NCBI RefSeq assembly: GCF_000010525.1
Contig: NC_009937.1
Coordinates: forward strand, 4,782,501-4,846,500
Origin: Azorhizobium caulinodans ORS 571
GTDB taxonomy: Bacteria; Pseudomonadota; Alphaproteobacteria; Rhizobiales; Xanthobacteraceae
DNA: 64,000 bases
Direction of reading: 5' to 3'
Part shown: positions 1 to 64,000 of the stretch, piece by piece
How the letters are laid out: every line of letters starts with the position of its first letter
Position numbering within the stretch: the first letter of the stretch is position 1
Notes under the pieces: generated by a model
The model's input: only the letters and a program-made list of their open reading frames with translations
What the model was told of the DNA's origin: nothing
Databases searched by the model: none
Translations under genes and position numbers: made by a program

Positions 1-1175
1 AGACGTCCGGCGGCAATGACTGGACCGACACGACGGTGGTGGTGAAGAAGGGCGACACCATCGTCTCCATCCTCACCGACAACGGCGTGTCCGTGCAGGA
101 AGCCAAGGCGCTTGCCGCCGCCTTCAGGCGCGGCTCGGACGGCACGGTGAAGGATGGCCTGCGCCTGCGCCTGCTGCTCCAGAGCGATGCCGCCAAGCAG
201 GTGCATCCGCTGCGCGTCTCCATCTTCAGCGATGCCGGCCATGAGGGAACGGTTGCCGCCTCCGACACCGGCAGCTTCGTCTCCGTGGCCGAGCCCACCG
301 AGAGCGACATCGGCGGCGTGTCGGAAAATGTCTCGGATGACGAGGATGATGACGGCCCCGGCATCCGGCTCTACGAGAGCCTTTACGAGACGGCGCTGCG
401 CAACGACATGCCCCGCTCGGTCATCGCCGATCTCGTGCGCATCTATTCCTTCGACGTGGACTTCCAGCGCCGGGTGAAGCCGGGCGACAGCTTCGAAGTG
501 CTCTATTCGGAAGACAATCCGACCGATCCGGAAGTGCTCTATGCGACGCTGACCACGGCGGGCGAAACGCGCCGCTATTACCGCTTCCAGACGCCCGACG
601 ACGGGCTCGTCGATTATTATGACGAGGACGGCAAGAGCGCGAAGAAATTCCTGGTCCGCAAACCCATTGCGGGCGGCATCATGCGCTCGCCCTTCGGCTA
701 TCGCCGCCACCCGATCCTTGGCATTTCCAAGCTGCACACGGGCGTCGACTGGTCCGATGCCGTGGGCACGCCCATCTATGCGGCCGGCAACGGCACGGTC
801 ATCTATGCCAACTGGAAGTCGGGCTACGGCCGGCACACGGAAATCCAGCACGCCAACGGCTATGTGACCACCTATTCCCACCAGTCCGGCTTCGCCAAGG
901 GGCTGAAGGAAGGCCAGCAGGTCCGCCAGGGCCAGCTCATCGGCTATCTCGGCTCGTCCGGCCTCTCCACCGGCCCGCACCTGCATTATGAGGTGAAGAT
1001 CAACGGCAGCTTCGTCGATCCGCTGCGCGTGAAGCTGCCGCGCGGCCGCGCGCTCGACGGGCGCATTCTCGCGGACTTCCGGAAGGAGCGCGAGCGCATC
1101 GAGGCGCTGCTGAGCCACGCGCCGGTGCCGCCGAAGGTGGCTTCCGCCGCGACGCCCGCCACCCGCCAGCGCTGA
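1..1175 (+). CDS. M23/LytM family metallopeptidase, C-terminal part
   Basis: The frame is open to the left edge of the window, so the N-terminus is missing; about 390 residues are visible. Near the left end a segment containing KKGDTIVSIL resembles the LysM/OapA-like regions found in such proteins. The last 165 residues or so hold a complete M23 domain: H-T-G-V-D (the HxxxD zinc ligand motif), Y-S-H-Q, and H-L-H-Y-E (the HxH motif). Family knowledge: these are periplasmic zinc endopeptidases that cut peptidoglycan cross-links, or activators of other murein hydrolases. All zinc ligands are present, so it is probably catalytic. The C-terminal tail is basic and Ala/Pro-rich. Confidence 0.9.
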   Translation, partial: TSGGNDWTDTTVVVKKGDTIVSILTDNGVSVQEAKALAAAFRRGSDGTVKDGLRLRLLLQSDAAKQVHPLRVSIFSDAGHEGTVAASDTGSFVSVAEPTESDIGGVSENVSDDEDDDGPGIRLYESLYETALRNDMPRSVIADLVRIYSFDVDFQRRVKPGDSFEVLYSEDNPTDPEVLYATLTTAGETRRYYRFQTPDDGLVDYYDEDGKSAKKFLVRKPIAGGIMRSPFGYRRHPILGISKLHTGVDWSDAVGTPIYAAGNGTVIYANWKSGYGRHTEIQHANGYVTTYSHQSGFAKGLKEGQQVRQGQLIGYLGSSGLSTGPHLHYEVKINGSFVDPLRVKLPRGRALDGRILADFRKERERIEALLSHAPVPPKVASAATPATRQR

Positions 1176-1280
1176 GACCCGCCGGGCGGCCGATCCACCC
1201 CGAAATGGTCCGGCACAACCGCCCCTGAGTGCCGAAATGGGGTTTTCCCTCTCTTGGCCGCCCGCCCGGAGCGGAAGACA

Positions 1281-2222
1281 ATGCATCCCATCGTCACGTT
1301 GGGTCACGCCATGCGGTGTCTGAAGGTCCGCCTCACCCTCTGCCTCACTCTGGCGCTCCTCGCCGGCGCGCTCATCGCCCCCGCGCGCGCCGGGGAAGCG
1401 GAGGATGCCTATATCGTCACCCGCAACCGCTATGTGGCGGCCATCGCGGCCGCCATAAAGAGCGGCATTCCCGACCAGAAACTCTACAAGATGGACGAGC
1501 AGGCCCGCGCGGACCTCAAGAAGCGCCTCGCGACTGTGCTTGGGCCGCAATCCTTCAAGGGCGTCGGCCGGACGCCCACCTTCTCGCCCGGCGCGCTCTA
1601 TAGCGGCGAGCTGGAATCCGGCCGGCCGGACGGGCTGCTGTTCCAGGACGAAGCGGACACCACACGCATCTTCGTCTCCACCGCGCCCATCCTCACCAAC
1701 TGGCTGGCGGAGGACGCGAAAGCCTCTGGGCGCAGGCCGCTGTCGCTGATGTCGCAGCTCAGCGACGACGGCTTCCTGACGGAGGCGGTGAGCAGCGATG
1801 CCGCCTTCACCGCTTACATGCGGTTGCCGCTCACCGCGCAGGAGGGTGAAACGGTTGTGGCGCTGTTCGGCGTGTTTACGCAGGACGATCCCACCGACCT
1901 CCCACCGCGCTCGCTCATCGTTGCGCGGCTCGCCAAGGACCGGGTGACAGTGGCGACCGTCGACGCGCCGGGCGCCGGCAAGGACATTCCCGCCTGCACG
2001 AAGGTGTGGCGCAGCTATCAGGCCAAGGCGAACAAGCTCTTCGCAGCCATCCCGAAGGGCAAGGGCGCGGAAGATCCGCAATGGGACGAAGCCCAGACGG
2101 CGCTCACCGAGGGCGGCACTGCCTATCGCAAGTGCTATGCGGAGGAAGCCCCCAAGCTGTCCTTCTATCCGGCGGTGGTGAAGCGGGCCGAGGGGCTGCT
2201 GTCGACCCTGCGGGGTAAATAG
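1281..2222 (+). CDS. Exported protein of unknown function, tandem paralogue 1
   Basis: I do not recognise this 313-residue family. The ATG is chosen because GGAAG lies 5 bases upstream; a second ATG at 1311 would also keep the signal peptide. Residues 11-36 form a Sec signal peptide ending A-R-A, so the protein is probably periplasmic. The core shares a pattern with the next two genes: a basic helix ending in LGP.SF.G, then SP.AL, GLLFQDE, and IFVSTAP..TNWLA. Two cysteines near the end (I-P-A-C and Y-R-K-C) and a terminal LLSTLRGK are also shared. Only about 110 bases separate it from paralogue 2, so co-transcription is likely. Function unknown. Confidence 0.75.
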   Translation: MHPIVTLGHAMRCLKVRLTLCLTLALLAGALIAPARAGEAEDAYIVTRNRYVAAIAAAIKSGIPDQKLYKMDEQARADLKKRLATVLGPQSFKGVGRTPTFSPGALYSGELESGRPDGLLFQDEADTTRIFVSTAPILTNWLAEDAKASGRRPLSLMSQLSDDGFLTEAVSSDAAFTAYMRLPLTAQEGETVVALFGVFTQDDPTDLPPRSLIVARLAKDRVTVATVDAPGAGKDIPACTKVWRSYQAKANKLFAAIPKGKGAEDPQWDEAQTALTEGGTAYRKCYAEEAPKLSFYPAVVKRAEGLLSTLRGK

Positions 2223-2334
2223 GGGCGCCCGATCCGCCGGGCGTTCCCCACGCGCGTCGTTCGCCGTTAAGATACCGCCGCTCCGTCCCCACCGCGTGGT
2301 GCCGGTCGATGGAGCCCATGGTGATGGGGCGGTC

Positions 2335-3270
2335 ATGTCGCGCGATCCGGTTCTGTCCCGCCTAGGCCGGAGCTTCGCCCTGAGGCGCGGCGCGCAGACC
2401 CTTCTGACGATCGGCTCGGTCGCGCTCGGCGTAGTCACCGCTTCGGCGCAGACCGCGGAGGAGGCGGCCGACACAGCTATCCTCGCCGCTTATGCGCACG
2501 ACAAGGCGGAACTCGGCCGGCTCGATGCGGACCCGGCGCAGACGGACGCCACCTATGCCTTCGAGGCCAGGGCCCGCGCCGACCTGCGGCAACGCCTCAT
2601 CGCCCGCCTCGGCCCCCTGAGCTTTTCCGGCTTCAAGGCAGAGCCGGCCTTTTCCCCCGAGAGCCTCTTTCCCGACACCTGGACCTTCGCCTATGGCAGC
2701 CCGCCCGGCCTGCTGTTCGAGGATGAGGAGGGCACGCGCCGCATCTTCGTCACCAGCGCGGCGCTCTTCGCGGATTGGCTCGCGGGCGCAGCCAAGGCAA
2801 AGGACGCGCCGCCCGAATTCGGCAGGGGAACCACAGTCGCCCTGACCACGGATGCCGTGGCGGCCAGCGTGATCCTCGATCCCGACGCCTTCCTTGGCTT
2901 CGGTCCCCTGCCCCTCGCTGCGGCGCCGGGCGAGACGCTGCTCGCCCTCTACGGCCAGCTTGCCCCGGATGTCGGCCATGACGGCCAACCCAACGCCGTG
3001 CTGATCGCGCGCCTCACGGACGACCGCTTCATGGCCGCGGCCGCGTATCTCGGGCCCGGCGAGATGGCGCCCCTCCCCGCCTGTCAGTCCGCCTATGATC
3101 AAACCGCCCGCACCGGTCAGGGCGCCGATCCGGCGGAGCGACGGCGCATCCTCTTGAGGGCCGAGGACGCTTTCCGCCAGTGCGTGGGGCGCGAGGCGCC
3201 GCGGCAGCCCGCTTTCCGCAAGATGGTGGCGCGGGCGCAGGCGCTCCTCGACACCATGCGGGGGAGGTGA
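2335..3270 (+). CDS. Exported protein of unknown function, tandem paralogue 2
   Basis: This 311-residue protein matches its neighbours on both sides in order of motifs: RQRLIARLGPLSFSGF, SPESLF, GLLFEDE, IFVTSAALFADWLA, a C-terminal L-P-A-C, a second cysteine in FRQC, and a terminal LLDTMRGR. The ATG is preferred over an upstream GTG at 2296 because GATGGGG lies just ahead of it and a signal peptide then starts in the normal place (hydrophobic stretch TLLTIGSVALGVVTASA, cleavage after A-S-A). The next gene starts 3 bases after its stop, so the two are almost certainly co-translated. Periplasmic location is inferred; function is unknown. Confidence 0.75.
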   Translation: MSRDPVLSRLGRSFALRRGAQTLLTIGSVALGVVTASAQTAEEAADTAILAAYAHDKAELGRLDADPAQTDATYAFEARARADLRQRLIARLGPLSFSGFKAEPAFSPESLFPDTWTFAYGSPPGLLFEDEEGTRRIFVTSAALFADWLAGAAKAKDAPPEFGRGTTVALTTDAVAASVILDPDAFLGFGPLPLAAAPGETLLALYGQLAPDVGHDGQPNAVLIARLTDDRFMAAAAYLGPGEMAPLPACQSAYDQTARTGQGADPAERRRILLRAEDAFRQCVGREAPRQPAFRKMVARAQALLDTMRGR

Positions 3271-3273
3271 GCC

Positions 3274-4179
3274 ATGGGATTGCCCTTCCGCCCGCGCATG
3301 GTGCTGGCGCTGGTTGCGGGCCTCGGCCTCACCGCCGCGCTCGCCGCCTCGCCCCAGGCCTACGAGGCAATGCGCAGCCGCTACATGGCACAACTGGAGA
3401 AGCAAAGGGCCGAGCCGCCGAGGCCAGATCCGATGCTGCGCGTGCAGGAAGCCGCCAAGGCCCGGCTGATGAAGCAGCTCACCGAGGCCCTTGGCCCCCT
3501 CGCCTTCCAAGGCATGGGGCCGCCTGAGCTCTCACCGGACGCGCTGGAGCCGGGCGCGCCCGATGCCGCCCGCCCCATCGGCCTCGTCTTTCAGGACAGG
3601 GCCGAGCGCACGTTCCTCTTCGTCGCACCTGAAACACGCTTCGCCGACTGGCTCGCCCGGCAGGCGCGCGAGGACGGCACGTTCTTTCCGGAGGGCCGGA
3701 AAGGCATCGCCGCCAACCTTGCCAATGCGGCCCTCTATACGGTGACGGTGGGTGGGGAGACGAGCTTTGGCACTGTCGTCCCACTGCCTCTGCCGTCCGC
3801 GCCCGACGAAAAGGTCCATGCGGCGCTCGGTGTCTTCACGGCCGATGACGTGCCTTTCCTGCTGCCGCGGACCTTGGTGATCGGCCGTCTCGCGCAGGGC
3901 CGGATCATCGTGGCGCGGCAGGCAATCGAAGATGTGGTCGCGCCCATTCCCGCCTGCACCCGTCTCGCCTTGCGCGGCAAGGCGCAGGTGCGCCGCTTCC
4001 GCGCCCAGGTCCGCGCCGAACGGCGGGAGGACGACACGTTCGACGATCTCTGGACGATCATGCGCACGGCGAACGCGGCCTTCGAGGCCTGCATCACCCG
4101 CGAACTGCCGCGCCAGCCTTATTACGGCGCCCTGACTGCACGCGTGCGCGACCTGCTCGACATCGTGCGCGGCAAGTAA
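3274..4179 (+). CDS. Exported protein of unknown function, tandem paralogue 3
   Basis: Third member of the tandem family, 301 residues, with a short signal peptide (MVLALVAGLGLTAALAAS). Shared features are MKQLTEALGPLAFQGM, SPDALE, GLVFQD, LFVAPETRFADWLARQ, I-P-A-C, a second cysteine in FEACI, and a terminal LLDIVRGK. A GGAGG ribosome-binding site overlaps the end of the previous gene. It lacks the longer N-terminal spacer of the other two. A strong hairpin follows, ending the three-gene unit against convergent clpB. The two conserved cysteines could form a disulphide in the periplasm (inference). Function unknown. Confidence 0.75.
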   Translation: MGLPFRPRMVLALVAGLGLTAALAASPQAYEAMRSRYMAQLEKQRAEPPRPDPMLRVQEAAKARLMKQLTEALGPLAFQGMGPPELSPDALEPGAPDAARPIGLVFQDRAERTFLFVAPETRFADWLARQAREDGTFFPEGRKGIAANLANAALYTVTVGGETSFGTVVPLPLPSAPDEKVHAALGVFTADDVPFLLPRTLVIGRLAQGRIIVARQAIEDVVAPIPACTRLALRGKAQVRRFRAQVRAERREDDTFDDLWTIMRTANAAFEACITRELPRQPYYGALTARVRDLLDIVRGK

Positions 4180-4205
4180 GGGCGGCACGCGCACCGCAAA
4201 CGAAA

Positions 4206-4233
4206 ACGGGCGGCCCCTCGCAGGGCCGCCCGT
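4206..4233. terminator. Hairpin between convergent genes
   Basis: A perfect 11 bp stem (ACGGGCGGCCC paired with GGGCCGCCCGT) with a 6-base loop sits between the third paralogue and clpB. The plus-strand side has AAAA before it, which gives TTTT after the stem on the minus strand, so it fits termination of clpB best and may serve both directions. Confidence 0.7.
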
Positions 4234-4255
4234 CCGTCATCTGCTCTGGCGCGCC

Positions 4256-6895
<2,640 letters not shown>

Positions 6896-7216
6896 GTCTT
6901 CCCTCCTCGGCGTCCGGAGCGCCTTCATCGAAGCACGCTCGGGCTCGCTTGGATGCGGCCCCGGTCTGCCCGGCTGCCGCAGTGGTCCGCGCCCGCCGTC
7001 CCTGAGACAAGCTTGGCGCGAACCACCACGGCAGATGTGGGAAGACCCCGGGCCGCTGGGAAGGGGTCCGCCCACGGGAATTGCATTTTTGCCCGCCGGC
7101 CATCCGTCCGCTTTGACGCGGCTCATAAAACGCACCCACGCGCCCTCTCCGCTTGACGCGCGCCGCGATCTCTGTACCAATCGGTACACTCATTGAGAGA
7201 CACACAGGAGCCAGCT
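6896..7216. other. Divergent intergenic region clpB / NTF2-like gene
   Basis: About 320 bases with no gene of their own. It must carry the clpB promoter (minus) and the promoter of the NTF2-like gene (plus). The only clear element is the palindrome at 7173-7188. The frames open on both strands here are extensions of clpB or GC-driven shadows. Confidence 0.6.
7173..7188. promoter_or_regulatory. Palindromic operator, probable TetR site
   Basis: TGTACCAATCGGTACA is a 6+4+6 inverted repeat (TGTACC / GGTACA). It lies 29 bases ahead of the NTF2-like start. A TTGACG at 7153-7158 with TACCAA at 7175-7180 (16-base spacer) would make the operator cover the -10 of that promoter. A TetR-type regulator is encoded two genes on, so autoregulated repression is a reasonable inference. 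Confidence 0.65.
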
Positions 7217-7681
7217 ATGAGCCGCCCGCCGCTGCCGCCCTTCACCGCCGAGACCGCCTCCCTGAAGGCCCGCATGGCCGAGGATGCGTGGAACACGCAG
7301 GACCCGGAGAAGGTCTCCCTCGCCTACACGACCGACAGCGTCTGGCGGAACCGCTCGGATTTCCTGGTCGGCCGTCCCGCCATCGTCGAATTCCTCACCC
7401 GCAAGTGGCAGAAGGAATTGGATTACCGGCTCATCAAGGAGCTCTGGGCCTTCCACGACAACCGCATTGCCGTGCGCTTCCAGTATGAGTGGCACGATGC
7501 GGCGGGGAACTGGTTCCGCTCCTATGGCAATGAGAATTGGGAGTTCGACGAGGCCGGTCTGATGCGCAACCGGCAGGCCAGCATCAACGACGTCGCGATC
7601 CCGGGGAAGGACCGCAAGTTCCTCTGGGACAAGGGCCCGCGCCCGCAGGATTATCCCGGCCTCACCGCGCTCGGTCTCTGA
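7217..7681 (+). CDS. NTF2-like / DUF1348 family protein
   Basis: A 154-residue protein of the SnoaL-like nuclear-transport-factor-2 fold, matching the DUF1348 group: [13 protein letters not shown], a [14 protein letters not shown] segment, and [24 protein letters not shown]. Members are small cytosolic alpha+beta barrels; enzymatic roles are not settled. The ATG is set by AGGAG 6 bases upstream. It is followed by a TetR gene after a hairpin, and an operator-like palindrome covers its promoter, so it is probably an inducible gene answering a small molecule or reactive compound (inference). Confidence 0.85.
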
Positions 7682-7724
7682 CCACCCGGACGCTGGAGGC
7701 ATATGACGCTGGACGCATATAAGA

Positions 7725-7754
7725 CGGCGGGTGCCGGGAAAGCCGCACCCGCCG
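7725..7754 (+). terminator. Hairpin between NTF2-like gene and tetR
   Basis: A 10 bp perfect stem (CGGCGGGTGC / GCACCCGCCG) with a 10-base loop, without a T-run. More likely an attenuator or mRNA-stabilising stem within the two-gene unit than a full terminator. Just upstream, GACGCTGGA followed by GCATAT occurs twice in close succession (7689-7720). Confidence 0.4.
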
Positions 7755-7775
7755 ATTAGTGAGCAGGAGCACCGA

Positions 7776-8327
7776 ATGTCCCGCCTGATCCACACCCGCG
7801 AGGACGTGCTGCCGGTGCTGGGGGAGGTGTTTCGCGAGCATGGCTTCGAGGGGGCGAGCCTTTCGGTCATCACCGCCCGCACCGGGCTCGGCAAGGGCAG
7901 CCTCTATCACTTCTTCCCCGGCGGGAAAGAGGAGATGGGGCAGGCGGTGCTGGCCCATATCGACGGCTGGTTCGAGACCGAGGTCTACGCGCCCCTGCGC
8001 GACGGCGCGGACCCGCAAGCTGCCATCGGCCACATGCTGGAGGCGGTGGATGCCTATTTCCGATCCGGCAACCGGGTGTGCCTCGTGGGGGCGCTGGCGC
8101 TGAACAACAGCCGGGACCGCTTCGCCGCCGCGCTGTCCGGCTATTTCGCACGCTGGCGTGATGCGCTGGCGGACGCGCTGCGGCGGAGCGGGCGGCCAGA
8201 GGCGGAGGCACTCGCCGAGGAAGCGGTCGTCGCCATCCAGGGCGGGCTCGTCATCGCCCGCGCGCTCGATGATCCGGGCGCCTTTGGCCGCACGCTGGCC
8301 CGTCTTCGGACACGCCTTCTGGCCTGA
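7776..8327 (+). CDS. TetR/AcrR family transcriptional regulator
   Basis: A 183-residue TetR-type repressor. Residues 8-50 form the helix-turn-helix domain (EDVLPVLGEVFREHGFEGASLSVITARTGLGKGSLYHFFPGGKEE), where GLGKGSLYHFF is the recognition-helix signature. The rest is an all-helical ligand-binding and dimerisation domain resembling the LmrA/YxaF-like C-terminal group. The ATG follows AGGAG; an in-frame GTG at 7731 lies within the preceding hairpin and is less likely. It probably binds the palindrome at 7173-7188 and represses both itself and the gene before it. Confidence 0.9.
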   Translation: MSRLIHTREDVLPVLGEVFREHGFEGASLSVITARTGLGKGSLYHFFPGGKEEMGQAVLAHIDGWFETEVYAPLRDGADPQAAIGHMLEAVDAYFRSGNRVCLVGALALNNSRDRFAAALSGYFARWRDALADALRRSGRPEAEALAEEAVVAIQGGLVIARALDDPGAFGRTLARLRTRLLA

Positions 8328-8435
8328 GGCGATGCGCCTCAAACCACGGGCCGCGCTTGCTTTGCGCCGCGCATGGCCTAAATGTGAAGCAAACAGGTTC
8401 AGGGTGCGGCATGGCCCGCGCCGGAGTTGAAGTCG

Positions 8436-9263
8436 ATGACCTATGTGGAAGCTGCGGCGGCCCCGCTGCGCAAGACCGGCCAGATCAAGCTGCACGGCCC
8501 CGAGGGCTTTGCCGCCATGCGCAAGGCCGGCCAATTGGCCGCGCAGGCGCTGGACGCCATTTCGGAGATGATCGGCCCCGGCGTTTCCACCGAGGCGGTG
8601 GACAAGCTGGTGTTCGATTTCGCGGTGTCCCACGGCGCCTATCCGGCGACGCTGAATTACCGCGGCTACCGCTATTCGGTCTGCACCTCCATCAACCATG
8701 TGGTCTGCCACGGCATGCCGAGTCCGCGCCCCCTGCGCGAGGGCGACATCGTGAACGTGGACGTGACGCTGGTGGTGGACGGCTGGTACGGCGATTCCAG
8801 CCGCATGTACGCCATCGGCGAGATTCCGCGCCGGGCCGAGCGGCTCATCGAAGTGACCTATGAATCCATGATGCTCGGCATCGCCGCCATCAAGCCGGGC
8901 GCGCATCTGGGCGACATCGGCGCCGCCATCCAGGCCTATGTGGAGCCGCAGCACATGAGCGTGGTGCGTGATTTCTGCGGCCATGGCGTAGGTCAGGTGT
9001 TCCACGACGAGCCGAACGTGGTCCATGTGGGCCGCCGCGGCGAAGGGCCGGAGCTGAAGCCCGGCATGATCTTCACCGTGGAACCCATGATCAATCTCGG
9101 GCGCCCGCACGTGAAGGTGCTCTCCGATGGCTGGACGGCCGTGACGCGGGACCGCTCCCTGTCGGCGCAGTTCGAGCATGCCGTGGGCGTGACGGAGACG
9201 GGGGTCGAGATCTTCACGCTGAGCCCGAAGGGCTACCACAAGCCGCCCTACACGCTGGGCTGA
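8436..9263 (+). CDS. map: Type I methionine aminopeptidase
   Basis: A 275-residue enzyme that removes the initiator methionine from nascent proteins. All metal ligands of the pita-bread fold are visible: D in [14 protein letters not shown] (two aspartates), H in [11 protein letters not shown] in FTVEPMI and E in [12 protein letters not shown]. The N-terminal [23 protein letters not shown] is a short extension common in alphaproteobacteria. The ATG is chosen over a TTG three codons upstream because GGAG is well placed. radC begins 5 bases after its stop, so the two share a transcript. Confidence 0.96.
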
Positions 9264-9268
9264 GCCAC

Positions 9269-9973
9269 ATGGCGGGGGAGCCGGACGACGGTGTCGAGGA
9301 CGCTCCGCATTTCCACGGTCATCGCGATCGTCTGCGCGCCCGTTTCCGTGACGCCGGGGCGCAGGCCCTCGCCGATTACGAACTGATCGAACTCATTCTC
9401 TTCCGCGCCATTCCCCGCCGCGACGTGAAGCCGCTCGCCAAGGCGCTGGTGGAGCGCTTCGGCTCCTTCGCCGAGGTCATCGCCGCCCCGCCCCGGCTGC
9501 TGGCGGAGATTCCCGGCGTGAAGGACGCCATCATCACCGAGCTGAAGCTGGTGGAAGCGGCCGCCCACCGCCTCGCCAAGGGGCAGGTGAAGCGCCGGCC
9601 GGTGCTCTCCTCCTGGAGCGCGGTGCTGGATTATTGCCGCAGCGCCATGGCCTTCGCCGACAAGGAACAGGTGCGCGTCCTCTTCCTCGACAAGCGCAAC
9701 CAGTTGATCGCGGATGAGGTGGTGCAGACCGGCACCGTTGACCACGCGCCAGTCTATCCACGCGAGGTGGTGAAGCGGGCGCTCGAACTCTCCGCCAGCG
9801 CGCTGATCCTGTGCCACAATCATCCGTCGGGCGACCCGACGCCCTCGCGGGCGGACATCGATATGACGCGCAAGATCATCGATGTGGCGAAGCCCCTGGG
9901 CATCGAACTGCACGACCACATCATCGTCGGCAAGGAAGGTCACGCCAGCCTCAAGGGCCTGCGGCTGATCTGA
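9269..9973 (+). CDS. radC: RadC family JAB-domain protein
   Basis: A 234-residue RadC-type protein. The N-terminal third is a helix-hairpin-helix region ([34 protein letters not shown], then [10 protein letters not shown]). The C-terminal half is a JAB/MPN metalloprotease-like domain with the intact zinc motif [16 protein letters not shown] near residue 183. The family was once called a DNA repair protein; that role is now doubted and the activity is unproven. It sits directly behind map with five bases between them, as in many alphaproteobacteria. Confidence 0.93.
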
Positions 9974-10026
9974 CACCCCGCCCGCAAGCCCCCTGCCCCC
10001 CATCGCACCGGCATTGGCACCGCCAT

Positions 10027-10057
10027 AAAAAAACGCCGCCCTCTTGCGAGAGCGGCG
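10027..10057 (-). terminator. Intrinsic terminator of the porin gene
   Basis: On the minus strand a 10 bp stem (CGCCGCTCTC / GAGGGCGGCG, one G-T wobble) closes a GCAA tetraloop and is followed by seven T. It lies about 60 bases after the porin stop codon and is a textbook rho-independent terminator. Confidence 0.9.
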
Positions 10058-10119
10058 CTTTCCGGATCGGCAGTTGCGGTTGTTTCTGGTCTTCGCCGAA
10101 ACCCGCCGTTCCCCTCAGA

Positions 10120-11013
10120 TCACTTGAGCTGCAGGAAGCTCGTATCGAAGGACAGCGACGCCACGTAGCGATCGCCGCAGGCATTGCTGAGGCCGGCGAT
10201 GGCGAGGCACTGACGGCTGCTCAGGTTGCTGTCGTAGTAGCGGAAGTCGAGGGTCGCCGCCTTATAGGTGAAGGCGATACCGGCGTTCCAGGTGGCGTAG
10301 TCAGGCAGAGCCACGTTGCTGCCACCGGCCAGCAGATACTGCGTGCTGAGGGTGGTGGTGCCGAGCCACTGATAGCCGAGTTCGCCGGACAGGTACCAAC
10401 CCAGATCCTTGTTGGAGGTGTAGTTGGGCAGGTTCACCTTCAGGGTGCCGGACAGATAGGTCTCGCTGGCACCCGTTCCGGCGTAGCTGTCGCCGTAGTA
10501 GAGGTTCGCGCCGATGGTCACGATGTCATTGATGACATAGCTCGGCTTGAAGTAGATTTCCCAGTAGTTGATCTGGTTCGCGGGCAGACCGGCGCCGTAG
10601 GTGCCGTTGTTGGCCTGGCCGGGATAGTAATAATAGATGAAGCCGACGTCGCCGGTGAAGTTGCCCCAGGTGTGGCGGATGCCGGCGTAGAAGTCCATTT
10701 CAGCGGTCGGGTCGGTCAGACCCGCGCTCTGCGGGAAGTCCACGTTGGACATGAACAGGCCCGCATAGACCCAGTCCCAGGCGCGCACTTCCGCATAGCC
10801 CTGAACGGTCGGGTTGCCGTCGGTCTGCGTGATGCCGCGGAAGATGTAGTCCGTCGCGAACTTGGCGCCGAAGGCCACGTCGAAGTCCGGGGTGGCGGGC
10901 GCGGGGGCCACGGCCTTGACGGGCATCGCGGCGAGGTCGGCCGCGGAAGCCGCGCCGAGCGGGGCCACGGTGGCAAGCGACATGCCGGCGGCAAGAAGTG
11001 CCCAGGTCTTCAT
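10120..11013 (-). CDS. TorF family putative porin
   Basis: A 297-residue outer-membrane beta-barrel protein. Residues 1-25 are a Sec signal peptide (ending A-A-S-A-A-D). The mature part starts with a Pro/Ala linker and then FDVAFGAKFATDYIFRGITQTDGNPTVQGYAE, the signature of the TIGR02001/TorF group, followed by alternating strands rich in Tyr, Trp and Gly and a C-terminal F (SLSFDTSFLQLK). The ATG is preceded by GGGGGAGAGAGT, a strong ribosome-binding site. Family members are predicted porins of unknown substrate; in some species expression follows oxygen or nutrient supply. Confidence 0.85.
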   Translation of the reverse strand: MKTWALLAAGMSLATVAPLGAASAADLAAMPVKAVAPAPATPDFDVAFGAKFATDYIFRGITQTDGNPTVQGYAEVRAWDWVYAGLFMSNVDFPQSAGLTDPTAEMDFYAGIRHTWGNFTGDVGFIYYYYPGQANNGTYGAGLPANQINYWEIYFKPSYVINDIVTIGANLYYGDSYAGTGASETYLSGTLKVNLPNYTSNKDLGWYLSGELGYQWLGTTTLSTQYLLAGGSNVALPDYATWNAGIAFTYKAATLDFRYYDSNLSSRQCLAIAGLSNACGDRYVASLSFDTSFLQLK

Positions 11014-11531
11014 ACTCTCTCCCCCAAACAAAATTGTCACAGGCAGGGAAGCAGGTTTGCGTGTGTCCGCTCAATGATAAAATTGAGGCATAAAGTGCAC
11101 ACAATCTGGGCATACCGTTGTAAATGCTGGATTCCTCTGTTGCAAAAACACCACGTTTATGACGGATTCCAAACATTGCCGGTTCGCACGGTACGACGGC
11201 GCGGCCTCCCGTGCCGCCGTCGCCTGTATTGCTGGCCATACATCGACAGATGACGCACGGCTGGGGCCCCTCTTTCCCCATGCGGCTTTGCGCAGCGATT
11301 CGCGCCTGGGTTGCGGCCCAGCCGAACGGCCGTTTGCGGTCGGGTGACCGACATAGAACAGTCTCCGGGGCGCAGGTGAGAAACGAACTATTTCCCGGCT
11401 GCCTGTTCTACGAAGAAGGCCCTAAAACTTGGCCTTGGCCGCAAAGAGAACACGCCCGCTCCGGCGCAGGACGGAAAGTGGCGGATCGGCAACAGTATTT
11501 CCCGGCTCCGCACACCGGGCTTCAGGCCCGC
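11014..11531. other. Intergenic region upstream of the porin
   Basis: About 520 bases with no supported gene: the frames here have poor codon choice and no ribosome-binding sites. 11071-11165 is much richer in A+T than its surroundings, as expected of the porin promoter. It contains TCAAT-N6-ATTGA (11071-11086), a possible operator, about 60 bases ahead of the start. The remainder, up to the end of the Inh gene, shows no clear terminator or repeat. Confidence 0.5.
11071..11086. promoter_or_regulatory. Inverted repeat upstream of the porin gene
   Basis: TCAAT-GATAAA-ATTGA is a perfect 5+6+5 inverted repeat inside the AT-rich leader of the porin. It has the general look of a regulator site, though it does not match the FNR consensus TTGAT-N4-ATCAA closely. 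Regulator unknown. Confidence 0.35.
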
Positions 11532-12353
11532 TCAGGGACGCATCATGAGCAGCGGGCGGCCCCGCTCAGGCACCTTGGCCCAGCCGCCATCCTCCTGCCG
11601 GGCAAAGCGCACGAGGCCGTTGCCGGTGGCGGCGGTGACCACGACATTGCCGCCCTCCAGATGCCAGGCCTTCGGCACAAAGCCGCCGAGCCCATCGCAA
11701 CCGGGGGCCGCCGTCACGCTGAAGCCACCCGGCACCGGCGTCTCCAGAAAGGTCCAGCGGCAGATGGGCGTACCGGCGACGCGGGCGAGATTCCAGTCGC
11801 CGATGATCTCTTCCGGGCGCACGAGATCCTCCGCGAGGACGGAGGGCGGCGCGAGGAAATAGACGCCATCGCCCTCCCGTAGCGCCTCATAGGCCCCACC
11901 CGCGCCTTCGGTGAACTCCGCGATGGTGCGGCCCTGCGCCGAGAGGAAGAGGATCGAGCCTGAGGGGTCCGGCGTCCAGGCGACCGTCTGGGTGGTGAAG
12001 GGGATGGCCGCGCAGGCGGCATCGAAGCCGATGGCAAAGCCGCCCGGGGCGGCGGTGGTCTTCAGTTCCAGCGGACAGGTCCGCTCGCCGTCGGCGCTGG
12101 CGAGGGCCAGTGCGCCGGCCTTCTTTTCTGCTTCGGCCCGCAGGCCGGTGGCCGGTGGTTTGGGGGACGCGGCATCCGGCGTTCTTGGCGCGGGAGCCTT
12201 GGTGCCGGGCGCGGGCGCCGTAGCTGGCGGCACGGGCTTTGCGGATTGGGAGAAGGCCGGGAGGGCACCGACGAGCACGGCCGACACCATCAGGACGGCG
12301 GCCCCCGCCCACACGGGGCGGGATGCGGGACGGCGGCGGCCGGCAATCCGCAT
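11532..12353 (-). CDS. AprI/Inh-type protease inhibitor family protein, two domains
   Basis: A 273-residue exported protein. An N-terminal basic stretch and hydrophobic helix (WAGAAVLMVSAVLVGALPAFS) form a signal peptide or anchor, then comes a Pro/Ala/Lys-rich linker of about 45 residues. The final domain, from IIGDWNLARVAGTPICRWTF to RGRPLLMMRP, fits the AprI/Inh pattern (GxW, CxxxF/L, a second Cys, AWxLEG, VRF). The region before it (CPLELKTTAAPGGFAIGFDAACAAIPF...) looks like a second, degenerate copy. Known members inhibit secreted serralysin-type metalloproteases in the periplasm; no such protease is encoded nearby. The ATG follows GGAGG with a 6-base gap. Confidence 0.75.
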   Translation of the reverse strand: MRIAGRRRPASRPVWAGAAVLMVSAVLVGALPAFSQSAKPVPPATAPAPGTKAPAPRTPDAASPKPPATGLRAEAEKKAGALALASADGERTCPLELKTTAAPGGFAIGFDAACAAIPFTTQTVAWTPDPSGSILFLSAQGRTIAEFTEGAGGAYEALREGDGVYFLAPPSVLAEDLVRPEEIIGDWNLARVAGTPICRWTFLETPVPGGFSVTAAPGCDGLGGFVPKAWHLEGGNVVVTAATGNGLVRFARQEDGGWAKVPERGRPLLMMRP

Positions 12354-12478
12354 CTTGAACCTCCACTGGCTCTGCGCCGCCCCAGGCTCCGGAGGACGGT
12401 CTCCGGAGCTGGAGGAGCGGGGCTGCCCGCGCAACGCCCTAGGGGAGGCCCTGCCGTGGGCGAATGTCAACCGCGGCG

Positions 12479-13456
12479 TCAGGCCTTCGGCCAGGGCGTC
12501 TCGGCGACCGGCGTCACCGGGCCCTTGCCGGCGAACCAGGAAACGAGATTGTCCACCACCAGCTGGCCCATGGCGTTGCGGGTGTGATGGGTGGCGGAGC
12601 CGACGTGGGGCAGCAGCACCACATTGTCGAGGGCGAAGAAGGCCTCCGGCACCCGCGGCTCGTCCACGAACACGTCGAGGCCGGCGGCGGCGATGGTCTT
12701 GTCCTGGAGCGCCTTGAGGAGCGCCGTCTCGTCCACCACCGTGCCGCGCGCCACGTTCACCAGCACGCCCCGCGGGCCAAGCGCTGCCAGCACTTCGGCA
12801 TTCACGAGGTTGCGGGTGGCGGCGCCGCCCGGAAGGATGAGGATGAGCGTATCCACGTCGCGCGCCATGGCGACGAGATTGTCATAGTGCTTGTAGGGCA
12901 CGTCCGCCTGCGGGCGGCGCGTGTGATAGACGATCGGGAGCCCGAAGGCCTCCACGCGCTTGGCGATGGCCTTGCCGATGCGGCCCATGCCGACGATGCC
13001 CACCTTGCGGTCGCGCAGGGTGGCGCTCAGCGGAAAGGCGCCCTTCAGCCAGCCGCCGGCGCGCACATAGCGATCCGCCTGCGGCAGTTCGCGCACGGTG
13101 GCGAGCAGCAGGCCGAGGGCGAGGTCCGCCACTTCCTCATTCAGCACGTCCGGCGTGTTGGTGACGATGATGCCGCGCTCAGCGGCCGCTGCCGCATCCA
13201 CCGTGTCGTAGCCGACACCGAAATTGGAGATGATCTCGAGCTTGGGCAGGCGGTCCATGAAGGCGCCGTCCACCTTCAGCTTGCCCTTGGTGGCGAGGCC
13301 CCGGATCTCGCCGGCCTCGCTGGCGATCACCGCATCGAGCCCCTCCGGCCCCAGCACTGTGAACTTTTCCGCGAGCTGGCGCTCGACCACCGTCTCCATG
13401 ATGGGGCCCGTGAGAAGAAGCTTGGGGCGGGCGGATGACGAAGCGGAAGAAGTCAT
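12479..13456 (-). CDS. D-isomer-specific 2-hydroxyacid dehydrogenase
   Basis: A 325-residue NAD(P)-dependent enzyme of the glyoxylate/hydroxypyruvate reductase group. The substrate domain has ISNFGVGYDTVD; the cofactor domain has GMGRIGKAIA (GxGxxG) followed by HTRRPQ, where the arginines suggest NADPH preference. Catalytic residues appear as R in NVARG, E in DVFVDEP and H in LLPHVGSATH. The ATG is preferred to a TTG three codons upstream. Substrate specificity cannot be set from sequence; glyoxylate or hydroxypyruvate is most likely. It is transcribed away from the ABC transporter operon, so the 290-base gap carries divergent promoters. Confidence 0.9.
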   Translation of the reverse strand: MTSSASSSARPKLLLTGPIMETVVERQLAEKFTVLGPEGLDAVIASEAGEIRGLATKGKLKVDGAFMDRLPKLEIISNFGVGYDTVDAAAAAERGIIVTNTPDVLNEEVADLALGLLLATVRELPQADRYVRAGGWLKGAFPLSATLRDRKVGIVGMGRIGKAIAKRVEAFGLPIVYHTRRPQADVPYKHYDNLVAMARDVDTLILILPGGAATRNLVNAEVLAALGPRGVLVNVARGTVVDETALLKALQDKTIAAAGLDVFVDEPRVPEAFFALDNVVLLPHVGSATHHTRNAMGQLVVDNLVSWFAGKGPVTPVAETPWPKA

Positions 13457-13752
13457 GGCGCTCAACTCGCTGGAAGATGAGGGAAAATCCGCGCGCGGCA
13501 GGCCGGCGCGACGGCGGGAAGTCTTGGATAGGCGTCATAAGGCTTTAGTTCAATCGTTTTAATCACCCCTTGATCCACGCGCGTTACCGCCCCATGATCG
13601 CCCCGCCTCCTCGCCAAAGGAGGCAGCCGCCGCACCGGCGGAAACAAGAGGATGCCGGCACCGAGCAAGGCGAAGCCTGCCGGGAAACGGCACCGACGAG
13701 TTGGGTGGATGACGCTGAGCGCCCGTCATGGGCGGACAAGGAGCACGACACG

Positions 13753-14814
<1,062 letters not shown>

Positions 14815-14822
14815 CCCGGTCC

Positions 14823-14848
14823 CGGACCGGCGCGTGACGCGCCGTCCG
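14823..14848 (+). other. Intercistronic hairpin after the ATPase gene
   Basis: CGGAC-C-GGCGCG / CGCGCC-GTCCG forms an 11 bp stem with one bulged C and a TGA loop, no T-run. It lies between the ATPase and the binding-protein genes and could tune relative mRNA stability. Confidence 0.4.
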
Positions 14849-15023
14849 AGCCCCTTTCGGCATCGCCGGGGCGGCACCAGAACCCGCGCAGACGGGCACC
14901 CGCCGCATCGGCCCTGAGGACAAGTCCATCCCAAAAGACCGTGCGGCTCAGCCGACACGGCGGGGGAAACGCCAAGGCCTGGAGCATATTGCCGCTCCGG
15001 GACGCCAACGGAGGAACGCCAAG

Positions 15024-16337
15024 ATGACGATTTCCAGACGCGACGTGCTGATGGGCGGTGCCGGTCTTGCCGGGGCTGCGGCCATGACCGGCCTTTCGGG
15101 CACGCCGAGCTTTGCGCAAGCGCTGCCAAAATTCGAGCCGGAGAAGGGCGCGAGCCTGCGCGTGCTGCGCTGGTCGCCCTTCGTGAAGGCCGAAGAGGAC
15201 GCCTGGATCGCGAACACCAAGAAGTTCACCGAGGCCACCGGCATCGAGGTGCGCATCGACAAGGAGAGCTGGGAGGACATCCGTCCGAAGGCTGCGGTGG
15301 CCGCCAACGTCGGCTCCGGCCCGGACATCGTGTGGGTGTGGTTCGACGACGCCCAGCAGTATCCGGACAAGCTGCTCGACGTCACGGAACTCGCCAAGGG
15401 GCTCGGTGCCACCTATGGCGGCTGGTACCCTGCCCCGGAAGCCTACGCGCTCAATCGCGGCAAGTATGTCGCCCTGCCGCTGGCCACCATCGGCAATGCG
15501 GTGATCTATCGCGACAGCTGGGTGAAGGAAGCCGGCTTCTCCGAGTTCCCGAAGGACACCAAGGCCTTCCTCGAACTCGCCAAGGCCCTGAAGGCCAAGA
15601 ACCACCCCATGGGCTTCACCCTGGGCCACGGCGTGGGCGACGGCAACAACTTCTGCCACTGGGTGCTGTGGAGCCACGGCGGCGAGATGGTGGACGACAA
15701 GGGCAAGGTGAAGATCAACAGCCCGGAGACGATCGCCGCGCTGAAATTTGTCCGCGAGCTCTATCCGAACTTCATTCCCGGCACCGAGAGCTGGCTCGAC
15801 GTCAACAACAACCGCGCCTTCCTCGCCGGCGAGATTTCCGTGACCGCCAACGGCGTGTCGCTCTATTACGCCGCCAAGAACGATCCCAAACTCGCCGACA
15901 TGGCCGCGGACATGCGCTCCGTGAACCTGCCCATCGGCCCGATCGGCAAGTCGGTGGAGCTGCACCAGACCACCTCCGCCTGCATCTTCAAGTACACGAA
16001 GTATCCGCAGGCGGCGCAGGCCTACCTCTCCTTCATGTTCGACGCACCGCAGATGAACGCCTGGATCGAAGGGTCCAGCGCCTATTGCTGCCAGACGCTC
16101 AAGGCCTTCGCCAAGAACCCGGTGTGGACCTCCAACCCCATCAACGCGCCTTACGGCAAGGCGTCCGAGACGCTGCGCCCGAACGGCTATGCCGGCCCGC
16201 TGGGCCCGCAGTCGGCGGCCGCCATGGCGGACTGGATCGTGGTGGACATGGTGGCGGAAGCCGCCACCGGCCAGCGCACGCCGGAAGAAGCCGCCCGCCG
16301 CGCCGAGCAGCGCGCCTCCCGCATCTATCGCGGCTGA
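15024..16337 (+). CDS. Sugar ABC transporter substrate-binding protein
   Basis: A 437-residue family 1 extracellular solute-binding protein. The N-terminus SRRDVLMGGAGLAGAAAM has the twin-arginine pattern, so export by Tat is likely, with cleavage after S-F-A-Q. The mature chain shows the usual two-lobed pattern: LRVLRWSPFVKAEEDAW, SGPDIVWVWFDDAQQYP, and a hinge region around GFTLGHGVGDGNNF. GGAGG precedes the ATG. It scavenges a carbohydrate in the periplasm for the two permeases downstream. Substrate unknown. Confidence 0.92.
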   Translation: MTISRRDVLMGGAGLAGAAAMTGLSGTPSFAQALPKFEPEKGASLRVLRWSPFVKAEEDAWIANTKKFTEATGIEVRIDKESWEDIRPKAAVAANVGSGPDIVWVWFDDAQQYPDKLLDVTELAKGLGATYGGWYPAPEAYALNRGKYVALPLATIGNAVIYRDSWVKEAGFSEFPKDTKAFLELAKALKAKNHPMGFTLGHGVGDGNNFCHWVLWSHGGEMVDDKGKVKINSPETIAALKFVRELYPNFIPGTESWLDVNNNRAFLAGEISVTANGVSLYYAAKNDPKLADMAADMRSVNLPIGPIGKSVELHQTTSACIFKYTKYPQAAQAYLSFMFDAPQMNAWIEGSSAYCCQTLKAFAKNPVWTSNPINAPYGKASETLRPNGYAGPLGPQSAAAMADWIVVDMVAEAATGQRTPEEAARRAEQRASRIYRG

Positions 16338-16352
16338 CCCCGACAACGGGAC

Positions 16353-16372
16353 GCCCGGCCGGACGGCCGGGC
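16353..16372 (+). other. Intercistronic hairpin after the binding-protein gene
   Basis: GCCCGGCC / GGCCGGGC, an 8 bp stem with a GGAC loop and no T-run, about 15 bases after the stop. Such stems commonly protect the binding-protein message and lower expression of the permeases. The 280-base gap up to the first permease holds nothing else clear. Confidence 0.5.
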
Positions 16373-16617
16373 GCTTCCAGAGGTTTCCCGGCGCCCGCAC
16401 AAGAGGCGCCGGCCCCGCCCCGATCCCCCGTGGCCGGCCGATGTTCCCCCGTCGGGCGGCCGCGGCAGTGACGGGAAAGGCGCATGGCGGCAGGCCCCCT
16501 CGGGCCGCTGCCCTCTTTCGGGTTTTCCGGCTCGGGCCGGAACGGTTCAGAAGCCCTCCCTCCCCTGCGCGGAGGGACGAGACGCCGCCTCAAGCGGCCT
16601 TGCGGAGATTTCGGTTC

Positions 16618-17565
16618 ATGGCGGACATCGCGGCCCACCGGGCTTCCCCTTCTCCCTTCCAGTCCTGGCTCAGCCGGGTCGGCCAAGGCCGCCACCTTCT
16701 GGGCCTGATGTTCCTGCTGCCGGCCGCAGTCTTCCTGCTCTTCTTCCTCACCTATCCGCTCGGTCTCGGCGTCTGGCTCGGTTTCACCGACACGCGCATT
16801 GGCCGCGATGGCGTGTTCATCGGCCTTGAGAATTACGAGATGCTGTTCGGCGACAGCCTGTTCTGGCTCGCCGTGTTCAACACCGTGCTCTACACGGTGG
16901 GCGCCTCGATCCTGAAGTTCGCGCTCGGCCTGTGGCTGGCGCTGCTGCTGAACCAGAACCTGCCGTTCAAGTCCTTCTTCCGCGCCGTCGTGCTGCTGCC
17001 GTGGGTGGTGCCCACCGTGCTGTCGGCCATCGCGTTCTGGTGGATCTTCGACGCGCAGTTCTCGGTGATCTCCTGGGCGCTCATCAAGATCGGCCTCATC
17101 GACCACAACATCAACTTCCTCGGCGACACCACCAATGCCCGCGCCTCGGTCATCGCCGCGAACGTGTGGCGCGGCATTCCCTTCGTCGCCATCTCCCTGC
17201 TCGCCGGCCTCCAGACCATCCCGCAGTCGCTGCACGAGGCGGCGACGCTCGACGGCGCCACCGGCTGGCAGCGCTTCCGCTACATCACCCTGCCCATGCT
17301 CTCGCCGATCATCGCGGTGGTGATGACCTTCTCGGTGCTGTTCACCTTCACCGACTTCCAGCTGATCTACGTGCTGACCCGCGGCGGCCCGCTCAACGCC
17401 ACCCACCTCATGGCCACCCTCTCCTTCCAGCGCGCCATCCCCGGCGGCCAGCTGGGCGAGGGCGCGGCAATCGCGGTGGCGATGATCCCCTTCCTGCTCT
17501 CAGCGATCCTCTTCTCCTACTTCGGCCTCCAGCGCCGGAAGTGGCAGCAGGGCGGAGGCGACTGA
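16618..17565 (+). CDS. Sugar ABC transporter permease 1
   Basis: A 315-residue inner-membrane permease of the MalF/UgpA type. Six or so membrane segments are visible, beginning LLGLMFLLPAAVFLLFFLTYPL. The cytoplasmic EAA loop that contacts the ATPase is EAATLDGATGWQRFRYITLP. The ATG is the first in the frame with a plausible Shine-Dalgarno (GCGGAG, 11 bases away, so rather weak); the frame is open further upstream only because of base composition. The stop overlaps the start of permease 2 by one base (TGATG). Confidence 0.92.
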   Translation: MADIAAHRASPSPFQSWLSRVGQGRHLLGLMFLLPAAVFLLFFLTYPLGLGVWLGFTDTRIGRDGVFIGLENYEMLFGDSLFWLAVFNTVLYTVGASILKFALGLWLALLLNQNLPFKSFFRAVVLLPWVVPTVLSAIAFWWIFDAQFSVISWALIKIGLIDHNINFLGDTTNARASVIAANVWRGIPFVAISLLAGLQTIPQSLHEAATLDGATGWQRFRYITLPMLSPIIAVVMTFSVLFTFTDFQLIYVLTRGGPLNATHLMATLSFQRAIPGGQLGEGAAIAVAMIPFLLSAILFSYFGLQRRKWQQGGGD

Positions 17566-18536
17566 TGTCTTCCTCCCCCGCCTCCGCCCAGCCCTCTCGC
17601 ATGGATGCCGCCATGACCGACCACAGCCTCGCCAAGCCTGGCACCAAGCCGGCGGCCACCAAACCGGACCTCACCGACAACTCCAGCGGCATGAGCTATC
17701 TGGACAGCGTGCCCCGCCGCTTCCTGACGGTGATCCTGCCGCTGCTGGTCTTCGTCTTCGTGCTGCTGTTCCCGTTCTACTGGATGGCCATCACGGCCAT
17801 CAAACCGAACTACCAGCTCACCGATTACGCCAATTACTCGCCGCTCTGGGTGGTGCAGCCGACGCTCGACCACATCAAGTATCTGCTGTTCGAGACCACC
17901 TATCCGCACTGGCTCTGGAACACGCTCTATGTGTCCTTCGCGGCGACCTTCATCTCGCTGGTGACGTCCGTCTTCGCGGCCTATGCCATCGAGCGCCTGC
18001 GCTTCCATGGCTCGCGCTGGGTCGGCCTCGGCATCTTCCTCGCCTATCTGGTGCCGCCGTCCATCCTGTTCATCCCGCTGGCGCTGATGGTGTTCAAGAT
18101 CGGCATCTACGACACCAAGCTGGCGCTGATCCTCACCTACCCCACCTTCCTCGTGCCCTTCTCCACCTGGCTGCTGATGGGCTACTTCCGCTCCATCCCC
18201 TACGAGCTGGAGGAATGCGCCCTGGTGGACGGCGCCTCGCGCTGGCAGATCCTCACCAAGATCCTGCTGCCGCTCTCCGTACCGGGCCTCATCTCGGCGG
18301 GCATCTTCTCCTTCACCCTGTCCTGGAACGAGTTCATCTACGCACTGACCTTCATCCAGTCCTCGGAGAACAAGACGGTGCCGGTGGGGGTGCTGACCGA
18401 ACTGGTGCGCTCGGACGTCTACGAATGGGGATCGCTCATGGCGGGCGCGCTCATCGGCTCGCTGCCGGTGGTCATCCTCTACTCCTTCTTCGTGGACTAT
18501 TACGTCTCGTCCATGACGGGCGCGGTGAAGGAATAG
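17565..18536 (+). CDS. Sugar ABC transporter permease 2
   Basis: A 323-residue MalG/UgpE-type permease. An unusually long hydrophilic N-terminus (about 55 residues, Ser/Pro/Ala/Lys-rich) precedes the first membrane segment (FLTVILPLLVFVFVLLFPFYWMAI). The EAA loop is ECALVDGASRWQILTKILLP and the C-terminus ends in FVDYYVSSMTGAVKE. The start shares an A with the previous stop and has GGCGGAGG upstream. It is the last gene of the importer operon. Confidence 0.92.
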   Translation: MSSSPASAQPSRMDAAMTDHSLAKPGTKPAATKPDLTDNSSGMSYLDSVPRRFLTVILPLLVFVFVLLFPFYWMAITAIKPNYQLTDYANYSPLWVVQPTLDHIKYLLFETTYPHWLWNTLYVSFAATFISLVTSVFAAYAIERLRFHGSRWVGLGIFLAYLVPPSILFIPLALMVFKIGIYDTKLALILTYPTFLVPFSTWLLMGYFRSIPYELEECALVDGASRWQILTKILLPLSVPGLISAGIFSFTLSWNEFIYALTFIQSSENKTVPVGVLTELVRSDVYEWGSLMAGALIGSLPVVILYSFFVDYYVSSMTGAVKE

Positions 18537-18694
18537 TCCCCCCGCAGCATCGGGACGGGCGGACAGCGCCCGCTCGTCCCCGCATTCCCAGCGCACAGGC
18601 AGTGAAAGCCACGCTGCACCTGTGCTAGACCCTGCGTCAGGGGCGGCGGACCGGGCGGTTCGCCGCCGTCTGGTTTCGGGTTTCGGGGGATCGG

Positions 18695-19244
18695 ATGCTG
18701 GAGCGCATTCTCGAGAATTTCCTGTTTCGCAGCCGCTGGCTGATGGCGCCCTTCTACGTGGGCCTCGCCATCTCCATGGTTGGTGCTGCTGATCCAGTTC
18801 CTGCGTGAACTGCTGCACTTCATCCAGAACGCGCTCGTCGCGACCGAAAGCGACGTCATCCTCGGCATCCTGACGCTGGTGGACCTGACGCTGACCGGCA
18901 ATCTGGTCTTGATCGTCATCTTCTCCGGCTATGAGAACTTCGTCTCGCGCATCGACGCGGACGGCCATCCCGACTGGCCGGAGTGGATGACCAAGGTGGA
19001 CTTCACCGGCCTCAAGCAGAAGCTGCTGGCCTCTATCGTCGCCATCTCGGCCATCTCGCTACTGAAGGCCTTCATGCACATCGACCCATCCGGCGATCAG
19101 ACGTCGCTGATGTGGAAGGTCATCATCCACGTGGTCTTCGTGGGCTCCAGCCTGCTGCTGGCCCTCTCCGACAAGCTGGGCGACGGCAAGGTCCACGGCG
19201 CCGGCATCGAGCCCGGCAAGGTGGACCGCGACGGCGGCCACTAG
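18695..19244 (+). pseudogene. YqhA/UPF0114 family membrane protein, frameshifted
   Basis: The start (GGGGGATCGG then ATG) reads MLERILENFLFRSRW, the typical YqhA beginning, but reaches a stop at 18806. The rest of the family sequence (LLIQFLRELLHFIQNALVATESDVIL..., ending GKVDRDGGH) continues in the +1 frame from 18780. Removing one T from GGTTGG at 18779-18782 would give S-M-V-V-L-L-I-Q and restore a protein of about 183 residues with three or four membrane segments. The remainder, including the hallmark SGYENFVSR, is undamaged, so this is either a recent single-base inactivation or a sequence error. Family function is unknown. Confidence 0.85.
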
Positions 19245-19255
19245 GGCGCGTTTCA

Positions 19256-19293
19256 CCCCTCCCATGAAACGTCCAGGCGATTCATGGGAGGGG
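19256..19293. other. Long stem-loop after yqhA-like gene
   Basis: CCCCTCCCATGAA pairs perfectly with TTCATGGGAGGGG (13 bp) around a 12-base loop, 12 bases after the stop. It has no T-run and precedes the real terminator. It could be an mRNA 3'-end stabiliser or the remnant of a small repeat. Confidence 0.5.
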
Positions 19294-19312
19294 AGCCGGC
19301 TCCAGACCAACG

Positions 19313-19350
19313 AAAAGGCCGCGCGCGAGACGCCTCGCGCGCGGCCTTTT
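19313..19350. terminator. Bidirectional intrinsic terminator
   Basis: A perfect 17 bp stem (AAAAGGCCGCGCGCGAG and its complement) with a 4-base loop. The A/T ends give TTTT after the stem in both directions, so it separates the yqhA-like gene (plus) from the STAS gene (minus). Confidence 0.9.
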
Positions 19351-19393
19351 GCTTGCACGGCGGAGGGGCGCCGTCGGGGCACCCCTTAGCGGT

Positions 19394-19696
19394 TCAGGAA
19401 ATCTCGAACAGCGCCGAGAAGCCGGAGATGTCGAACACCTCCTGGATCTGCGGCTGCAGCGTCTTGAGGCGCAGCTTGCGCTTGTGCGGGCTCATGGCCT
19501 TGCCAGCCACCAGCAGGGCGCGGAGGCCCGAGGACGACACATAGTCCACGCCCGCCATGTCCACGATGATGGCGCCGTTGGAGGCCTTCACCGCTTCCAG
19601 CAGTTTGCCCTCGAACGGTTTGGCATTCAGCGTGTCGAGGCGCCCGCTCACCTTGAGCACCGTGTCTTCGCCGCTCTGTTCGGTCTCGATCTGCAT
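19394..19696 (-). CDS. STAS domain anti-sigma factor antagonist
   Basis: A single-domain STAS protein of 100 residues (RsbV/SpoIIAA type). The phosphorylation loop is VDYVSSSGLRALL; by alignment with SpoIIAA the serine just before the glycine (Ser56) is the one modified by a cognate HATPase kinase and released by a PP2C phosphatase. It is the last gene of a minus-strand row after a Na/Pi cotransporter and an HATPase protein that would be its natural partner. A RsbU/SpoIIE-type phosphatase lies 10 kb away. When unphosphorylated it would bind the kinase and free a target; the target is not in this window. Confidence 0.92.
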   Translation of the reverse strand: MQIETEQSGEDTVLKVSGRLDTLNAKPFEGKLLEAVKASNGAIIVDMAGVDYVSSSGLRALLVAGKAMSPHKRKLRLKTLQPQIQEVFDISGFSALFEIS

Positions 19697-19754
19697 TCAA
19701 ACGTCCTCGCGCTGCCGCGTGCGATGGGCCGCGCCGCCGCGGCTCCCCTCTATC

Positions 19755-21404
19755 CTATACGACGTCTTCCACCGGGCCGGACAGGGCCTGCGTGTCGGAC
19801 CGCTCCTCAGGCCGATTAGCCTCATTTGTCCGGGGGCGCAACGCCAAGGACAGCCGGCGCACCAGCCAGAGCGCGCGCTCGAACAGGCTGGTGGCGCGCA
19901 TCAGGTTGCGCACCTCGTCCCCTCCGGTGGCGCAGCTGGCCGCGAGATCGCGGCGGATCTTGTCGAGCAGGGCGCTGCGGTCCGCCGTCAGCACGGCGAG
20001 ATCGTCGAAATCGAGCTCCAGCGTCTCGCCCGGAACCGCCTCGCTCAGCACCAGCAGCACGGCCCGGAGCGATTCCGACAGGTTGAAGATGAGGGGCGGC
20101 GGCGCGCGGAAGGCATCCACGACCACCGCCAGCTCATGCAGCGTATCCTGCAGGGCGCGCACCAGTTCCACCTGAGCCTGCGCCCTGAGGGCCAGATCGA
20201 GATCCTCGCGGGTCAGGCCCTGGTCGATGAGATCGGCCAGGAAGCGCTCGGTGGTATGGGCGATGGCATCGGCCCCGGTCCAGGCGGCGAGGCGCGCCTT
20301 GCGGTCGTCGAGGTCCGGCTGGTCGAGATCGGGCAGCAGGTCCGGCATGCGCACCACCAGCCGGCCCGTCTCCCGCGCCACGAGATCCAGCGCGGTCGGC
20401 GGATCGCGCACCGCCTTCTCATGGATGAAGCGCGGCCGGGAGAGGCGCTCCTCCGTCGTCTCCGGACTGAGGCGGGCCGAGAGGCGCTCGGTCAGGTTCG
20501 CGAAGAGCACCACCGGCAGGGCGCCTGCCAGTTGCAGCGTGAGGAAGACCAGCGAAAGCGCGATGGCGGGGTCCGCCCCGCCCGCCCGGACGAGCAGTTC
20601 GTCGATGTTCACGCCGGCCTGCGACGCGGCGATGGCAGCGAAGCCGACGAGGATGCAGCCGACGACCTTCGACTGGATCGCCGACAGGCACAGTTGCCGG
20701 GCGCTGCCCTTCAGGTCGCCGGCAGACAGGAGCGTGGCAAGGCCGGAGCCGAGATTGGCGCCCACCACCAGCCACATGCCGTCACCGAGGCCCAGCACAT
20801 GCGCCTGAACCACCGCCACGGCGAGGATGGTGGGGGTGGAGGCGGACTGCGTAATCATCGCCACGAGGCAGCCGAGGAGGAAGCCCCGGGTCGGCGTCAG
20901 GAGTGAGCCGACCATCTGGGCGGCGGCGGCAAGGTCGAGTCCCTTCGGCGCGGTCTTGATGAAGTCGAGCCCGAGGAAGAGCAGCGCCAGCCCGAGCAGC
21001 ACGCCCATCCACTCCCGCCAGCCGGAGCGCCGGTCGAGCCGCAGGTGGAAGGCGATGCCCACGAGGCCCACCAGATAGAGAACCGCCACCTTGAGGTTCA
21101 CGCTGGCAATGAACACCAGCACCGACGTGCCGACGCTGGCGCCCGCCACAACCGGGATGGCATCGCGCGAGGTGAAGACGCCGCCGCGCACCAGATTGGC
21201 GGCGATCATCGTCACCGCATTGCTGGACTGGGTGACGGCGCCGGTGAGGGTGCCGCACAGGAAGCCCGTCAGCCGGGAGCGGGTAGCGGATTGCAGGATG
21301 CGGCGCACGCCCCGTCCCATGGCCTGTTGGAGATGGCTGCCCATCTGCTTCAGGCCAACGAACAACAGGCCAAGGCCAGCGAGGAGCTGTGCGGCGATCA
21401 ACAC
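19755..21404 (-). CDS. Na/Pi cotransporter family protein
   Basis: A membrane protein of about 549 residues. Two Na_Pi_cotrans repeats carry the paired signatures T-Q-S-S-N-A (near residue 56) and T-Q-S-A-S-T (second repeat). After about residue 340 comes a cytoplasmic helical region of PhoU-like type. Members import phosphate with sodium, or act in phosphate-linked signalling. I chose GTG at 21404 (GGAAA upstream, 28 bases after the kinase gene); a longer frame starting near 21500 would overlap the kinase and add an unlikely hydrophilic leader. Its place between the kinase and the STAS gene is unusual and suggests the transporter is tied to the switch. Confidence 0.88.
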   Translation of the reverse strand: MLIAAQLLAGLGLLFVGLKQMGSHLQQAMGRGVRRILQSATRSRLTGFLCGTLTGAVTQSSNAVTMIAANLVRGGVFTSRDAIPVVAGASVGTSVLVFIASVNLKVAVLYLVGLVGIAFHLRLDRRSGWREWMGVLLGLALLFLGLDFIKTAPKGLDLAAAAQMVGSLLTPTRGFLLGCLVAMITQSASTPTILAVAVVQAHVLGLGDGMWLVVGANLGSGLATLLSAGDLKGSARQLCLSAIQSKVVGCILVGFAAIAASQAGVNIDELLVRAGGADPAIALSLVFLTLQLAGALPVVLFANLTERLSARLSPETTEERLSRPRFIHEKAVRDPPTALDLVARETGRLVVRMPDLLPDLDQPDLDDRKARLAAWTGADAIAHTTERFLADLIDQGLTREDLDLALRAQAQVELVRALQDTLHELAVVVDAFRAPPPLIFNLSESLRAVLLVLSEAVPGETLELDFDDLAVLTADRSALLDKIRRDLAASCATGGDEVRNLMRATSLFERALWLVRRLSLALRPRTNEANRPEERSDTQALSGPVEDVV

Positions 21405-21432
21405 GGGCAGGTTTCCGATCGGGGCCTTGCGG

Positions 21433-21882
21433 TCAGGCGGCCTTGCTGGGGTCGGCGACGAGGAGGAAGCGATTTTCCTCCCCCACCCGCTCGTAGGCAA
21501 GATCGGAGAGGAAATGGCGCATCAACTGCACGCCATGACCGCCGATGCGCGCCTCGTCCACCGAGGCCACAGCCTCCGGCTCCCCAACCGAGAGCGGGTC
21601 GAACGGAACGCCATTGTCCACGATCCGCAGCGCGAAGCGGCCTTCGGGCAGGTGGAAATAGTCGAGCCGGATGCGCGGGGGATGGTCCAGCCCCTCGAAG
21701 CCGTAGGAGATGACATTGACCAATGCCTCCTCCAGGCTCAGGTCGAGCCCGAAGCGGATGCGGTCCGGCCAGTTGTCCGCCTCGGCCCGCTCGGCGAGCC
21801 ATTCCGCCACGCGGGGCAATTCCTCGAGGCTGGCCTCCACCGCGAGGCTCGCCACTTCCACGGCGCCGTCCGGCAGGCTCAT
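21433..21882 (-). CDS. HATPase_c anti-sigma regulatory factor / serine kinase
   Basis: A 149-residue RsbW/SpoIIAB-like protein (HATPase_c_2). The N-box is LEEALVNVISYGF, the G1 box is DNGVPFDP and the G2 box is GGHGVQLMRHF, so ATP binding should be intact. Such proteins phosphorylate STAS antagonists and hold a sigma factor or other partner when the STAS protein is phosphorylated. The STAS gene is two genes downstream and the phosphatase is in the divergent operon, making a complete partner-switching set. About 300 bases separate it from the upstream racemase-like gene. Confidence 0.9.
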   Translation of the reverse strand: MSLPDGAVEVASLAVEASLEELPRVAEWLAERAEADNWPDRIRFGLDLSLEEALVNVISYGFEGLDHPPRIRLDYFHLPEGRFALRIVDNGVPFDPLSVGEPEAVASVDEARIGGHGVQLMRHFLSDLAYERVGEENRFLLVADPSKAA

Positions 21883-22179
21883 GCGTCACGGCTCCGGGCA
21901 GCGAAACAGCCGGTGCGGGGCGATGCAGTCGCCCGCCGCCCGTTGGGGCTAGAAGTCCTCGGCATGGGTGCCTCTCCCAAGCGTGCGGCGCGCCGGACGC
22001 AGATTCCTGACCCGTCGGACCCCGGAGGGCGTCCGGTGCCGGTGATGCCCGAACGGCACCTTCCGGCGATCCAACCGCAAAGCTAGTCCGTCCCACCCTT
22101 GCGGGCAATCGGGGCCACACGGCGCAACGCCGTCCGGCCCACGGGAAAATACGGCGCGGAAGCGCCAGCGCCGTCCCGC
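21883..22179. other. Gap between racemase-like gene and HATPase gene
   Basis: About 300 bases with no supported gene. It probably holds the promoter of the HATPase-Na/Pi-STAS unit, or links it to the operon upstream. I see no clear promoter boxes, terminator or repeat; base composition is as high in GC as the coding regions. Confidence 0.4.
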
Positions 22180-23304
22180 TCAACGGGCGACCCTGAGCTT
22201 TTCCTCGCTCGGTTCCAGATAGACCCGGCGCGTCCGCGCTCCGGCCGAAACCATCACCACATTGGGCGCCACGCCCGCGGCCGCCGCCAGAATGTCCACC
22301 GGCTGCGCCGGGCCGAACAGCTCCACCTGCGCCCCCGGCACCGCAAGGCCTTCGGGCAGACCCGAGACGTCAAGGGTCATGAGGCTCATGGCGAGGCCGC
22401 TGACGATGGGCGCGGGCAGGCCGCCCACGTAGCCATAGGCCTGACGCTGGAAGGAGAAGGGCAACCCACCGCCATAGCCCACCCCCACATGGGCGAGGCG
22501 CGCCGGCTGCGGCGTGCGATAGACGCCGCCATAGCCGACCTCGGTCCCGGCAGGCACATCCATGACCCGCAGGATCGGCGCCGTCAGCCGCGCCGCCGGC
22601 AGGATGGGTTGGCGGCTGGACGGGGTGGTTTCGACCCCATAGAGCGCGCTGCCCACGCGGGCATGGTGCGCATGGCGCTCCGGCGGGCCGAACACGCCGG
22701 CGGAAGCGCAGAAGCTGAGCGGCGCGGGGGGCAGCGCCTGCGTCCACGCCCGGAAGCGCCGCCACTGCCAGTCATTGTGGCGGGCGACCGGATTGGAGAA
22801 GTGGGCGAGATGGGTCACATAGGCGGCGATCCGCAGGCCGGCCAGCGGCGAGGGATCGTCCCGCAGACGCTTCACATCGGTGCGCGAGAGGCCAAGGCGG
22901 CTCAGGCCGGTGTCGAACTGGATCGCCACGTCCAGCGGCCCGCGCGCGGCGGCTTCCGCCTGCACGCGGGGCAGTTCGGACGCATCCATCAGCACCGGAA
23001 TGATGCGGTGGGCGCGGAAATCGGCCGGCGCGGCGCCGGCGAGGCCGTGCAGCACGAACACGCGGGCGTCGGGCGCCAGCGTGCGCACCGCCAGCGCCTC
23101 CTCGATGCACACCACCCAGAAATCGCGGCAGCCGAGGGAGGACAGCAGCGGCACGATGCGCGAGAGGCCGAAGCCATAGGCATTCTGCTTCACCACCGCA
23201 CCGAGGGTCGGGCCGCGATACTGGGCACGCACCGTGCGCCAGTTCTGCCGCACCGCGCCGAGATCGATCTCCAGCGTCGCGAGATCGGCGGTCGGCTCAG
23301 GCAT
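22180..23304 (-). CDS. Alanine racemase-like PLP enzyme
   Basis: A 374-residue fold-type III PLP protein. The cofactor lysine lies in VVKQNAYGFG (usual form K-A-N-A-Y-G). DTGLSRLG corresponds to the substrate-site DTGM.RLG motif, and GYGGVY holds the counterpart of the second catalytic tyrosine. Two departures stand out: the residue before FDTG is Gln where many alanine racemases have a carbamylated Lys, and the usual GYADGYPR is GYGGGLP. It may therefore act on another amino acid. The ATG has GGAG upstream inside the end of the GNAT gene, overlapping it by 8 bases. Last gene of a five-gene overlapping chain. Confidence 0.82.
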   Translation of the reverse strand: MPEPTADLATLEIDLGAVRQNWRTVRAQYRGPTLGAVVKQNAYGFGLSRIVPLLSSLGCRDFWVVCIEEALAVRTLAPDARVFVLHGLAGAAPADFRAHRIIPVLMDASELPRVQAEAAARGPLDVAIQFDTGLSRLGLSRTDVKRLRDDPSPLAGLRIAAYVTHLAHFSNPVARHNDWQWRRFRAWTQALPPAPLSFCASAGVFGPPERHAHHARVGSALYGVETTPSSRQPILPAARLTAPILRVMDVPAGTEVGYGGVYRTPQPARLAHVGVGYGGGLPFSFQRQAYGYVGGLPAPIVSGLAMSLMTLDVSGLPEGLAVPGAQVELFGPAQPVDILAAAAGVAPNVVMVSAGARTRRVYLEPSEEKLRVAR

Positions 23305-23968
23305 CGGCGTGCTCCGACACATACAGGATGTGCGGTTCGCCCTTCACGGACCGGGCCTCCACGCCCCGCCAGCCGGCCGCCAGCAGAGCGGACTGCGTGC
23401 CGGCATCGGCGGGGACCACGAGGCGCTCCGCCCGGGACACGACGCGCGTGCCGTCGCGCACCATCACATAGCGCAGGTGGCCGCCGTAATAGGGCCGCAG
23501 CGCCCGCACCGCGAAGCCCTCGGCGAGCAGGTTGGTCCAGCTCGGCGTATTGGCCGGGGCGGAGGTCGCGAACAGGATGTGGCTTTCCGGCGCCATCGCC
23601 ACACGGGCGGCGATCAGCGCCCGCTGGAGGCTGCGCCCGCGATAGGGCTGCGCCACGGACGCGCCGGCGAGCTTGGCGATCGGCGCATCGGCAGCAAGGC
23701 CCAGATGCGGGCGCGGATCGTCGTAGTCGGGAAGGGCATGCTGGAGGACGCCATAGGCGATGAGGACGTCGTCCAGGAACACGCCGATCATCCGGCCGCG
23801 GCCGGCGAGGATGCCGGCGAAGAAATCCCGGCTCTCTGGCTTCACGATTTCCGGGCGCACGGCTTCGCCGATGGCCGCCCGGTGCAGGGCGTAGATCGCA
23901 TCCAGATCGCCGGCTTCGAGCGCGCGCCAGACCAGTTCGCCCGACAGACCTGCGACGGCGGCATTCAT
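23297..23968 (-). CDS. GNAT family N-acetyltransferase
   Basis: A 223-residue protein with a GNAT fold: an N-terminal GELVWRALEAGDLDAIYALHRAA helix-strand unit, and an acetyl-CoA loop in LAGASVAQPYRGRSLQRALIAAR (the Q/RxxGxG/A element, here QPYRGR). C-terminal strands follow (NLLAEGFAVRALRPYYGGHLRYVM). The substrate is unknown. Its start overlaps the solute-binding protein's stop (ATGA), and its 3' end overlaps the racemase-like gene. Acetylation of an amino acid or of the racemase product is one possibility (inference). Confidence 0.75.
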   Translation of the reverse strand: MNAAVAGLSGELVWRALEAGDLDAIYALHRAAIGEAVRPEIVKPESRDFFAGILAGRGRMIGVFLDDVLIAYGVLQHALPDYDDPRPHLGLAADAPIAKLAGASVAQPYRGRSLQRALIAARVAMAPESHILFATSAPANTPSWTNLLAEGFAVRALRPYYGGHLRYVMVRDGTRVVSRAERLVVPADAGTQSALLAAGWRGVEARSVKGEPHILYVSEHADA

Positions 23969-24987
23969 CCGGTAACCAGCTCCGCATAATTGAGCATGGC
24001 GATGGGCGGATAGATGCCCAGCGATTTGGCCACGCGCATGTTGATGACGAGGGAGAAGCGCTTCAGCGTCTCGATGGGGATGCGGCTCGGCGGGGTGCCC
24101 TGGGACAGGATCTCCACCGCCTTGGTGCCGGCCAGCTGGCCGACCGAGTAGTACCGGCTCACGAGGCCGACCAGCGCGCCGCCCTCGCGGATCGCAAGCT
24201 CGGCCGCGCCGAAGGTGGGCATGCCGGCCGCCAGCGCCGCCGGGGTCACCCGGTCATAGATGGTGCCGAGGAAGGTGTCGGGCAGCAGGTAGAGCCAATC
24301 CGCCTTGTCCGCCCGGAGCTGGGTGACCATCTGCTCCACCCCGTCCGCCGTCGGGCGGCCGCTGGCGTCGGTCTTGAACGGGCGGGCGATGACCTTCGCG
24401 CCATTGGCCTTGGCGAAGGCCTCCACCTCGCGCACGATCACCACGGAGTTCTGCTCGGTCTCCGAATAGAGGATGCCGATGGTCGAGAACTCCATGTAGG
24501 ACTGCATGGCCTTCATCTGCACGTCGGTCGGCACCACGTGCACGGCGCCGGTCACGTTGCGGCCCGACGAGGCGAAGCTCGGGGCGATGCGGGCCTGCAC
24601 CGGCGCGGACACCAGCGCGAACACCACCGGAATGTCGCGGATGTACTTCGGGTCCTGACTGTCATAGGGGCCGACGACGCCGAGCGTCACCGGCGTGCCC
24701 CAGGTGTAGATGAGGTCCGGCTTCAGCGTATCGAGATCGGCCAGCATGCGCGGCAGGTTGGCAATGTCGCGGCGGGCGTCGCGGGAGATGATCTCCGTCT
24801 TGAGCCCGGCCGTGTCCAGCAGGTCGCGGAAGCCGCGCTCCGCCTCGGTCTCGCCGCGGAACGTGAGCATGAGGATCTTGTAGGTGCGATCGTCGGCCGC
24901 CCGCGCGGCGCGCGGCAGCGTCAGCGCCGCTCCGGCACCCACGCCGAGGGACAGCAGAGAACGGCGATCCAGCACTGGACCTGTCAT
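23965..24987 (-). CDS. PF04392-type ABC substrate-binding protein
   Basis: A 340-residue solute-binding protein without its own permease or ATPase. D-R-R-S-L-L followed by a glycine/alanine-rich hydrophobic stretch and A-R-A suggests Tat export. The body fits PF04392: KILMLTFRGETEAERGFRDLLDTAG, DLIYTWGTPVTLGVVGPY, IPVVFALVSAPV, GRNVTGAVHVVPTDVQMKAMQ, and a C-terminal LVINMRVAKSLGIYPP. Some family members are reported to bind aromatic amino acids. AAGGAGG precedes the ATG, which overlaps the stop of the MFS fusion gene (ATGA). With no transporter partner here it may serve as a periplasmic ligand sensor for the membrane proteins of the operon (inference). Confidence 0.88.
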   Translation of the reverse strand: MTGPVLDRRSLLSLGVGAGAALTLPRAARAADDRTYKILMLTFRGETEAERGFRDLLDTAGLKTEIISRDARRDIANLPRMLADLDTLKPDLIYTWGTPVTLGVVGPYDSQDPKYIRDIPVVFALVSAPVQARIAPSFASSGRNVTGAVHVVPTDVQMKAMQSYMEFSTIGILYSETEQNSVVIVREVEAFAKANGAKVIARPFKTDASGRPTADGVEQMVTQLRADKADWLYLLPDTFLGTIYDRVTPAALAAGMPTFGAAELAIREGGALVGLVSRYYSVGQLAGTKAVEILSQGTPPSRIPIETLKRFSLVINMRVAKSLGIYPPIAMLNYAELVTG

Positions 24988-26993
24988 GGCACCCGAGCCT
25001 CCTTGGGAGCGGCGGCCGCGGGCCCGCGGCGCGCCGGCACGCGCCCCGATAGTATAAAGGCTGCCGCGCCCACAACCACTATGGCACCGATACTCATCAT
25101 TGAAGTTACAAATCCGACACTTCCGAGCAGCAGTCCGGCGGCGGCGGGGCCGGCGGCATTGCCGCTGCGTTCCACCAGCCGGAACAGGCCGAGCACGCCG
25201 GCCGACCGGCCGCCCGGGACATGGCGGGCGCTGTCCGCCACCAGCGCCGACTGCGGCGCGATGGACATGGACTGGCCGATGCCCAGCATCATCAGCACCA
25301 GCGCCAGGATGAGCGGCGAGGAGCCGAACACGACGAGCAGCGCCCCCGCCCCTGCCAGAAGGCCGCCGGTGGCCACGAAGGCGGCGCGGGCCGAGAGCCG
25401 GTCGGCGACGCTGGCGAAGACCGGCACGGCCAGCACCATGATGACCGGATAGATCATCTGAAGCCGGCCCACCGCCGCCGCGCTGTAGCCCGCGCGCTGG
25501 AGTTCCACCGGGATCAGGTAGAAGCACAGGGCGGCGAGGATGAACTTGGCCGGGAAGGCGCAGCCGAACAGCAGCGGCGCGAGGCGCGGCGCCGTCAGCG
25601 CGGCCTTGAGATCGGAGAGGGCCAAGCCCTGGCCCACCGCACGGCGCTCGGGCTTGGGCAGGCTCCAGGCGGCCAGGGCGAGCGCGATCACGGCAAGCCC
25701 CGCCGACACCAGGAAGGCAATGTTTCCGCCGAGGCGGTCATCGATCACGCCCCCGATCGGCGGGCCGCACAGCGCCGCCACCATGATGGCCCCGACGAAG
25801 ACGGCGAGCCCCTCGGAGCGCTCGGATGGCGCGGATCGATCCACCACATGGCCCTGTGCCGAGACGAACACCAGGGAATAGCCTAGGGCGGAGATCACGC
25901 GGGCCGCGAGGAAGACCCAATAAGTTCCGGCAAGGCCCGCCAGCAGATAGCCGCAGGCGGCAAGGCCGGCGCCGATGACGAAGCCGGTGCGGCGGCCGAG
26001 CCATTCGGAGAAGGCGCCGAAGGGAATCTGCCCAAGCGCCACCACGGCCATGAAGACCACGATGGGCAGGCTGACGGCGAAATCGATGCTGAAAGGCACG
26101 CCCGGCGCCGCCAGCGCCTGCGTGTAGCGCGGCAGGAAGGGCCGGGAGAGTTCTTCGGCCAGCATGAAGAGGAAGAGGGCCGGCCGCACCATCGCCGCGG
26201 CGCGGTTGCCGACCACATGCATCTCGCCGACGCCGGTCTCGCTCTCGAGCCGCTTCAGCGTCTCCACCTGAGCCTCGTCACCCCGGCGCTCGGCCTCCGT
26301 CAGGGCGAATTCCTGGCGGGCGGCCAGAGCATCCATCTGGCGGTCGAGCGGGCCGACGAGATCGCGGGCGGCGGCACCGGCGGGCGGGTGGCGCGTCAGG
26401 CGGCCACGGGCGAGGTCGCGCAGCCGGCCGTCGATGGCGTCGAGCACCGTCACGCCGCCCACGCCCACCACCAGCGCGCCGAGTTCCAGCGCCATCAGCA
26501 GCGCCACGATGCCGATGAACGCGACATCGACCAGCACCGCCATGACCTGCCGGGAGAGGACCCCCGGGTCGGCCATCACGACCAGCACGGCGGCCTGCGC
26601 GCCGTCCGGACCATGGACGGGAACGCGCACCTGCGGCCAGTCGTCCCCATCCACCTTTCCGACCTCGAACAGCACCCGGCCGTCGCGGACCAACTGCATC
26701 TCGGCGATTTCGTCGTTGTCGTTCACCAGCTTCAGGAAGTGGGCCTGGACGCCGGCCAGCCGGTCCAGCGGAATATCCGCCGCCAGCGCCGTCTCGATCA
26801 GGGCCGCCGTGGCGCGCCCGACGGATTCCGCCTTGGCGAGGATGGAGGGGACGATGGTCCGCTCGGCCGCCGAACGGGCGCCGAAGGCGACCACCGCCAG
26901 CGCCGTGCAGAGCACGAGGATCATGGCCAGCGACAGCCCGGTGCGCAGGCCGATGGAGGTCCGCCCCGAGAGATGTTCGCGCAGGAGTCTCAC
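24984..26993 (-). CDS. Membrane sensor domain fused to an MFS transporter
   Basis: A 669-residue fusion. Residues 17-40 form a membrane helix, about 41-150 a periplasmic domain (SILAKAESVGRATAALIETALAADIPLDRL..., IAEMQLVRDGRVLFEVG), then a second helix (VDVAFIGIVALLMALELGALVVG) and a HAMP/coiled-coil-like stretch (PLDRQMDALAARQEFALTEAERR). From about residue 265 a 12-helix MFS domain follows, with the typical loop GQIPFGAFSEWLGRRTGF. The GTG start overlaps the previous stop (GTGA), which fixes it. MFS pumps normally lack such a sensor module. The protein may couple ligand sensing to export, or act as a transporter-like receptor; the partner genes favour signalling. Confidence 0.85.
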   Translation of the reverse strand: MRLLREHLSGRTSIGLRTGLSLAMILVLCTALAVVAFGARSAAERTIVPSILAKAESVGRATAALIETALAADIPLDRLAGVQAHFLKLVNDNDEIAEMQLVRDGRVLFEVGKVDGDDWPQVRVPVHGPDGAQAAVLVVMADPGVLSRQVMAVLVDVAFIGIVALLMALELGALVVGVGGVTVLDAIDGRLRDLARGRLTRHPPAGAAARDLVGPLDRQMDALAARQEFALTEAERRGDEAQVETLKRLESETGVGEMHVVGNRAAAMVRPALFLFMLAEELSRPFLPRYTQALAAPGVPFSIDFAVSLPIVVFMAVVALGQIPFGAFSEWLGRRTGFVIGAGLAACGYLLAGLAGTYWVFLAARVISALGYSLVFVSAQGHVVDRSAPSERSEGLAVFVGAIMVAALCGPPIGGVIDDRLGGNIAFLVSAGLAVIALALAAWSLPKPERRAVGQGLALSDLKAALTAPRLAPLLFGCAFPAKFILAALCFYLIPVELQRAGYSAAAVGRLQMIYPVIMVLAVPVFASVADRLSARAAFVATGGLLAGAGALLVVFGSSPLILALVLMMLGIGQSMSIAPQSALVADSARHVPGGRSAGVLGLFRLVERSGNAAGPAAAGLLLGSVGFVTSMMSIGAIVVVGAAAFILSGRVPARRGPAAAAPKEARVP

Positions 26994-27652
26994 TTGGCCT
27001 CTCCCGCGGCGGGCGCGCCCACCAGCGCGGCAGCATGGGCCCGGTCGAGCCGCCCCAGCGCCGCCTGCGCCGAAGCCGGCCATTGCGCCGGGTTGCCGGC
27101 ATTGCGGAGCGCCCGGCCGACGTTGCCGGCAATCAGCAGACCTGCGAGGCCCGTGGCGAGCGCCGCCAGCAGCACCGCCGGCACGGCGAACACACGGATG
27201 TCCGCCGCGAGTTGCGCCGCGTCGCGCTGGAGGACGGCCGGATCATAGGATACCGCGACGCGGCCGATGGCGGCGCCGATGTCGTTCTCGATGCGCCGGC
27301 TGACCATGGCGGCCGCGCGCGGCGGCAGCGTCGTGCCCTGCCGGGCCGCATCCGAACTGAAGACGATCTGCCCGTGCTCGTCAGCCACATCGATGCTGCG
27401 CACGGCGGCATCGAGACCGGCCTCGCGCGCCACCAGTTCTTCCAGCGTGTGCTGGCTCGCCACCGCAATGCCGAGGCTGTTGGCCAGTTCCGCCGTGGTG
27501 GCGACGCGGGCGGCGGTCACGGTGAAGCGCTCCTCCACCGCCGCGCGATTCGCGGACAGCAGCGTGACGTATGAGAAATAGGCACCGAATGCGACGCAGG
27601 CGGCGGTGATCAGGGCAAACAGAACAGTCAGGACGGTGGCGATGCGTGTCAT
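26990..27652 (-). CDS. Membrane-anchored sensor-like protein A
   Basis: A 220-residue protein with one helix at residues 3-27, a periplasmic domain of about 120 residues (ATTAELANSLGIAVASQHTLEELVAREAG..., VRSIDVADEHGQIVFSS), a second helix (PAVLLAALATGLAGLLIAG) and a short Ala-rich cytoplasmic tail without an output domain. The layout matches the N-terminal part of the next gene and the two divergent sensor genes. The ATG has GCGGGA upstream; a longer start at 27736 is possible but adds an unlikely leader. First gene of the five-gene overlapping chain. No family name can be given with confidence. Confidence 0.7.
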   Translation of the reverse strand: MTRIATVLTVLFALITAACVAFGAYFSYVTLLSANRAAVEERFTVTAARVATTAELANSLGIAVASQHTLEELVAREAGLDAAVRSIDVADEHGQIVFSSDAARQGTTLPPRAAAMVSRRIENDIGAAIGRVAVSYDPAVLQRDAAQLAADIRVFAVPAVLLAALATGLAGLLIAGNVGRALRNAGNPAQWPASAQAALGRLDRAHAAALVGAPAAGEAK

Positions 27653-27814
27653 GGGTCCCGCAATCCCTGTCAACGCTTTACGGTGTCTGTAGCCAGTTAC
27701 GATGAAAAGCCCGGCCCTGTGCAGCGTTTTTTCCATTAGGCCCAGTTTTTGCTCTGGTTTGAGCCGGGCGGGACGGCTAACGTCCGCCCCGTTTCGCCCT
27801 CATTCGTCTGCTGC
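27653..27814. promoter_or_regulatory. Divergent promoter region of the signalling locus
   Basis: This 162-base gap separates the minus-strand sensor-MFS-racemase chain from the plus-strand sensor-phosphatase operon and must hold promoters for both. A hairpin or operator-like repeat GGGC(g)GGACG-GCTAA-CGTCCGCCC (27766-27789) lies 25 bases before the plus-strand start. T-runs occur at 27727-27732 and 27746-27750. I could not assign -35/-10 boxes safely. Confidence 0.45.
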
Positions 27815-28573
27815 ATGACTTTCATCGGTCGCCTGATCCTGATCGTTTCCGCCGCCCTGCTCGCGACGCTGCTGCTCGTCGCAGCCGGGGCCTTTGTCGC
27901 GAGCGAGCGGGTGACGGCCAACATCGAGCGCGCCCGCGTCTCGCACATGCTCGGCAGCCTCAGGGCCGCGACCGAGGCGAACCTCTCCATCGGCCTCGCG
28001 CTCGACCAGATCTCCTCGCTTCAGGCGCGCATCGAGCGCGAGAATGCGGCGGACGCCGCGATCATCGCCATCGACATCTTCAACGCGCAGGAGCGGTCGG
28101 TCTCCCGCAAGTCGATCTACAGCACGGACCGCGGATCCATCGGCGAGAACGTGCCCTGGGCCTGGACGGAGCGGCTTGCCAACAACACCATCTGGTCGGT
28201 GCCCGGCCATGGCGAGACCGTCTACATCACCCGCTTCGACAACGACCTCGGCCTTGCGGGCGGCATCGCCATCACCGTCTCGGATTCGGCGCGGGACGTG
28301 CGCAACGAGCGCCTCCTGCAGGACCTGGCCTGGCACACCGGCCTCATCGCCCTCGGGACGATTGCCGTCGGCATCGTGCTGAGCCTCATCTTCAGCCACA
28401 TGATCACCCGGCCGTTCCGCACCGCGACCGCCTTGCTCAAGGGCTCCGAGATCCCGGTGAGCGGCGAGGGCATGGAACATCTGGCGCAGCAGACGCGCCG
28501 CAACTGGGATCGCATGGACGTGCGGCTGGATACCGGCCTCAAGCAACTGGAGGCGCTGGACGATGCCCAGTGA
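27815..28573 (+). CDS. Membrane-anchored sensor-like protein B
   Basis: A 252-residue protein: helix 1 at residues 5-27 (LILIVSAALLATLLLVAAGAF), a periplasmic domain with EANLSIGLALDQISSLQARIERENAADAAIIAIDIFNAQERSV, helix 2 near residues 172-196 (TGLIALGTIAVGIVLSLIF), then a HAMP-like TRPFRTATALL and a short tail. No enzymatic output is visible. I chose the ATG directly before the first helix; no good ribosome-binding site is visible, so the start is provisional. Its 3' end overlaps the next gene by 11 bases. Probably a subunit that senses a periplasmic signal for the phosphatase two genes on (inference). Confidence 0.7.
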   Translation: MTFIGRLILIVSAALLATLLLVAAGAFVASERVTANIERARVSHMLGSLRAATEANLSIGLALDQISSLQARIERENAADAAIIAIDIFNAQERSVSRKSIYSTDRGSIGENVPWAWTERLANNTIWSVPGHGETVYITRFDNDLGLAGGIAITVSDSARDVRNERLLQDLAWHTGLIALGTIAVGIVLSLIFSHMITRPFRTATALLKGSEIPVSGEGMEHLAQQTRRNWDRMDVRLDTGLKQLEALDDAQ

Positions 28574-29417
28574 GGCCAAAGCCCCCCAGTTGGGCCGCAC
28601 CCGTCTCGTTACGGGCCTTGTGGCGTTCATCCTGACCTTCGCCCTCGGCGGGGCCGCCAGCCTGCTGCTGGTCAGCCAGTTCAAGACCACGGTTGAAGAG
28701 ACCGCCCGGCGCGACGTCTCGGTCATCGGCGGCTCGCTCGCGCGGGCACTCGCCCAGCAGTTCGAGAAGGCCGCGCGCTTCGGCATCCCGCTGAAGCTGC
28801 TGCCGGGCGTGGAGAGCTATCTCGCCCAGACGCTGACCCAGACGCCCGGCATCACCCGCATCGTGGTGCGCGGGCCGGACGGCCGCGAGGTGCGCAGCGC
28901 CATCGGCCCGACCACGGGCACCGACACGGTGAGCGCGCCCATTCAGGTGGACGGGCTGTCGGTCGGCCTCGTGGAGGTGACCACCAGCCCGACCTCCTTC
29001 AGCGCCGGCATCGACGACACCGAATGGCGCATGCTGGGTGCCGTCGCCGGCTGCGCGCTGATGAGCGGCCTGCTGGCGGCCTGGCTCGCGGGCGGCGCCC
29101 TCAACCGCCGCCGCCAGCGCTTCGTCACGGCGCTGGAGCGCAATCTCGACGGCGATCTTGACCCCGGCCCGTATTCGGCGGCCATCGGCCGGTCGTCGGT
29201 GGCGCGCGCCTTCCATGCGCTGTCCATGGAAGCCCGGCGCATCGGTGCCAAGGTCACCGCCTTCCAGGCCTATGCGGAGGAACTCCTCGCGGTGGACTTC
29301 GATGGCCAGTTGCGGCCGGAGGTGGAGCGCATCCGCCGCGAGGCGCTGCCGGCGCCCGTCCACCTGCCGACGACCACCGACGACACCCTCTCGCCGCAGC
29401 CGAAGCGGGGCGCCTGA
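28563..29417 (+). CDS. Membrane-anchored sensor-like protein C
   Basis: A 284-residue protein with helices at about 16-38 (LVTGLVAFILTFALGGAASLLLV) and 155-178 (LGAVAGCALMSGLLAAWLAGGAL). The periplasmic domain between them includes FEKAARFGIPLKLLPGVESYLAQ and ITRIVVRGPDGREVRSAIG, the same pattern as proteins A, B and the MFS fusion. The cytoplasmic part (about 105 residues) is mostly helical with no recognised output domain. Its stop overlaps the phosphatase ATG by one base, so the two are co-translated. Likely an accessory sensor of the phosphatase; no family name assigned. Confidence 0.7.
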   Translation: MPSEAKAPQLGRTRLVTGLVAFILTFALGGAASLLLVSQFKTTVEETARRDVSVIGGSLARALAQQFEKAARFGIPLKLLPGVESYLAQTLTQTPGITRIVVRGPDGREVRSAIGPTTGTDTVSAPIQVDGLSVGLVEVTTSPTSFSAGIDDTEWRMLGAVAGCALMSGLLAAWLAGGALNRRRQRFVTALERNLDGDLDPGPYSAAIGRSSVARAFHALSMEARRIGAKVTAFQAYAEELLAVDFDGQLRPEVERIRREALPAPVHLPTTTDDTLSPQPKRGA

Positions 29418-31465
29418 TGCTGTTGCGCACCCGCATCACCCTGCTCGTCGCCGCTGGCTTCCTCGTGCTGCTCGGCTGCTTCGGCGCCCTGTTCTACATG
29501 CGCGACCGCATGGATGCCGAGCGTCTGTCCGCGGTGGTCATCCAGGGCCAGCAGGCGCTCTGGCGCGAGAGCGTGGAGGTGGAAGCCTCCGCCCTCGACA
29601 AGAGCCTCGATGCCTTTTCCGCCTCGCCGGAGCTGCGGGCGGCGCTGTTGGCCGGCGACCGGTCCGCCGTCGTGGCCGGTCTCAACAAGCTCGACGTGTT
29701 CAGCAGCGGCACACCGCTGATCTTTGAAGTCCTGTCCGAGGACCGTGAGGCGCTGCTGGTCCAGGGCACGCCGCAGGATCGCGGGCTGCTGGACGCCGGC
29801 AGCATGGACCGCGTGCTGACGGGCGAGCGCATCACCGGCCTGCGCCAGATCTCCGCCGACCAGATCCTCGTCGTCGCCGCCCGGCGCATCTCCCTTCCGA
29901 ACGGCGACAACGTCATCCTCGTCCTCGGCCGTGATGCCCGCAGCGCCGTGACCCGCTTCGCCGGCAGCATCCATGCGGCGAGCTCGCTCCTCACGCTGCG
30001 CGGCCAGCTCGCCGCCGCCACCGACCCCAATCTCTGGCGCCAGGCCAACCTCGCCATCTCGCCCCGCCAGGCCCTGCGCGACGAGATCGCGCTGTCCGGC
30101 CGGATCTACAGCGTCACCAGCGTGCCCGTGGGCGACATCACGAACAGCACCGTCGGCGCGCTCGTGAGCATGGTCGACAACACCGAGAGCATCACCTACG
30201 CGCGCCGGGTGCGGGCCATCGGCATCACCATCGGCCTCGGTCTCGCCTTGCTCGGCATCGTCGGCCTCAATGCCTTCCTCTGGTACAGCTTCCGCCCGCT
30301 TGAGCGCGCCATCGACGTGCTCCAGGCGCTTTCGCGCGGCGACACCTCCGTCAGCCTGAACTATGCCGGCCGCGACGAGATCGGCCGCATCGCCAAGGCC
30401 CTCGTGTCCTTCCGCGCCAATGTGCAGGAACTGGCCGAGACCCGCCGCCAGCGCGAGCGTGTGCGCCGTCGCCAGGAAATGGTGATCTCGGCCGAGCTGA
30501 AGGCGCTTGCGGACGCCATCGACCCGCAGGACCGCGATCAGGTGCTCTCGCTCCTGACCGCCGACACCGACCGGGGCGAGGACGAACTGCGCCGCGTCGC
30601 CCGCGTGCTGCACGATCTCTCCCGTCGCATCGTCGAGCAGCACACCCGCCTGTCGTCCATGGTGGTTGAGCTGCGTGAGGCCCTCGTCACCAAGACCAAG
30701 CTCGCCGGCCTCCAGCAGGAACTGGAGATCGCCGCGCAGGTGCAGCTCGCCATCCTGCCGAGGGCCTTCCCGCCGCACCCGCGCATCGGCGTGCACGGCC
30801 ACATGACCCCGGCCCGCGAGGTGGGCGGCGACTTCTACGATTACTTCCTCATCGACGACAGCACGCTCGGCTTCGTGGTGGCGGACGTGTCCGGAAAGGG
30901 CGTTCCGGCCGCCCTGTTCATGGCCATCTCGCGCACGCTGCTGCGGTCCACCGCCATGTTCGAGCGCTCGCCCGCGGTCAGCGTGCGGCGGCTGAACGAC
31001 CTGCTGGCGCTGGAAAACGAGCAGATGCTGTTCGTGACGCTCTTCTACGGCGTCATCAATCTCGACACCGGCAAGGTGTCCTATGTGAATGCCGGCCATA
31101 ACCTGCCCTACAAGATCACGCAGGCGAACGAGGTCAGCGTCGTGCCCAGCACCAAGGGCATGGCGGTCGCGGTGATGGAAGGCTTTGTCTACGAGGAGGG
31201 CGAGCTCTACCTCTCCGCGGGCGATACGCTGTTCCTCTATACGGACGGCGTGCCGGAGGCCTTCGACATCGACGAGGCGCCCTACGGCGACGAGCGTCTG
31301 GCGGAACTGCTGAAGGAGGGCGCCGCCCACTGGCCGGTGCCCGAGATGCCCGAGCGCGTGCTCCAGTCGGTGCGCGCCTTCGAGCGCGGCGCCCCGCAGG
31401 CGGACGACATCACCTGCCTGACGCTGCGCTATTTCGGCGGCAACACGCGGCGGCATACGCTCTAG
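29417..31465 (+). CDS. Sensor-HAMP-SpoIIE (PP2C) protein phosphatase
   Basis: A 682-residue RsbU/SpoIIE-like serine phosphatase. A helix at residues 7-27, a large periplasmic domain and a second helix near 265-285 precede a HAMP domain (FRPLERAIDVLQALSRGDTSV) and a coiled linker. The catalytic domain begins near residue 430; metal-binding motifs are GGDFYDYF (about 470), DVSGKG (about 490), YVNAGH (about 555), TDGVPEA (about 607) and ADDITCL (about 661). All catalytic aspartates are present. It should dephosphorylate a STAS protein in response to a periplasmic signal; the STAS gene at 19.4 kb is the obvious candidate. Last gene of the plus-strand sensor operon. Confidence 0.93.
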   Translation: MLLRTRITLLVAAGFLVLLGCFGALFYMRDRMDAERLSAVVIQGQQALWRESVEVEASALDKSLDAFSASPELRAALLAGDRSAVVAGLNKLDVFSSGTPLIFEVLSEDREALLVQGTPQDRGLLDAGSMDRVLTGERITGLRQISADQILVVAARRISLPNGDNVILVLGRDARSAVTRFAGSIHAASSLLTLRGQLAAATDPNLWRQANLAISPRQALRDEIALSGRIYSVTSVPVGDITNSTVGALVSMVDNTESITYARRVRAIGITIGLGLALLGIVGLNAFLWYSFRPLERAIDVLQALSRGDTSVSLNYAGRDEIGRIAKALVSFRANVQELAETRRQRERVRRRQEMVISAELKALADAIDPQDRDQVLSLLTADTDRGEDELRRVARVLHDLSRRIVEQHTRLSSMVVELREALVTKTKLAGLQQELEIAAQVQLAILPRAFPPHPRIGVHGHMTPAREVGGDFYDYFLIDDSTLGFVVADVSGKGVPAALFMAISRTLLRSTAMFERSPAVSVRRLNDLLALENEQMLFVTLFYGVINLDTGKVSYVNAGHNLPYKITQANEVSVVPSTKGMAVAVMEGFVYEEGELYLSAGDTLFLYTDGVPEAFDIDEAPYGDERLAELLKEGAAHWPVPEMPERVLQSVRAFERGAPQADDITCLTLRYFGGNTRRHTL

Positions 31466-31602
31466 AGCCTTCCGCTGGCGCGCTGGCAGCAGCGCAAGCC
31501 ATGCTTCCGGAGCAGACCTCAAAGCGTTCCCGCCACAGGAAAATCAGTTTACTAACCGATCCAGTCGGCCCATGTCCGCGAGGCCGGCGTCGGGAGTGAG
31601 CC

Positions 31603-32811
31603 GTGTCCATCGCAGCCGTCCGCACACCGCCCTCACGGGAGATGGCGACCATTTCCGCCGTGGGAACGGCGCACTTCACCAGCCATCTGCTGCAACTGGC
31701 TTTCGCGCCGCTGTTCCTCACCATGCGTGACGATCTCGGCGTCACATTCACCGAGCTCGGCGCGCTGCTTTCCGCCTTCTATCTGGCCTCGGGCATGGGA
31801 CAGGTGACGGCCGGCATCCTCGTGGACCGCTTCGGCGCCCACCGCCTGCTGCTGGCCGGCATGGCGCTCCAGGCCTCCTCCGTCGCCGCCATCGGCCTTG
31901 CGCCCACTTACGGCCTGATGCTGCCGCTTGCCTTCCTCTCCGGCCTCGGCAACGCCGTCTATCACCCGGCGGACCTGTCCATCCTCAGCCACCGCATCCG
32001 GCCCGAGCGGCTGGGCCGGGCCTTCGCGGCGCATGTGATCGCGGGCAATTTCGGATACGCGGTCTCCCCGCTCATGTCCGGCACGCTCGCCATCGCGTTC
32101 GGCTGGCGCACGGCGCTGGTGGTGATGGGCGGGGCCGCCCTCGTCGCAACCTTCGCGCTCATCGCGGTGCGGCCGGTGCTGCACAGCCCCACCATCGCCG
32201 AACAGGCCAAGGCACCGGGCGGGGTGGCCCCCATCTCCTTCGGTCAGGTGCTCACCACGCCCGTGGTGCTGCTCGCTTTCTTCTACTTCCTGCTGTCGTC
32301 CATCTCGCTGGTGGGCATCCAGAATTTCTCGATCGCCGCGCTGCAGGAGGGCTATGCCTTCACCGCCGCCATGGCGACGCTCACAATCACGGCCTATCAG
32401 CTCGCCACCGCCGCCGGCGTGGCCATCGGCGGCTATGTGGCGGACCGCTCCACCCATCACCATCGCATCGCCATGGGCGGCCTCGCCGCCGCCGCCGCCT
32501 GCGCGGCGCTGGCCAGCCTCCACCTGCCGCTGGCCCTCGCCACCACGGCGCTGGTCGTGGGCATCGGCTTTGCCAACGGCCTCACCCTGCCGTCCCGCGA
32601 CGTACTGGTGCGCCGCGCCTCCCCCGCCGGGGCGACCGGCAAGGTGTTCGGCGTCGTCTATTCGGGGTTCGACATCGGCTCGCTGTTCGCGCCGCTGATC
32701 TACGGCCTGCTGATGGACCACCATCTGCCGCACGGCGTCTTCCTCACCGCCGCCGTGCCGCTGGCGCTGGGCATCGTCACCGTGCTCGGCGTGCGGCCGG
32801 GCAAGCGCTGA
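31603..32811 (+). CDS. MFS transporter, fosmidomycin-resistance (Fsr) like
   Basis: A 402-residue, 12-helix MFS protein. GNAVYHPADLSILSHRI, in the fourth or fifth helix region, is close to the Fsr group of drug exporters, and DRFGAHRLLLAG is the loop 2-3 motif. The GTG start follows GGGAGTGAGCC. It is transcribed in the same direction as the phosphatase, with a 137-base gap without a clear terminator, so it may be separate. The substrate could be fosmidomycin-like or another small anion; not provable here. Confidence 0.85.
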   Translation: MSIAAVRTPPSREMATISAVGTAHFTSHLLQLAFAPLFLTMRDDLGVTFTELGALLSAFYLASGMGQVTAGILVDRFGAHRLLLAGMALQASSVAAIGLAPTYGLMLPLAFLSGLGNAVYHPADLSILSHRIRPERLGRAFAAHVIAGNFGYAVSPLMSGTLAIAFGWRTALVVMGGAALVATFALIAVRPVLHSPTIAEQAKAPGGVAPISFGQVLTTPVVLLAFFYFLLSSISLVGIQNFSIAALQEGYAFTAAMATLTITAYQLATAAGVAIGGYVADRSTHHHRIAMGGLAAAAACAALASLHLPLALATTALVVGIGFANGLTLPSRDVLVRRASPAGATGKVFGVVYSGFDIGSLFAPLIYGLLMDHHLPHGVFLTAAVPLALGIVTVLGVRPGKR

Positions 32812-32840
32812 CAGGTATGTCGCCTAAAGGGATGTGCGCC

Positions 32841-32864
32841 GAGGCCCGGTCCCGACCGGGCCTC
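32841..32864. terminator. Hairpin between convergent genes
   Basis: GAGGCCCGGT / ACCGGGCCTC, a 10 bp perfect stem with a CCCG loop, between the stops of the MFS gene and the FAD dehydrogenase. No T-run on either side, so termination efficiency is uncertain. Confidence 0.5.
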
Positions 32865-32878
32865 GAGGTGCTTCGGGC

Positions 32879-34336
32879 TTATTCGCCCTTGGCCACCAGC
32901 ATCTTGCCGGGATTGAGCAGGCCCGCCGGATCGAGCGCGGCCTTGATGGACGCCATCACGTCGAGGGCCACCGGATCCTTATAGTGCACGAGTTCCTCGC
33001 GCTTCAGGAAGCCGATGCCGTGCTCGGCGGAAATAGAACCCGCATAGGAGACCACGATGTCGTGGACGATGCGGTTGAAGTCTTCCCAGGTGTCCAGATA
33101 GGCCGTCTTGTCCATGCCCACGGGCTGGCTGAGATTGAAGTGCACGTTGCCATCGCCGATATGGCCGAAGGCGCAGACGCGCAGGCCCGGCATGTGCGCT
33201 TCGCATGCCGCCGTCGCCTGCTCCACGAATTCGGCCACGCGGGACACCGGCACCGAGACGTCGTGCTTGATGGAGCCGCCCTCGAACTTCTGCGCCTCTG
33301 AAAGATCCTCGCGCAGCTTCCAGAGCGCCTGCGACTGGCCTTCGCTGGCGGCGATCACCGCATCCTCCACCTCGCCGGCCTCGAAGGCCTCGGCGAGCAC
33401 GCCCTCCACCATGGCGGCGAGATCATCGTCGGCCCGCGTGGAGGTGAGTTCGGCCAGCGCATAGAAAGCGTGCTGCCCCTGCAGCGCCCGCACGGCACCG
33501 GACATGTGCTTCAGCACCGTCTCCATGCCGAAATCGGGCAGGAACTCGAAGCCGGTGAGCGTGTCACCCGCGACCGCGCGGAGGCGCCGAAAGAGGGCCA
33601 GCACCTGATGCACGTCCGTGACGCCCACCAGTGCCGTGGCACGGCGGCGGGGCTTGGGGAACAGGCGCAGCACGGCGGCGGTGATGATGCCCAGCGTGCC
33701 TTCCGAGCCCACGAACAGGTTCTTCAGATCGTAGCCGGTGTTGTCCTTGCGCAGGCGCGACAGACCGTTCCACACGCGCCCGTCGGCAAGCACCACTTCC
33801 AGGCCGAGCGTCAGATCACGGGTATTTCCGTAGCGCAGAACGGCGGTACCGCCCGCATTGGTGGCGAGGTTGCCGCCGATCTGGCAGGTCCCTTCAGAAG
33901 CGATGGACAGCGGGAACAGGCAGTCCGCCGCATCCGCCGCCTGCTGGATCTGGTGGAGCGTGCAGCCGGCCTCGGCGGTCAGCGTCAGGTCGGTCGCATC
34001 GAGCGCCCGCACCTTGTTGAGGCGGCCAAGGGAGAGCAGCAGCGCGCCGAAGGGCACCTGTCCGCCCACGAGGCCGGTGTTGCCGCCCTGCGGCACGATG
34101 GGGATGCCCGCCTCCGCGCAGGTCTTCACCACGAACGCCACCTCCTCGGTGGAGCCCGGGCGCACCACGGCGGGCGTCGCACCGCGGAACAGGCCGCGCT
34201 GTTCCACCAGATAGCCTTCCATGTCGGAGGCGTCGGTGATGACGTACTGGGCGCCGATGCGCGCGGAAATCTGCGCGATCGCCGCCGTGAGGCGGTCCGC
34301 CGGCAGGAGGATGGGACGGGGGGCTGTGCTCGACAT
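32879..34336 (-). CDS. FAD-binding 2-hydroxyacid dehydrogenase (GlcD/DLD type)
   Basis: A 485-residue flavoprotein of the FAD_binding_4 / FAD-oxidase_C family. The N-terminal PCMH-type FAD domain has VPQGGNTGLVGGQ and IGGNLATNAGGTAVLRYGNTRDLTLGLEVVLADG. The C-terminal cap domain has FGHIGDGNVHFN and ISAEHGIGFLKR, which hold conserved metal or substrate residues. Members oxidise D-lactate, glycolate or D-2-hydroxyglutarate and pass electrons to the respiratory chain or an electron-transfer flavoprotein. No partner subunits (GlcE, GlcF) are nearby, which favours a single-chain D-lactate or D-2-hydroxyglutarate dehydrogenase. Confidence 0.88.
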   Translation of the reverse strand: MSSTAPRPILLPADRLTAAIAQISARIGAQYVITDASDMEGYLVEQRGLFRGATPAVVRPGSTEEVAFVVKTCAEAGIPIVPQGGNTGLVGGQVPFGALLLSLGRLNKVRALDATDLTLTAEAGCTLHQIQQAADAADCLFPLSIASEGTCQIGGNLATNAGGTAVLRYGNTRDLTLGLEVVLADGRVWNGLSRLRKDNTGYDLKNLFVGSEGTLGIITAAVLRLFPKPRRRATALVGVTDVHQVLALFRRLRAVAGDTLTGFEFLPDFGMETVLKHMSGAVRALQGQHAFYALAELTSTRADDDLAAMVEGVLAEAFEAGEVEDAVIAASEGQSQALWKLREDLSEAQKFEGGSIKHDVSVPVSRVAEFVEQATAACEAHMPGLRVCAFGHIGDGNVHFNLSQPVGMDKTAYLDTWEDFNRIVHDIVVSYAGSISAEHGIGFLKREELVHYKDPVALDVMASIKAALDPAGLLNPGKMLVAKGE

Positions 34337-34499
34337 GGGCGGAAATTGCCCCAGCCGTGGGCAGCGGGCAACAGGTTTCGCGGCTTGACGGCCCGGCGGG
34401 CGAAACAGCGGCGTTCACGCTCGCGGGAGACCGGACCACAGGCCTCGATCCGGCCGTTCCGCCCCCCGGCTGCGCGAACGAAGGACCCGGCGCACAAAC

Positions 34500-34527
34500 A
34501 AAAGGCCCCGGCTCGTAAGCCGGGGCC
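34500..34527 (-). terminator. Intrinsic terminator of glnK-amtB
   Basis: On the minus strand a 10 bp stem (GGCCCCGGCT / AGCCGGGGCC) with a TACG loop is followed by TTTTGTTTG. It lies about 110 bases after the amtB stop. Confidence 0.85.
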
Positions 34528-34634
34528 CGTCTTCCCCTCTTTTTAGCTCTGGAGCGAGGCCCTGCCGGGAGGTCTCCCCGCAGGACGCCGCCGCAGCCGG
34601 ACCTCGGGCGGCGCCGCACGCGCCGCCGTCGGGC

Positions 34635-36116
34635 TCAGCTGTGGTAGGCGCGCTCGCCGTGCTCGGTGATGTCGAGACCTTCGCGCTCGCGCTCCACCGT
34701 GGCGCGCAGGCCGACGACGGCGTGCACGATGTAGTAGAGGACCGCCGAGCCGACGCCCGACCACACCAGCGTGACAACCACGGCCTTCACCTGCGCGATG
34801 ACCTGGGTGGCCATGTCGTAGTCGGCCACCTTGCCGGTGGTGTAGTCGAAGATGCCGGTGCCGCCGAGCGCCGGGCTCACCACGATGCCCGTGGCAATGG
34901 CGCCGAAGATGCCGCCGATGCAGTGCACGCCGAACACGTCGAGCGAGTCGTCATAGCCGAAGGCGTTCTTCACGGTGGTGCAGAAGAAGAAGCACAGCAC
35001 GCCGACGATAAGGCCGGAGACCAGCGAGCCCATGATGCCGGCGAAGCCGGCCATCGGGGTGACGGCCACGAGGCCCGCCACAGCGCCGGAGACGACGCCG
35101 AGCATGGAGGGCTTACCCTTGGCCAGCCATTCCACCACCATCCAGGAGAGGGCGGCGGCGCAGGTGGCGATGAAGGTGTTCATCATGGCCAGGGCGGTGA
35201 GGCCATTGGCTTCGAGGTTGGAGCCGGCGTTGAAGCCGAACCAGCCGACCCACAGCAGGCCGGCGCCGACCAGCGTGAGGGTGAGCGAGTGAGGCTGGAA
35301 GGCCTCCTTGCCGTAGCCGGTGCGCTTGCCGACGATCAGGCAGCCGACGAAGGCGGCGATACCGGCATTGATGTGCACCACGGTGCCGCCAGCGAAGTCG
35401 ATGGCGCCGAGCTTGTAGATGTAGCCGGCATCCGCGAGCACCGCGTCGAGCGCGGACTGGGCGGCAGCCTTGCCGCCAGCGTCAGCGGCGGCGAGCGCCT
35501 TGGCAGCGGCATCCACCGCGTCCGGGCCGGCCCAGTACCACACCATGTGGGCCATCGGGAAATAGATGAAGGTGACCCACAGCGGCACGAACAGCACGAT
35601 GGCCGAGAACTTCACGCGCTCCGCGAAGGCGCCGAAGATGAGGGCCGGCGTGATCATGGCGAAGGTCATCTGGAACGCGATGAACGCGAATTCCGGAATG
35701 TTGACGCCCACCGAGAAGGTGCCGGTGCCGCTGTCCGGCGTGATGCCGGCGAGGAAGGCCTTGGAGAAGCCGCCGACGAAGTCGGAGCCGCCGGTGAAGG
35801 CCAGCGAATAGCCGTAGAGCACCCACAGGATGCCGACGACGGACACGGTGTAGAACACCTGCATCAGCACCGAGAGCATGTTCTTGGTGCGCACGAGGCC
35901 GCCGTAGAACAGGGCGAGGCCGGGGACCGACATCATCAGCACGAGGGCGGCCGAGACCAGCATCCAGGCGGTATCGCCCTTATTGATCGGGATGGCCGCG
36001 GCTGCCGCGGGCGCGTCCGCGGCGGGCGCCGCCGTCTGGGCCAGCACCGGCAGGGCGAGTGCCGAGGCCGCAAGGAGCGTGGGAAGACCCACGCGGGACC
36101 ACGTCTTGACGTTCAT
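34635..36116 (-). CDS. amtB: Ammonium transporter AmtB
   Basis: A 493-residue Amt/MEP/Rh channel. Residues 1-27 are a signal peptide (ending V-L-A-Q), then an Ala-rich linker and eleven membrane segments. Characteristic stretches are GDTAWMLVSAALVLMMSVPGLALFYGGLVR, GTVVHINAGIAAFVG (with the pore histidine), LWVGWFGFNAGS and FGVHCIGGIFGAIATG (second pore histidine). A loop of about 35 residues rich in Ala and Asp (residues 206-240) is longer than in E. coli. It follows glnK by 30 bases, and its C-terminus (ERAYHS) is the usual GlnK docking tail region. It imports ammonium under nitrogen limitation. Confidence 0.97.
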   Translation of the reverse strand: MNVKTWSRVGLPTLLAASALALPVLAQTAAPAADAPAAAAAIPINKGDTAWMLVSAALVLMMSVPGLALFYGGLVRTKNMLSVLMQVFYTVSVVGILWVLYGYSLAFTGGSDFVGGFSKAFLAGITPDSGTGTFSVGVNIPEFAFIAFQMTFAMITPALIFGAFAERVKFSAIVLFVPLWVTFIYFPMAHMVWYWAGPDAVDAAAKALAAADAGGKAAAQSALDAVLADAGYIYKLGAIDFAGGTVVHINAGIAAFVGCLIVGKRTGYGKEAFQPHSLTLTLVGAGLLWVGWFGFNAGSNLEANGLTALAMMNTFIATCAAALSWMVVEWLAKGKPSMLGVVSGAVAGLVAVTPMAGFAGIMGSLVSGLIVGVLCFFFCTTVKNAFGYDDSLDVFGVHCIGGIFGAIATGIVVSPALGGTGIFDYTTGKVADYDMATQVIAQVKAVVVTLVWSGVGSAVLYYIVHAVVGLRATVEREREGLDITEHGERAYHS

Positions 36117-36146
36117 GGAAAATGGCTCCGTGAAATGAGAGATGGC

Positions 36147-36624
<478 letters not shown>

Positions 36625-36747
36625 ATGCTGCAAAGCGGCAAGGGTGCGTGCTTATTTTCTCGCCAGCGCGCGCAAAACGGCGGGTTCGCCCCGCCTTTGC
36701 CAATTTTCATGCCTTAAAAATAGGCGAACTGGCCAATAAGTGGGCGA

Positions 36748-37611
36748 TCAGGACTCCAGAACCCGCATCAGGCCTTCCTGAACCGCCGACGCGACCAGCT
36801 TGCCGTCGCGGCTATAGATCTCGCCGCGGCAGAATCCGCGCGCCCCTTGGGCCGATGGGCTGTCCTGGATGTAGAGGAGCCAGTCGTCGGCGCGAAACGG
36901 CCGGTGGAACCATAGAGCGTGGTCGAGGCTCGCCACCTGCATGTCGGCGTCGAACACCGAGCGCCCGTGCGGCACCAGCGCCGCCTGGAGCAGCGAGAGG
37001 TCGGAGGCATAGGCCAGCACCGCCTGATGGATGCCCACGTCGTCCGGGAGGGCGCCACGGGTCCGGAACCAGATGCCCGGCCGCGCCTCCTGCTCCTTGC
37101 CCGCAAGGAAGGACGGGGAAAGGCCGACCGGCTTCACCTCCAGCGGCCGCAGCGCCATCCAGTCGCGCTTGGCGGCGGCGGGGAAACGGGCCACGAGCTT
37201 CTCGCGCCATTGCTCGTCGGAGGGCGAGGCCTCGGGCGGCGGCACGTCCGGCATGCGGCTCTGGTGCTCGATGCCCTCCTCCGGAACCTGGAAGGAGACG
37301 GCCATGGAATAGATGGCGCGGCCGTGCTGGATGGCCACCACGCGGCGGGTGGTGAAGCTCTTGCCGTCGCGGATGCGGTCCACTTCATAGATGATCGGCA
37401 CGGTGGGATCGCCGCCGAGCAGAAAATAAGCGTGGAGGGAATGGGGCTTGCGCGTCTCGTCCACGGTGCGCTGGGCAGCCACGAGCGCCTGCGCCACCAC
37501 CTGGCCGCCGAACACCCGGCCGCCGCCGGGGGAACCACTGCGACCCCGGAACAGATTGATCTCCAGGGGCTCGAGATCGAGGATGGCGCGCAGGGTTTCG
37601 ACGTCGGACAT
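36748..37611 (-). CDS. tesB: Acyl-CoA thioesterase II
   Basis: A 287-residue double-hotdog thioesterase close in length to E. coli TesB (286). The N-terminal LEINLFRGRS...GRVFGGQVVAQAL is diagnostic, and the second hotdog begins around DWMALRPLEVKPV and includes FDADMQVASLDHALWFHRPFRADDWLLY (catalytic Asp/Gln region). The ATG is chosen by family length; an alternative TTG at 37677 would add 22 residues without a homologous counterpart. It hydrolyses medium- and long-chain acyl-CoA. Divergently transcribed from the flavin hydroxylase. Confidence 0.93.
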   Translation of the reverse strand: MSDVETLRAILDLEPLEINLFRGRSGSPGGGRVFGGQVVAQALVAAQRTVDETRKPHSLHAYFLLGGDPTVPIIYEVDRIRDGKSFTTRRVVAIQHGRAIYSMAVSFQVPEEGIEHQSRMPDVPPPEASPSDEQWREKLVARFPAAAKRDWMALRPLEVKPVGLSPSFLAGKEQEARPGIWFRTRGALPDDVGIHQAVLAYASDLSLLQAALVPHGRSVFDADMQVASLDHALWFHRPFRADDWLLYIQDSPSAQGARGFCRGEIYSRDGKLVASAVQEGLMRVLES

Positions 37612-37742
37612 GGGATTGGCGAAGCTCGGACGGAACGAAGCAGGATGGCGAACGAGCCACGCCGTGGACTGGTCCGTCAAGAGCGTGGCGCGTAAAGGGT
37701 GCAGTCAGACGATGACGGGCAACCCTGTCGAGGAGTTCGGAT

Positions 37743-38978
37743 ATGGGTAAGGACGCACGGCCTGAGGCTGCCGACGTGGTGATCGCGGGCGGAGGGCTTG
37801 CGGGCCTCAGCCTCGCTCTGGCGCTGAAAGACGGGCTCGGGCCGGATGCGGCCATCACCGTCTATGATCCCGGCTTCGGCAAGCCGCTCACCGGCGACCG
37901 CCGCTGCTCGGCCATCGCCGCCGGCGCGCGCCGCCTGCTGACCGTGCTCGGCGTCTGGGACGAGGTGGCCCCCGAGGCCCAGCCCATGAAGACCATGGTG
38001 GTGACCGACAGCCGCACCCGCGACGTCGCCCGCCCGGTCTTCCTCACCTTCGACGGCGACGTGGAGCCCGGCGAGCCCTTCGCCTACATGGTGCCCAATG
38101 CCGTGCTCCAGCAGGCGCTGACCGATGCCGCCGGACGCGCGGGCATCGACATGCGCGCCGCACCCGTTTCGGATTTCGCCACCGACCGGTCCGGCGTCAC
38201 CGTCACCGGCGGCGACGGGGCCGTGCTGCGGGCCTCTCTGCTGGTGGCGTGCGACGGCTCGAAGTCCCGCCTGCGCAGCCTTGCCGGCATCACCTCCACG
38301 TCATGGGCCTACGGCCAGTCGGCCATCACCTTCACGGTCGAGCACGAGCGCCCGCACCTGGGCGAAGCGGTGGAGCACTTCCTGCCGCCGGGCCCGTTCG
38401 CCACCCTGCCGCTGCCGGGCAACCGCGCCTCCATCGTCTGGACCGAGCGCACCGAGGACGCCAAGCGCTACGCCGAGCTGCCGGACTACCGCTTCCAGGA
38501 AGAACTGGAGCAGCGCTTCGGCCACAAGCTCGGCTGGGTGAAGCTGGAGACGAAGCCGCAGGTCTATCCGCTCGGCTTTGCCATGGCCCGCAGCTTCATC
38601 GGCGAGCGCTTCGCCCTTGTCGGCGACGCGGCCCATCTCATCCACCCCATCGCCGGACAGGGCCTCAACATGGGCCTGCGCGACGTGGCGGCGCTGGCCG
38701 AGGCGGTGACGGACGCCGCCCGCGTCGGCCTCGACTTCGCCTCGCCCCAGGTGCTGGAGCGCTACCAGCGCTGGCGGCGCTTCGACACGCTGGCCATGGG
38801 AGTGGCCACGGACACGCTGAACAAGCTGTTCTCCAACCAGTCCGACGCCCTGCGCATCATCCGCGACGTGGGCCTCGGCCTTGTGGACCGCATGCCGAAG
38901 CTGAAAGGCCTCTTCATCCGCGATGCCGCGGGCCTCACCGGCGCCGTGCCGAAGCTCCTGCGCGGACAGGCGCTGTGA
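37743..38978 (+). CDS. FAD-dependent ubiquinone biosynthesis hydroxylase (UbiH/UbiF/UbiL family)
   Basis: A 411-residue flavin monooxygenase. The N-terminal VVIAGGGLAGLSLALAL binds ADP of FAD; the middle DG motif is ACDGSKSRLR; GDAAHLIHPIAGQGLNMGLRDVAAL is the second FAD motif typical of ubiquinone hydroxylases. It adds a hydroxyl group to the ubiquinone ring, probably within a membrane-associated Ubi complex. Which ring position it acts on (UbiH, UbiF, UbiL or UbiM) cannot be settled by eye. A GTG-started toxin gene follows 48 bases on. Confidence 0.9.
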   Translation: MGKDARPEAADVVIAGGGLAGLSLALALKDGLGPDAAITVYDPGFGKPLTGDRRCSAIAAGARRLLTVLGVWDEVAPEAQPMKTMVVTDSRTRDVARPVFLTFDGDVEPGEPFAYMVPNAVLQQALTDAAGRAGIDMRAAPVSDFATDRSGVTVTGGDGAVLRASLLVACDGSKSRLRSLAGITSTSWAYGQSAITFTVEHERPHLGEAVEHFLPPGPFATLPLPGNRASIVWTERTEDAKRYAELPDYRFQEELEQRFGHKLGWVKLETKPQVYPLGFAMARSFIGERFALVGDAAHLIHPIAGQGLNMGLRDVAALAEAVTDAARVGLDFASPQVLERYQRWRRFDTLAMGVATDTLNKLFSNQSDALRIIRDVGLGLVDRMPKLKGLFIRDAAGLTGAVPKLLRGQAL

Positions 38979-38999
38979 GGGGCAAAGGCGGTTGTTGTG

Positions 39000-39016
39000 G
39001 TACTAAAAAATAGTAC
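39000..39016 (+). promoter_or_regulatory. Operator-promoter of hicAB
   Basis: GTACTA-AAAAA-TAGTAC is a perfect inverted repeat. It overlaps a promoter with TTGTTG (38992-38997) and TACTAT (39014-39019, 16-base spacer). HicB-type antitoxins bind such repeats, so autoregulation is likely. The -10 box ends only 7 bases ahead of the hicA GTG, so the message may be leaderless. Confidence 0.65.
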
Positions 39017-39026
39017 TATATGATCC

Positions 39027-39281
39027 GTGAAGAAGCGCCACCTGGCCACGCTTGAGCTGATCTTTTCGCATCCGGTGAGCGGCTCCGTCCGCTGGTCGGA
39101 TGTCGTGGCTCTGTTTCAAGCGCTGGGCGCCGAGGTGAGCGAGCGGGAAGGGTCGCGTGTGGGCGTGGTGCTGTTCGGCGAAGTGCGGGTGTTTCACCGT
39201 CCACACCCTTCGCCCAACACGGACAAGGGCGCCGTCGCCAGCATTCGCAAGTGGCTCGACGAACACGGAGTTCGGCCATGA
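39027..39281 (+). CDS. HicA-like type II toxin
   Basis: An 84-residue HicA-family protein (MKKRHLATLELIFSHPVSGSVRWSDVVALFQALG...). Known HicA toxins are small RNA-binding mRNA interferases with a dsRBD-like fold and a catalytic histidine; here the histidines cluster in FHRPHPSP. The sequence is divergent. It starts at GTG with no Shine-Dalgarno, very close to the predicted -10 box. The stop overlaps the antitoxin start (ATGA). The A+T-rich promoter stands out from its surroundings, which suggests acquisition by transfer. Confidence 0.8.
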   Translation: MKKRHLATLELIFSHPVSGSVRWSDVVALFQALGAEVSEREGSRVGVVLFGEVRVFHRPHPSPNTDKGAVASIRKWLDEHGVRP

Positions 39282-39619
39282 TGAACATCATCGAGATCGA
39301 CGGCGAAAAGGCCGTGGTGGCCTTCGATCCGGACATCCGGATGTTCCGGGGGGAGTTCGTCGGGTTGAACGGTGGGGCCGATTTCTACGCCGAGACCGTT
39401 GAGCAGTTGTACGAGGAGGGGCGCACGTCGCTCGCCGCTTTCCTCGCGCTCTGTGCCGAGAAGGGGATCGCGCCACGGCGTACCTTCTCGGGCCGCTTCA
39501 ACGTGCGGCTGGACCCTGCCGACCATGAGGCCGCCGTGGTGGCCGCCTCCGCTCAGGGAAAGAGCCTGAATGAGTGGGTTGCCGCCGCGATTCGTGACGC
39601 GGCGGACAATGCAGCCTGA
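39278..39619 (+). CDS. HicB-like antitoxin
   Basis: A 113-residue HicB-family protein. The N-terminal half is the partly degraded RNase H-like fold that blocks the toxin (MMNIIEIDGEKAVVAFDPDIRMFRGEFVGLNGGADFYAETVEQL), and the C-terminal half is a ribbon-helix-helix DNA-binding unit (SGRFNVRLDPADHEAAVVAASAQGKSLNEWVAAAIRDA). GGAG precedes the first of two adjacent ATG codons. It should bind the palindrome ahead of hicA and repress the pair. Confidence 0.87.
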   Translation: MMNIIEIDGEKAVVAFDPDIRMFRGEFVGLNGGADFYAETVEQLYEEGRTSLAAFLALCAEKGIAPRRTFSGRFNVRLDPADHEAAVVAASAQGKSLNEWVAAAIRDAADNAA

Positions 39620-39658
39620 AATGCTGGCGGGGCCGTGATGACCCGGCCCGCCGGAGCC

Positions 39659-39871
39659 TCAGCCCTTGATCTCGCTCTCGTCGAGGCGGCGGGCCTCGTC
39701 GGCCAGCATGATCGGGATGCCGTCGCGGATGGGATAGGCGAGACGGGCGGAGCGGGAAATCAGCTCCTGCCGGGCGCGGTCATAGTCCAGCGGGCCCTTG
39801 GTGACGGGGCAGACGAGAATCTCAAGGAGCTTCGGGTCGACATCCTGTCCGGGGCGCTGGGCTTGGGTCAT
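39659..39871 (-). CDS. Trm112 family protein (UPF0434)
   Basis: A 70-residue protein with the bacterial Trm112/YcaR core: [47 protein letters not shown]. Only one cysteine of the eukaryotic zinc site remains, which is normal for bacterial members. In eukaryotes and archaea Trm112 activates methyltransferases; bacterial function is not established. The ATG is the last one compatible with the family length. It faces hicB and is divergent from the EamA gene. Confidence 0.85.
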
Positions 39872-40072
39872 CACGCGGGTCCTCGTCTGGCGCGGCGCGG
39901 GTGCGTCGCGGGCGCACCATATCCAGCCGGGCCATGGCCTCCAAGGGCTTTTGGCGGGCGCGGCGGCGTCCTTCACTTTCCGCAATGGATCCCATAACCA
40001 CTTCTCGCTTTTGCCGCCGCCTGTCGGCGTGTAGGTCGTGGCGGCCGGGAGTTCGCCCGGCGGGTTCTCGCC

Positions 40073-40972
40073 ATGTCCTCGCGCGTCACGCTCGGTTTCC
40101 TGCTCGGCTTCATTGGCGTCGTGATCTTCGGCGCCACGGTGCCGGCGACGCGGCTGGCCCTGAACGGGCTCGATCCCTTCTTCATCACCTTCGGGCGGGC
40201 GGCGCTCGCGGGCCTCATGGCGGGCGCGCTGCTGCTGGTCCGCCGCCGCGTGCCCTGGCTCGGGCGGAAGGGGGCGTTCCGCGACCTGCTGCTGGTGGTC
40301 GCGAGCCTGATGTTCGGCTTCCCGCTGCTCATGGCCTTCGGCATGCAGACGGTGCCGGCGAGCCACGCGGGCGTGGTGCTGGGCCTCCTGCCCATCGCCA
40401 CCACCTTCGGCGCCATGGTGTTCTCCGGCGAGCGGCCGAGCCCGCTCTTCCTCGCCTTCAGCCTGCTGGGGGCCGGTCTCGTCGTGGTGTTCGCCGCCCG
40501 CAACGGCGGTATGGACCGTTTCGGTGCGGGCGATCTGCTGCTGCTGGGCTCGGTGGTGGCCTGCGGCATCGGCTATCCGGTGAGCGCGCGGCTCGCCCGC
40601 TTCATGCAGGGCTGGGAGGTGATCGCCTGGGCGCTGGTCATCGCGCTGCCCATCACGCTGCCGGCGGCGCTCCTCTTCCTGCCCCGCGAATTCGCGGCGG
40701 TGCCGACACCGGCCTGGCTGGGCTTCCTCTATGTGGCCGCCATGAGCCAGTTCATCGGCTTCTTCTTCTGGAACGCCGGGCTCGCCATGGGCGGCGTCGC
40801 CCGCGTGGCGCAGGTCCAGCTTCTCCAGACCTTCGTCACCATTGCCCTCGCCTGGCCCATCAATGGCGAGCCGCTGGACCTTGAGACGGTGATGTTCGCC
40901 GTCGCCGTGGTGGCCGTGGTCGTGCTCGGCCGCAAGGCCAAGGTCGGCGGCGCCCCGGCACCGGCCGAATAG
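40073..40972 (+). CDS. EamA/DMT family transporter
   Basis: A 299-residue, ten-helix drug/metabolite transporter with two EamA repeats (first from [26 protein letters not shown]; second from [24 protein letters not shown]). Both show the usual helix-end patterns, for instance [26 protein letters not shown]. Such proteins export amino acids or other metabolites; the substrate is unknown. The ribosome-binding site before the ATG is weak. Confidence 0.87.
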
Positions 40973-41014
40973 GGAATGCCGGGTCGCGGATGGAACCGGA
41001 CCCGGCGTCGGCCT

Positions 41015-42523
41015 TCAGTCGTCGAGACCCAGCGAAGGGGCGGCGCGGCGCTCCAGCACGCCCCGGATGGCTTCCACCATCTCCTCTTCCTTCACCGAGA
41101 ACTGCGCCGGGCGGGCGGCGCGGTATTCGGCGTGGTCGGCGATATCGGCGGCGATGCGGGCGCCTTCCACCAGATCCTTGATCTGGACCTCGCCCGCGTC
41201 CTTCTCGTTGGAGCCCTGGATGATGACGGCCGGCGCATTGCGCTTGTCGGCATACTTCATCTGCGCCTTCATGCCCGAGCCGCCGAGATACATTTCGGCG
41301 CGGATGCCGTTGGCGCGCAGCTTCGCCACCATGGCCATGTAATCGGCGGCGCGGTCGCGATCCATCACCAGCACCACCACGGGGCCGATCTCGGCCAGCG
41401 TCTCCATCTTGCCGAGGTGGGCCAGCGCGTGCAGCAGGCGGGAGACGCCGATGGAGAAGCCGGTGGCCGGCACCGGCTCGCCCCGGAAGCGCGCCACGAG
41501 GCCATCATAGCGCCCGCCACCCGCCACCGAGCCGAAGCGCACGGGGCGGCCCTTCTCGTCCTTCACCTCGAAGGTGAGTTCGGCCTCATAGACGGGGCCG
41601 GTGTAATATTCGAGGCCGCGCACGACAGAGGGGTCGATGACGATGCGGCCGTCGTCATAGCCGGCGGCGGCGACCAGGGCCGCGATCTCGCGCAGCTCCG
41701 CAAGGCCCGCTTTGCCGGCCTCGCTCTCGCCCACCACGGCGTCGAGCTTCGCCAGGCCCGCCGTGCCCGTGCCGGCCTCCACGAAGGCGATCACCCGGTC
41801 GATGGCGGCGCTCTCCAGCCCCGCACCCTTGGTGAAGTCGCCGCTCTTGGCTTCCGGATTCTCCCAGCGGCCAGCGCCGAGCAGGTCGCGCACGCCGGCA
41901 GGGCCGATCTTGTCCAGCTTGTCGATAGCGCGCAGCACGGTGAGGCGGCGGCCGGCATTCTCAGCGCCGCCGAGGCCGATGGCCTCCAGCACGCCGTCGA
42001 GCACCTTGCGGTTGTTGATCTTGATGACGTAGTCGCCGCGCGCAATGCCCACCGCATCCAGCGTATCGGCGGCCATCATGCAGATCTCCGCATCCGCCGC
42101 CACCGACGGGGCGCCCACCGTGTCGGCGTCGAACTGCATGAACTGGCGGAAGCGGCCGGGGCCGGGCTTCTCGTTCCGGAACACATAGCCGTTGCGATAG
42201 GAGCGATAGGGCTTGGGCAGCGCGTCGAAATGCTCGGCCACATAGCGGGCCAGCGGGGCGGTCAGGTCATAGCGCAGCGACAGCCACTGGTCGTCATCGT
42301 CCTGGAAGGAGAAGACGCCCTCGTTCGGCCGGTCCTGATCGGGCAGGAACTTGCCCAGCGCGTCCGTATATTCGATGGCGGGCGTCTCCAGCGCCTCGAA
42401 GCCATAGAGCTCATAGACGGCGCGGATCTTCTCCAGCATGGCGCGGGTGGCGACGAGTTCCGCCCCCGTGCGATCCACGAGACCGCGCGGCAGGCGCGCC
42501 TTCGGCTTGGTGTCGGTGGCCAT
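41015..42523 (-). CDS. hisS: Histidyl-tRNA synthetase
   Basis: A 502-residue class II synthetase. Motif 2 is [27 protein letters not shown]; the histidine-binding segment is [13 protein letters not shown]; motif 3 is around [15 protein letters not shown]-terminal anticodon-binding domain follows ([22 protein letters not shown]...). Length and sequence match the alphaproteobacterial HisRS type, in which tRNA-His recognition is known to differ from other bacteria (loss of the G-1 requirement). It lies alone; the EamA gene converges on it. Confidence 0.95.
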
Positions 42524-42579
42524 GGGAAAAGCCTGTTCTTCTTGAAATCTGAAGGGGTCTCGCGACCGTTAGGGGCCTC

Positions 42580-43395
42580 TTAGAGGAGCCTCGGCTGGGT
42601 CGCAAGTTTGGGGGACGGTGCGCCGTCCGCCAGATGGATGGCATCGCCCGGCGCGATGCGCCCGCCGGTGAGCACCTTGGCATAGATGCCGCAGTCGGTA
42701 TGGCCATAGGCCTTGACGAGGCCCTTCACCACGTTGAGGTCGCGGGCCGCCGTGTCCGGATTGACGCTGGTGGCGGCGCAGCGCTCCGTGCGCTTGAGCA
42801 CCTGGAGCCGCACGTCCGGGCCGATAGCGATGACGCGGCCGACCATGTCGAGTTCCGCCCCCGCCTCCCAGCCGTCGAGAATGAGGTTCATGCGGAAGCG
42901 GCGCGGGTCCACCTCCGCGCCCATGCGCTTGGAGAGATCGCGCACGGTGGCGAGGTTCAGCAGGGAGACGAACCCGGCCCTGAGCGAATCCGTGAAGCGG
43001 TGGCCGGCGGGCGAGGTCAGCACCCGCAGCGGCCCGCGCGCATCGCGCCCCATGTAAGCGGTGAAGAAGGCTTCGATGGCGGCCCGGCCCTCAACCGTCG
43101 AGAGGTCGCCGGATGCGCGCACCGCGCCGTCCTGCGAGACGGTGAGCGTCGAGGTCGCTTCATCATAGCGGGTGTCGAGGGCAGCCAGCGCTTCGTCGCG
43201 CATCAGCACGAGAAAGGCGGTCTTCTGCTTGTATTCGGGGGTCGCGGGATCGAAGCCGCTCGGCCCGTTCTCGACGGCATGGACCCGGTCGCCGGGAAAC
43301 CACGTGCCGGCCTCCAGCGCGACGCTCTCCAGCGCCTCGTGGGAGAGCCCCTTCACGGGATAGCGGTGGATGGCGACAAGCTGGGCGGAAGCCAT
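42580..43395 (-). CDS. MOSC domain protein
   Basis: A 271-residue protein with an N-terminal MOSC_N barrel (AIHRYPVKGLSHEALESVALEAGTWFPGDRVHAV) and a C-terminal MOSC domain. The conserved cysteine lies in VLKRTERCAATSVNPDTA and a second segment is YGHTDCGIYAKVLTGGRIAPGDAI. MOSC proteins bind the molybdenum cofactor or transfer sulphur; members of this type reduce N-hydroxylated compounds (mARC/YcbX-like). GAGAGGACC precedes the ATG. Divergent from the thioesterase gene. Confidence 0.88.
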   Translation of the reverse strand: MASAQLVAIHRYPVKGLSHEALESVALEAGTWFPGDRVHAVENGPSGFDPATPEYKQKTAFLVLMRDEALAALDTRYDEATSTLTVSQDGAVRASGDLSTVEGRAAIEAFFTAYMGRDARGPLRVLTSPAGHRFTDSLRAGFVSLLNLATVRDLSKRMGAEVDPRRFRMNLILDGWEAGAELDMVGRVIAIGPDVRLQVLKRTERCAATSVNPDTAARDLNVVKGLVKAYGHTDCGIYAKVLTGGRIAPGDAIHLADGAPSPKLATQPRLL

Positions 43396-43523
43396 GGGCG
43401 CGGTCCTCTCGGCAGAGTTGGCCGTGGGTCGCACCGCCGCGGCGCGCGGTCAAGCCGGGACGGCGCAGTTCCGCCATGCGCCCGGCCGCCTATGATGGCG
43501 GCAAGAACAACGGAGGACCGCCC

Positions 43524-43982
43524 ATGACAACCGCCGCTCCCACCGTGCGCGATCCTGCCTTCGAGGCACGGGTGCGCGAGAGCTTCGCCCGCCAGCCCTT
43601 CATGGCCACCATGGGAGCCTGCCTCGGCACGGTCGCCCCGGGCCGGGTGGAGGTGGTGCTGCCCTACGCGGAAGGCGTGACGCAGCAGCTCGGCTATTTC
43701 CACGGCGGGGCCATCGGTGCCATCGCCGATACGGCGGGCGGCTATGCGGCCTTCACGCTCTTTCCGGCGGGCTCCACCGTGCTGACGGTGGAGTACAAGA
43801 TCAACATCATGGCGCCCGGAAAGGGCGAGCGCCTGGTGGCGGTGGGCGAAGTCGTCCGCTCGGGCCGCACCCTCACCATCGTGCGGGTGGACGTCCATGC
43901 GGAGACCGCCGGCGCCCGCACCCACTGCGCCACCGCCACGCAGACGCTGATGTGCCTTGAGGGGCGCAGCGACAGCCGCTGA
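43524..43982 (+). CDS. PaaI-type hotdog thioesterase
   Basis: A 152-residue single-hotdog protein. The catalytic helix region is QLGYFHGGAIGAIADTAGGYAAF, where HGG and the Asp in ADTAGG are typical of PaaI/YdiI-like acyl-CoA thioesterases. STVLTVEYKINIMAPGKGERL is the second strand pair. The ATG follows GGAGG; an earlier ATG at 43476 lacks a site. The exact acyl-CoA substrate is unknown. Confidence 0.87.
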   Translation: MTTAAPTVRDPAFEARVRESFARQPFMATMGACLGTVAPGRVEVVLPYAEGVTQQLGYFHGGAIGAIADTAGGYAAFTLFPAGSTVLTVEYKINIMAPGKGERLVAVGEVVRSGRTLTIVRVDVHAETAGARTHCATATQTLMCLEGRSDSR

Positions 43983-44105
43983 GGCGCCATGGACCGGCGA
44001 CAGGCAAGCCAGGGACAAGGGTGTCCGCCCTAGATTGCGCCGACCGAATGCCGGGATGGTGGCACCGCGCTTCGGCCTCACACGGCATGATCCAGGGAGG
44101 AGCCG

Positions 44106-44966
44106 ATGCCGAGCGCTCCCCATTCCCCTTTCGCCCTCCGGCGGCGCGTGCGCCGCTTCGGCACCCTGCCGTGGTGTGCCGGCCTTGCTCTCGTCAGCAT
44201 TCTGACCGCGAGCCCGGTGCTGGCGCAGGACATCACCTTCACCGCCACCGGAGCGCCGCAGCCTTATACCATCGCCAATGTCCAGCCGGACGTGCGGGGC
44301 CTCGCGCCCGGCATGGGCGAGGCCGAGGCGCGGGCGGCGCTGGCCAAGGCCTATCCTGCCTCCCGCATCGAGGCGACGAAGGCGACCATCACCTATCTGA
44401 GCGACGGGGTGGCCTTCCGCTCCCGTCCGGTGCTCACCCAGATGACCGCTCAGGCCTCGGGCCCGGGCACGCAGGAGGAGGTGACCCTGAGCTTCGGCCT
44501 GCCGACCACCGGAAGCCCGCTGCTCGGCATCCAGCGCCGGGTGGATTTCGGCAGTTCGGCCGCCGCACCGCAGGTGGCGCCCCTCGTCGGCCAGCTCATC
44601 GAGAAATACGGCCCGCCCTCGTTTCGCAGGGGCGAGGAGGCGGCACCCGTCCAGTCGCTCATCTGGGTGTTCGGGACCGGCAAGGTGCAGCCCTGCGGCA
44701 CCAAGGCGCCGTGTCCGGCGGTCTCCGCCACCTTCGCCATCGGCCGGCTCGACAGCTATCGCGCGGCGGTGGAGGAGAAGCAGGACCTGCTCATTCAGGT
44801 GGACCTGATCGTGCAGGCCGGGGGACGGGTCCGCAGCTTCAAGACCACGCTCGCGGACAATCGCGGCGCCGTGGCGAGCTATGAGGCGGCCCAGAGCCAG
44901 ATCGTCGCGGCAGTGGACGCCCGCGCCGCGCGACAGGGCACGGCACCGGAGACGCCGAAGTTCTGA
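44106..44966 (+). CDS. Exported protein of unknown function
   Basis: I do not recognise this 286-residue protein. A basic start and the stretch LPWCAGLALVSILTASPVLAQ form a signal peptide, so it is likely periplasmic. The mature part begins with a repeated-looking strand region (FTATGAPQPYTIANVQPDVRGLAPGMGEAEARAALAKAY), which resembles the M-G-x-x-x-x-E variants of substrate-binding or BamE-like folds only loosely. A pair of cysteines lies in VQPCGTKAPCPAVS. The C-terminal third is helical. GGGAGGAGCC gives a strong ribosome-binding site. sfsA follows 66 bases later. Confidence 0.7.
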   Translation: MPSAPHSPFALRRRVRRFGTLPWCAGLALVSILTASPVLAQDITFTATGAPQPYTIANVQPDVRGLAPGMGEAEARAALAKAYPASRIEATKATITYLSDGVAFRSRPVLTQMTAQASGPGTQEEVTLSFGLPTTGSPLLGIQRRVDFGSSAAAPQVAPLVGQLIEKYGPPSFRRGEEAAPVQSLIWVFGTGKVQPCGTKAPCPAVSATFAIGRLDSYRAAVEEKQDLLIQVDLIVQAGGRVRSFKTTLADNRGAVASYEAAQSQIVAAVDARAARQGTAPETPKF

Positions 44967-45032
44967 TCGGTCTCGACAGGTCCGTTCCGAGGTGCTCCAA
45001 GGGCGGCCTCTCCCTGTGTCCACCGGTCCCAC

Positions 45033-45746
45033 ATGCGCTTTCCCGTTCCCCTCGTGCCTGCCCGCCTCGTGCGCCGCTACAAGCGCTTTCTCGCCGATGC
45101 GGTGCTGGAGGACGGCACGGAACTGACCGCTCATGTGGCCAATTCCGGCGCCATGCTGGGCCTCATGGCCCCCGGCGCCCGCGTCTGGCTCGCCCCAAAG
45201 AGCGGCAAGACCGCCAAGCTGCCCTATGGCTGGGAACTGGTGGAGGCCGATCTCGGCGCCGGCCCGGAGCTGGTGGGCGTCAACACCATGCATCCCAACG
45301 TGCTAGTCGCCGAGGCCATCGCGGCGGGCAAGGTGCCGGAGCTCGCCGGCTATGCCCGCATGCGGCGCGAGGTGAAATATGGCGTCAACAGCCGCATCGA
45401 CATCCTGCTGGAAGACGATGACCGGCCGCCCTGCTTCGTCGAGGTGAAGAATGTCCACCTCATGCGGGCACCGGGCCATGCGGAATTTCCCGACTGCGCC
45501 ACCGCGCGCGGCGCCAAGCATCTGGCGGAACTGGCCGCCGAGGTGAAAGCCGGTCACAGGGCGGTGATGGTCTATCTCAGCCAGATCGCCTCGGCCCGCG
45601 ACATCCGCCTCGCCCGCGATCTCGATCCCGCCTATGGCCGCGCCTTCGATCTCGCCCGCACGGCGGGGGTCGAAGCCATCGGCCTCGTCTGCCGCATCGA
45701 CGCGCAGGGCATCGAGGTGACCGGCACCATCCCCATGCTGGGGTGA
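45033..45746 (+). CDS. sfsA: SfsA family protein (sugar fermentation stimulation homologue)
   Basis: A 237-residue SfsA protein. The N-terminal OB-like part has [30 protein letters not shown], and the C-terminal nuclease-like domain has SRIDILLED...[12 protein letters not shown] (the D-x-n-E-x-K motif) and [13 protein letters not shown]. The fold is nuclease-like; the cellular role is unresolved. In alphaproteobacteria it often stands near map and radC, but here it stands alone. Confidence 0.93.
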
Positions 45747-45966
45747 GGCCCGGTCCGGGTGGCCCGCCGGATTCCGCCCTTTCCCGCGCGCGGCCTGCCT
45801 GCTAGAAGCCCGCCATGGCTTTTCTGATGCCCTTTGGGACCGCAACCTTTGTCGCGATAGCGCGAATTAGTCGCCCGGCGCCCTGCCGCCGCGCCTGAGC
45901 GCGCGCGGGGTCTGCCGGGCTGTGACGCATGCGACCGAAACGATCCCCATTCCGAGCCCGATCCAA

Positions 45967-48900
45967 ATGACCGACAAGACGCCGTCCGACGCCGTGGACT
46001 ATTCGCAGACCCTGTTCCTGCCGCAGACCGACTTCCCCATGCGGGCCGGCCTGCCGAAGAAGGAGCCGGAACTGCTGGAGCGCTGGGCCCGCCTCGACCT
46101 CTACCAGCGCCTGCGCGAGGTGGGCCGTGGCCGTCCGCGCTTCGTGCTGCACGACGGCCCGCCCTATGCCAACGGCAACATCCACATCGGCCACGCGCTG
46201 AACAAGATCCTCAAGGACGTGGTCACGCGCTCCCAGCAGATGCTGGGCTATGACAGCAATTACGTGCCCGGCTGGGACTGCCACGGCCTGCCCATCGAGT
46301 GGAAGATCGAGGAAGAGAACTACCGCAAGAAGGGCAAGGCCAAGCCGGACCTCAGCGACAGCGCGGCCATGATTGCCTTCCGCCAGGAATGCCGGGCCTA
46401 TGCCGAGCACTGGCTGGACGCGCAGCGCACCGAGTTCAAGCGCCTCGGCGTCGAGGGCGACTGGGACCACCCCTACGCCACCATGAGCTTTGCGGCCGAA
46501 GCGCAGATCTCCCGCGAGATCATGAAGTTCGCCGCCAACGGCCTGCTCTATCGCGGCTCCAAGCCCGTCATGTGGTCGGTGGTCGAGAAGACCGCGCTGG
46601 CCGAGGCCGAGGTGGAGTATCACGACCACACCAGCGACACGGTGTGGGTGAAGTTCCCGGTTCAGGGTGGCGAACTCTCCGCCGTCAGCATCGTCATCTG
46701 GACCACCACCCCGTGGACCATCCCCGGCAACCGGGCCATCTCCTTCTCGTCCAAGATCGCCTATGGCCTTTACGAGGTCACGGAGGCGGCTGCGGACAAC
46801 TGGGCCAAGGTGGGCGACAAGCTGATCCTCGCCGACAAGCTGGCCGAGGAAGTCTTCAAGTCCGCCCGCGTCGCAGCTTTCAAGCGTCTTGACGCTGTGC
46901 CGGCTGAGGTACTCGCGGGCCTCACCACCGCCCATCCCCTCGCGAACCTCGATCTCGGTGGTTACGACTTCCAAGTCCCCATGCTTGACGGGGACCATGT
47001 CACCGACGACGCGGGCACGGGCTTCGTCCACACCGCGCCGGGCCACGGCCGCGAGGACTTCGAGATCTGGACGCAGAACCGCCGCTGGCTGGAAGAGCGG
47101 GGCATCAACCCGGCCATCCCTTATACGGTGGATGAGGACAGCCTCTACACGGTCCAGGCGCCCGGCTTCGAAGGCAAGCGCGTCATCACCGAGAAGGGCG
47201 AGAAGGGCGACGCCAACCAGGCGGTCATCGATGCGCTCGTCGCCGCCGGCAACCTGCTCGCGCGCGGCCGCCTGAAGCACCAGTATCCGCACTCCTGGCG
47301 CTCCAAGAAGCCGGTCATCTTCCGCAATACGCCGCAATGGTTCATCGCCATGGACCAGGACATCCGGCAGGCGGACGGCAAGGCCGCGCCGCGCCCGGCG
47401 ACCCTGCCCGGCAACGAGCCGGACACCCTGCGCGCCCGCGCGCTCGCCGGCATCAAGACCGTCGAGTGGGTGCCCGAGAGCGGCGAGAACCGCATCACCG
47501 GCATGATCGCCAACCGCCCGGACTGGGTGGTTTCGCGCCAGCGCGCCTGGGGCGTGCCGATCACCGTCTTCGTCCGCCCGCTGAACGATGGCTCGGTGGA
47601 GATCCTGCGCGACGAGGCGGTGAACGCCCGCATCGCGCAGGCCTTCGAGGCCGAGGGCGCCGACGCCTGGTACAAGGAGGGCGCCCGCGCCCGCTTCCTC
47701 GGAGAGCATGCGTCCGGGGACTGGGTGAAGGTGGACGACGTCCTCGACGTCTGGTTCGACAGTGGCTCCACCCATACTTTCACGCTGGAAGTGCGGCCCG
47801 ACCTCAAGGCCGACCGGCCGCCGAACGGGCCGGACCGGGTGATGTATCTGGAAGGCTCGGACCAGCACCGCGGCTGGTTCCATTCCTCCCTGCTGGAGAG
47901 CTGCGGCACCCGCGGCCGTCCGCCCTATGACGCCGTGCTCACCCACGGCTTCGTGCTGGACGAGGACGGGCGCAAGATGTCCAAGTCGCTGGGCAACGTG
48001 GTCGCCCCGCAGACGGTCATCAAGGATTCCGGCGCCGACATCCTGCGCCTGTGGGTCTGCGCCTCGGACTATTCCGACGACCTGCGCATCGGCCCGGAAA
48101 TCCTCAAGACCACCGCCGACACCTATCGCAAGCTGCGCAACACCATCCGCTGGCTGCTCGGCTCGCTGCACCATTACCAGCCGTCCGAGCGCGTGGCCGT
48201 CGCCGACATGCCGGCGCTGGAAAAGCTCATCCTGCACCGCCTGTGGGAGCTGGATGGCCAGATCCGCGAGGCTTATGTCGCCTTCGACTACAAGCGGGTG
48301 AACGCGCTCCTGACCAACTTCATGACGACGGAGCTCTCCGCCTTCTATTTCGACGTCCGCAAGGACGCGCTCTATTGCGATCCGCTGTCGTCGCTGACGC
48401 GCCGGGCCTGCCTCACCGTGCTGGACGAGGTGTTCAACCGCCTCGTCACCTGGCTCGCGCCCATCCTGCCCTTCACCTGCGAGGAAGCCTTCCTCGCCCG
48501 CACCGGCTCGCAGGATGGCTCGGTGCATCTCCTCACCTTCCCGGAGACGCCGGAGAGCTGGCGCGACGGGGCGCTGGCGGAGCAGTGGCGCAAGATCCGG
48601 CTCGTCCGCCGCGTCGTGCTCGGTGCGCTGGAAGTGGAGCGCGCAGCCAAGCGCATCGGCTCCTCGCTCGAGGCCGCCCCGGTCATCCATGTGACCGATG
48701 CGGAACTGGCGGCTGCCCTTGAGGGCGTGGACCTCGCCGAAGTGTGCATCACCTCCGATGCCAGCCTCCTCACCAGCGAGGCCCCGGCGGACGCCTTCCG
48801 CCTCGATGAGGTGCCGGGCGTTGCGGTGGTCTTCGCCCGGGCCGAGGGCCGCAAGTGCGCCCGCTCGTGGAAGGTCTCGCCCGAGGTCGGCAGCGATCCC

Positions 48901-48972
48901 GAGTATCCCGATGTCACCCCCCGCGACGCGCAGGCGCTGCGGGAGCTGAAGGCCCGCGCGGCGGCGGAGTGA
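45967..48972 (+). CDS. ileS: Isoleucyl-tRNA synthetase
   Basis: A class I synthetase of about 1001 residues. The HIGH motif lies in [15 protein letters not shown] and KMSKS in [10 protein letters not shown]. Between them is the CP1 editing domain ([32 protein letters not shown]). An anticodon-binding domain follows ([13 protein letters not shown]...). The C-terminus is short, with CARSWK where some IleRS have a full zinc knuckle. The ATG at 45967 is chosen; an in-frame GTG at 45922 would add 15 residues. lspA follows after 5 bases. Confidence 0.97.
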
Positions 48973-48977
48973 GGCGC

Positions 48978-49484
48978 ATGTCCCCCATCCGGCTCGGCCT
49001 CCTTACGGCACTGCTCGCTCTGGTCCTCGATCAGGCGAGCAAGACCGCCGTTCTGAGCTGGTCGGCCAGTTGGGGCGAGCCGCTGAAGGTCATCACCCCC
49101 TTCATGGACTTCGTGGCGATCTGGAACACCGGCATCAGCTACGGCCTCTTTCCGCAAGGTGAGACCGGGCGCTGGGTGCTGGTGGCGGTCAAGATCGCCG
49201 CCGCCATCGGCTTTGCGGTGTGGCTCGCCCGCACCCCCCGCCGGCTGGAAGCCTTCGGCCTCGGCCTGCTCATCGGCGGGGCGCTCGGCAATGCGGTGGA
49301 CCGGGTGGTCTATGGCGGGGTGTTCGACTTCATCTCCCTGCACGCCGGCGACTTCCGCTGGTACGTCTTCAACGTGGCCGACATTGCCGTCGTTGTGGGC
49401 GTCGTCATCCTTCTTTATGATGCGCTCTTCGCCCGCGCCTCAAATTCGCCGCCCTCGGAGGGCAGCCCTAAAGGCAACCTCTGA
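48978..49484 (+). CDS. lspA: Lipoprotein signal peptidase
   Basis: A 168-residue signal peptidase II with four membrane helices. The catalytic aspartates are in GNAVDRVVYGGVFDF and FNVADIAVVVGV; FVAIWNTGISYGLF is the other conserved box. It cleaves prolipoproteins after lipid attachment in the inner membrane. The hydrophilic tail (NSPPSEGSPKGNL) is longer than usual. Co-transcribed with ileS, as in many proteobacteria. Confidence 0.96.
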   Translation: MSPIRLGLLTALLALVLDQASKTAVLSWSASWGEPLKVITPFMDFVAIWNTGISYGLFPQGETGRWVLVAVKIAAAIGFAVWLARTPRRLEAFGLGLLIGGALGNAVDRVVYGGVFDFISLHAGDFRWYVFNVADIAVVVGVVILLYDALFARASNSPPSEGSPKGNL

Positions 49485-49566
49485 TCTGTCCCGACCAAAC
49501 GTCAACTGACGTTGCGTGAGCGGATGAAGGAGAGAGCGGTTGGACCGGAAACACGGGAAAGGACCC

Positions 49567-50259
49567 ATGCGGAACACCATGAGACGGTCGCTCCAGACCT
49601 CCAGGATGCGTGCGTTCCTCCTTGCCGCATCCGCGCTGGCCGCAACGCCGGCCCTGTTTGCCGCGGCGCCCGCCGCCGCCCAGACGGCGAATCAGCTGCC
49701 GCAGTCCCAGGATGGCACCCTGATGAACAGCATCATGGGCGCCATCGGCATCGGCGGCGATACCAGGCCGTCCATCGACTATCGCGAGCGCGCCCCGCTG
49801 GTGGTGCCGCCCTCAGCCGCGAATGGCGAATTGCCGCAGCCGCAGGCGCCGGCCTCCACGAAGCTCAACAACTGGCCGAAGGACCCCGACATGGCGCGGG
49901 CCGAGAAGGCCAACGCCGTCGATAACAGCCCGGCCCAGCGCTACGAGGACAAGCGCGACGTGCTGCTGCCGAGCGAGCTGAACAAGGGCCGCAAGGCCAA
50001 TGCCGGCAAGCTGGACGGCCCGGCCCAGCGCTATGAGGACAAGCGCGACGTGCTCTCCCCGAGCGAACTCGGCTTCAAGTCCTGGTTCGGCATCACGCCG
50101 TCCGACCAGAAGCCGATGGTGTTCACCGGCGAGCCCACCCGCGAGAGCCTGACGCAGCCGCCCACCGGCTATCAGACCCCCGCCCCCAACGCCCCCTACG
50201 GCGTGGTGGAGAAGAAGAACGAGCCGTTCAAATTCCCCACCCTGTTCGACCGCAATTGA
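49567..50259 (+). CDS. Exported protein with internal repeat, unknown function
   Basis: A 230-residue protein with a signal peptide (MRAFLLAASALAATPALFAAAPAAAQ). The mature part has the pattern seen in DUF3035-type envelope proteins of alphaproteobacteria (DYRERAPLVVPPSA, LNNWPKDPDMARAEKA). The segment PAQRYEDKRDVLLPSEL occurs twice, about 36 residues apart, differing by one residue in the visible core. The C-terminus is Pro/Phe-rich. GGAAAGG precedes the chosen ATG. The position between lspA and two M16 peptidases is typical for the order; the function is not known. Confidence 0.75.
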   Translation: MRNTMRRSLQTSRMRAFLLAASALAATPALFAAAPAAAQTANQLPQSQDGTLMNSIMGAIGIGGDTRPSIDYRERAPLVVPPSAANGELPQPQAPASTKLNNWPKDPDMARAEKANAVDNSPAQRYEDKRDVLLPSELNKGRKANAGKLDGPAQRYEDKRDVLSPSELGFKSWFGITPSDQKPMVFTGEPTRESLTQPPTGYQTPAPNAPYGVVEKKNEPFKFPTLFDRN

Positions 50260-50512
50260 TCCGCGGGCGCGAACGTCTTCTCCCTTTTCCCGCCGCCCGG
50301 CATCCCGGGCGGCGTCTTCGCTCAAGGCTTGGCTGCGCAGATACCCATGCGCGGCCCGCGCCGGTGAGGTGCGCTGCGCGGCCCACCGTGATGCCCGCGC
50401 CATCAAAAGCCCGCGACACCTGCCCCGCCCCCGCTGCGAACGCCGCCCCCTTCAGGCACACTGACGCACGGTCTGCCTTGGCGCGTGCCGGGCGACATCC
50501 TATCTCTCATCG

Positions 50513-51937
50513 ATGCGCGCCCGCCGGGACGCGCCGTGGAACCGCCCCGTGAACGTGAGACGCCTTGCCATGGTCGCCATTCTCGCCGCCGCCGGAGCCG
50601 CAGCCGCGGTCTCCCCTGCCCCCGCCGCAGGGCCGGACGTGGCGCAGTTCGAACTCGCCAACGGCATGAAGGTGATGGTCATTCCCGATCACCGCACGCC
50701 GGTCGTCACCCACATGGTCTGGTATCAGGTGGGGTCGGCGGACGAGCAGCCGGGCAAGTCGGGCATCGCCCACTTCCTCGAGCATCTGATGTTCAAGGGC
50801 ACCGAGAAGAACGCCCCCGGCGTCTTCTCCGCCGAGGTGGCGCGGCTGGGCGGGCAGGAGAATGCCTTCACCTCCACCGACTACACCGCCTATTTCCAGC
50901 GCGTGGCCAAGGATCACCTCAAGAAGGTGATGGCCTTCGAGGCCGACCGCATGACCGGCCTCGTGCTCACCGACGAGGTGGTGCTGCCCGAGCGCGACGT
51001 GGTGCTCGAAGAGCGCCGCATGCGCACGGACAACGACCCCTCCGCCCGCCTCGGCGAGGCCATGCAGGCGGCGACCTATGTCAACCATCCCTACCAGCAC
51101 CCGATCATCGGCTGGGAGCACGAGATCAAGCAGCTGAACCGGGAGGACGCCCTCGCCTTCTACCGGCGCTATTACGCCCCCAACAATGCCGTGCTGGTGG
51201 TGGCGGGCGACGTGGAGCCCGCGCAGGTGAAGGCGCTGGCCGAGGAGACCTATGGCAAGGTCGCCCGCGCCGACACGCCCAAGCGCAACCGCCCGCAGGA
51301 GCCCGAGCCGCAGGTGCACCGCCGCCTCTCGCTGAGCGACGCCCGCGTGGCGCAGCCGGTGCTCCAGCGCTCCTATCTCGTGCCGTCCTACCGCACCGCC
51401 AAGGGCAATGAAGCGGACGTTCTGGACGTGCTGGCCCAGATCCTCGGCGGCGGCCAGACCGGCCGGCTCTACCGCACGCTGGTGGTGGAGAAGGGCCTCG
51501 CCGCCGGTGCCGGCGCCTGGTACCAGGGCACGGCCTATGACGAGACCCGCTTCGGCTTCTCGGCCTCCCCCCGCCCCGGCGTGACGCTGGAGCAGCTGGA
51601 AGCCGCCCTCGACGAGGTGATCGCGAAGATCGCCGCCGAGGGTCCGGACGAGCTGGAGCTCGCCCGCGCCAAGACCCGCCTCACGGCGGACGCCATCTAT
51701 GCCCGCGACAATCAGGCGACGCTTGCCCGCATCTATGGTGCGGCCTGGGCCACCGGCGTGAGCGTCGATCAGGTGAACGCCTGGCCGGACGCAGTGAAGG
51801 GCGTGACCGCCGAAGAGGTGAAGGCCGCCGCCGCCCGCTATCTGGTGCTGCGCCGGGCCGTGACCGGCTATCTCACCCCGGCGCCGCAGGCCGATGCCAA
51901 GCCTGAGAGCAAGGGTCCGGCGGAGAAGCGTTCGTGA
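50513..51937 (+). CDS. M16 family zinc peptidase (catalytic subunit)
   Basis: A 474-residue insulinase-family protein. An N-terminal hydrophobic stretch (VAILAAAGAAAAVSPAPAAG) indicates export. The inverted zinc motif HFLEH starts at about residue 87, and the third ligand region is VVLEERRM. The second, inactive half includes VPSYRTAKGNEADVLDVLAQILGGGQTGRLYRTL. No good ribosome-binding site fits the ATG; GTG at 50549 or ATG at 50570 are alternatives. It overlaps the next M16 gene by 4 bases (GTGA), so the two probably form a heterodimer, as in mitochondrial processing peptidase and bacterial M16 pairs. Confidence 0.92.
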   Translation: MRARRDAPWNRPVNVRRLAMVAILAAAGAAAAVSPAPAAGPDVAQFELANGMKVMVIPDHRTPVVTHMVWYQVGSADEQPGKSGIAHFLEHLMFKGTEKNAPGVFSAEVARLGGQENAFTSTDYTAYFQRVAKDHLKKVMAFEADRMTGLVLTDEVVLPERDVVLEERRMRTDNDPSARLGEAMQAATYVNHPYQHPIIGWEHEIKQLNREDALAFYRRYYAPNNAVLVVAGDVEPAQVKALAEETYGKVARADTPKRNRPQEPEPQVHRRLSLSDARVAQPVLQRSYLVPSYRTAKGNEADVLDVLAQILGGGQTGRLYRTLVVEKGLAAGAGAWYQGTAYDETRFGFSASPRPGVTLEQLEAALDEVIAKIAAEGPDELELARAKTRLTADAIYARDNQATLARIYGAAWATGVSVDQVNAWPDAVKGVTAEEVKAAAARYLVLRRAVTGYLTPAPQADAKPESKGPAEKRS

Positions 51938-53343
51938 CGGTTCACCCGTTTGCCACCGGGGCGGCGCAGGTCTCTCCGCCCCCGGCCGCCTCCGGCGCCC
52001 TGCGCATGCCGGCGGTGACCGGTTTCCTCCTTCTGTTTTCGATGGTCGTCATGTCGCTCGCTCTCGTCACGCCCACGCCCGCCCAGTCGCAGACCACGCG
52101 GATCACCCGCGTCATGAGCCCCGGCGGCATCGAGGCCTGGCTGGTGCGCGACACCACCCTGCCGCTCATCGCCATGGAATTCGCCTTCATGGGCGGCGCC
52201 GCGCAGGACCCGGCGGACAAGCCGGGCGTCGCCAGCCTCACCGCCTCGCTGCTGGATGAAGGCGCGGGTGACATGACTGCGGAGGTCTTCCACCGCACGC
52301 TGGCCGACAAGGCCATCGAGCTGCATTTCGATGCCAATCGCGACGAGATGCGCGGCTCCGTGCGCACGCTCTCGGAGAACCGCGACGCCGCCTTCGACCT
52401 GCTGCGCCTGTCGGTCACGGCGCCCCGCTTCGACACCGAGGCGGTGGAGCGCATCCGCACCGCGCAGCTCGCTGCCTTGCGCCGCCGCTCCACGGAGCCG
52501 AACGCCATCGCCAGCGAGCGCTGGTTCGCCACCGCCTTTCCGAACCATCCCTATGGCCGCCCGGTCGACGGTTCGCTCCAGAGCGTCCCCGCCATCACCC
52601 GCGACGATCTCGTGGGCTTCGCCAAGAAGACCCTTGCCCGCGGCAATCTGAAGGTGGCCGTGGTGGGCGACATCACGCCCGAGGAACTCGGCCAGCAGCT
52701 CGACCGCGTGTTCGGCACCCTGCCCGCGCAGCCGACCCTCGTGCCGGTGGCGGACGTGAAGCCCAAGGGCCTCGGCACGGTGGACGTGGTGCCGCTCGAC
52801 GTCTCCCAGTCGGTGGTGATGATCGGCACGGACGGCCTCGACCGGCAGGACTCCGACTTCATTCCAGCTTACGTGCTGAACCACATCCTCGGCGGCAGCG
52901 CCTTCTCCTCGCGCCTGTTCAAGGAAGTGCGCGAGGCGCGCGGCCTTGCCTATTCCGTCTATTCCTATCAGGTGGCGCTGGAGCACGTGGGCCTGTGGTT
53001 CGCCGGCACGGCGACCAAGAACGAGCGCGCGGCGGAATCCATCAGGATCATCGCCGACGAGTTCCGCAAGATGCTGGATGAAGGCCCGACCCAGACCGAG
53101 CTGGACGAGGCCAAATCCTATCTCACCGGCAGCTACGCCCTGCGCTTCGACACCTCCTCCAAGGTCGCCGGCCAGTTGCTCCAGATCCAGATCGACAAGC
53201 TCGGCATCGATTATATCGACCGCCGCAACGCGCTCATCGAGGCGGTGACGCTGGCCGATCTCAAGCGCGTGGCCCAGCGCCTGGCGGGCGCCAAGTCCAC
53301 CCTGACCGTGGTCGTGGGCCGCCCCGTGGGCCTCGGCGGCTGA
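51934..53343 (+). CDS. M16 family peptidase-like protein (non-catalytic partner)
   Basis: A 469-residue M16 protein with a signal or anchor helix (VTGFLLLFSMVVMSLALVTPTPAQ). Where the catalytic subunit has HFLEH it reads VASLTASLLDEGAGD, so it lacks the zinc site. The glycine-rich loop and R/Y pair of non-catalytic subunits (LGGSAFSSRLFKEVREARGLAYSVYSY) are intact. The start codon is GTG with CGGAG upstream. It should complete the chamber of the upstream peptidase; substrate unknown. Confidence 0.92.
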   Translation: MTVHPFATGAAQVSPPPAASGALRMPAVTGFLLLFSMVVMSLALVTPTPAQSQTTRITRVMSPGGIEAWLVRDTTLPLIAMEFAFMGGAAQDPADKPGVASLTASLLDEGAGDMTAEVFHRTLADKAIELHFDANRDEMRGSVRTLSENRDAAFDLLRLSVTAPRFDTEAVERIRTAQLAALRRRSTEPNAIASERWFATAFPNHPYGRPVDGSLQSVPAITRDDLVGFAKKTLARGNLKVAVVGDITPEELGQQLDRVFGTLPAQPTLVPVADVKPKGLGTVDVVPLDVSQSVVMIGTDGLDRQDSDFIPAYVLNHILGGSAFSSRLFKEVREARGLAYSVYSYQVALEHVGLWFAGTATKNERAAESIRIIADEFRKMLDEGPTQTELDEAKSYLTGSYALRFDTSSKVAGQLLQIQIDKLGIDYIDRRNALIEAVTLADLKRVAQRLAGAKSTLTVVVGRPVGLGG

Positions 53344-53619
53344 GGCGAACCGGGGCCGGGCGCGGGCGCCACATTGCCGCCCGCGCTAACCATAAAAGCA
53401 GGAAGCGCGGCGCATTCGCATGCCGGGCCTCGTCGGCCTGCACGCTCTCATTTACATTTTGTTAGAGATTTGGCCCGGTTTGGTCCGCTGCCCGCCTCTT
53501 GAGCGGGCATTTCGACGGGCTGGAGCATGCGTCCATGGAGCGTTCCGCACGCCCCAGGCGCTCTGACGAGGGGACGGCGCGTGCTGCGCGCCAACCCCCG
53601 CCATCTGGAGGAAGGTGAC

Positions 53620-54471
53620 ATGCGTCTGGCGTTCCACGCCGCCCTGCCGACCCGCATTCTGGCCGGGACTGCCCTGGCTCTCTCGCTGGCGGGCTGCGCG
53701 GGCTTCAATTCGCAGGGCACGTTCGGCGCGCCCGGCACCACCGTGGACGGCGCCGCGGCCTCCGCGCCCGTCACCGCATCCGGCACCACGGTGGCGAGCG
53801 GTGCCGGCGACGGCACGGAAGTGACCTGCCCGCCGGTGACGGTGCGCTCCGGCGCCTCCACTTGGCAGGTGCCCGCCGCCGGCGGCGGTCTGCGCGCGCA
53901 GGGCACCTTCGGCACGCTCGCCCGCGAGTGCAAGGTGACCGCCGGACAGATGAACATCCGCGTCGGCATCGAGGGCCGCGTCATCCTCGGCGACAAGGGC
54001 ACGCCCGGCGCCTTCACCGTGCCGATCCGCGTGGCGCTGGTGCAGGAGGGGCCGAACCCGGTCACCATCACCAGCAAGTTCTTCGTAGTGCCGGTGCAGA
54101 TCCTGCCCAACGAGAGCCAGGCCGGCTTCGCCGTGGTGGAGGAAGGCATCACCTTCCCGCTGCCCAAGGGCGATGATCTCGAGCGCTACATCGTCTATGT
54201 GGGCTTCGACTCGAAGGGCGAGGCCAAGCCCGCCGCCCCGGCCCGGCCGCGTACGCCGCGCCCCGCCGCCACGAGCAGCGCGCCCAGCACCCCGGCCGCG
54301 AGTGCGCCTGCGGCGAGCAGCAGTTCCAGCACCTCGCGCCCCAGCGGCGGCGCCTCGACCGGCAGCGCGCCCGCCAGCGACACCTTCGGCCCGCCGCCCA
54401 CCTTCTCCGGCTCGTCCTCGGGCGGCGCCGTCGGCCCTTCGCCGAGCACTTTCGGTCCTGCCCCGCAATGA
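53620..54471 (+). CDS. Putative lipoprotein, Ser/Ala/Pro-rich tail
   Basis: A 283-residue protein I cannot name. The signal peptide ends in L-S-L-A-G-C, a clear lipobox, so the mature protein is lipid-anchored and probably in the outer membrane. The core (about residues 60-195) includes VTCPPVTVRSGASTWQVPA, LARECKVTAGQMNIRVGIEGRVILGDKG and ITSKFFVVPVQI, a beta-rich pattern. The last 85 residues are Ala/Ser/Pro/Gly-rich and likely disordered, perhaps reaching through the peptidoglycan. GGAGGAAGG precedes the ATG. The 276 bases before it are AT-richer near 53445-53470 and probably carry its promoter. Confidence 0.75.
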   Translation: MRLAFHAALPTRILAGTALALSLAGCAGFNSQGTFGAPGTTVDGAAASAPVTASGTTVASGAGDGTEVTCPPVTVRSGASTWQVPAAGGGLRAQGTFGTLARECKVTAGQMNIRVGIEGRVILGDKGTPGAFTVPIRVALVQEGPNPVTITSKFFVVPVQILPNESQAGFAVVEEGITFPLPKGDDLERYIVYVGFDSKGEAKPAAPARPRTPRPAATSSAPSTPAASAPAASSSSSTSRPSGGASTGSAPASDTFGPPPTFSGSSSGGAVGPSPSTFGPAPQ

Positions 54472-54484
54472 GCGCGGCGGTGAA

Positions 54485-54513
54485 TTGAACCGCGATCCCG
54501 GATCGCCTATAAG
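54485..54513 (+). promoter_or_regulatory. Promoter of the gcv operon
   Basis: TTGAAC (54485-54490) and TATAAG (54508-54513) with a 17-base spacer make a good sigma70-type promoter just behind the lipoprotein gene. Transcription would start near 54520 and run through the glycine riboswitch. Confidence 0.65.
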
Positions 54514-54518
54514 AAGCG

Positions 54519-54540
54519 CGGCGGTGGGCAACCACCGCCG
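54519..54540 (+). other. 5'-leader hairpin with GNRA loop
   Basis: CGGCGGTGG / CCACCGCCG (9 bp) closes a GCAA tetraloop at the very start of the predicted gcv leader RNA. It could protect the 5' end, or serve as the terminator of the lipoprotein gene, though only TT follows. Confidence 0.5.
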
Positions 54541-54545
54541 TTCGG

Positions 54546-54812
54546 ATGATCCCTGCGGGAGAGACCGGAAGCTGTCGAAAGGCAGGATCCGGCGCCGAAG
54601 GCGCAACCGCCCCGGAACCGCTCAGGCACAAAGGGCCGCAGGGTGACGAGCCTCTGGAAAGCAGTCGCGGATGCGATGCTGGTCCGGAGCGTTTGGCGTT
54701 TTGCGCCTCGCTTCCGGCTGCATGGATCAAGCGACTCACCGAAGGAGTAAGCCGGCCCTTCCGCGTGACGGGGTTCCGGTGAATCTCTCAGGTTCCTGCG
54801 ACAGAGGGGGCG
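54546..54812 (+). promoter_or_regulatory. Glycine riboswitch, tandem aptamers
   Basis: Two glycine aptamers in series. The first (to about 54662) has CTGCGGGAGAGACC, a GGCGCCGAAGGCGCAA internal block and ACAAAGGGCCGCAGGG...CTCTGGAAAG. The second has CACCGAAGGAGTAAGCC and AATCTCTCAGGTTCCTGCGACAGAGG. Glycine binding switches on the cleavage system in known cases. The gcvT start lies about 50 bases downstream, so control may be at translation or by an early termination stem. Confidence 0.92.
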
Positions 54813-54864
54813 CCGCGCGGACAGTCATGTCCGCATTTTCTGGCGCCTTTCGCGGAACCGCTTC

Positions 54865-56028
54865 ATGTCGCATGCCGACGATACGTCCCCTTTGCTGAAG
54901 ACGCCGCTCCACGCCGCCCATGCGGCGCTGGGAGCCAAGCTCGTGCCCTTCGCGGGCTACGATATGCCGGTCCAGTATCCCACGGGGATTCTCACCGAGC
55001 ACAACTGGACGCGCGAGAGCGCCGGCCTGTTCGACGTCTCCCACATGGGCCAGGCCTCGCTCATCGGTCCCGACCACGCCACCACCGCCGCAGCGCTGGA
55101 AGCCCTCGTCCCCGCCGACATCCTGAACCTCAAGCCCGGTCAGCAGCGCTATTCGCAGCTGCTCGCGGAGGACGGCGGCATTCTCGACGACCTCATGGTC
55201 GCCCGCCCCGCCGACCCGGCGCAGGACGGCACGCTGCTGCTGGTGGTGAACGCCGCCTGCAAGACCGACGATTACGCCCACATCGCCGCCCGCCTGCCCG
55301 CCGGCGTCACCCTCGTGACCCATGAGGACCGCGCGCTGCTCGCCCTCCAGGGGCCGAAGGCGGTGGAGGTGATGGCCCGCCACGCCCCCGGCGCCGCCGA
55401 CATGGCCTTCATGACCGTGCTCGTCACCACCTATGACGGCCTGCCCATCGCCATTTCCCGTTCCGGTTATACCGGCGAGGACGGCTATGAGATTTCCGTG
55501 GCTAATGCCGACGCCGAAACGCTCTGGACCAAGCTTCTGGCCGAGCCGGACGTGAAGCCCATCGGCCTTGGCGCCCGCGACAGCCTTCGGCTGGAAGCCG
55601 GTCTCTGCCTCTATGGCCACGACATCGACACCACCACCTCGCCGGTGGAAGGCGCGCTTGTCTGGTCCATCCAGAAGCGCCGCCGCGAGGACGGCGGCTT
55701 CCCCGGCGCGGAGCGCATCCAGCGCGAGCTGAAGGACGGCCCGGCGCGCCTGCGCGTAGGACTCGCCTTCGAGGGCCGCGCCCCGGCCCGCGAGGGCGCC
55801 GAGATCGCCACCAAGGACGGCACCATCGTCGGCCGCGTCACCTCCGGCGGCTTCGGGCCGACGCTCGGCGCACCCATGGCGCTTGGCTATGTGCCCACCG
55901 CCCTTTCCACGCCGGGCACCAAGCTCGACGTCATCGTTCGCGGCAAGCCGCTTGCCGCCACCGTCGTCACAACGCCGTTCGTGCCGCAGCGCTACGTTCG
56001 CAAGACTTCCGCAGCCAAAGGGGCCTGA
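54865..56028 (+). CDS. gcvT: Glycine cleavage system T protein (aminomethyltransferase)
   Basis: A 387-residue folate-dependent T protein. GLFDVSHMGQ is the N-terminal signature, SRSGYTGEDGYEI the central one, and ARDSLRLEAGLCLYGHDID holds the folate-site residues. It transfers the methylene group from the H-protein aminomethyl-lipoyl arm to tetrahydrofolate and releases ammonia. First gene of gcvT-H-osmC-PA-PB; gcvH starts 3 bases after the stop. Confidence 0.97.
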   Translation: MSHADDTSPLLKTPLHAAHAALGAKLVPFAGYDMPVQYPTGILTEHNWTRESAGLFDVSHMGQASLIGPDHATTAAALEALVPADILNLKPGQQRYSQLLAEDGGILDDLMVARPADPAQDGTLLLVVNAACKTDDYAHIAARLPAGVTLVTHEDRALLALQGPKAVEVMARHAPGAADMAFMTVLVTTYDGLPIAISRSGYTGEDGYEISVANADAETLWTKLLAEPDVKPIGLGARDSLRLEAGLCLYGHDIDTTTSPVEGALVWSIQKRRREDGGFPGAERIQRELKDGPARLRVGLAFEGRAPAREGAEIATKDGTIVGRVTSGGFGPTLGAPMALGYVPTALSTPGTKLDVIVRGKPLAATVVTTPFVPQRYVRKTSAAKGA

Positions 56029-56031
56029 CCA

Positions 56032-56403
56032 ATGACCACCCGTTACTCCAAGGATCATGAATACGTCCGCCTCGAAGGCGACGTGGCCGTGGTCGGCATC
56101 TCCAACTACGCCCAGGAACAGCTCGGCGACGTGGTGTTCGTGGAACTGCCCGAGATCGGCAAGGCCATCGCGCAGGGCAAGGAAGCCGCCGTGGTGGAGA
56201 GCGTGAAGGCGGCGAGCGAGGTCTATGCCCCCGTCTCCGGCGAGGTGGTGGAGGTCAACAGCGACCTTGAGGCCACCCCGGCGACCGTGAACGAGGACCC
56301 GGAAGGCAAGGGCTGGTTCCTGAAGCTCAAGCTCTCCGACACCGCCCAGTTCGACGCGCTCATGAGCGCCGACGACTACAAGGCCTATCTCGACACCCTC
56401 TGA
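56032..56403 (+). CDS. gcvH: Glycine cleavage system H protein
   Basis: A 123-residue lipoyl carrier. The modified lysine is Lys59 in [15 protein letters not shown]. It shuttles the aminomethyl group between P, T and the lipoamide dehydrogenase. Full length and unmodified in all conserved positions. Confidence 0.97.
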
Positions 56404-56419
56404 GACCGGGAGAGGATCC

Positions 56420-56893
56420 ATGGCCCACGTCTATACCGCGACGGTGCGCTGGGAGCGGGGCGAGGACGTTTTCACCGACGGCCGCTACAGCCGCGCCCAT
56501 CGGCTGATCTTCGACGGGCTGGAAGTGCCGGGATCCTCCGCCCCCGCCTCCGTCCGCGTGCCCCTCTCACGCGAGGATGCGCTGGACCCGGAGGAGGCCG
56601 TGGTCGGCGCGCTTTCGAGCTGCCACATGCTGTTCTTCCTCGATTTCGCCCGCCGGGCGGGATTGCGGGTGGACAGCTACACGGACGCCGCCGTCGGCGA
56701 GATGGCGCCGAACGACAAGGGCAAGCTCTTTCTCGCCCGCATCACGCTGAACCCCGCCGTGGCGTTCAGCGGCGACAAGACCCCCACCGCCGAGGAGGTG
56801 GAGGCGCTCCACCACCGCGCCCACGAGGAATGCTACATCGCCAATTCGCTGCGCGGTGAAGTGGTTCTCGCTCCGACATTTTCCATGGCCTAA
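56420..56893 (+). CDS. OsmC family peroxiredoxin-like protein
   Basis: A 157-residue OsmC/Ohr-fold protein. The two redox cysteines are in [12 protein letters not shown] and [12 protein letters not shown], the standard spacing. Members reduce organic hydroperoxides using lipoamide or thiols. It sits between gcvH and gcvPA, with 16 bases to the former and 22 to the latter, so it is a true operon member and under the glycine riboswitch. Lipoamide-dependent peroxide reduction would give a functional link to the lipoyl H protein and dihydrolipoamide dehydrogenase (inference). Confidence 0.9.
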
Positions 56894-56915
56894 GGCCCCC
56901 GAACCCGAGACATCC

Positions 56916-58259
56916 ATGCGCTATCTGCCCCTCACCCCGGAGGACCGCACGGAGATGCTGGCGCGCATCGGCGCCCCCTCCGTCGATGCCCTCTTCGCCG
57001 ACATCCCCGCCGCGAAACTCGACCCCGCGCTGGCCGACCTGCCGGCGCACAAGACCGAGCTTTCCGTCGAGCGCACGCTCGGCGCACTCTCCGCGCAGAA
57101 CGTGCCGGCGGGCTCCGTGCCCTTCTTCGTCGGCGCGGGCGCCTATCGCCACCATGTGCCGGCGACCGTGGATCATCTGATCCAGCGCTCGGAATTCCTC
57201 ACCTCCTACACGCCGTACCAGCCGGAAATCGCGCAGGGCACGCTGCAATACCTGTTCGAGTTCCAGACGCAGGTGGGCGAACTCACCGGCATGGAGGTGG
57301 CCAACGCCTCCATGTATGACGGCTCCACCGCCGCCGCCGAGGCGGTGCTGATGGCCCACCGCGTCACCAAGCGCCGCAAGGCCGTCGTGGCCGGCAACGT
57401 GCATCCGCACTATCGCGAGACCATCGCCACGCTCTCGCTCTATGCGGACGATGCGGTGGTCGCCCTCTCGCCCGTCCCGCAGGGCGGCGAGGACATCCTC
57501 TCCGCCATCGACGGCGAGACCTCCTGCGTCGTGGTGCAGAGCCCCGACGTGTTCGGCAACATCGTCGATCTGAAGCCCATCGCCGAGAAGGCCCATGCGG
57601 CCGGCGCGCTGCTGATCGCGGTGTTCACGGAAGTGGTCTCCCTCGGCCTCATCGAGCCGCCCGGCGCCCAGGGCGCGGACATCGTGGTAGGCGAGGGCCA
57701 GTCCATCGGCAATCCGCTCACCTTCGGCGGGCCTTATGTGGGCCTGTTCGCCACCCGCCAGAAGTATGTGCGCCAGATGCCCGGCCGCCTCGCCGGCGAG
57801 ACGGTGGACGCCAGCGGCAAGCGCGGCTTCGTGCTGACGCTCTCCACCCGCGAGCAGCACATCCGCCGCGAGAAAGCGACCTCCAACATCTGCACCAATT
57901 CCGGTCTGTGCGCGCTCGCCTTCACCATCCATCTCACCCTTCTGGGCGAGACGGGCCTGCGCAAGCTCGCCCGTCTGAACCACGCCAATGCCTGCAAGCT
58001 GGCGGATAAGCTCGCCGCCGTGCCGGGCGTTCAGGTGCTCAACAGTGCCTTCTTCAACGAGTTCACCCTCCGCGTGCCGGGCAAGGCTGTGGACGTGATC
58101 GAGAAGCTGGCGGCCAAGGGCGTGCTGGGCGGCGTGCCCTATGCGCGCCTCGCGCCGAAGGCCGGCCTCGACGACCTGATCCTCGTCGCCGCCACCGAGA
58201 TCAATACGGATGAAGACCGCGCCGCCTATGCGGCCGCGCTGAAGGAGGTGCTGGCATGA
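56916..58259 (+). CDS. gcvPA: Glycine dehydrogenase (decarboxylating) subunit 1
   Basis: A 447-residue N-terminal-half subunit of the P protein (the two-gene form). [39 protein letters not shown] and [24 protein letters not shown] are diagnostic. It forms a heterotetramer with the PLP-carrying subunit 2. The last codons (A-L-K-E-V-L-A-stop) are duplicated 197 bases downstream by the insertion that separates it from gcvPB. Confidence 0.97.
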
Positions 58260-58262
58260 ACC
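58232..58262 (+). repeat. 31 bp direct repeat, left copy
   Basis: Spans the last codons and stop of gcvPA, including AAGGAGGTGCTGGCATGAAC. It is identical to 58429-58459, which lies 197 bases further and holds the gcvPB ribosome-binding site and start. The pair flanks the palindromic repeat insertion. Confidence 0.93.
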
Positions 58263-58456
58263 TTGCAACCGACCTCCGCTGCGCAACGCGCCCTCTCCCC
58301 CCTTGCGGGGGAGAGCTGGAGAGGGGGGTGATGCCCCATCCGCTTTCCGGCATGGCCGCTCCCGGCGGCACCCGTTCTACCCCCCTCCCCGTCCCTCCCC
58401 CTCAAGGGGGGAGGGGGATCATTCTTGAGGCCGCGCTGAAGGAGGTGCTGGCATGA
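58256..58456 (+). CDS. 66-codon frame created by insertion, probably not a true gene
   Basis: This frame begins at the ATG that overlaps the gcvPA stop (ATGA), runs through the palindromic insert, ends in AALKEVLA copied from the gcvPA end, and stops at the TGA overlapping the gcvPB ATG. It has the gcvPA-gcvPB ribosome-binding site (AAGGAGG) upstream. The product (rich in Pro, Gly and Arg) resembles no protein. It may well be translated, keeping ribosomes coupled between gcvPA and gcvPB, but a peptide function is unlikely. Confidence 0.4.
58291..58417. repeat. Palindromic repeat element, copy 1
   Basis: Two roughly 39 bp arms, 58291-58329 (contains CCCCCCTTGCGGGGGAGAG) and 58379-58417 (contains CTCCCCCTCAAGGGGGGAG), are imperfect inverted copies of each other. 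Each arm is itself a small hairpin around CTTGC or CTCAAG. The central 49 bases are unique. It lies inside the gcv operon between the 31 bp direct repeats and is similar to copy 2 at 60132-60275. Confidence 0.85.
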
Positions 58457-58459
58457 ACC
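58429..58459 (+). repeat. 31 bp direct repeat, right copy
   Basis: Identical to 58232-58262. It supplies gcvPB with AAGGAGG and its ATG, and the new 66-codon frame with its stop. Confidence 0.93.
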
Positions 58460-60018
58460 GCGAAGGACGCGGGGCGACGACCCCCATCACCACCGGCAGC
58501 GCTGCACCCCACACCTTCACCGGCAACCGCGCGCTGGAACTGGAAGAGGGCCTGATCTTCGAGATCGGCCGCACCGACGTCACCGGCGTGGACATCGAGG
58601 ACGCGGGCGACTTCACGCCCCGCCTCGGCGGCCATGAGCGCAAGGCGGACCTCGGCCTGCCGGGGCTCGCCGAGCCGGAGGCCATGCGCCATTACGTGCG
58701 CCTGTCGCGCATGAATTACGGCATCGACAGCGGCCTCTTCCCGCTCGGCTCGTGCACCATGAAGCACAACCCGCGCCTCAACGAGAAGATGGCCCGCCTG
58801 CCGGGCTTTGCCGACGTGCACCCGCTCCAGCCGGTCTCCACGGTGCAGGGCGCCCTCGCCCTCATCAAGGAACTGTCCCGCTGGCTCCTGTCGCTCACCG
58901 GCATGGAAGCGGTGGCCTTCACGCCGAAGGCCGGTGCCCACGGCGAACTGTGCGGCATGATGGCCATCAAGGCCGCGCACATCGCCAACGGCCAGAAGCG
59001 CCATATCGTGCTGGTGCCCGAGAGTGCCCACGGCACCAATCCGGCCACCGCCGCGCTCATCGGCTATGAGGTGAAGTCCATCCCTGCCCGCGCCGACGGC
59101 ACGGTGGACCCGGCCGCCGTGAAGGCCGCGCTCACCCCCGAGGTGGCGGCCCTCATGCTCACCAACCCCAACACCTGCGGCCTGTTCGAGCGGGACGTGG
59201 TGGAGATCGCCGAGGCGGTGCACGCGGCGGGTGCCTATTTCTATGCGGACGGCGCCAATTTCAACGCCATCCTCGGCAAGGTGAAGGTGGGTGAGCTGGG
59301 CGTGGACGCCATGCACATCAACCTGCACAAGACCTTCTCCACCCCGCACGGCGGCGGCGGCCCCGGTGCCGGCCCGGTGGTGCTCTCCAAGGCGCTGGCC
59401 CCCTTCGCGCCCGTGCCGGCCATCGTCGCGGACGGCGCCGGCCTGAAGCTGGTGGAGGACGAGGGCGAGGCGGGTGCCGTGCAGGCGCTCGGCCGCATGA
59501 GCGCCTTCCACGGCCAGATGGGCATGTTCGTGCGCGCCATGGCCTGGATGCTCTCCCACGGCGCGGACGGCATGAAGCAGGCGTCCGAGGACGCGGTGCT
59601 CTCGGCCAATTATATCCGCGCCTGCCTCGGCGACGTGATGAGCGTGCCCTTCGGCGAGCGCCCGGCCATGCACGAGGCGCTGTTCGATGATGCCTGGCTG
59701 GAGGGCACGGGCCTCTCCACCCTCGACATCGCGAAGGCCCTCATCGACGAGGGCTACCACCCGATGACGGTGTACTTCCCGCTGGTGGTGCATGGCGCCA
59801 TGCTGATCGAGCCGACGGAGAGCGAGTCCAAGGCCTCGCTCGACCTGTTCATCGGCGCGCTGCGCGACCTCGCCTTCGCGGCGAAGGCCGGGGAGAAAGA
59901 GCGCTTCCTCGGCGCCCCGCACTATGCCCCCCGCCGCCGGCTGGACGAGACCCGCGCCGCCCGCGCCCCGGTCCTGCGCTGGGTCAAGCCCCAGCCGCTG
60001 CCGGAAGCGGCGGAGTGA
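58453..60018 (+). CDS. gcvPB: Glycine dehydrogenase (decarboxylating) subunit 2
   Basis: A 521-residue C-terminal-half P subunit, which carries the PLP. The cofactor lysine is in MHINLHKTFSTPHGGGGPGAGP. LGSCTMKHNPRLNE and VPESAHGTNPATAALIGYEV are further signatures. It decarboxylates glycine and loads the aminomethyl group on the H protein. The ATG lies directly in the right copy of the 31 bp repeat with AAGGAGG at a good distance. Last gene of the operon; a strong terminator follows. Confidence 0.97.
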   Translation: MNREGRGATTPITTGSAAPHTFTGNRALELEEGLIFEIGRTDVTGVDIEDAGDFTPRLGGHERKADLGLPGLAEPEAMRHYVRLSRMNYGIDSGLFPLGSCTMKHNPRLNEKMARLPGFADVHPLQPVSTVQGALALIKELSRWLLSLTGMEAVAFTPKAGAHGELCGMMAIKAAHIANGQKRHIVLVPESAHGTNPATAALIGYEVKSIPARADGTVDPAAVKAALTPEVAALMLTNPNTCGLFERDVVEIAEAVHAAGAYFYADGANFNAILGKVKVGELGVDAMHINLHKTFSTPHGGGGPGAGPVVLSKALAPFAPVPAIVADGAGLKLVEDEGEAGAVQALGRMSAFHGQMGMFVRAMAWMLSHGADGMKQASEDAVLSANYIRACLGDVMSVPFGERPAMHEALFDDAWLEGTGLSTLDIAKALIDEGYHPMTVYFPLVVHGAMLIEPTESESKASLDLFIGALRDLAFAAKAGEKERFLGAPHYAPRRRLDETRAARAPVLRWVKPQPLPEAAE

Positions 60019-60047
60019 TCGGACGCGTGTGAAATCGCTGAAAGAAG

Positions 60048-60077
60048 AGCCCGGCGGACCCCTCCGCCGGGCTTTTT
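60048..60077 (+). terminator. Intrinsic terminator of the gcv operon
   Basis: AGCCCGGCGGA / TCCGCCGGGCT, an 11 bp stem with a CCCC loop and a run of five T, 30 bases after the gcvPB stop. Confidence 0.93.
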
Positions 60078-60131
60078 GTTTGTTTCTCGAGGCCCGCTCA
60101 CCGCCACGGAACGCCCCTCCCCCGCGACAGG

Positions 60132-60275
60132 CCCCCTCCCCCCTTGCGGGGGAGGGTTGGGGAGGGGGGTAAAACGGCCTGCCAAACGCGCGCGCCTTCC
60201 CCCTCAGGCAGAAGGTGCGCAGAACGGAGAGGGCATTACCCCCCTCCCTACCCTCCCCCGCAAGGGGGGAGGGTT
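60132..60275. repeat. Palindromic repeat element, copy 2
   Basis: Arms at 60132-60171 (contains CCCCCCTTGCGGGGGAGGG) and 60237-60275 (contains CCTCCCCCGCAAGGGGGGAG) are near-perfect inverted copies. The outer arms match those of copy 1; the centre does not. It lies between the gcv terminator and the EamA gene. GC-rich palindromes of this CCCTCCCC-CTTGCGGGG type are known in many alphaproteobacterial genomes as non-coding repeats; no transposase is present. Confidence 0.85.
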
Positions 60276-60291
60276 AACCCGTGCACCGCTC

Positions 60292-61170
60292 CTACGCCTT
60301 CCGCACCCGCCGCAGCCAGCGGCCCAGCGGCAGAGCGAGGATGAGGAGGCCGCAGACGATGAGGCCCATGCCGGCGAAGCGCAGCGGGGGAAAGCGTTCG
60401 CCCAGCACGAGTGCGGCTGACAGCGTGCCGAAGAGCGGCACGAGCAGGGAGAAGGGCGCCACCGTGCCCGCGGGGTAGAGGTTGAGCAGGTGGCCCCAGA
60501 TGCCGAAGCCGATCAGCGTCGTCGGAACGGCGAGATAGAGCACCGTGCCATAGGCCAGAAGGTCCGCATGGGCGAAGGCGGAGGTGATCGCCGGCCAGCC
60601 CTCGAAGACCAGCGACAAGGCAAAGGCCGGCAGGGGCGGCACGAGGCTCAGCCACACCACCATGGGCAGCATGTCCACCTTGCCGGTGCCGCGCATCAGC
60701 ACATTGCCGACGCCCCAGCTCAGAGCCGCGCACATGGTCAGCCCGAGGCCGAGCAGGGTCATGTCGCCGCCGACGCTGAAGCCGATCAGCGCGAGGCCGC
60801 AGAAGGCCACCATCACGCCGGTGAGCTGCCGTGCCGAGGGACGCTCCCGCAGAACCAGCGCCGCGATGAGGATGGTGAAGAAGGCCTGCGCCTGAAGCGT
60901 CAGCGAGGCGAGGCCCGGCGGCATGCCCTTCGTCATGGCGATGAAGATGAAGACGAACTGGCCGAGGAACCAGGTGAGCCCGATCGCCAGCATGCGCCGG
61001 AGCGGCACCTTGGGCGGGCGCACCACCAGCACCGGCAGGGCCGCCACCACGAAGCGCAGCACGGTCAGCAGCAGCGGGGGGAAGGTCTCGAGCCCGACAT
61101 GGATGACGACGAAGTTGAAGCCCCAGACAGCCGTGACCAGCACGGCAAGGGCGATGTGGCGGGGGGCCAT
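60292..61170 (-). CDS. EamA/DMT family transporter
   Basis: A 292-residue, ten-helix drug/metabolite transporter with two EamA repeats, beginning HIALAVLVTAVWGFNFVVIHVGLETFPPLLLTVLRF, the pattern of YedA/RhaT-like amino acid or metabolite exporters. I chose the ATG directly ahead of this pattern; ATG at 61215 would add 15 residues. The 3' end lies only 16 bases from the palindromic repeat. Substrate unknown. Confidence 0.87.
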   Translation of the reverse strand: MAPRHIALAVLVTAVWGFNFVVIHVGLETFPPLLLTVLRFVVAALPVLVVRPPKVPLRRMLAIGLTWFLGQFVFIFIAMTKGMPPGLASLTLQAQAFFTILIAALVLRERPSARQLTGVMVAFCGLALIGFSVGGDMTLLGLGLTMCAALSWGVGNVLMRGTGKVDMLPMVVWLSLVPPLPAFALSLVFEGWPAITSAFAHADLLAYGTVLYLAVPTTLIGFGIWGHLLNLYPAGTVAPFSLLVPLFGTLSAALVLGERFPPLRFAGMGLIVCGLLILALPLGRWLRRVRKA

Positions 61171-61502
61171 GGCGGGTCCGGTCAGAAGCGATGGTGTCTT
61201 TTGAACGCCGGTCATCGTCGGCACAAGCGACTTTTCCGCAAGCCATCCATCAGCGACGCAAATGCCGCCATCCGGAAGGCTGCGCTCAAGTTTTCGCGCC
61301 GCGACATCTTCGCGTCTGCGATATGACGTAACGTAAATATTGCAGACAATCTAAGCATTCGCGGCCGCATGCCTGAGAGGAATCACAACATTCCCGGCCG
61401 ATTACATTGACAGACTCAGGCGCCGGGCTGCCGAATACAGATGCGGCGAGAACGGGCAGCAAGCCCGCAGCGTCACCGCCCAAGCCATCCGAGGAGACGT
61501 TC
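61171..61502. promoter_or_regulatory. Divergent intergenic region EamA / lactate permease
   Basis: About 330 bases without a gene. 61320-61360 is AT-rich, with ATGACGTAACGTAAATATTGC, and probably holds the permease promoter. It contains ATTG-CAGA-CAAT (61339-61350), a 4+4+4 inverted repeat that loosely recalls sites of GntR-type lactate regulators. No regulator is encoded here. Confidence 0.4.
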
Positions 61503-63164
61503 ATGTGGAACCAGGTCTATGACCCGTTCGGCAGTCCCGTGCTTTCCACGCTCGTGGCCGCCATTCCCGTCGTCACGCTGCTCGTTCTCATCGCCACCAA
61601 CAAGGTGAAGGCCCACTGGGCGGCGGTCATCGCCCTCGCCGTGGCGCTGCTGGTGGTGACGTTGGGCTTCACCATGCCCACCGGCCATGCTCTGCGCGCC
61701 ACCTGGCTCGGCGTCATCACCGGCTTCTTCCCCATCGGCTGGATTATCCTGAACGTCATTTTTCTCTACCGGCTCACGGTGGAGAAAGGCTGGTTCGAGA
61801 CGCTGCAACACTCCATCGGCGGCATCAGCGCCGACCGGCGCATTCAGTTGCTGCTCATCGCCTTTGCCTTCGGCGCCTTCTTCGAAGGAGCATCGGGCTT
61901 CGGCACGCCGGTGGCGGTGACCGGCGCGCTGCTCATCGGCCTCGGCTTCTCGCCGCTCGCCGCCTCGGGCCTCTCCCTCATCGCCAATACGGCGCCCGTG
62001 GCCTATGGCGCGCTCGGAACGCCCATCCAGGGCCTCGCCAGCGTCACCGGGCTCGACCCCTATCTGCTCGGCGCCATGGTGGGGCGGCAACTGCCCTTCT
62101 TCTCGCTGATCGTGCCCTTCTGGCTCATCTGGGTCTTCGCCGGCTGGCGCGGCATGATGCAGGTGTGGCCGGCCATCCTCGTCACCGGCATCTCCTTTGC
62201 CGTGCCGCAGTTCCTGATCTCCAATTATGTGAACCCGTGGATCGTCGACATCGGCGCCTCCATCATCTCCATGGCCTGCCTCGTCGCCTTCCTTCAGGTC
62301 TGGCAGCCGAAGGAGCTGTGGCTCTCCGCCAAGCTGCGGACGAAGGACGACAGCGCCGCCACCATGGCGCCTCCGCCGGTGCGCACCCACGTCGCCACCC
62401 GCAGCGAGGTGATCTGGTCCTGGGTGCCGTGGGTCATCCTCTCGGTGGTGGTCGCCATCTGGGGCACCGGCTGGTTCAAGGCGCTGGTGAACCCGCTGTT
62501 CACCCTCAACTTCCCCATCGAGGGTCTGCACAACCAGATCCAGAAGGTGCCGCCCGTGGTGGCCGCGCCGGTGAAGGAGGGCGCCGTCTTCGCCTTCACC
62601 TATCTCTCCTATACGGGCACCGGCATCCTCATCGCGGCCGTCCTCTCGGCAGCGGTGATGAAGTATTCGCCGATCCGGCTCATCAAGGCCTATCTGGAGA
62701 CGCTGTGGGTGGTGCGCTATTCGCTCGTCACCATCGCCGCCATGCTCGCCATCGGCACCCTCACCCGCTACTCGGGCGTGGACGCGACGCTGGGCCTTGC
62801 CTTCGCGCAGGCGGGCTTCCTCTATCCCTTCTTCGGCACGCTGCTGGGCTGGCTGGGCGTGGCGCTCACCGGCTCCGACACCGCCTCCAACGTGCTGTTC
62901 GGCGGCCTGCAGAAGATCACCGCCGAGCAACTGGGCCTCAGCCCCATCCTCATGGGCGCGGCCAATTCCTCCGGCGGCGTCATGGGCAAGATGATCGACG
63001 CCCAGTCCATCGTGGTGGCCTCCACCGCCACCAACTGGTTCGGACACGAAGGCTCCATCCTGCGCTTCGTGTTCTGGCACTCCATCGTGCTCGCCTGCCT
63101 CGTGGGCGTGCTGGTGATGCTCCAGGCCTATGTCTGGCCCTTCACGGCCATGGTCATCCACTGA
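61503..63164 (+). CDS. L-lactate permease (LctP family)
   Basis: A 553-residue, 12-to-14-helix transporter of the LctP/GlcA family. Typical stretches are FAFGAFFEGASGFGTPVAVTGALLIGLGFSPL, TAPVAYGALGTPI and FGTLLGWLGVALTGSDTASNVLFGGLQ, with ANSSGGVMGKMIDAQSIVVAS near the end. It imports L- or D-lactate (or glycolate) with protons. The ATG follows GAGGAGACG. The FAD dehydrogenase at 32.9-34.3 kb could oxidise the product, though it is 27 kb away. Confidence 0.94.
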   Translation: MWNQVYDPFGSPVLSTLVAAIPVVTLLVLIATNKVKAHWAAVIALAVALLVVTLGFTMPTGHALRATWLGVITGFFPIGWIILNVIFLYRLTVEKGWFETLQHSIGGISADRRIQLLLIAFAFGAFFEGASGFGTPVAVTGALLIGLGFSPLAASGLSLIANTAPVAYGALGTPIQGLASVTGLDPYLLGAMVGRQLPFFSLIVPFWLIWVFAGWRGMMQVWPAILVTGISFAVPQFLISNYVNPWIVDIGASIISMACLVAFLQVWQPKELWLSAKLRTKDDSAATMAPPPVRTHVATRSEVIWSWVPWVILSVVVAIWGTGWFKALVNPLFTLNFPIEGLHNQIQKVPPVVAAPVKEGAVFAFTYLSYTGTGILIAAVLSAAVMKYSPIRLIKAYLETLWVVRYSLVTIAAMLAIGTLTRYSGVDATLGLAFAQAGFLYPFFGTLLGWLGVALTGSDTASNVLFGGLQKITAEQLGLSPILMGAANSSGGVMGKMIDAQSIVVASTATNWFGHEGSILRFVFWHSIVLACLVGVLVMLQAYVWPFTAMVIH

Positions 63165-63178
63165 CCGCCTGAAAAACG

Positions 63179-63205
63179 GAAAGGCCGGCGGGATGCCGGC
63201 CTTTC
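63179..63205. terminator. Hairpin between convergent genes
   Basis: GAAAGGCCGGC / GCCGGCCTTTC, an 11 bp perfect stem with a 5-base loop, TTTC at the end in both directions. It lies 14 bases after the permease stop and 14 before the end of the extensin-like gene. Confidence 0.75.
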
Positions 63206-63219
63206 TCATCACTCTTCAC

Positions 63220-64000
63220 TCAGTCCTCGCCGGGAATGGCGAGCGGCAGGGGAATGGGGGAAGGCTGCGGGATGGGCACCGCATAATAGCGCCGCTGCAC
63301 GATGCCCGCTTCCGTGAACGGCCCCTTGGCCGCCGCCTTCGCGCCGGCCTTCCCCGCCGTCGCATAGGACATCGGCCCCGGCATGCGCGGCTGGGAGGGC
63401 AGCGAGCCCGGTGGCAGCAACACCGGCTGGTGCGAGTCCGCATCATAGCCGGGCTGCGGTGCGCCATAGGGTGCGGGCTGCGGCTGGTAGGTCTGCTGGG
63501 GGGCCGGCTGGCCATAGCCCTGCGGCCCCTGCCGGGCATAACCCTGCTGCTGGCCGTAGCCCTGCTGGCCATAGCCGGAGGACGGCGGGGCCGAGACCTG
63601 CGGCGTGCCATAGGTCGGCGCGCGGCCATAGCCCGGCTGCGGCTGGATGGGCTGCGGCTCGCCCATGCGCGGCGGGGTCTGCTGGGGCTGGGCAGCCTGG
63701 GGCGCAATCTCCTGCGGCGCGTTCGCCTCTTCCTCGGCGGGCGCTTCCTCCTGCGGCTGCCCCTGCACCTGCGGACTCCCCATCGGCTCGGCCTGGCCCT
63801 GCGGCAGGCGCAGCGGCTGCATGGGCGCGCGCTCATAGCCGCCCGGCTGCTGCGGCGCGGGCTGCTGCGGATAGCCGGGCTCGGGCGCCGAGACGGAGAG
63901 CACGGGCGGGGCCGGCAGCGGCTGGGGCTTCGGCTTGCAGATGAGACGCGGGTTGTTCCGCCGCATCAGGTCCACATGGATGTGGTCGTAATGGAAGATG
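63220..64000 (-). CDS. Extensin-like family protein, C-terminal part
   Basis: The minus-strand frame runs off the right edge, so only the C-terminus is here. The first visible residues, I-F-H-Y-D-H-I-H-V-D-L-M-R-R-N, match the end of the Extensin_2 (PF06904) domain, including the conserved HYDH and HxD that resemble a VanY/D-Ala-D-Ala peptidase zinc site. After L-I-C-K-P follows a tail of about 240 residues rich in Pro, Gln, Gly and Tyr with repeats such as GYGQQGYGQQQGY. Members are secreted or periplasmic; the tail may bind the cell wall. Function not established. Confidence 0.75.
   Translation of the reverse strand, partial: IFHYDHIHVDLMRRNNPRLICKPKPQPLPAPPVLSVSAPEPGYPQQPAPQQPGGYERAPMQPLRLPQGQAEPMGSPQVQGQPQEEAPAEEEANAPQEIAPQAAQPQQTPPRMGEPQPIQPQPGYGRAPTYGTPQVSAPPSSGYGQQGYGQQQGYARQGPQGYGQPAPQQTYQPQPAPYGAPQPGYDADSHQPVLLPPGSLPSQPRMPGPMSYATAGKAGAKAAAKGPFTEAGIVQRRYYAVPIPQPSPIPLPLAIPGED

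Follow-up and report, generated by a model that had tools for sequence, protein, structure and literature searches.

The window, a stretch of 64,000 nucleotides from the Azorhizobium caulinodans ORS 571 genome (contig NC_009937.1), contains two divergent gene strings between positions 19394 and 31465, whose gene positions had been given correctly in the initial annotation. In ascending order, the reverse strand carries genes for a STAS protein of the RsbV/SpoIIAA type (19394-19696; Pfam STAS 65 bits; TIGR00377 71 bits, over the cut-off), a protein of the Na/Pi cotransporter family whose C-terminal region is conserved (19755-21413, start approximate, scanned as an ORF spanning 19755-21500; PF02690 136 bits), an RsbW-type protein kinase of the HATPase_c_2 family (21433-21882; PF13581 58 bits), an alanine-racemase-family enzyme (22180-23322; Pfam Ala_racemase_N 150 bits, Ala_racemase C 79 bits), a GNAT acetyltransferase (23297-23968; assigned by structure model, GNAT fold matches and profile hit), a PF04392 solute-binding protein (23965-24987; Pfam 100 bits, cut-off 25.9), a 669-residue fusion of Cache, HAMP-like and DHA1-type MFS parts (24984-26993; MFS_1 152 bits in the C-terminal part) and a membrane-bound Cache-type sensor devoid of an output domain, sensor A (26990-27652, with the ORF open to 27736). 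A divergent intergenic region (27653-27814), whose limits depend on start codons chosen by eye, separates this string from the forward-strand genes for a second membrane sensor devoid of an output domain, sensor B (27815-28573, with the ORF open from 27749), a third membrane sensor, sensor C (28563-29417), and a sensor-HAMP-PP2C (SpoIIE) phosphatase (29417-31465; PF07228 165 bits, HAMP 40 bits). Overlapping junctions between locus genes (GTGA, ATGA, ATGA and TGATG) and, 3' of the STAS gene, a hairpin accompanied by T-rich sequence were read by eye, and both strings appear operon-like. The neighbouring genes for MFS2 (31603-32811), an FAD oxidase and a UPF0114 protein had matches mainly in Xanthobacteraceae loci; they were for this reason excluded as module parts and look like bystanders. 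The upstream ABC operon, whose genes (13570-18536) include their own SBP_bac_8 protein, was also left out of the module.

The proteins of the predicted partner switch were compared in alignments that leave out sequences outside length limits. In the STAS protein, Ser55 was conserved in all 49 aligned sequences, and position 56, which had initially been proposed as the phosphorylated serine, was mostly Ala (Ala in 28, Ser in 18 of 49), so that Ser55 is the predicted phosphorylation site. We take this residue to be equivalent to RsbV Ser56 and SpoIIAA Ser58, with which the alignments agree. The kinase residues E52, N56, D89, G114 and G117 of the N, G1 and G2 boxes were kept in 56/56 sequences, and the phosphatase residues D472, D490, D610, D663 and D664, presumably metal-binding, in 55/55 (locus L035 left out). 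Of the features defining an RsbU/V/W-type switch, a PP2C phosphatase with its Asp set, a HATPase_c_2 kinase with its boxes and a STAS protein with its serine were found; a sigma factor was not found by Pfam among the genes scanned (18780 to 34336).

None of the three sensor ORFs (26990-27736, 27749-28573 and 28563-29417) exceeded a Pfam cut-off, the best match of the first being sCache_3_2 with 18.7 bits (cut-off 28.4). Comparison by eye with Xanthobacter ORFs placed the likely start sites at 27652 for sensor A and 27815 for sensor B. These two sensors are paralogous (hhalign 99.9%), and sensor B was matched by tblastn in 46/68 loci. An alignment of 536 columns links the sensor C family to the fusion family (hhalign 100%, E 2e-52), and sensor C lengths are bimodal; sensor C is thus, judged from the alignment, a short paralogue of the Cache-HAMP-MFS fusion that has lost its transporter half in the window. 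This second MFS half is intact in the gammaproteobacterial locus L127 and eroded in the alphaproteobacterial proteins inspected, and Xanthobacteraceae as well as six betaproteobacterial loci have none of it, a distribution indicating stepwise loss across lineages. The fusion itself was modelled with a pLDDT of 91.2. The best 50 fold matches listed all lay on its MFS half, including VMAT, NorA and MdfA, and the assignment of the sensor fold is therefore based on the secondary structure of the model and on weak Pfam hits. Motif C (GP..GG), which we take as the mark of DHA1-type MFS exporters, is largely preserved (G410 68/68, P411 61/68, G414 68/68, G415 67/68); the MFS half, with its exporter-type motifs, may carry the ligand or a modified form of it.

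The pairing of a Cache-HAMP-MFS fusion with an adjacent PF04392 binding protein was found again in records from alpha-, beta- and gammaproteobacteria, all gammaproteobacterial loci being metagenome-assembled. Loci L071 and L075 (taken as the same records as L114 and L120) as well as L139 and L014 (about 3 kb) were left out. The comparison set (n=24) comprised 14 loci with other MFS proteins (L043-L052, L077-L080), among them the sister MFS group, and ten Azospirillum loci; it held a PF04392-type gene in 11 loci, PP2C in three and a full switch in L043, and is no clean negative set. Among the 55 well-flanked loci, PP2C was detected in 49 (without L035, which had contributed its cyclase protein to the profile), GNAT in 46, the RsbW-type kinase in 45 and STAS in 38, as counted with profiles that were built from the loci's own sequences and hence favour the loci over the comparison set. 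The complete three-protein switch was present in 38/55; the remaining 17 loci lacked STAS (7), kinase and STAS (4) or all three proteins (6, including L035). Across all 74 loci, the PF04392 profile had a hit in 72 and the GNAT profile in 57. Outside Xanthobacteraceae, the core genes mostly share 25-60% identity, and their orders are rearranged. Pairwise distances correlate with one another for the phosphatase, the binding protein, the MFS fusion, the sensors and GNAT (Spearman 0.69-0.90), and those of kinase and STAS, both short proteins, correlate weakly with the rest (0.25-0.38); L035 was included in the phosphatase tree and the distance tables.

The co-occurrence of sensor chain, kinase-STAS unit and phosphatase had been set beforehand as a check. 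Since these core genes do co-occur in loci from three classes, refutation on this ground was averted. The initial view of the locus as one system was upheld in so far as phosphatase, kinase, STAS, sensors, fusion, binding protein and GNAT occur together in the three classes, and weakened by the incomplete switch in 17/55 loci and by a kinase and STAS that are poorly in step with the rest. A strict system of ten or eleven genes did not hold, with the racemase in only 24/74 and the Na/Pi transporter in 22/74 loci; both are accessory. Sensor paralogy, the wider family and the exchange of outputs go beyond what had been noted before.

The racemase retains Lys45, Arg142, Arg222 and Tyr264 in 24/24 sequences, of which Lys45 is presumably the PLP lysine and the others catalytic. 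It scored 145.6 bits against TIGR00492, under the cut-off of 168, and represents a second genome copy, the other lying at G000:C1:2379205. The GNAT protein remained below its Pfam cut-off (20.7 vs 25 bits) and was modelled with a pLDDT of 94.6, the model matching GNAT structures (E about 1e-7); its profile weakly matched acetyltransferases for puromycin (E 2e-5), nourseothricin (0.002) and phosphinothricin (0.04). The search for its substrate by fold was given up, as generic GNAT matches prevailed among the best 50 listed. The Na/Pi transporter gene, which sits between the kinase and STAS genes and is shared by the window's close relatives, encodes Q62, S63, Q189 and S190 in 22/22 sequences as well as conserved residues in the C-terminal region; a PhoU-like assignment of this tail was dropped because it had no Pfam support.

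The binding protein was the only PF04392 match in its genome (search threshold E 0.001) and, as initially stated, is devoid of ABC partners, with no permease or ATPase among the genes scanned (19394-31465). It matched three solved family members with 68-77 bits at low identity. These relatives carry Tyr, Phe or Trp (PMC6816091). An aromatic amino acid was nevertheless dropped as firm ligand, since identity is low; a conserved loop also differs, position 130 being Ala in 44/69 and Asp in 8/69 sequences versus Asp in the solved relatives. By analogy with these relatives, and given neighbours that include a racemase, an acetyltransferase and ligase-like proteins, we rate the chances of an amino-acid-type ligand as about even.

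The output of the module varies among relatives, which is new here. A class III cyclase was present in 22/74 loci and 0/24 comparison loci; in seven loci it shares one open frame with the kinase, and in nine it has a gene of its own that is convergent to the phosphatase gene. In L035, the sensor part of the phosphatase is followed by a cyclase in place of PP2C, and a profile search of this locus found neither kinase nor STAS. The cyclase and Na/Pi transporter sets (22/74 each) share no locus, an exclusivity that rests on a handful of events because both distributions follow clades in the tree. In the sister MFS group, D-Ala-D-Ala-ligase-like (ATP-grasp) genes were found in 9/14 loci, six of the profile seeds (all but that of L127) falling among these nine matches. 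The occurrence of similar modules with other outputs in related bacteria makes the module look like an exchangeable signalling unit. That the cyclase serves as output in relatives is an evenly balanced proposition. The Na/Pi transporter is the best local candidate, as the window's locus has no cyclase, and its role as output in this lineage is put forward tentatively.

We consider it likely that the locus encodes one sensing system with a working switch, and the explanation favoured for the whole, a conserved sensing module with an amino-acid-like ligand and exchangeable outputs, is somewhat probable. The PF04392 protein would bind a small ligand outside the cytoplasm, for which an amino acid or a derivative is the likeliest candidate, and would dock on a membrane array of Cache-HAMP proteins that comprises the Cache-HAMP-MFS fusion, sensors A, B and C and the sensor part of the phosphatase. 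Because sensors A and B have no output domain, their signal would pass sideways to the phosphatase via HAMP or coiled-coil contacts. The phosphatase would then strip the phosphate from STAS Ser55, and the kinase would restore it. Dephosphorylated STAS would capture the kinase and free the target, or would itself engage the target. This target would be exchangeable, a class III nucleotide cyclase being the likeliest one in many relatives and the Na/Pi transporter a possible one in the window's lineage. The MFS half may carry the ligand, which GNAT and racemase would modify. We further regard as speculative, and rather unlikely, a broader family of transport-coupled receptors for amino-acid signals, each built from a PF04392 protein and a sensor-HAMP-MFS protein, that would drive partner switches, class III cyclases, c-di-GMP enzymes or histidine kinases in different bacteria. 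In this reading the unit might produce and export an amino-acid-derived cell-cell signal that it also detects, an idea that stems from the combination of racemase, GNAT and ATP-grasp enzymes with an MFS of exporter type and a receptor based on a binding protein.

The locus could also be read as defence against amino-acid-like antimetabolites, with the array detecting them, the DHA1-type MFS exporting them, GNAT acetylating them and spare racemase or ligase-like enzymes relieving inhibition. The MFS half does resemble drug and amine antiporters, the GNAT profile leans weakly towards antibiotic acetyltransferases, and the racemase here and the ligase-like ATP-grasp proteins of relatives belong to families that are presumably targets of such compounds; for resistance, however, a sensing array that is duplicated and has signalling outputs is elaborate, and no locus gene points to a particular drug, making this reading improbable. 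Slightly more credit, still well short of likely, is given to a conventional switch of the RsbU-V-W type acting on a sigma factor or another regulator that is encoded elsewhere, with MFS, binding protein and enzymes as regulated neighbours rather than sensors. The core proteins fit the classical families, and the absence of a sigma factor among the locus genes scanned has a parallel in Rhodobacter capsulatus, where no sigma factor was identified for the RbaVWY partner switch according to the accessible text of PMC3999984. The binding protein and MFS fusion are, on the other hand, more constant than kinase and STAS, and the kinase-cyclase frames of seven loci and the cyclase replacing PP2C in L035 suggest an output other than a sigma factor. 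A fortuitous grouping of unrelated genes would accommodate the largely Xanthobacteraceae-restricted MFS2, FAD oxidase and UPF0114 and the patchy racemase and Na/Pi transporter, but is very hard to reconcile with a core that recurs beside the MFS fusion in rearranged orders in three proteobacterial classes.

The preferred reading, a sensing module with exchangeable outputs, has several known counterparts. In UhpC-like MFS receptors and LuxP-LuxQ binding-protein receptors, a signalling protein acts downstream of an MFS fold or a binding protein; the MFS of the present locus is fused to Cache and HAMP parts, and the output would be a partner switch. The RsbU-RsbV-RsbW and SpoIIE-SpoIIAA-SpoIIAB systems use the same three protein families, whose catalytic residues are intact here, whereas here a sensor array and a transporter fusion are attached. 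PF04392 amino-acid binding proteins of the TrpX/CD0873 type belong to the family of the binding protein, which differs in having no ABC permease or ATPase beside it and in reaching 100 bits against the TrpX cut-off of 390. SiaABCD of Pseudomonas aeruginosa likewise combines a PP2C-type phosphatase, a kinase, a STAS-like protein and a cyclase output (PMC7647112; PMC8457831). SiaA is the best NCBIfam model for the phosphatase here, yet with 70.9 bits against a cut-off of 700; SiaC is phosphorylated on Thr68, in contrast to the predicted Ser55 here; no GGDEF domain occurs among the locus genes scanned here, and the abstract of PMC7647112 mentions neither a binding protein nor an MFS fusion nor modifying enzymes. 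Literature searches aimed at the gene set returned no description of it among the matches listed, most subscription papers and all preprints lying outside their coverage.

If the proposed system is real, it would provide a bacterial example of an MFS transporter fold covalently joined to HAMP signalling parts, and nature would offer a graded series in which the transporter half is complete, eroded or missing. According to the accessible text of PMC11109136, transceptors are rare and those known are eukaryotic, and a first prokaryotic case is claimed there for another fold. Nucleotide cyclases, and perhaps a Na/Pi transporter, would join the targets of STAS partner switches, the word cyclase being absent from the accessible part of a review on STAS-only proteins (PMC8256260). 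An orphan switch would thereby become a testable pathway with a purifiable receptor.

The window lies within a single contig of 5,369,772 bases, and the locus (19394-31465) consists of two gene strings that diverge at about 27.7 kb. The minus strand carries, in this order, sensor A, the Cache-HAMP-MFS fusion, the PF04392 binding protein, a GNAT enzyme, a racemase-like enzyme, the kinase, a Na/Pi transporter and the STAS protein, and the plus strand carries sensor B, sensor C and the PP2C phosphatase, a gene set that the initial annotation had correctly observed. Several gene junctions overlap (GTGA, ATGA, ATGA and TGATG), which suggests that translation may be coupled across them. The kinase gene is preceded by a gap of 297 bases, and the STAS gene is followed by a hairpin and then a T-rich stretch, as read by eye. 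An ABC operon upstream (window 13570-18536) encodes a MalK-like ATPase, its own binding protein (SBP_bac_8) and two permeases.

The closest relatives of the MFS fusion in a scan of 68 loci were found in two Azorhizobium species (68-70% identity). Among the matches listed, those beginning before query residue 155 came from 10 of 189 other genomes in the class sample and 10 of 149 in the order sample. The distribution is patchy, since four other same-family genomes listed in the order sample gave no MFS-fusion match at E 1e-20. In the fetched neighbourhoods, the binding protein adjoins the fusion and several other parts are usually present too. By tblastn, the 68 loci yielded matches to the fusion (68), binding protein (56), sensor A (50), phosphatase (48), sensor B (46), GNAT (46), kinase (44), sensor C (43), STAS (36), Na/Pi (21) and racemase (20); in 10 of them, all from Azospirillum, the MFS was matched alone. 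A STAS-like tblastn match was located roughly at the position of the Azorhizobium racemase in the loci L087, L089, L092-L096 and L118, falling between GNAT and kinase, between MFS and kinase in L095, and, in L094, past GNAT where the contig ends.

Profile searches were performed on 74 loci, 55 of which are flanked by 7.5 kb on either side. These 55 contained matches to the binding protein (54), PP2C (49), GNAT (46), kinase (45), STAS (38), racemase (24), cyclase (20) and Na/Pi (17); the sensor A, B and C profiles matched 55/55, albeit non-independently, as they cross-match each other and the fusion. The 24 comparison loci contained PP2C in 3, the kinase in 1 and STAS in 1, with GNAT, racemase, Na/Pi and cyclase at 0 each. 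The proposal that the partner switch, the sensors and the transporter genes form one system largely held, but the gene list drawn up for it mixed core with accessory genes.

Pairwise distances correlated with those of the fusion for sensor A (0.90), phosphatase (0.89), GNAT (0.89), binding protein (0.84), sensor B (0.84), Na/Pi (0.83), sensor C (0.82) and racemase (0.72), the values being low for the kinase (0.38) and STAS (0.29), whose genes vary in position and strand among loci (tblastn). Accordingly, the sensing chain and the phosphatase behave as one inherited unit, while the kinase and STAS, usually present, may be swapped. In a phosphatase tree obtained with a quick method, 17 Xanthobacteraceae-type rows including the window join six betaproteobacterial rows (SH-aLRT 100). 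Because both groups have the short sensor C and include Na/Pi genes, transfer between the classes is suggested. L103, the seventh betaproteobacterial row, is placed apart from this group and has a long branch. Metagenome assembly is the source of the gammaproteobacterial records and of several from betaproteobacteria; the Defluviicoccus assembly L133 clusters with the gamma rows in the tree.

In length-filtered alignments, the characteristic residues were retained in 55/55 phosphatases and 56/56 kinases, and Ser55 in 49/49 STAS proteins. The A. caulinodans genome contains three SpoIIE matches and STAS matches of 66, 55 and 29 bits, the top two in small frames. Two of its 18 HATPase_c_2 matches stood out, the locus kinase at 58 bits and a match within a 702-aa frame at 56 bits; many of the remainder are presumably histidine kinases. 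Elsewhere in the genome (G000:C1:5323441-5324904), SpoIIE and HATPase_c_2 each matched in a 702-aa frame, presumably the same one, possibly encoding another partner-switch protein.

The sensor A and B families aligned with a probability of 99.9%, and the sensor C and fusion families over 536 columns (100%, E 2e-52). The sensor C frame measures 262-289 aa in 24 loci and at least 402 aa in 28. In the eight long sensor C proteins that were inspected, little is left of the EE..R, PAK and R..ER motifs, the window's sensor C lacks the MFS half, and the gammaproteobacterial locus L127 has an intact second fusion. Together with the aligning sensor families, this suggests that the ancestor may have been a duplicated pair (sensor and sensor-MFS), of which one transporter half decayed and its sensor was retained. 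In the structure model of the fusion (pLDDT 91), a long helix comes first, followed by a sensor of four strands, more helices and an MFS bundle, the latter resembling VMAT, NorA and MdfA in fold.

A class III cyclase was detected by profile in 22/74 loci: 7 have a single open frame for cyclase and kinase, 4 a cyclase frame overlapping the kinase frame, and 9 a separate gene convergent with the phosphatase, of the PAS-cyclase type in both cases scanned (L114 and L073). L039 has a TPR-S-cyclase gene between sensor and kinase. In L035, a dCache-HAMP-class III cyclase protein (L035:14980-17163) occupies the place of the phosphatase, and the profiles found neither kinase nor STAS within 19.9 kb. 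Na/Pi genes occur in 22/74 loci, with zero overlap with the cyclase set; judging from the clades, a handful of events accounts for this disjointness. The same cyclase profile had no match in the window; the genome's one class III cyclase match lies about 0.27 Mb away. That a switch protein can drive a cyclase has a precedent in SiaC, which activates the cyclase SiaD (PMC8457831). The parts belong to known families, and we infer the mechanism past the switch; no description of their assembly and exchange of outputs was found in the open-access literature searched for this gene set.

Among the 14 non-Azospirillum comparison loci, a PF04392-type gene is present in 11, three of which additionally have PP2C; L043 has the full switch, and a GCS2-family gene adjoins its MFS gene. 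A ligase-like ATP-grasp gene was matched in 9/14 by a profile for which six of the nine loci were seeds, five of these six having been found first via the L127 pair, and all four proteins scanned matched Dala_Dala_lig_C. L044-L047, L051 and L077-L080 form a sister group with this gene near a long MFS protein and a PF04392-type gene mostly present. Within the main 74, the ATP-grasp profile matched L127 alone, where two paralogous ATP-grasp genes (L127:17601-18608 and L127:19710-20738; ~41% identical) lie on either side of the binding protein. GGDEF-EAL genes are located nearby in L046, L077, L079 and L080 (domains Pfam-supported in L077 and L079), with further profile matches in L070 and L122 of the main set and in comparison locus L044. 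L044 and L047 have histidine kinase genes nearby. Adjacency alone being no proof, these genes would be candidate outputs of the module, near which enzymes of amino-acid-type chemistry recur, differing in kind.
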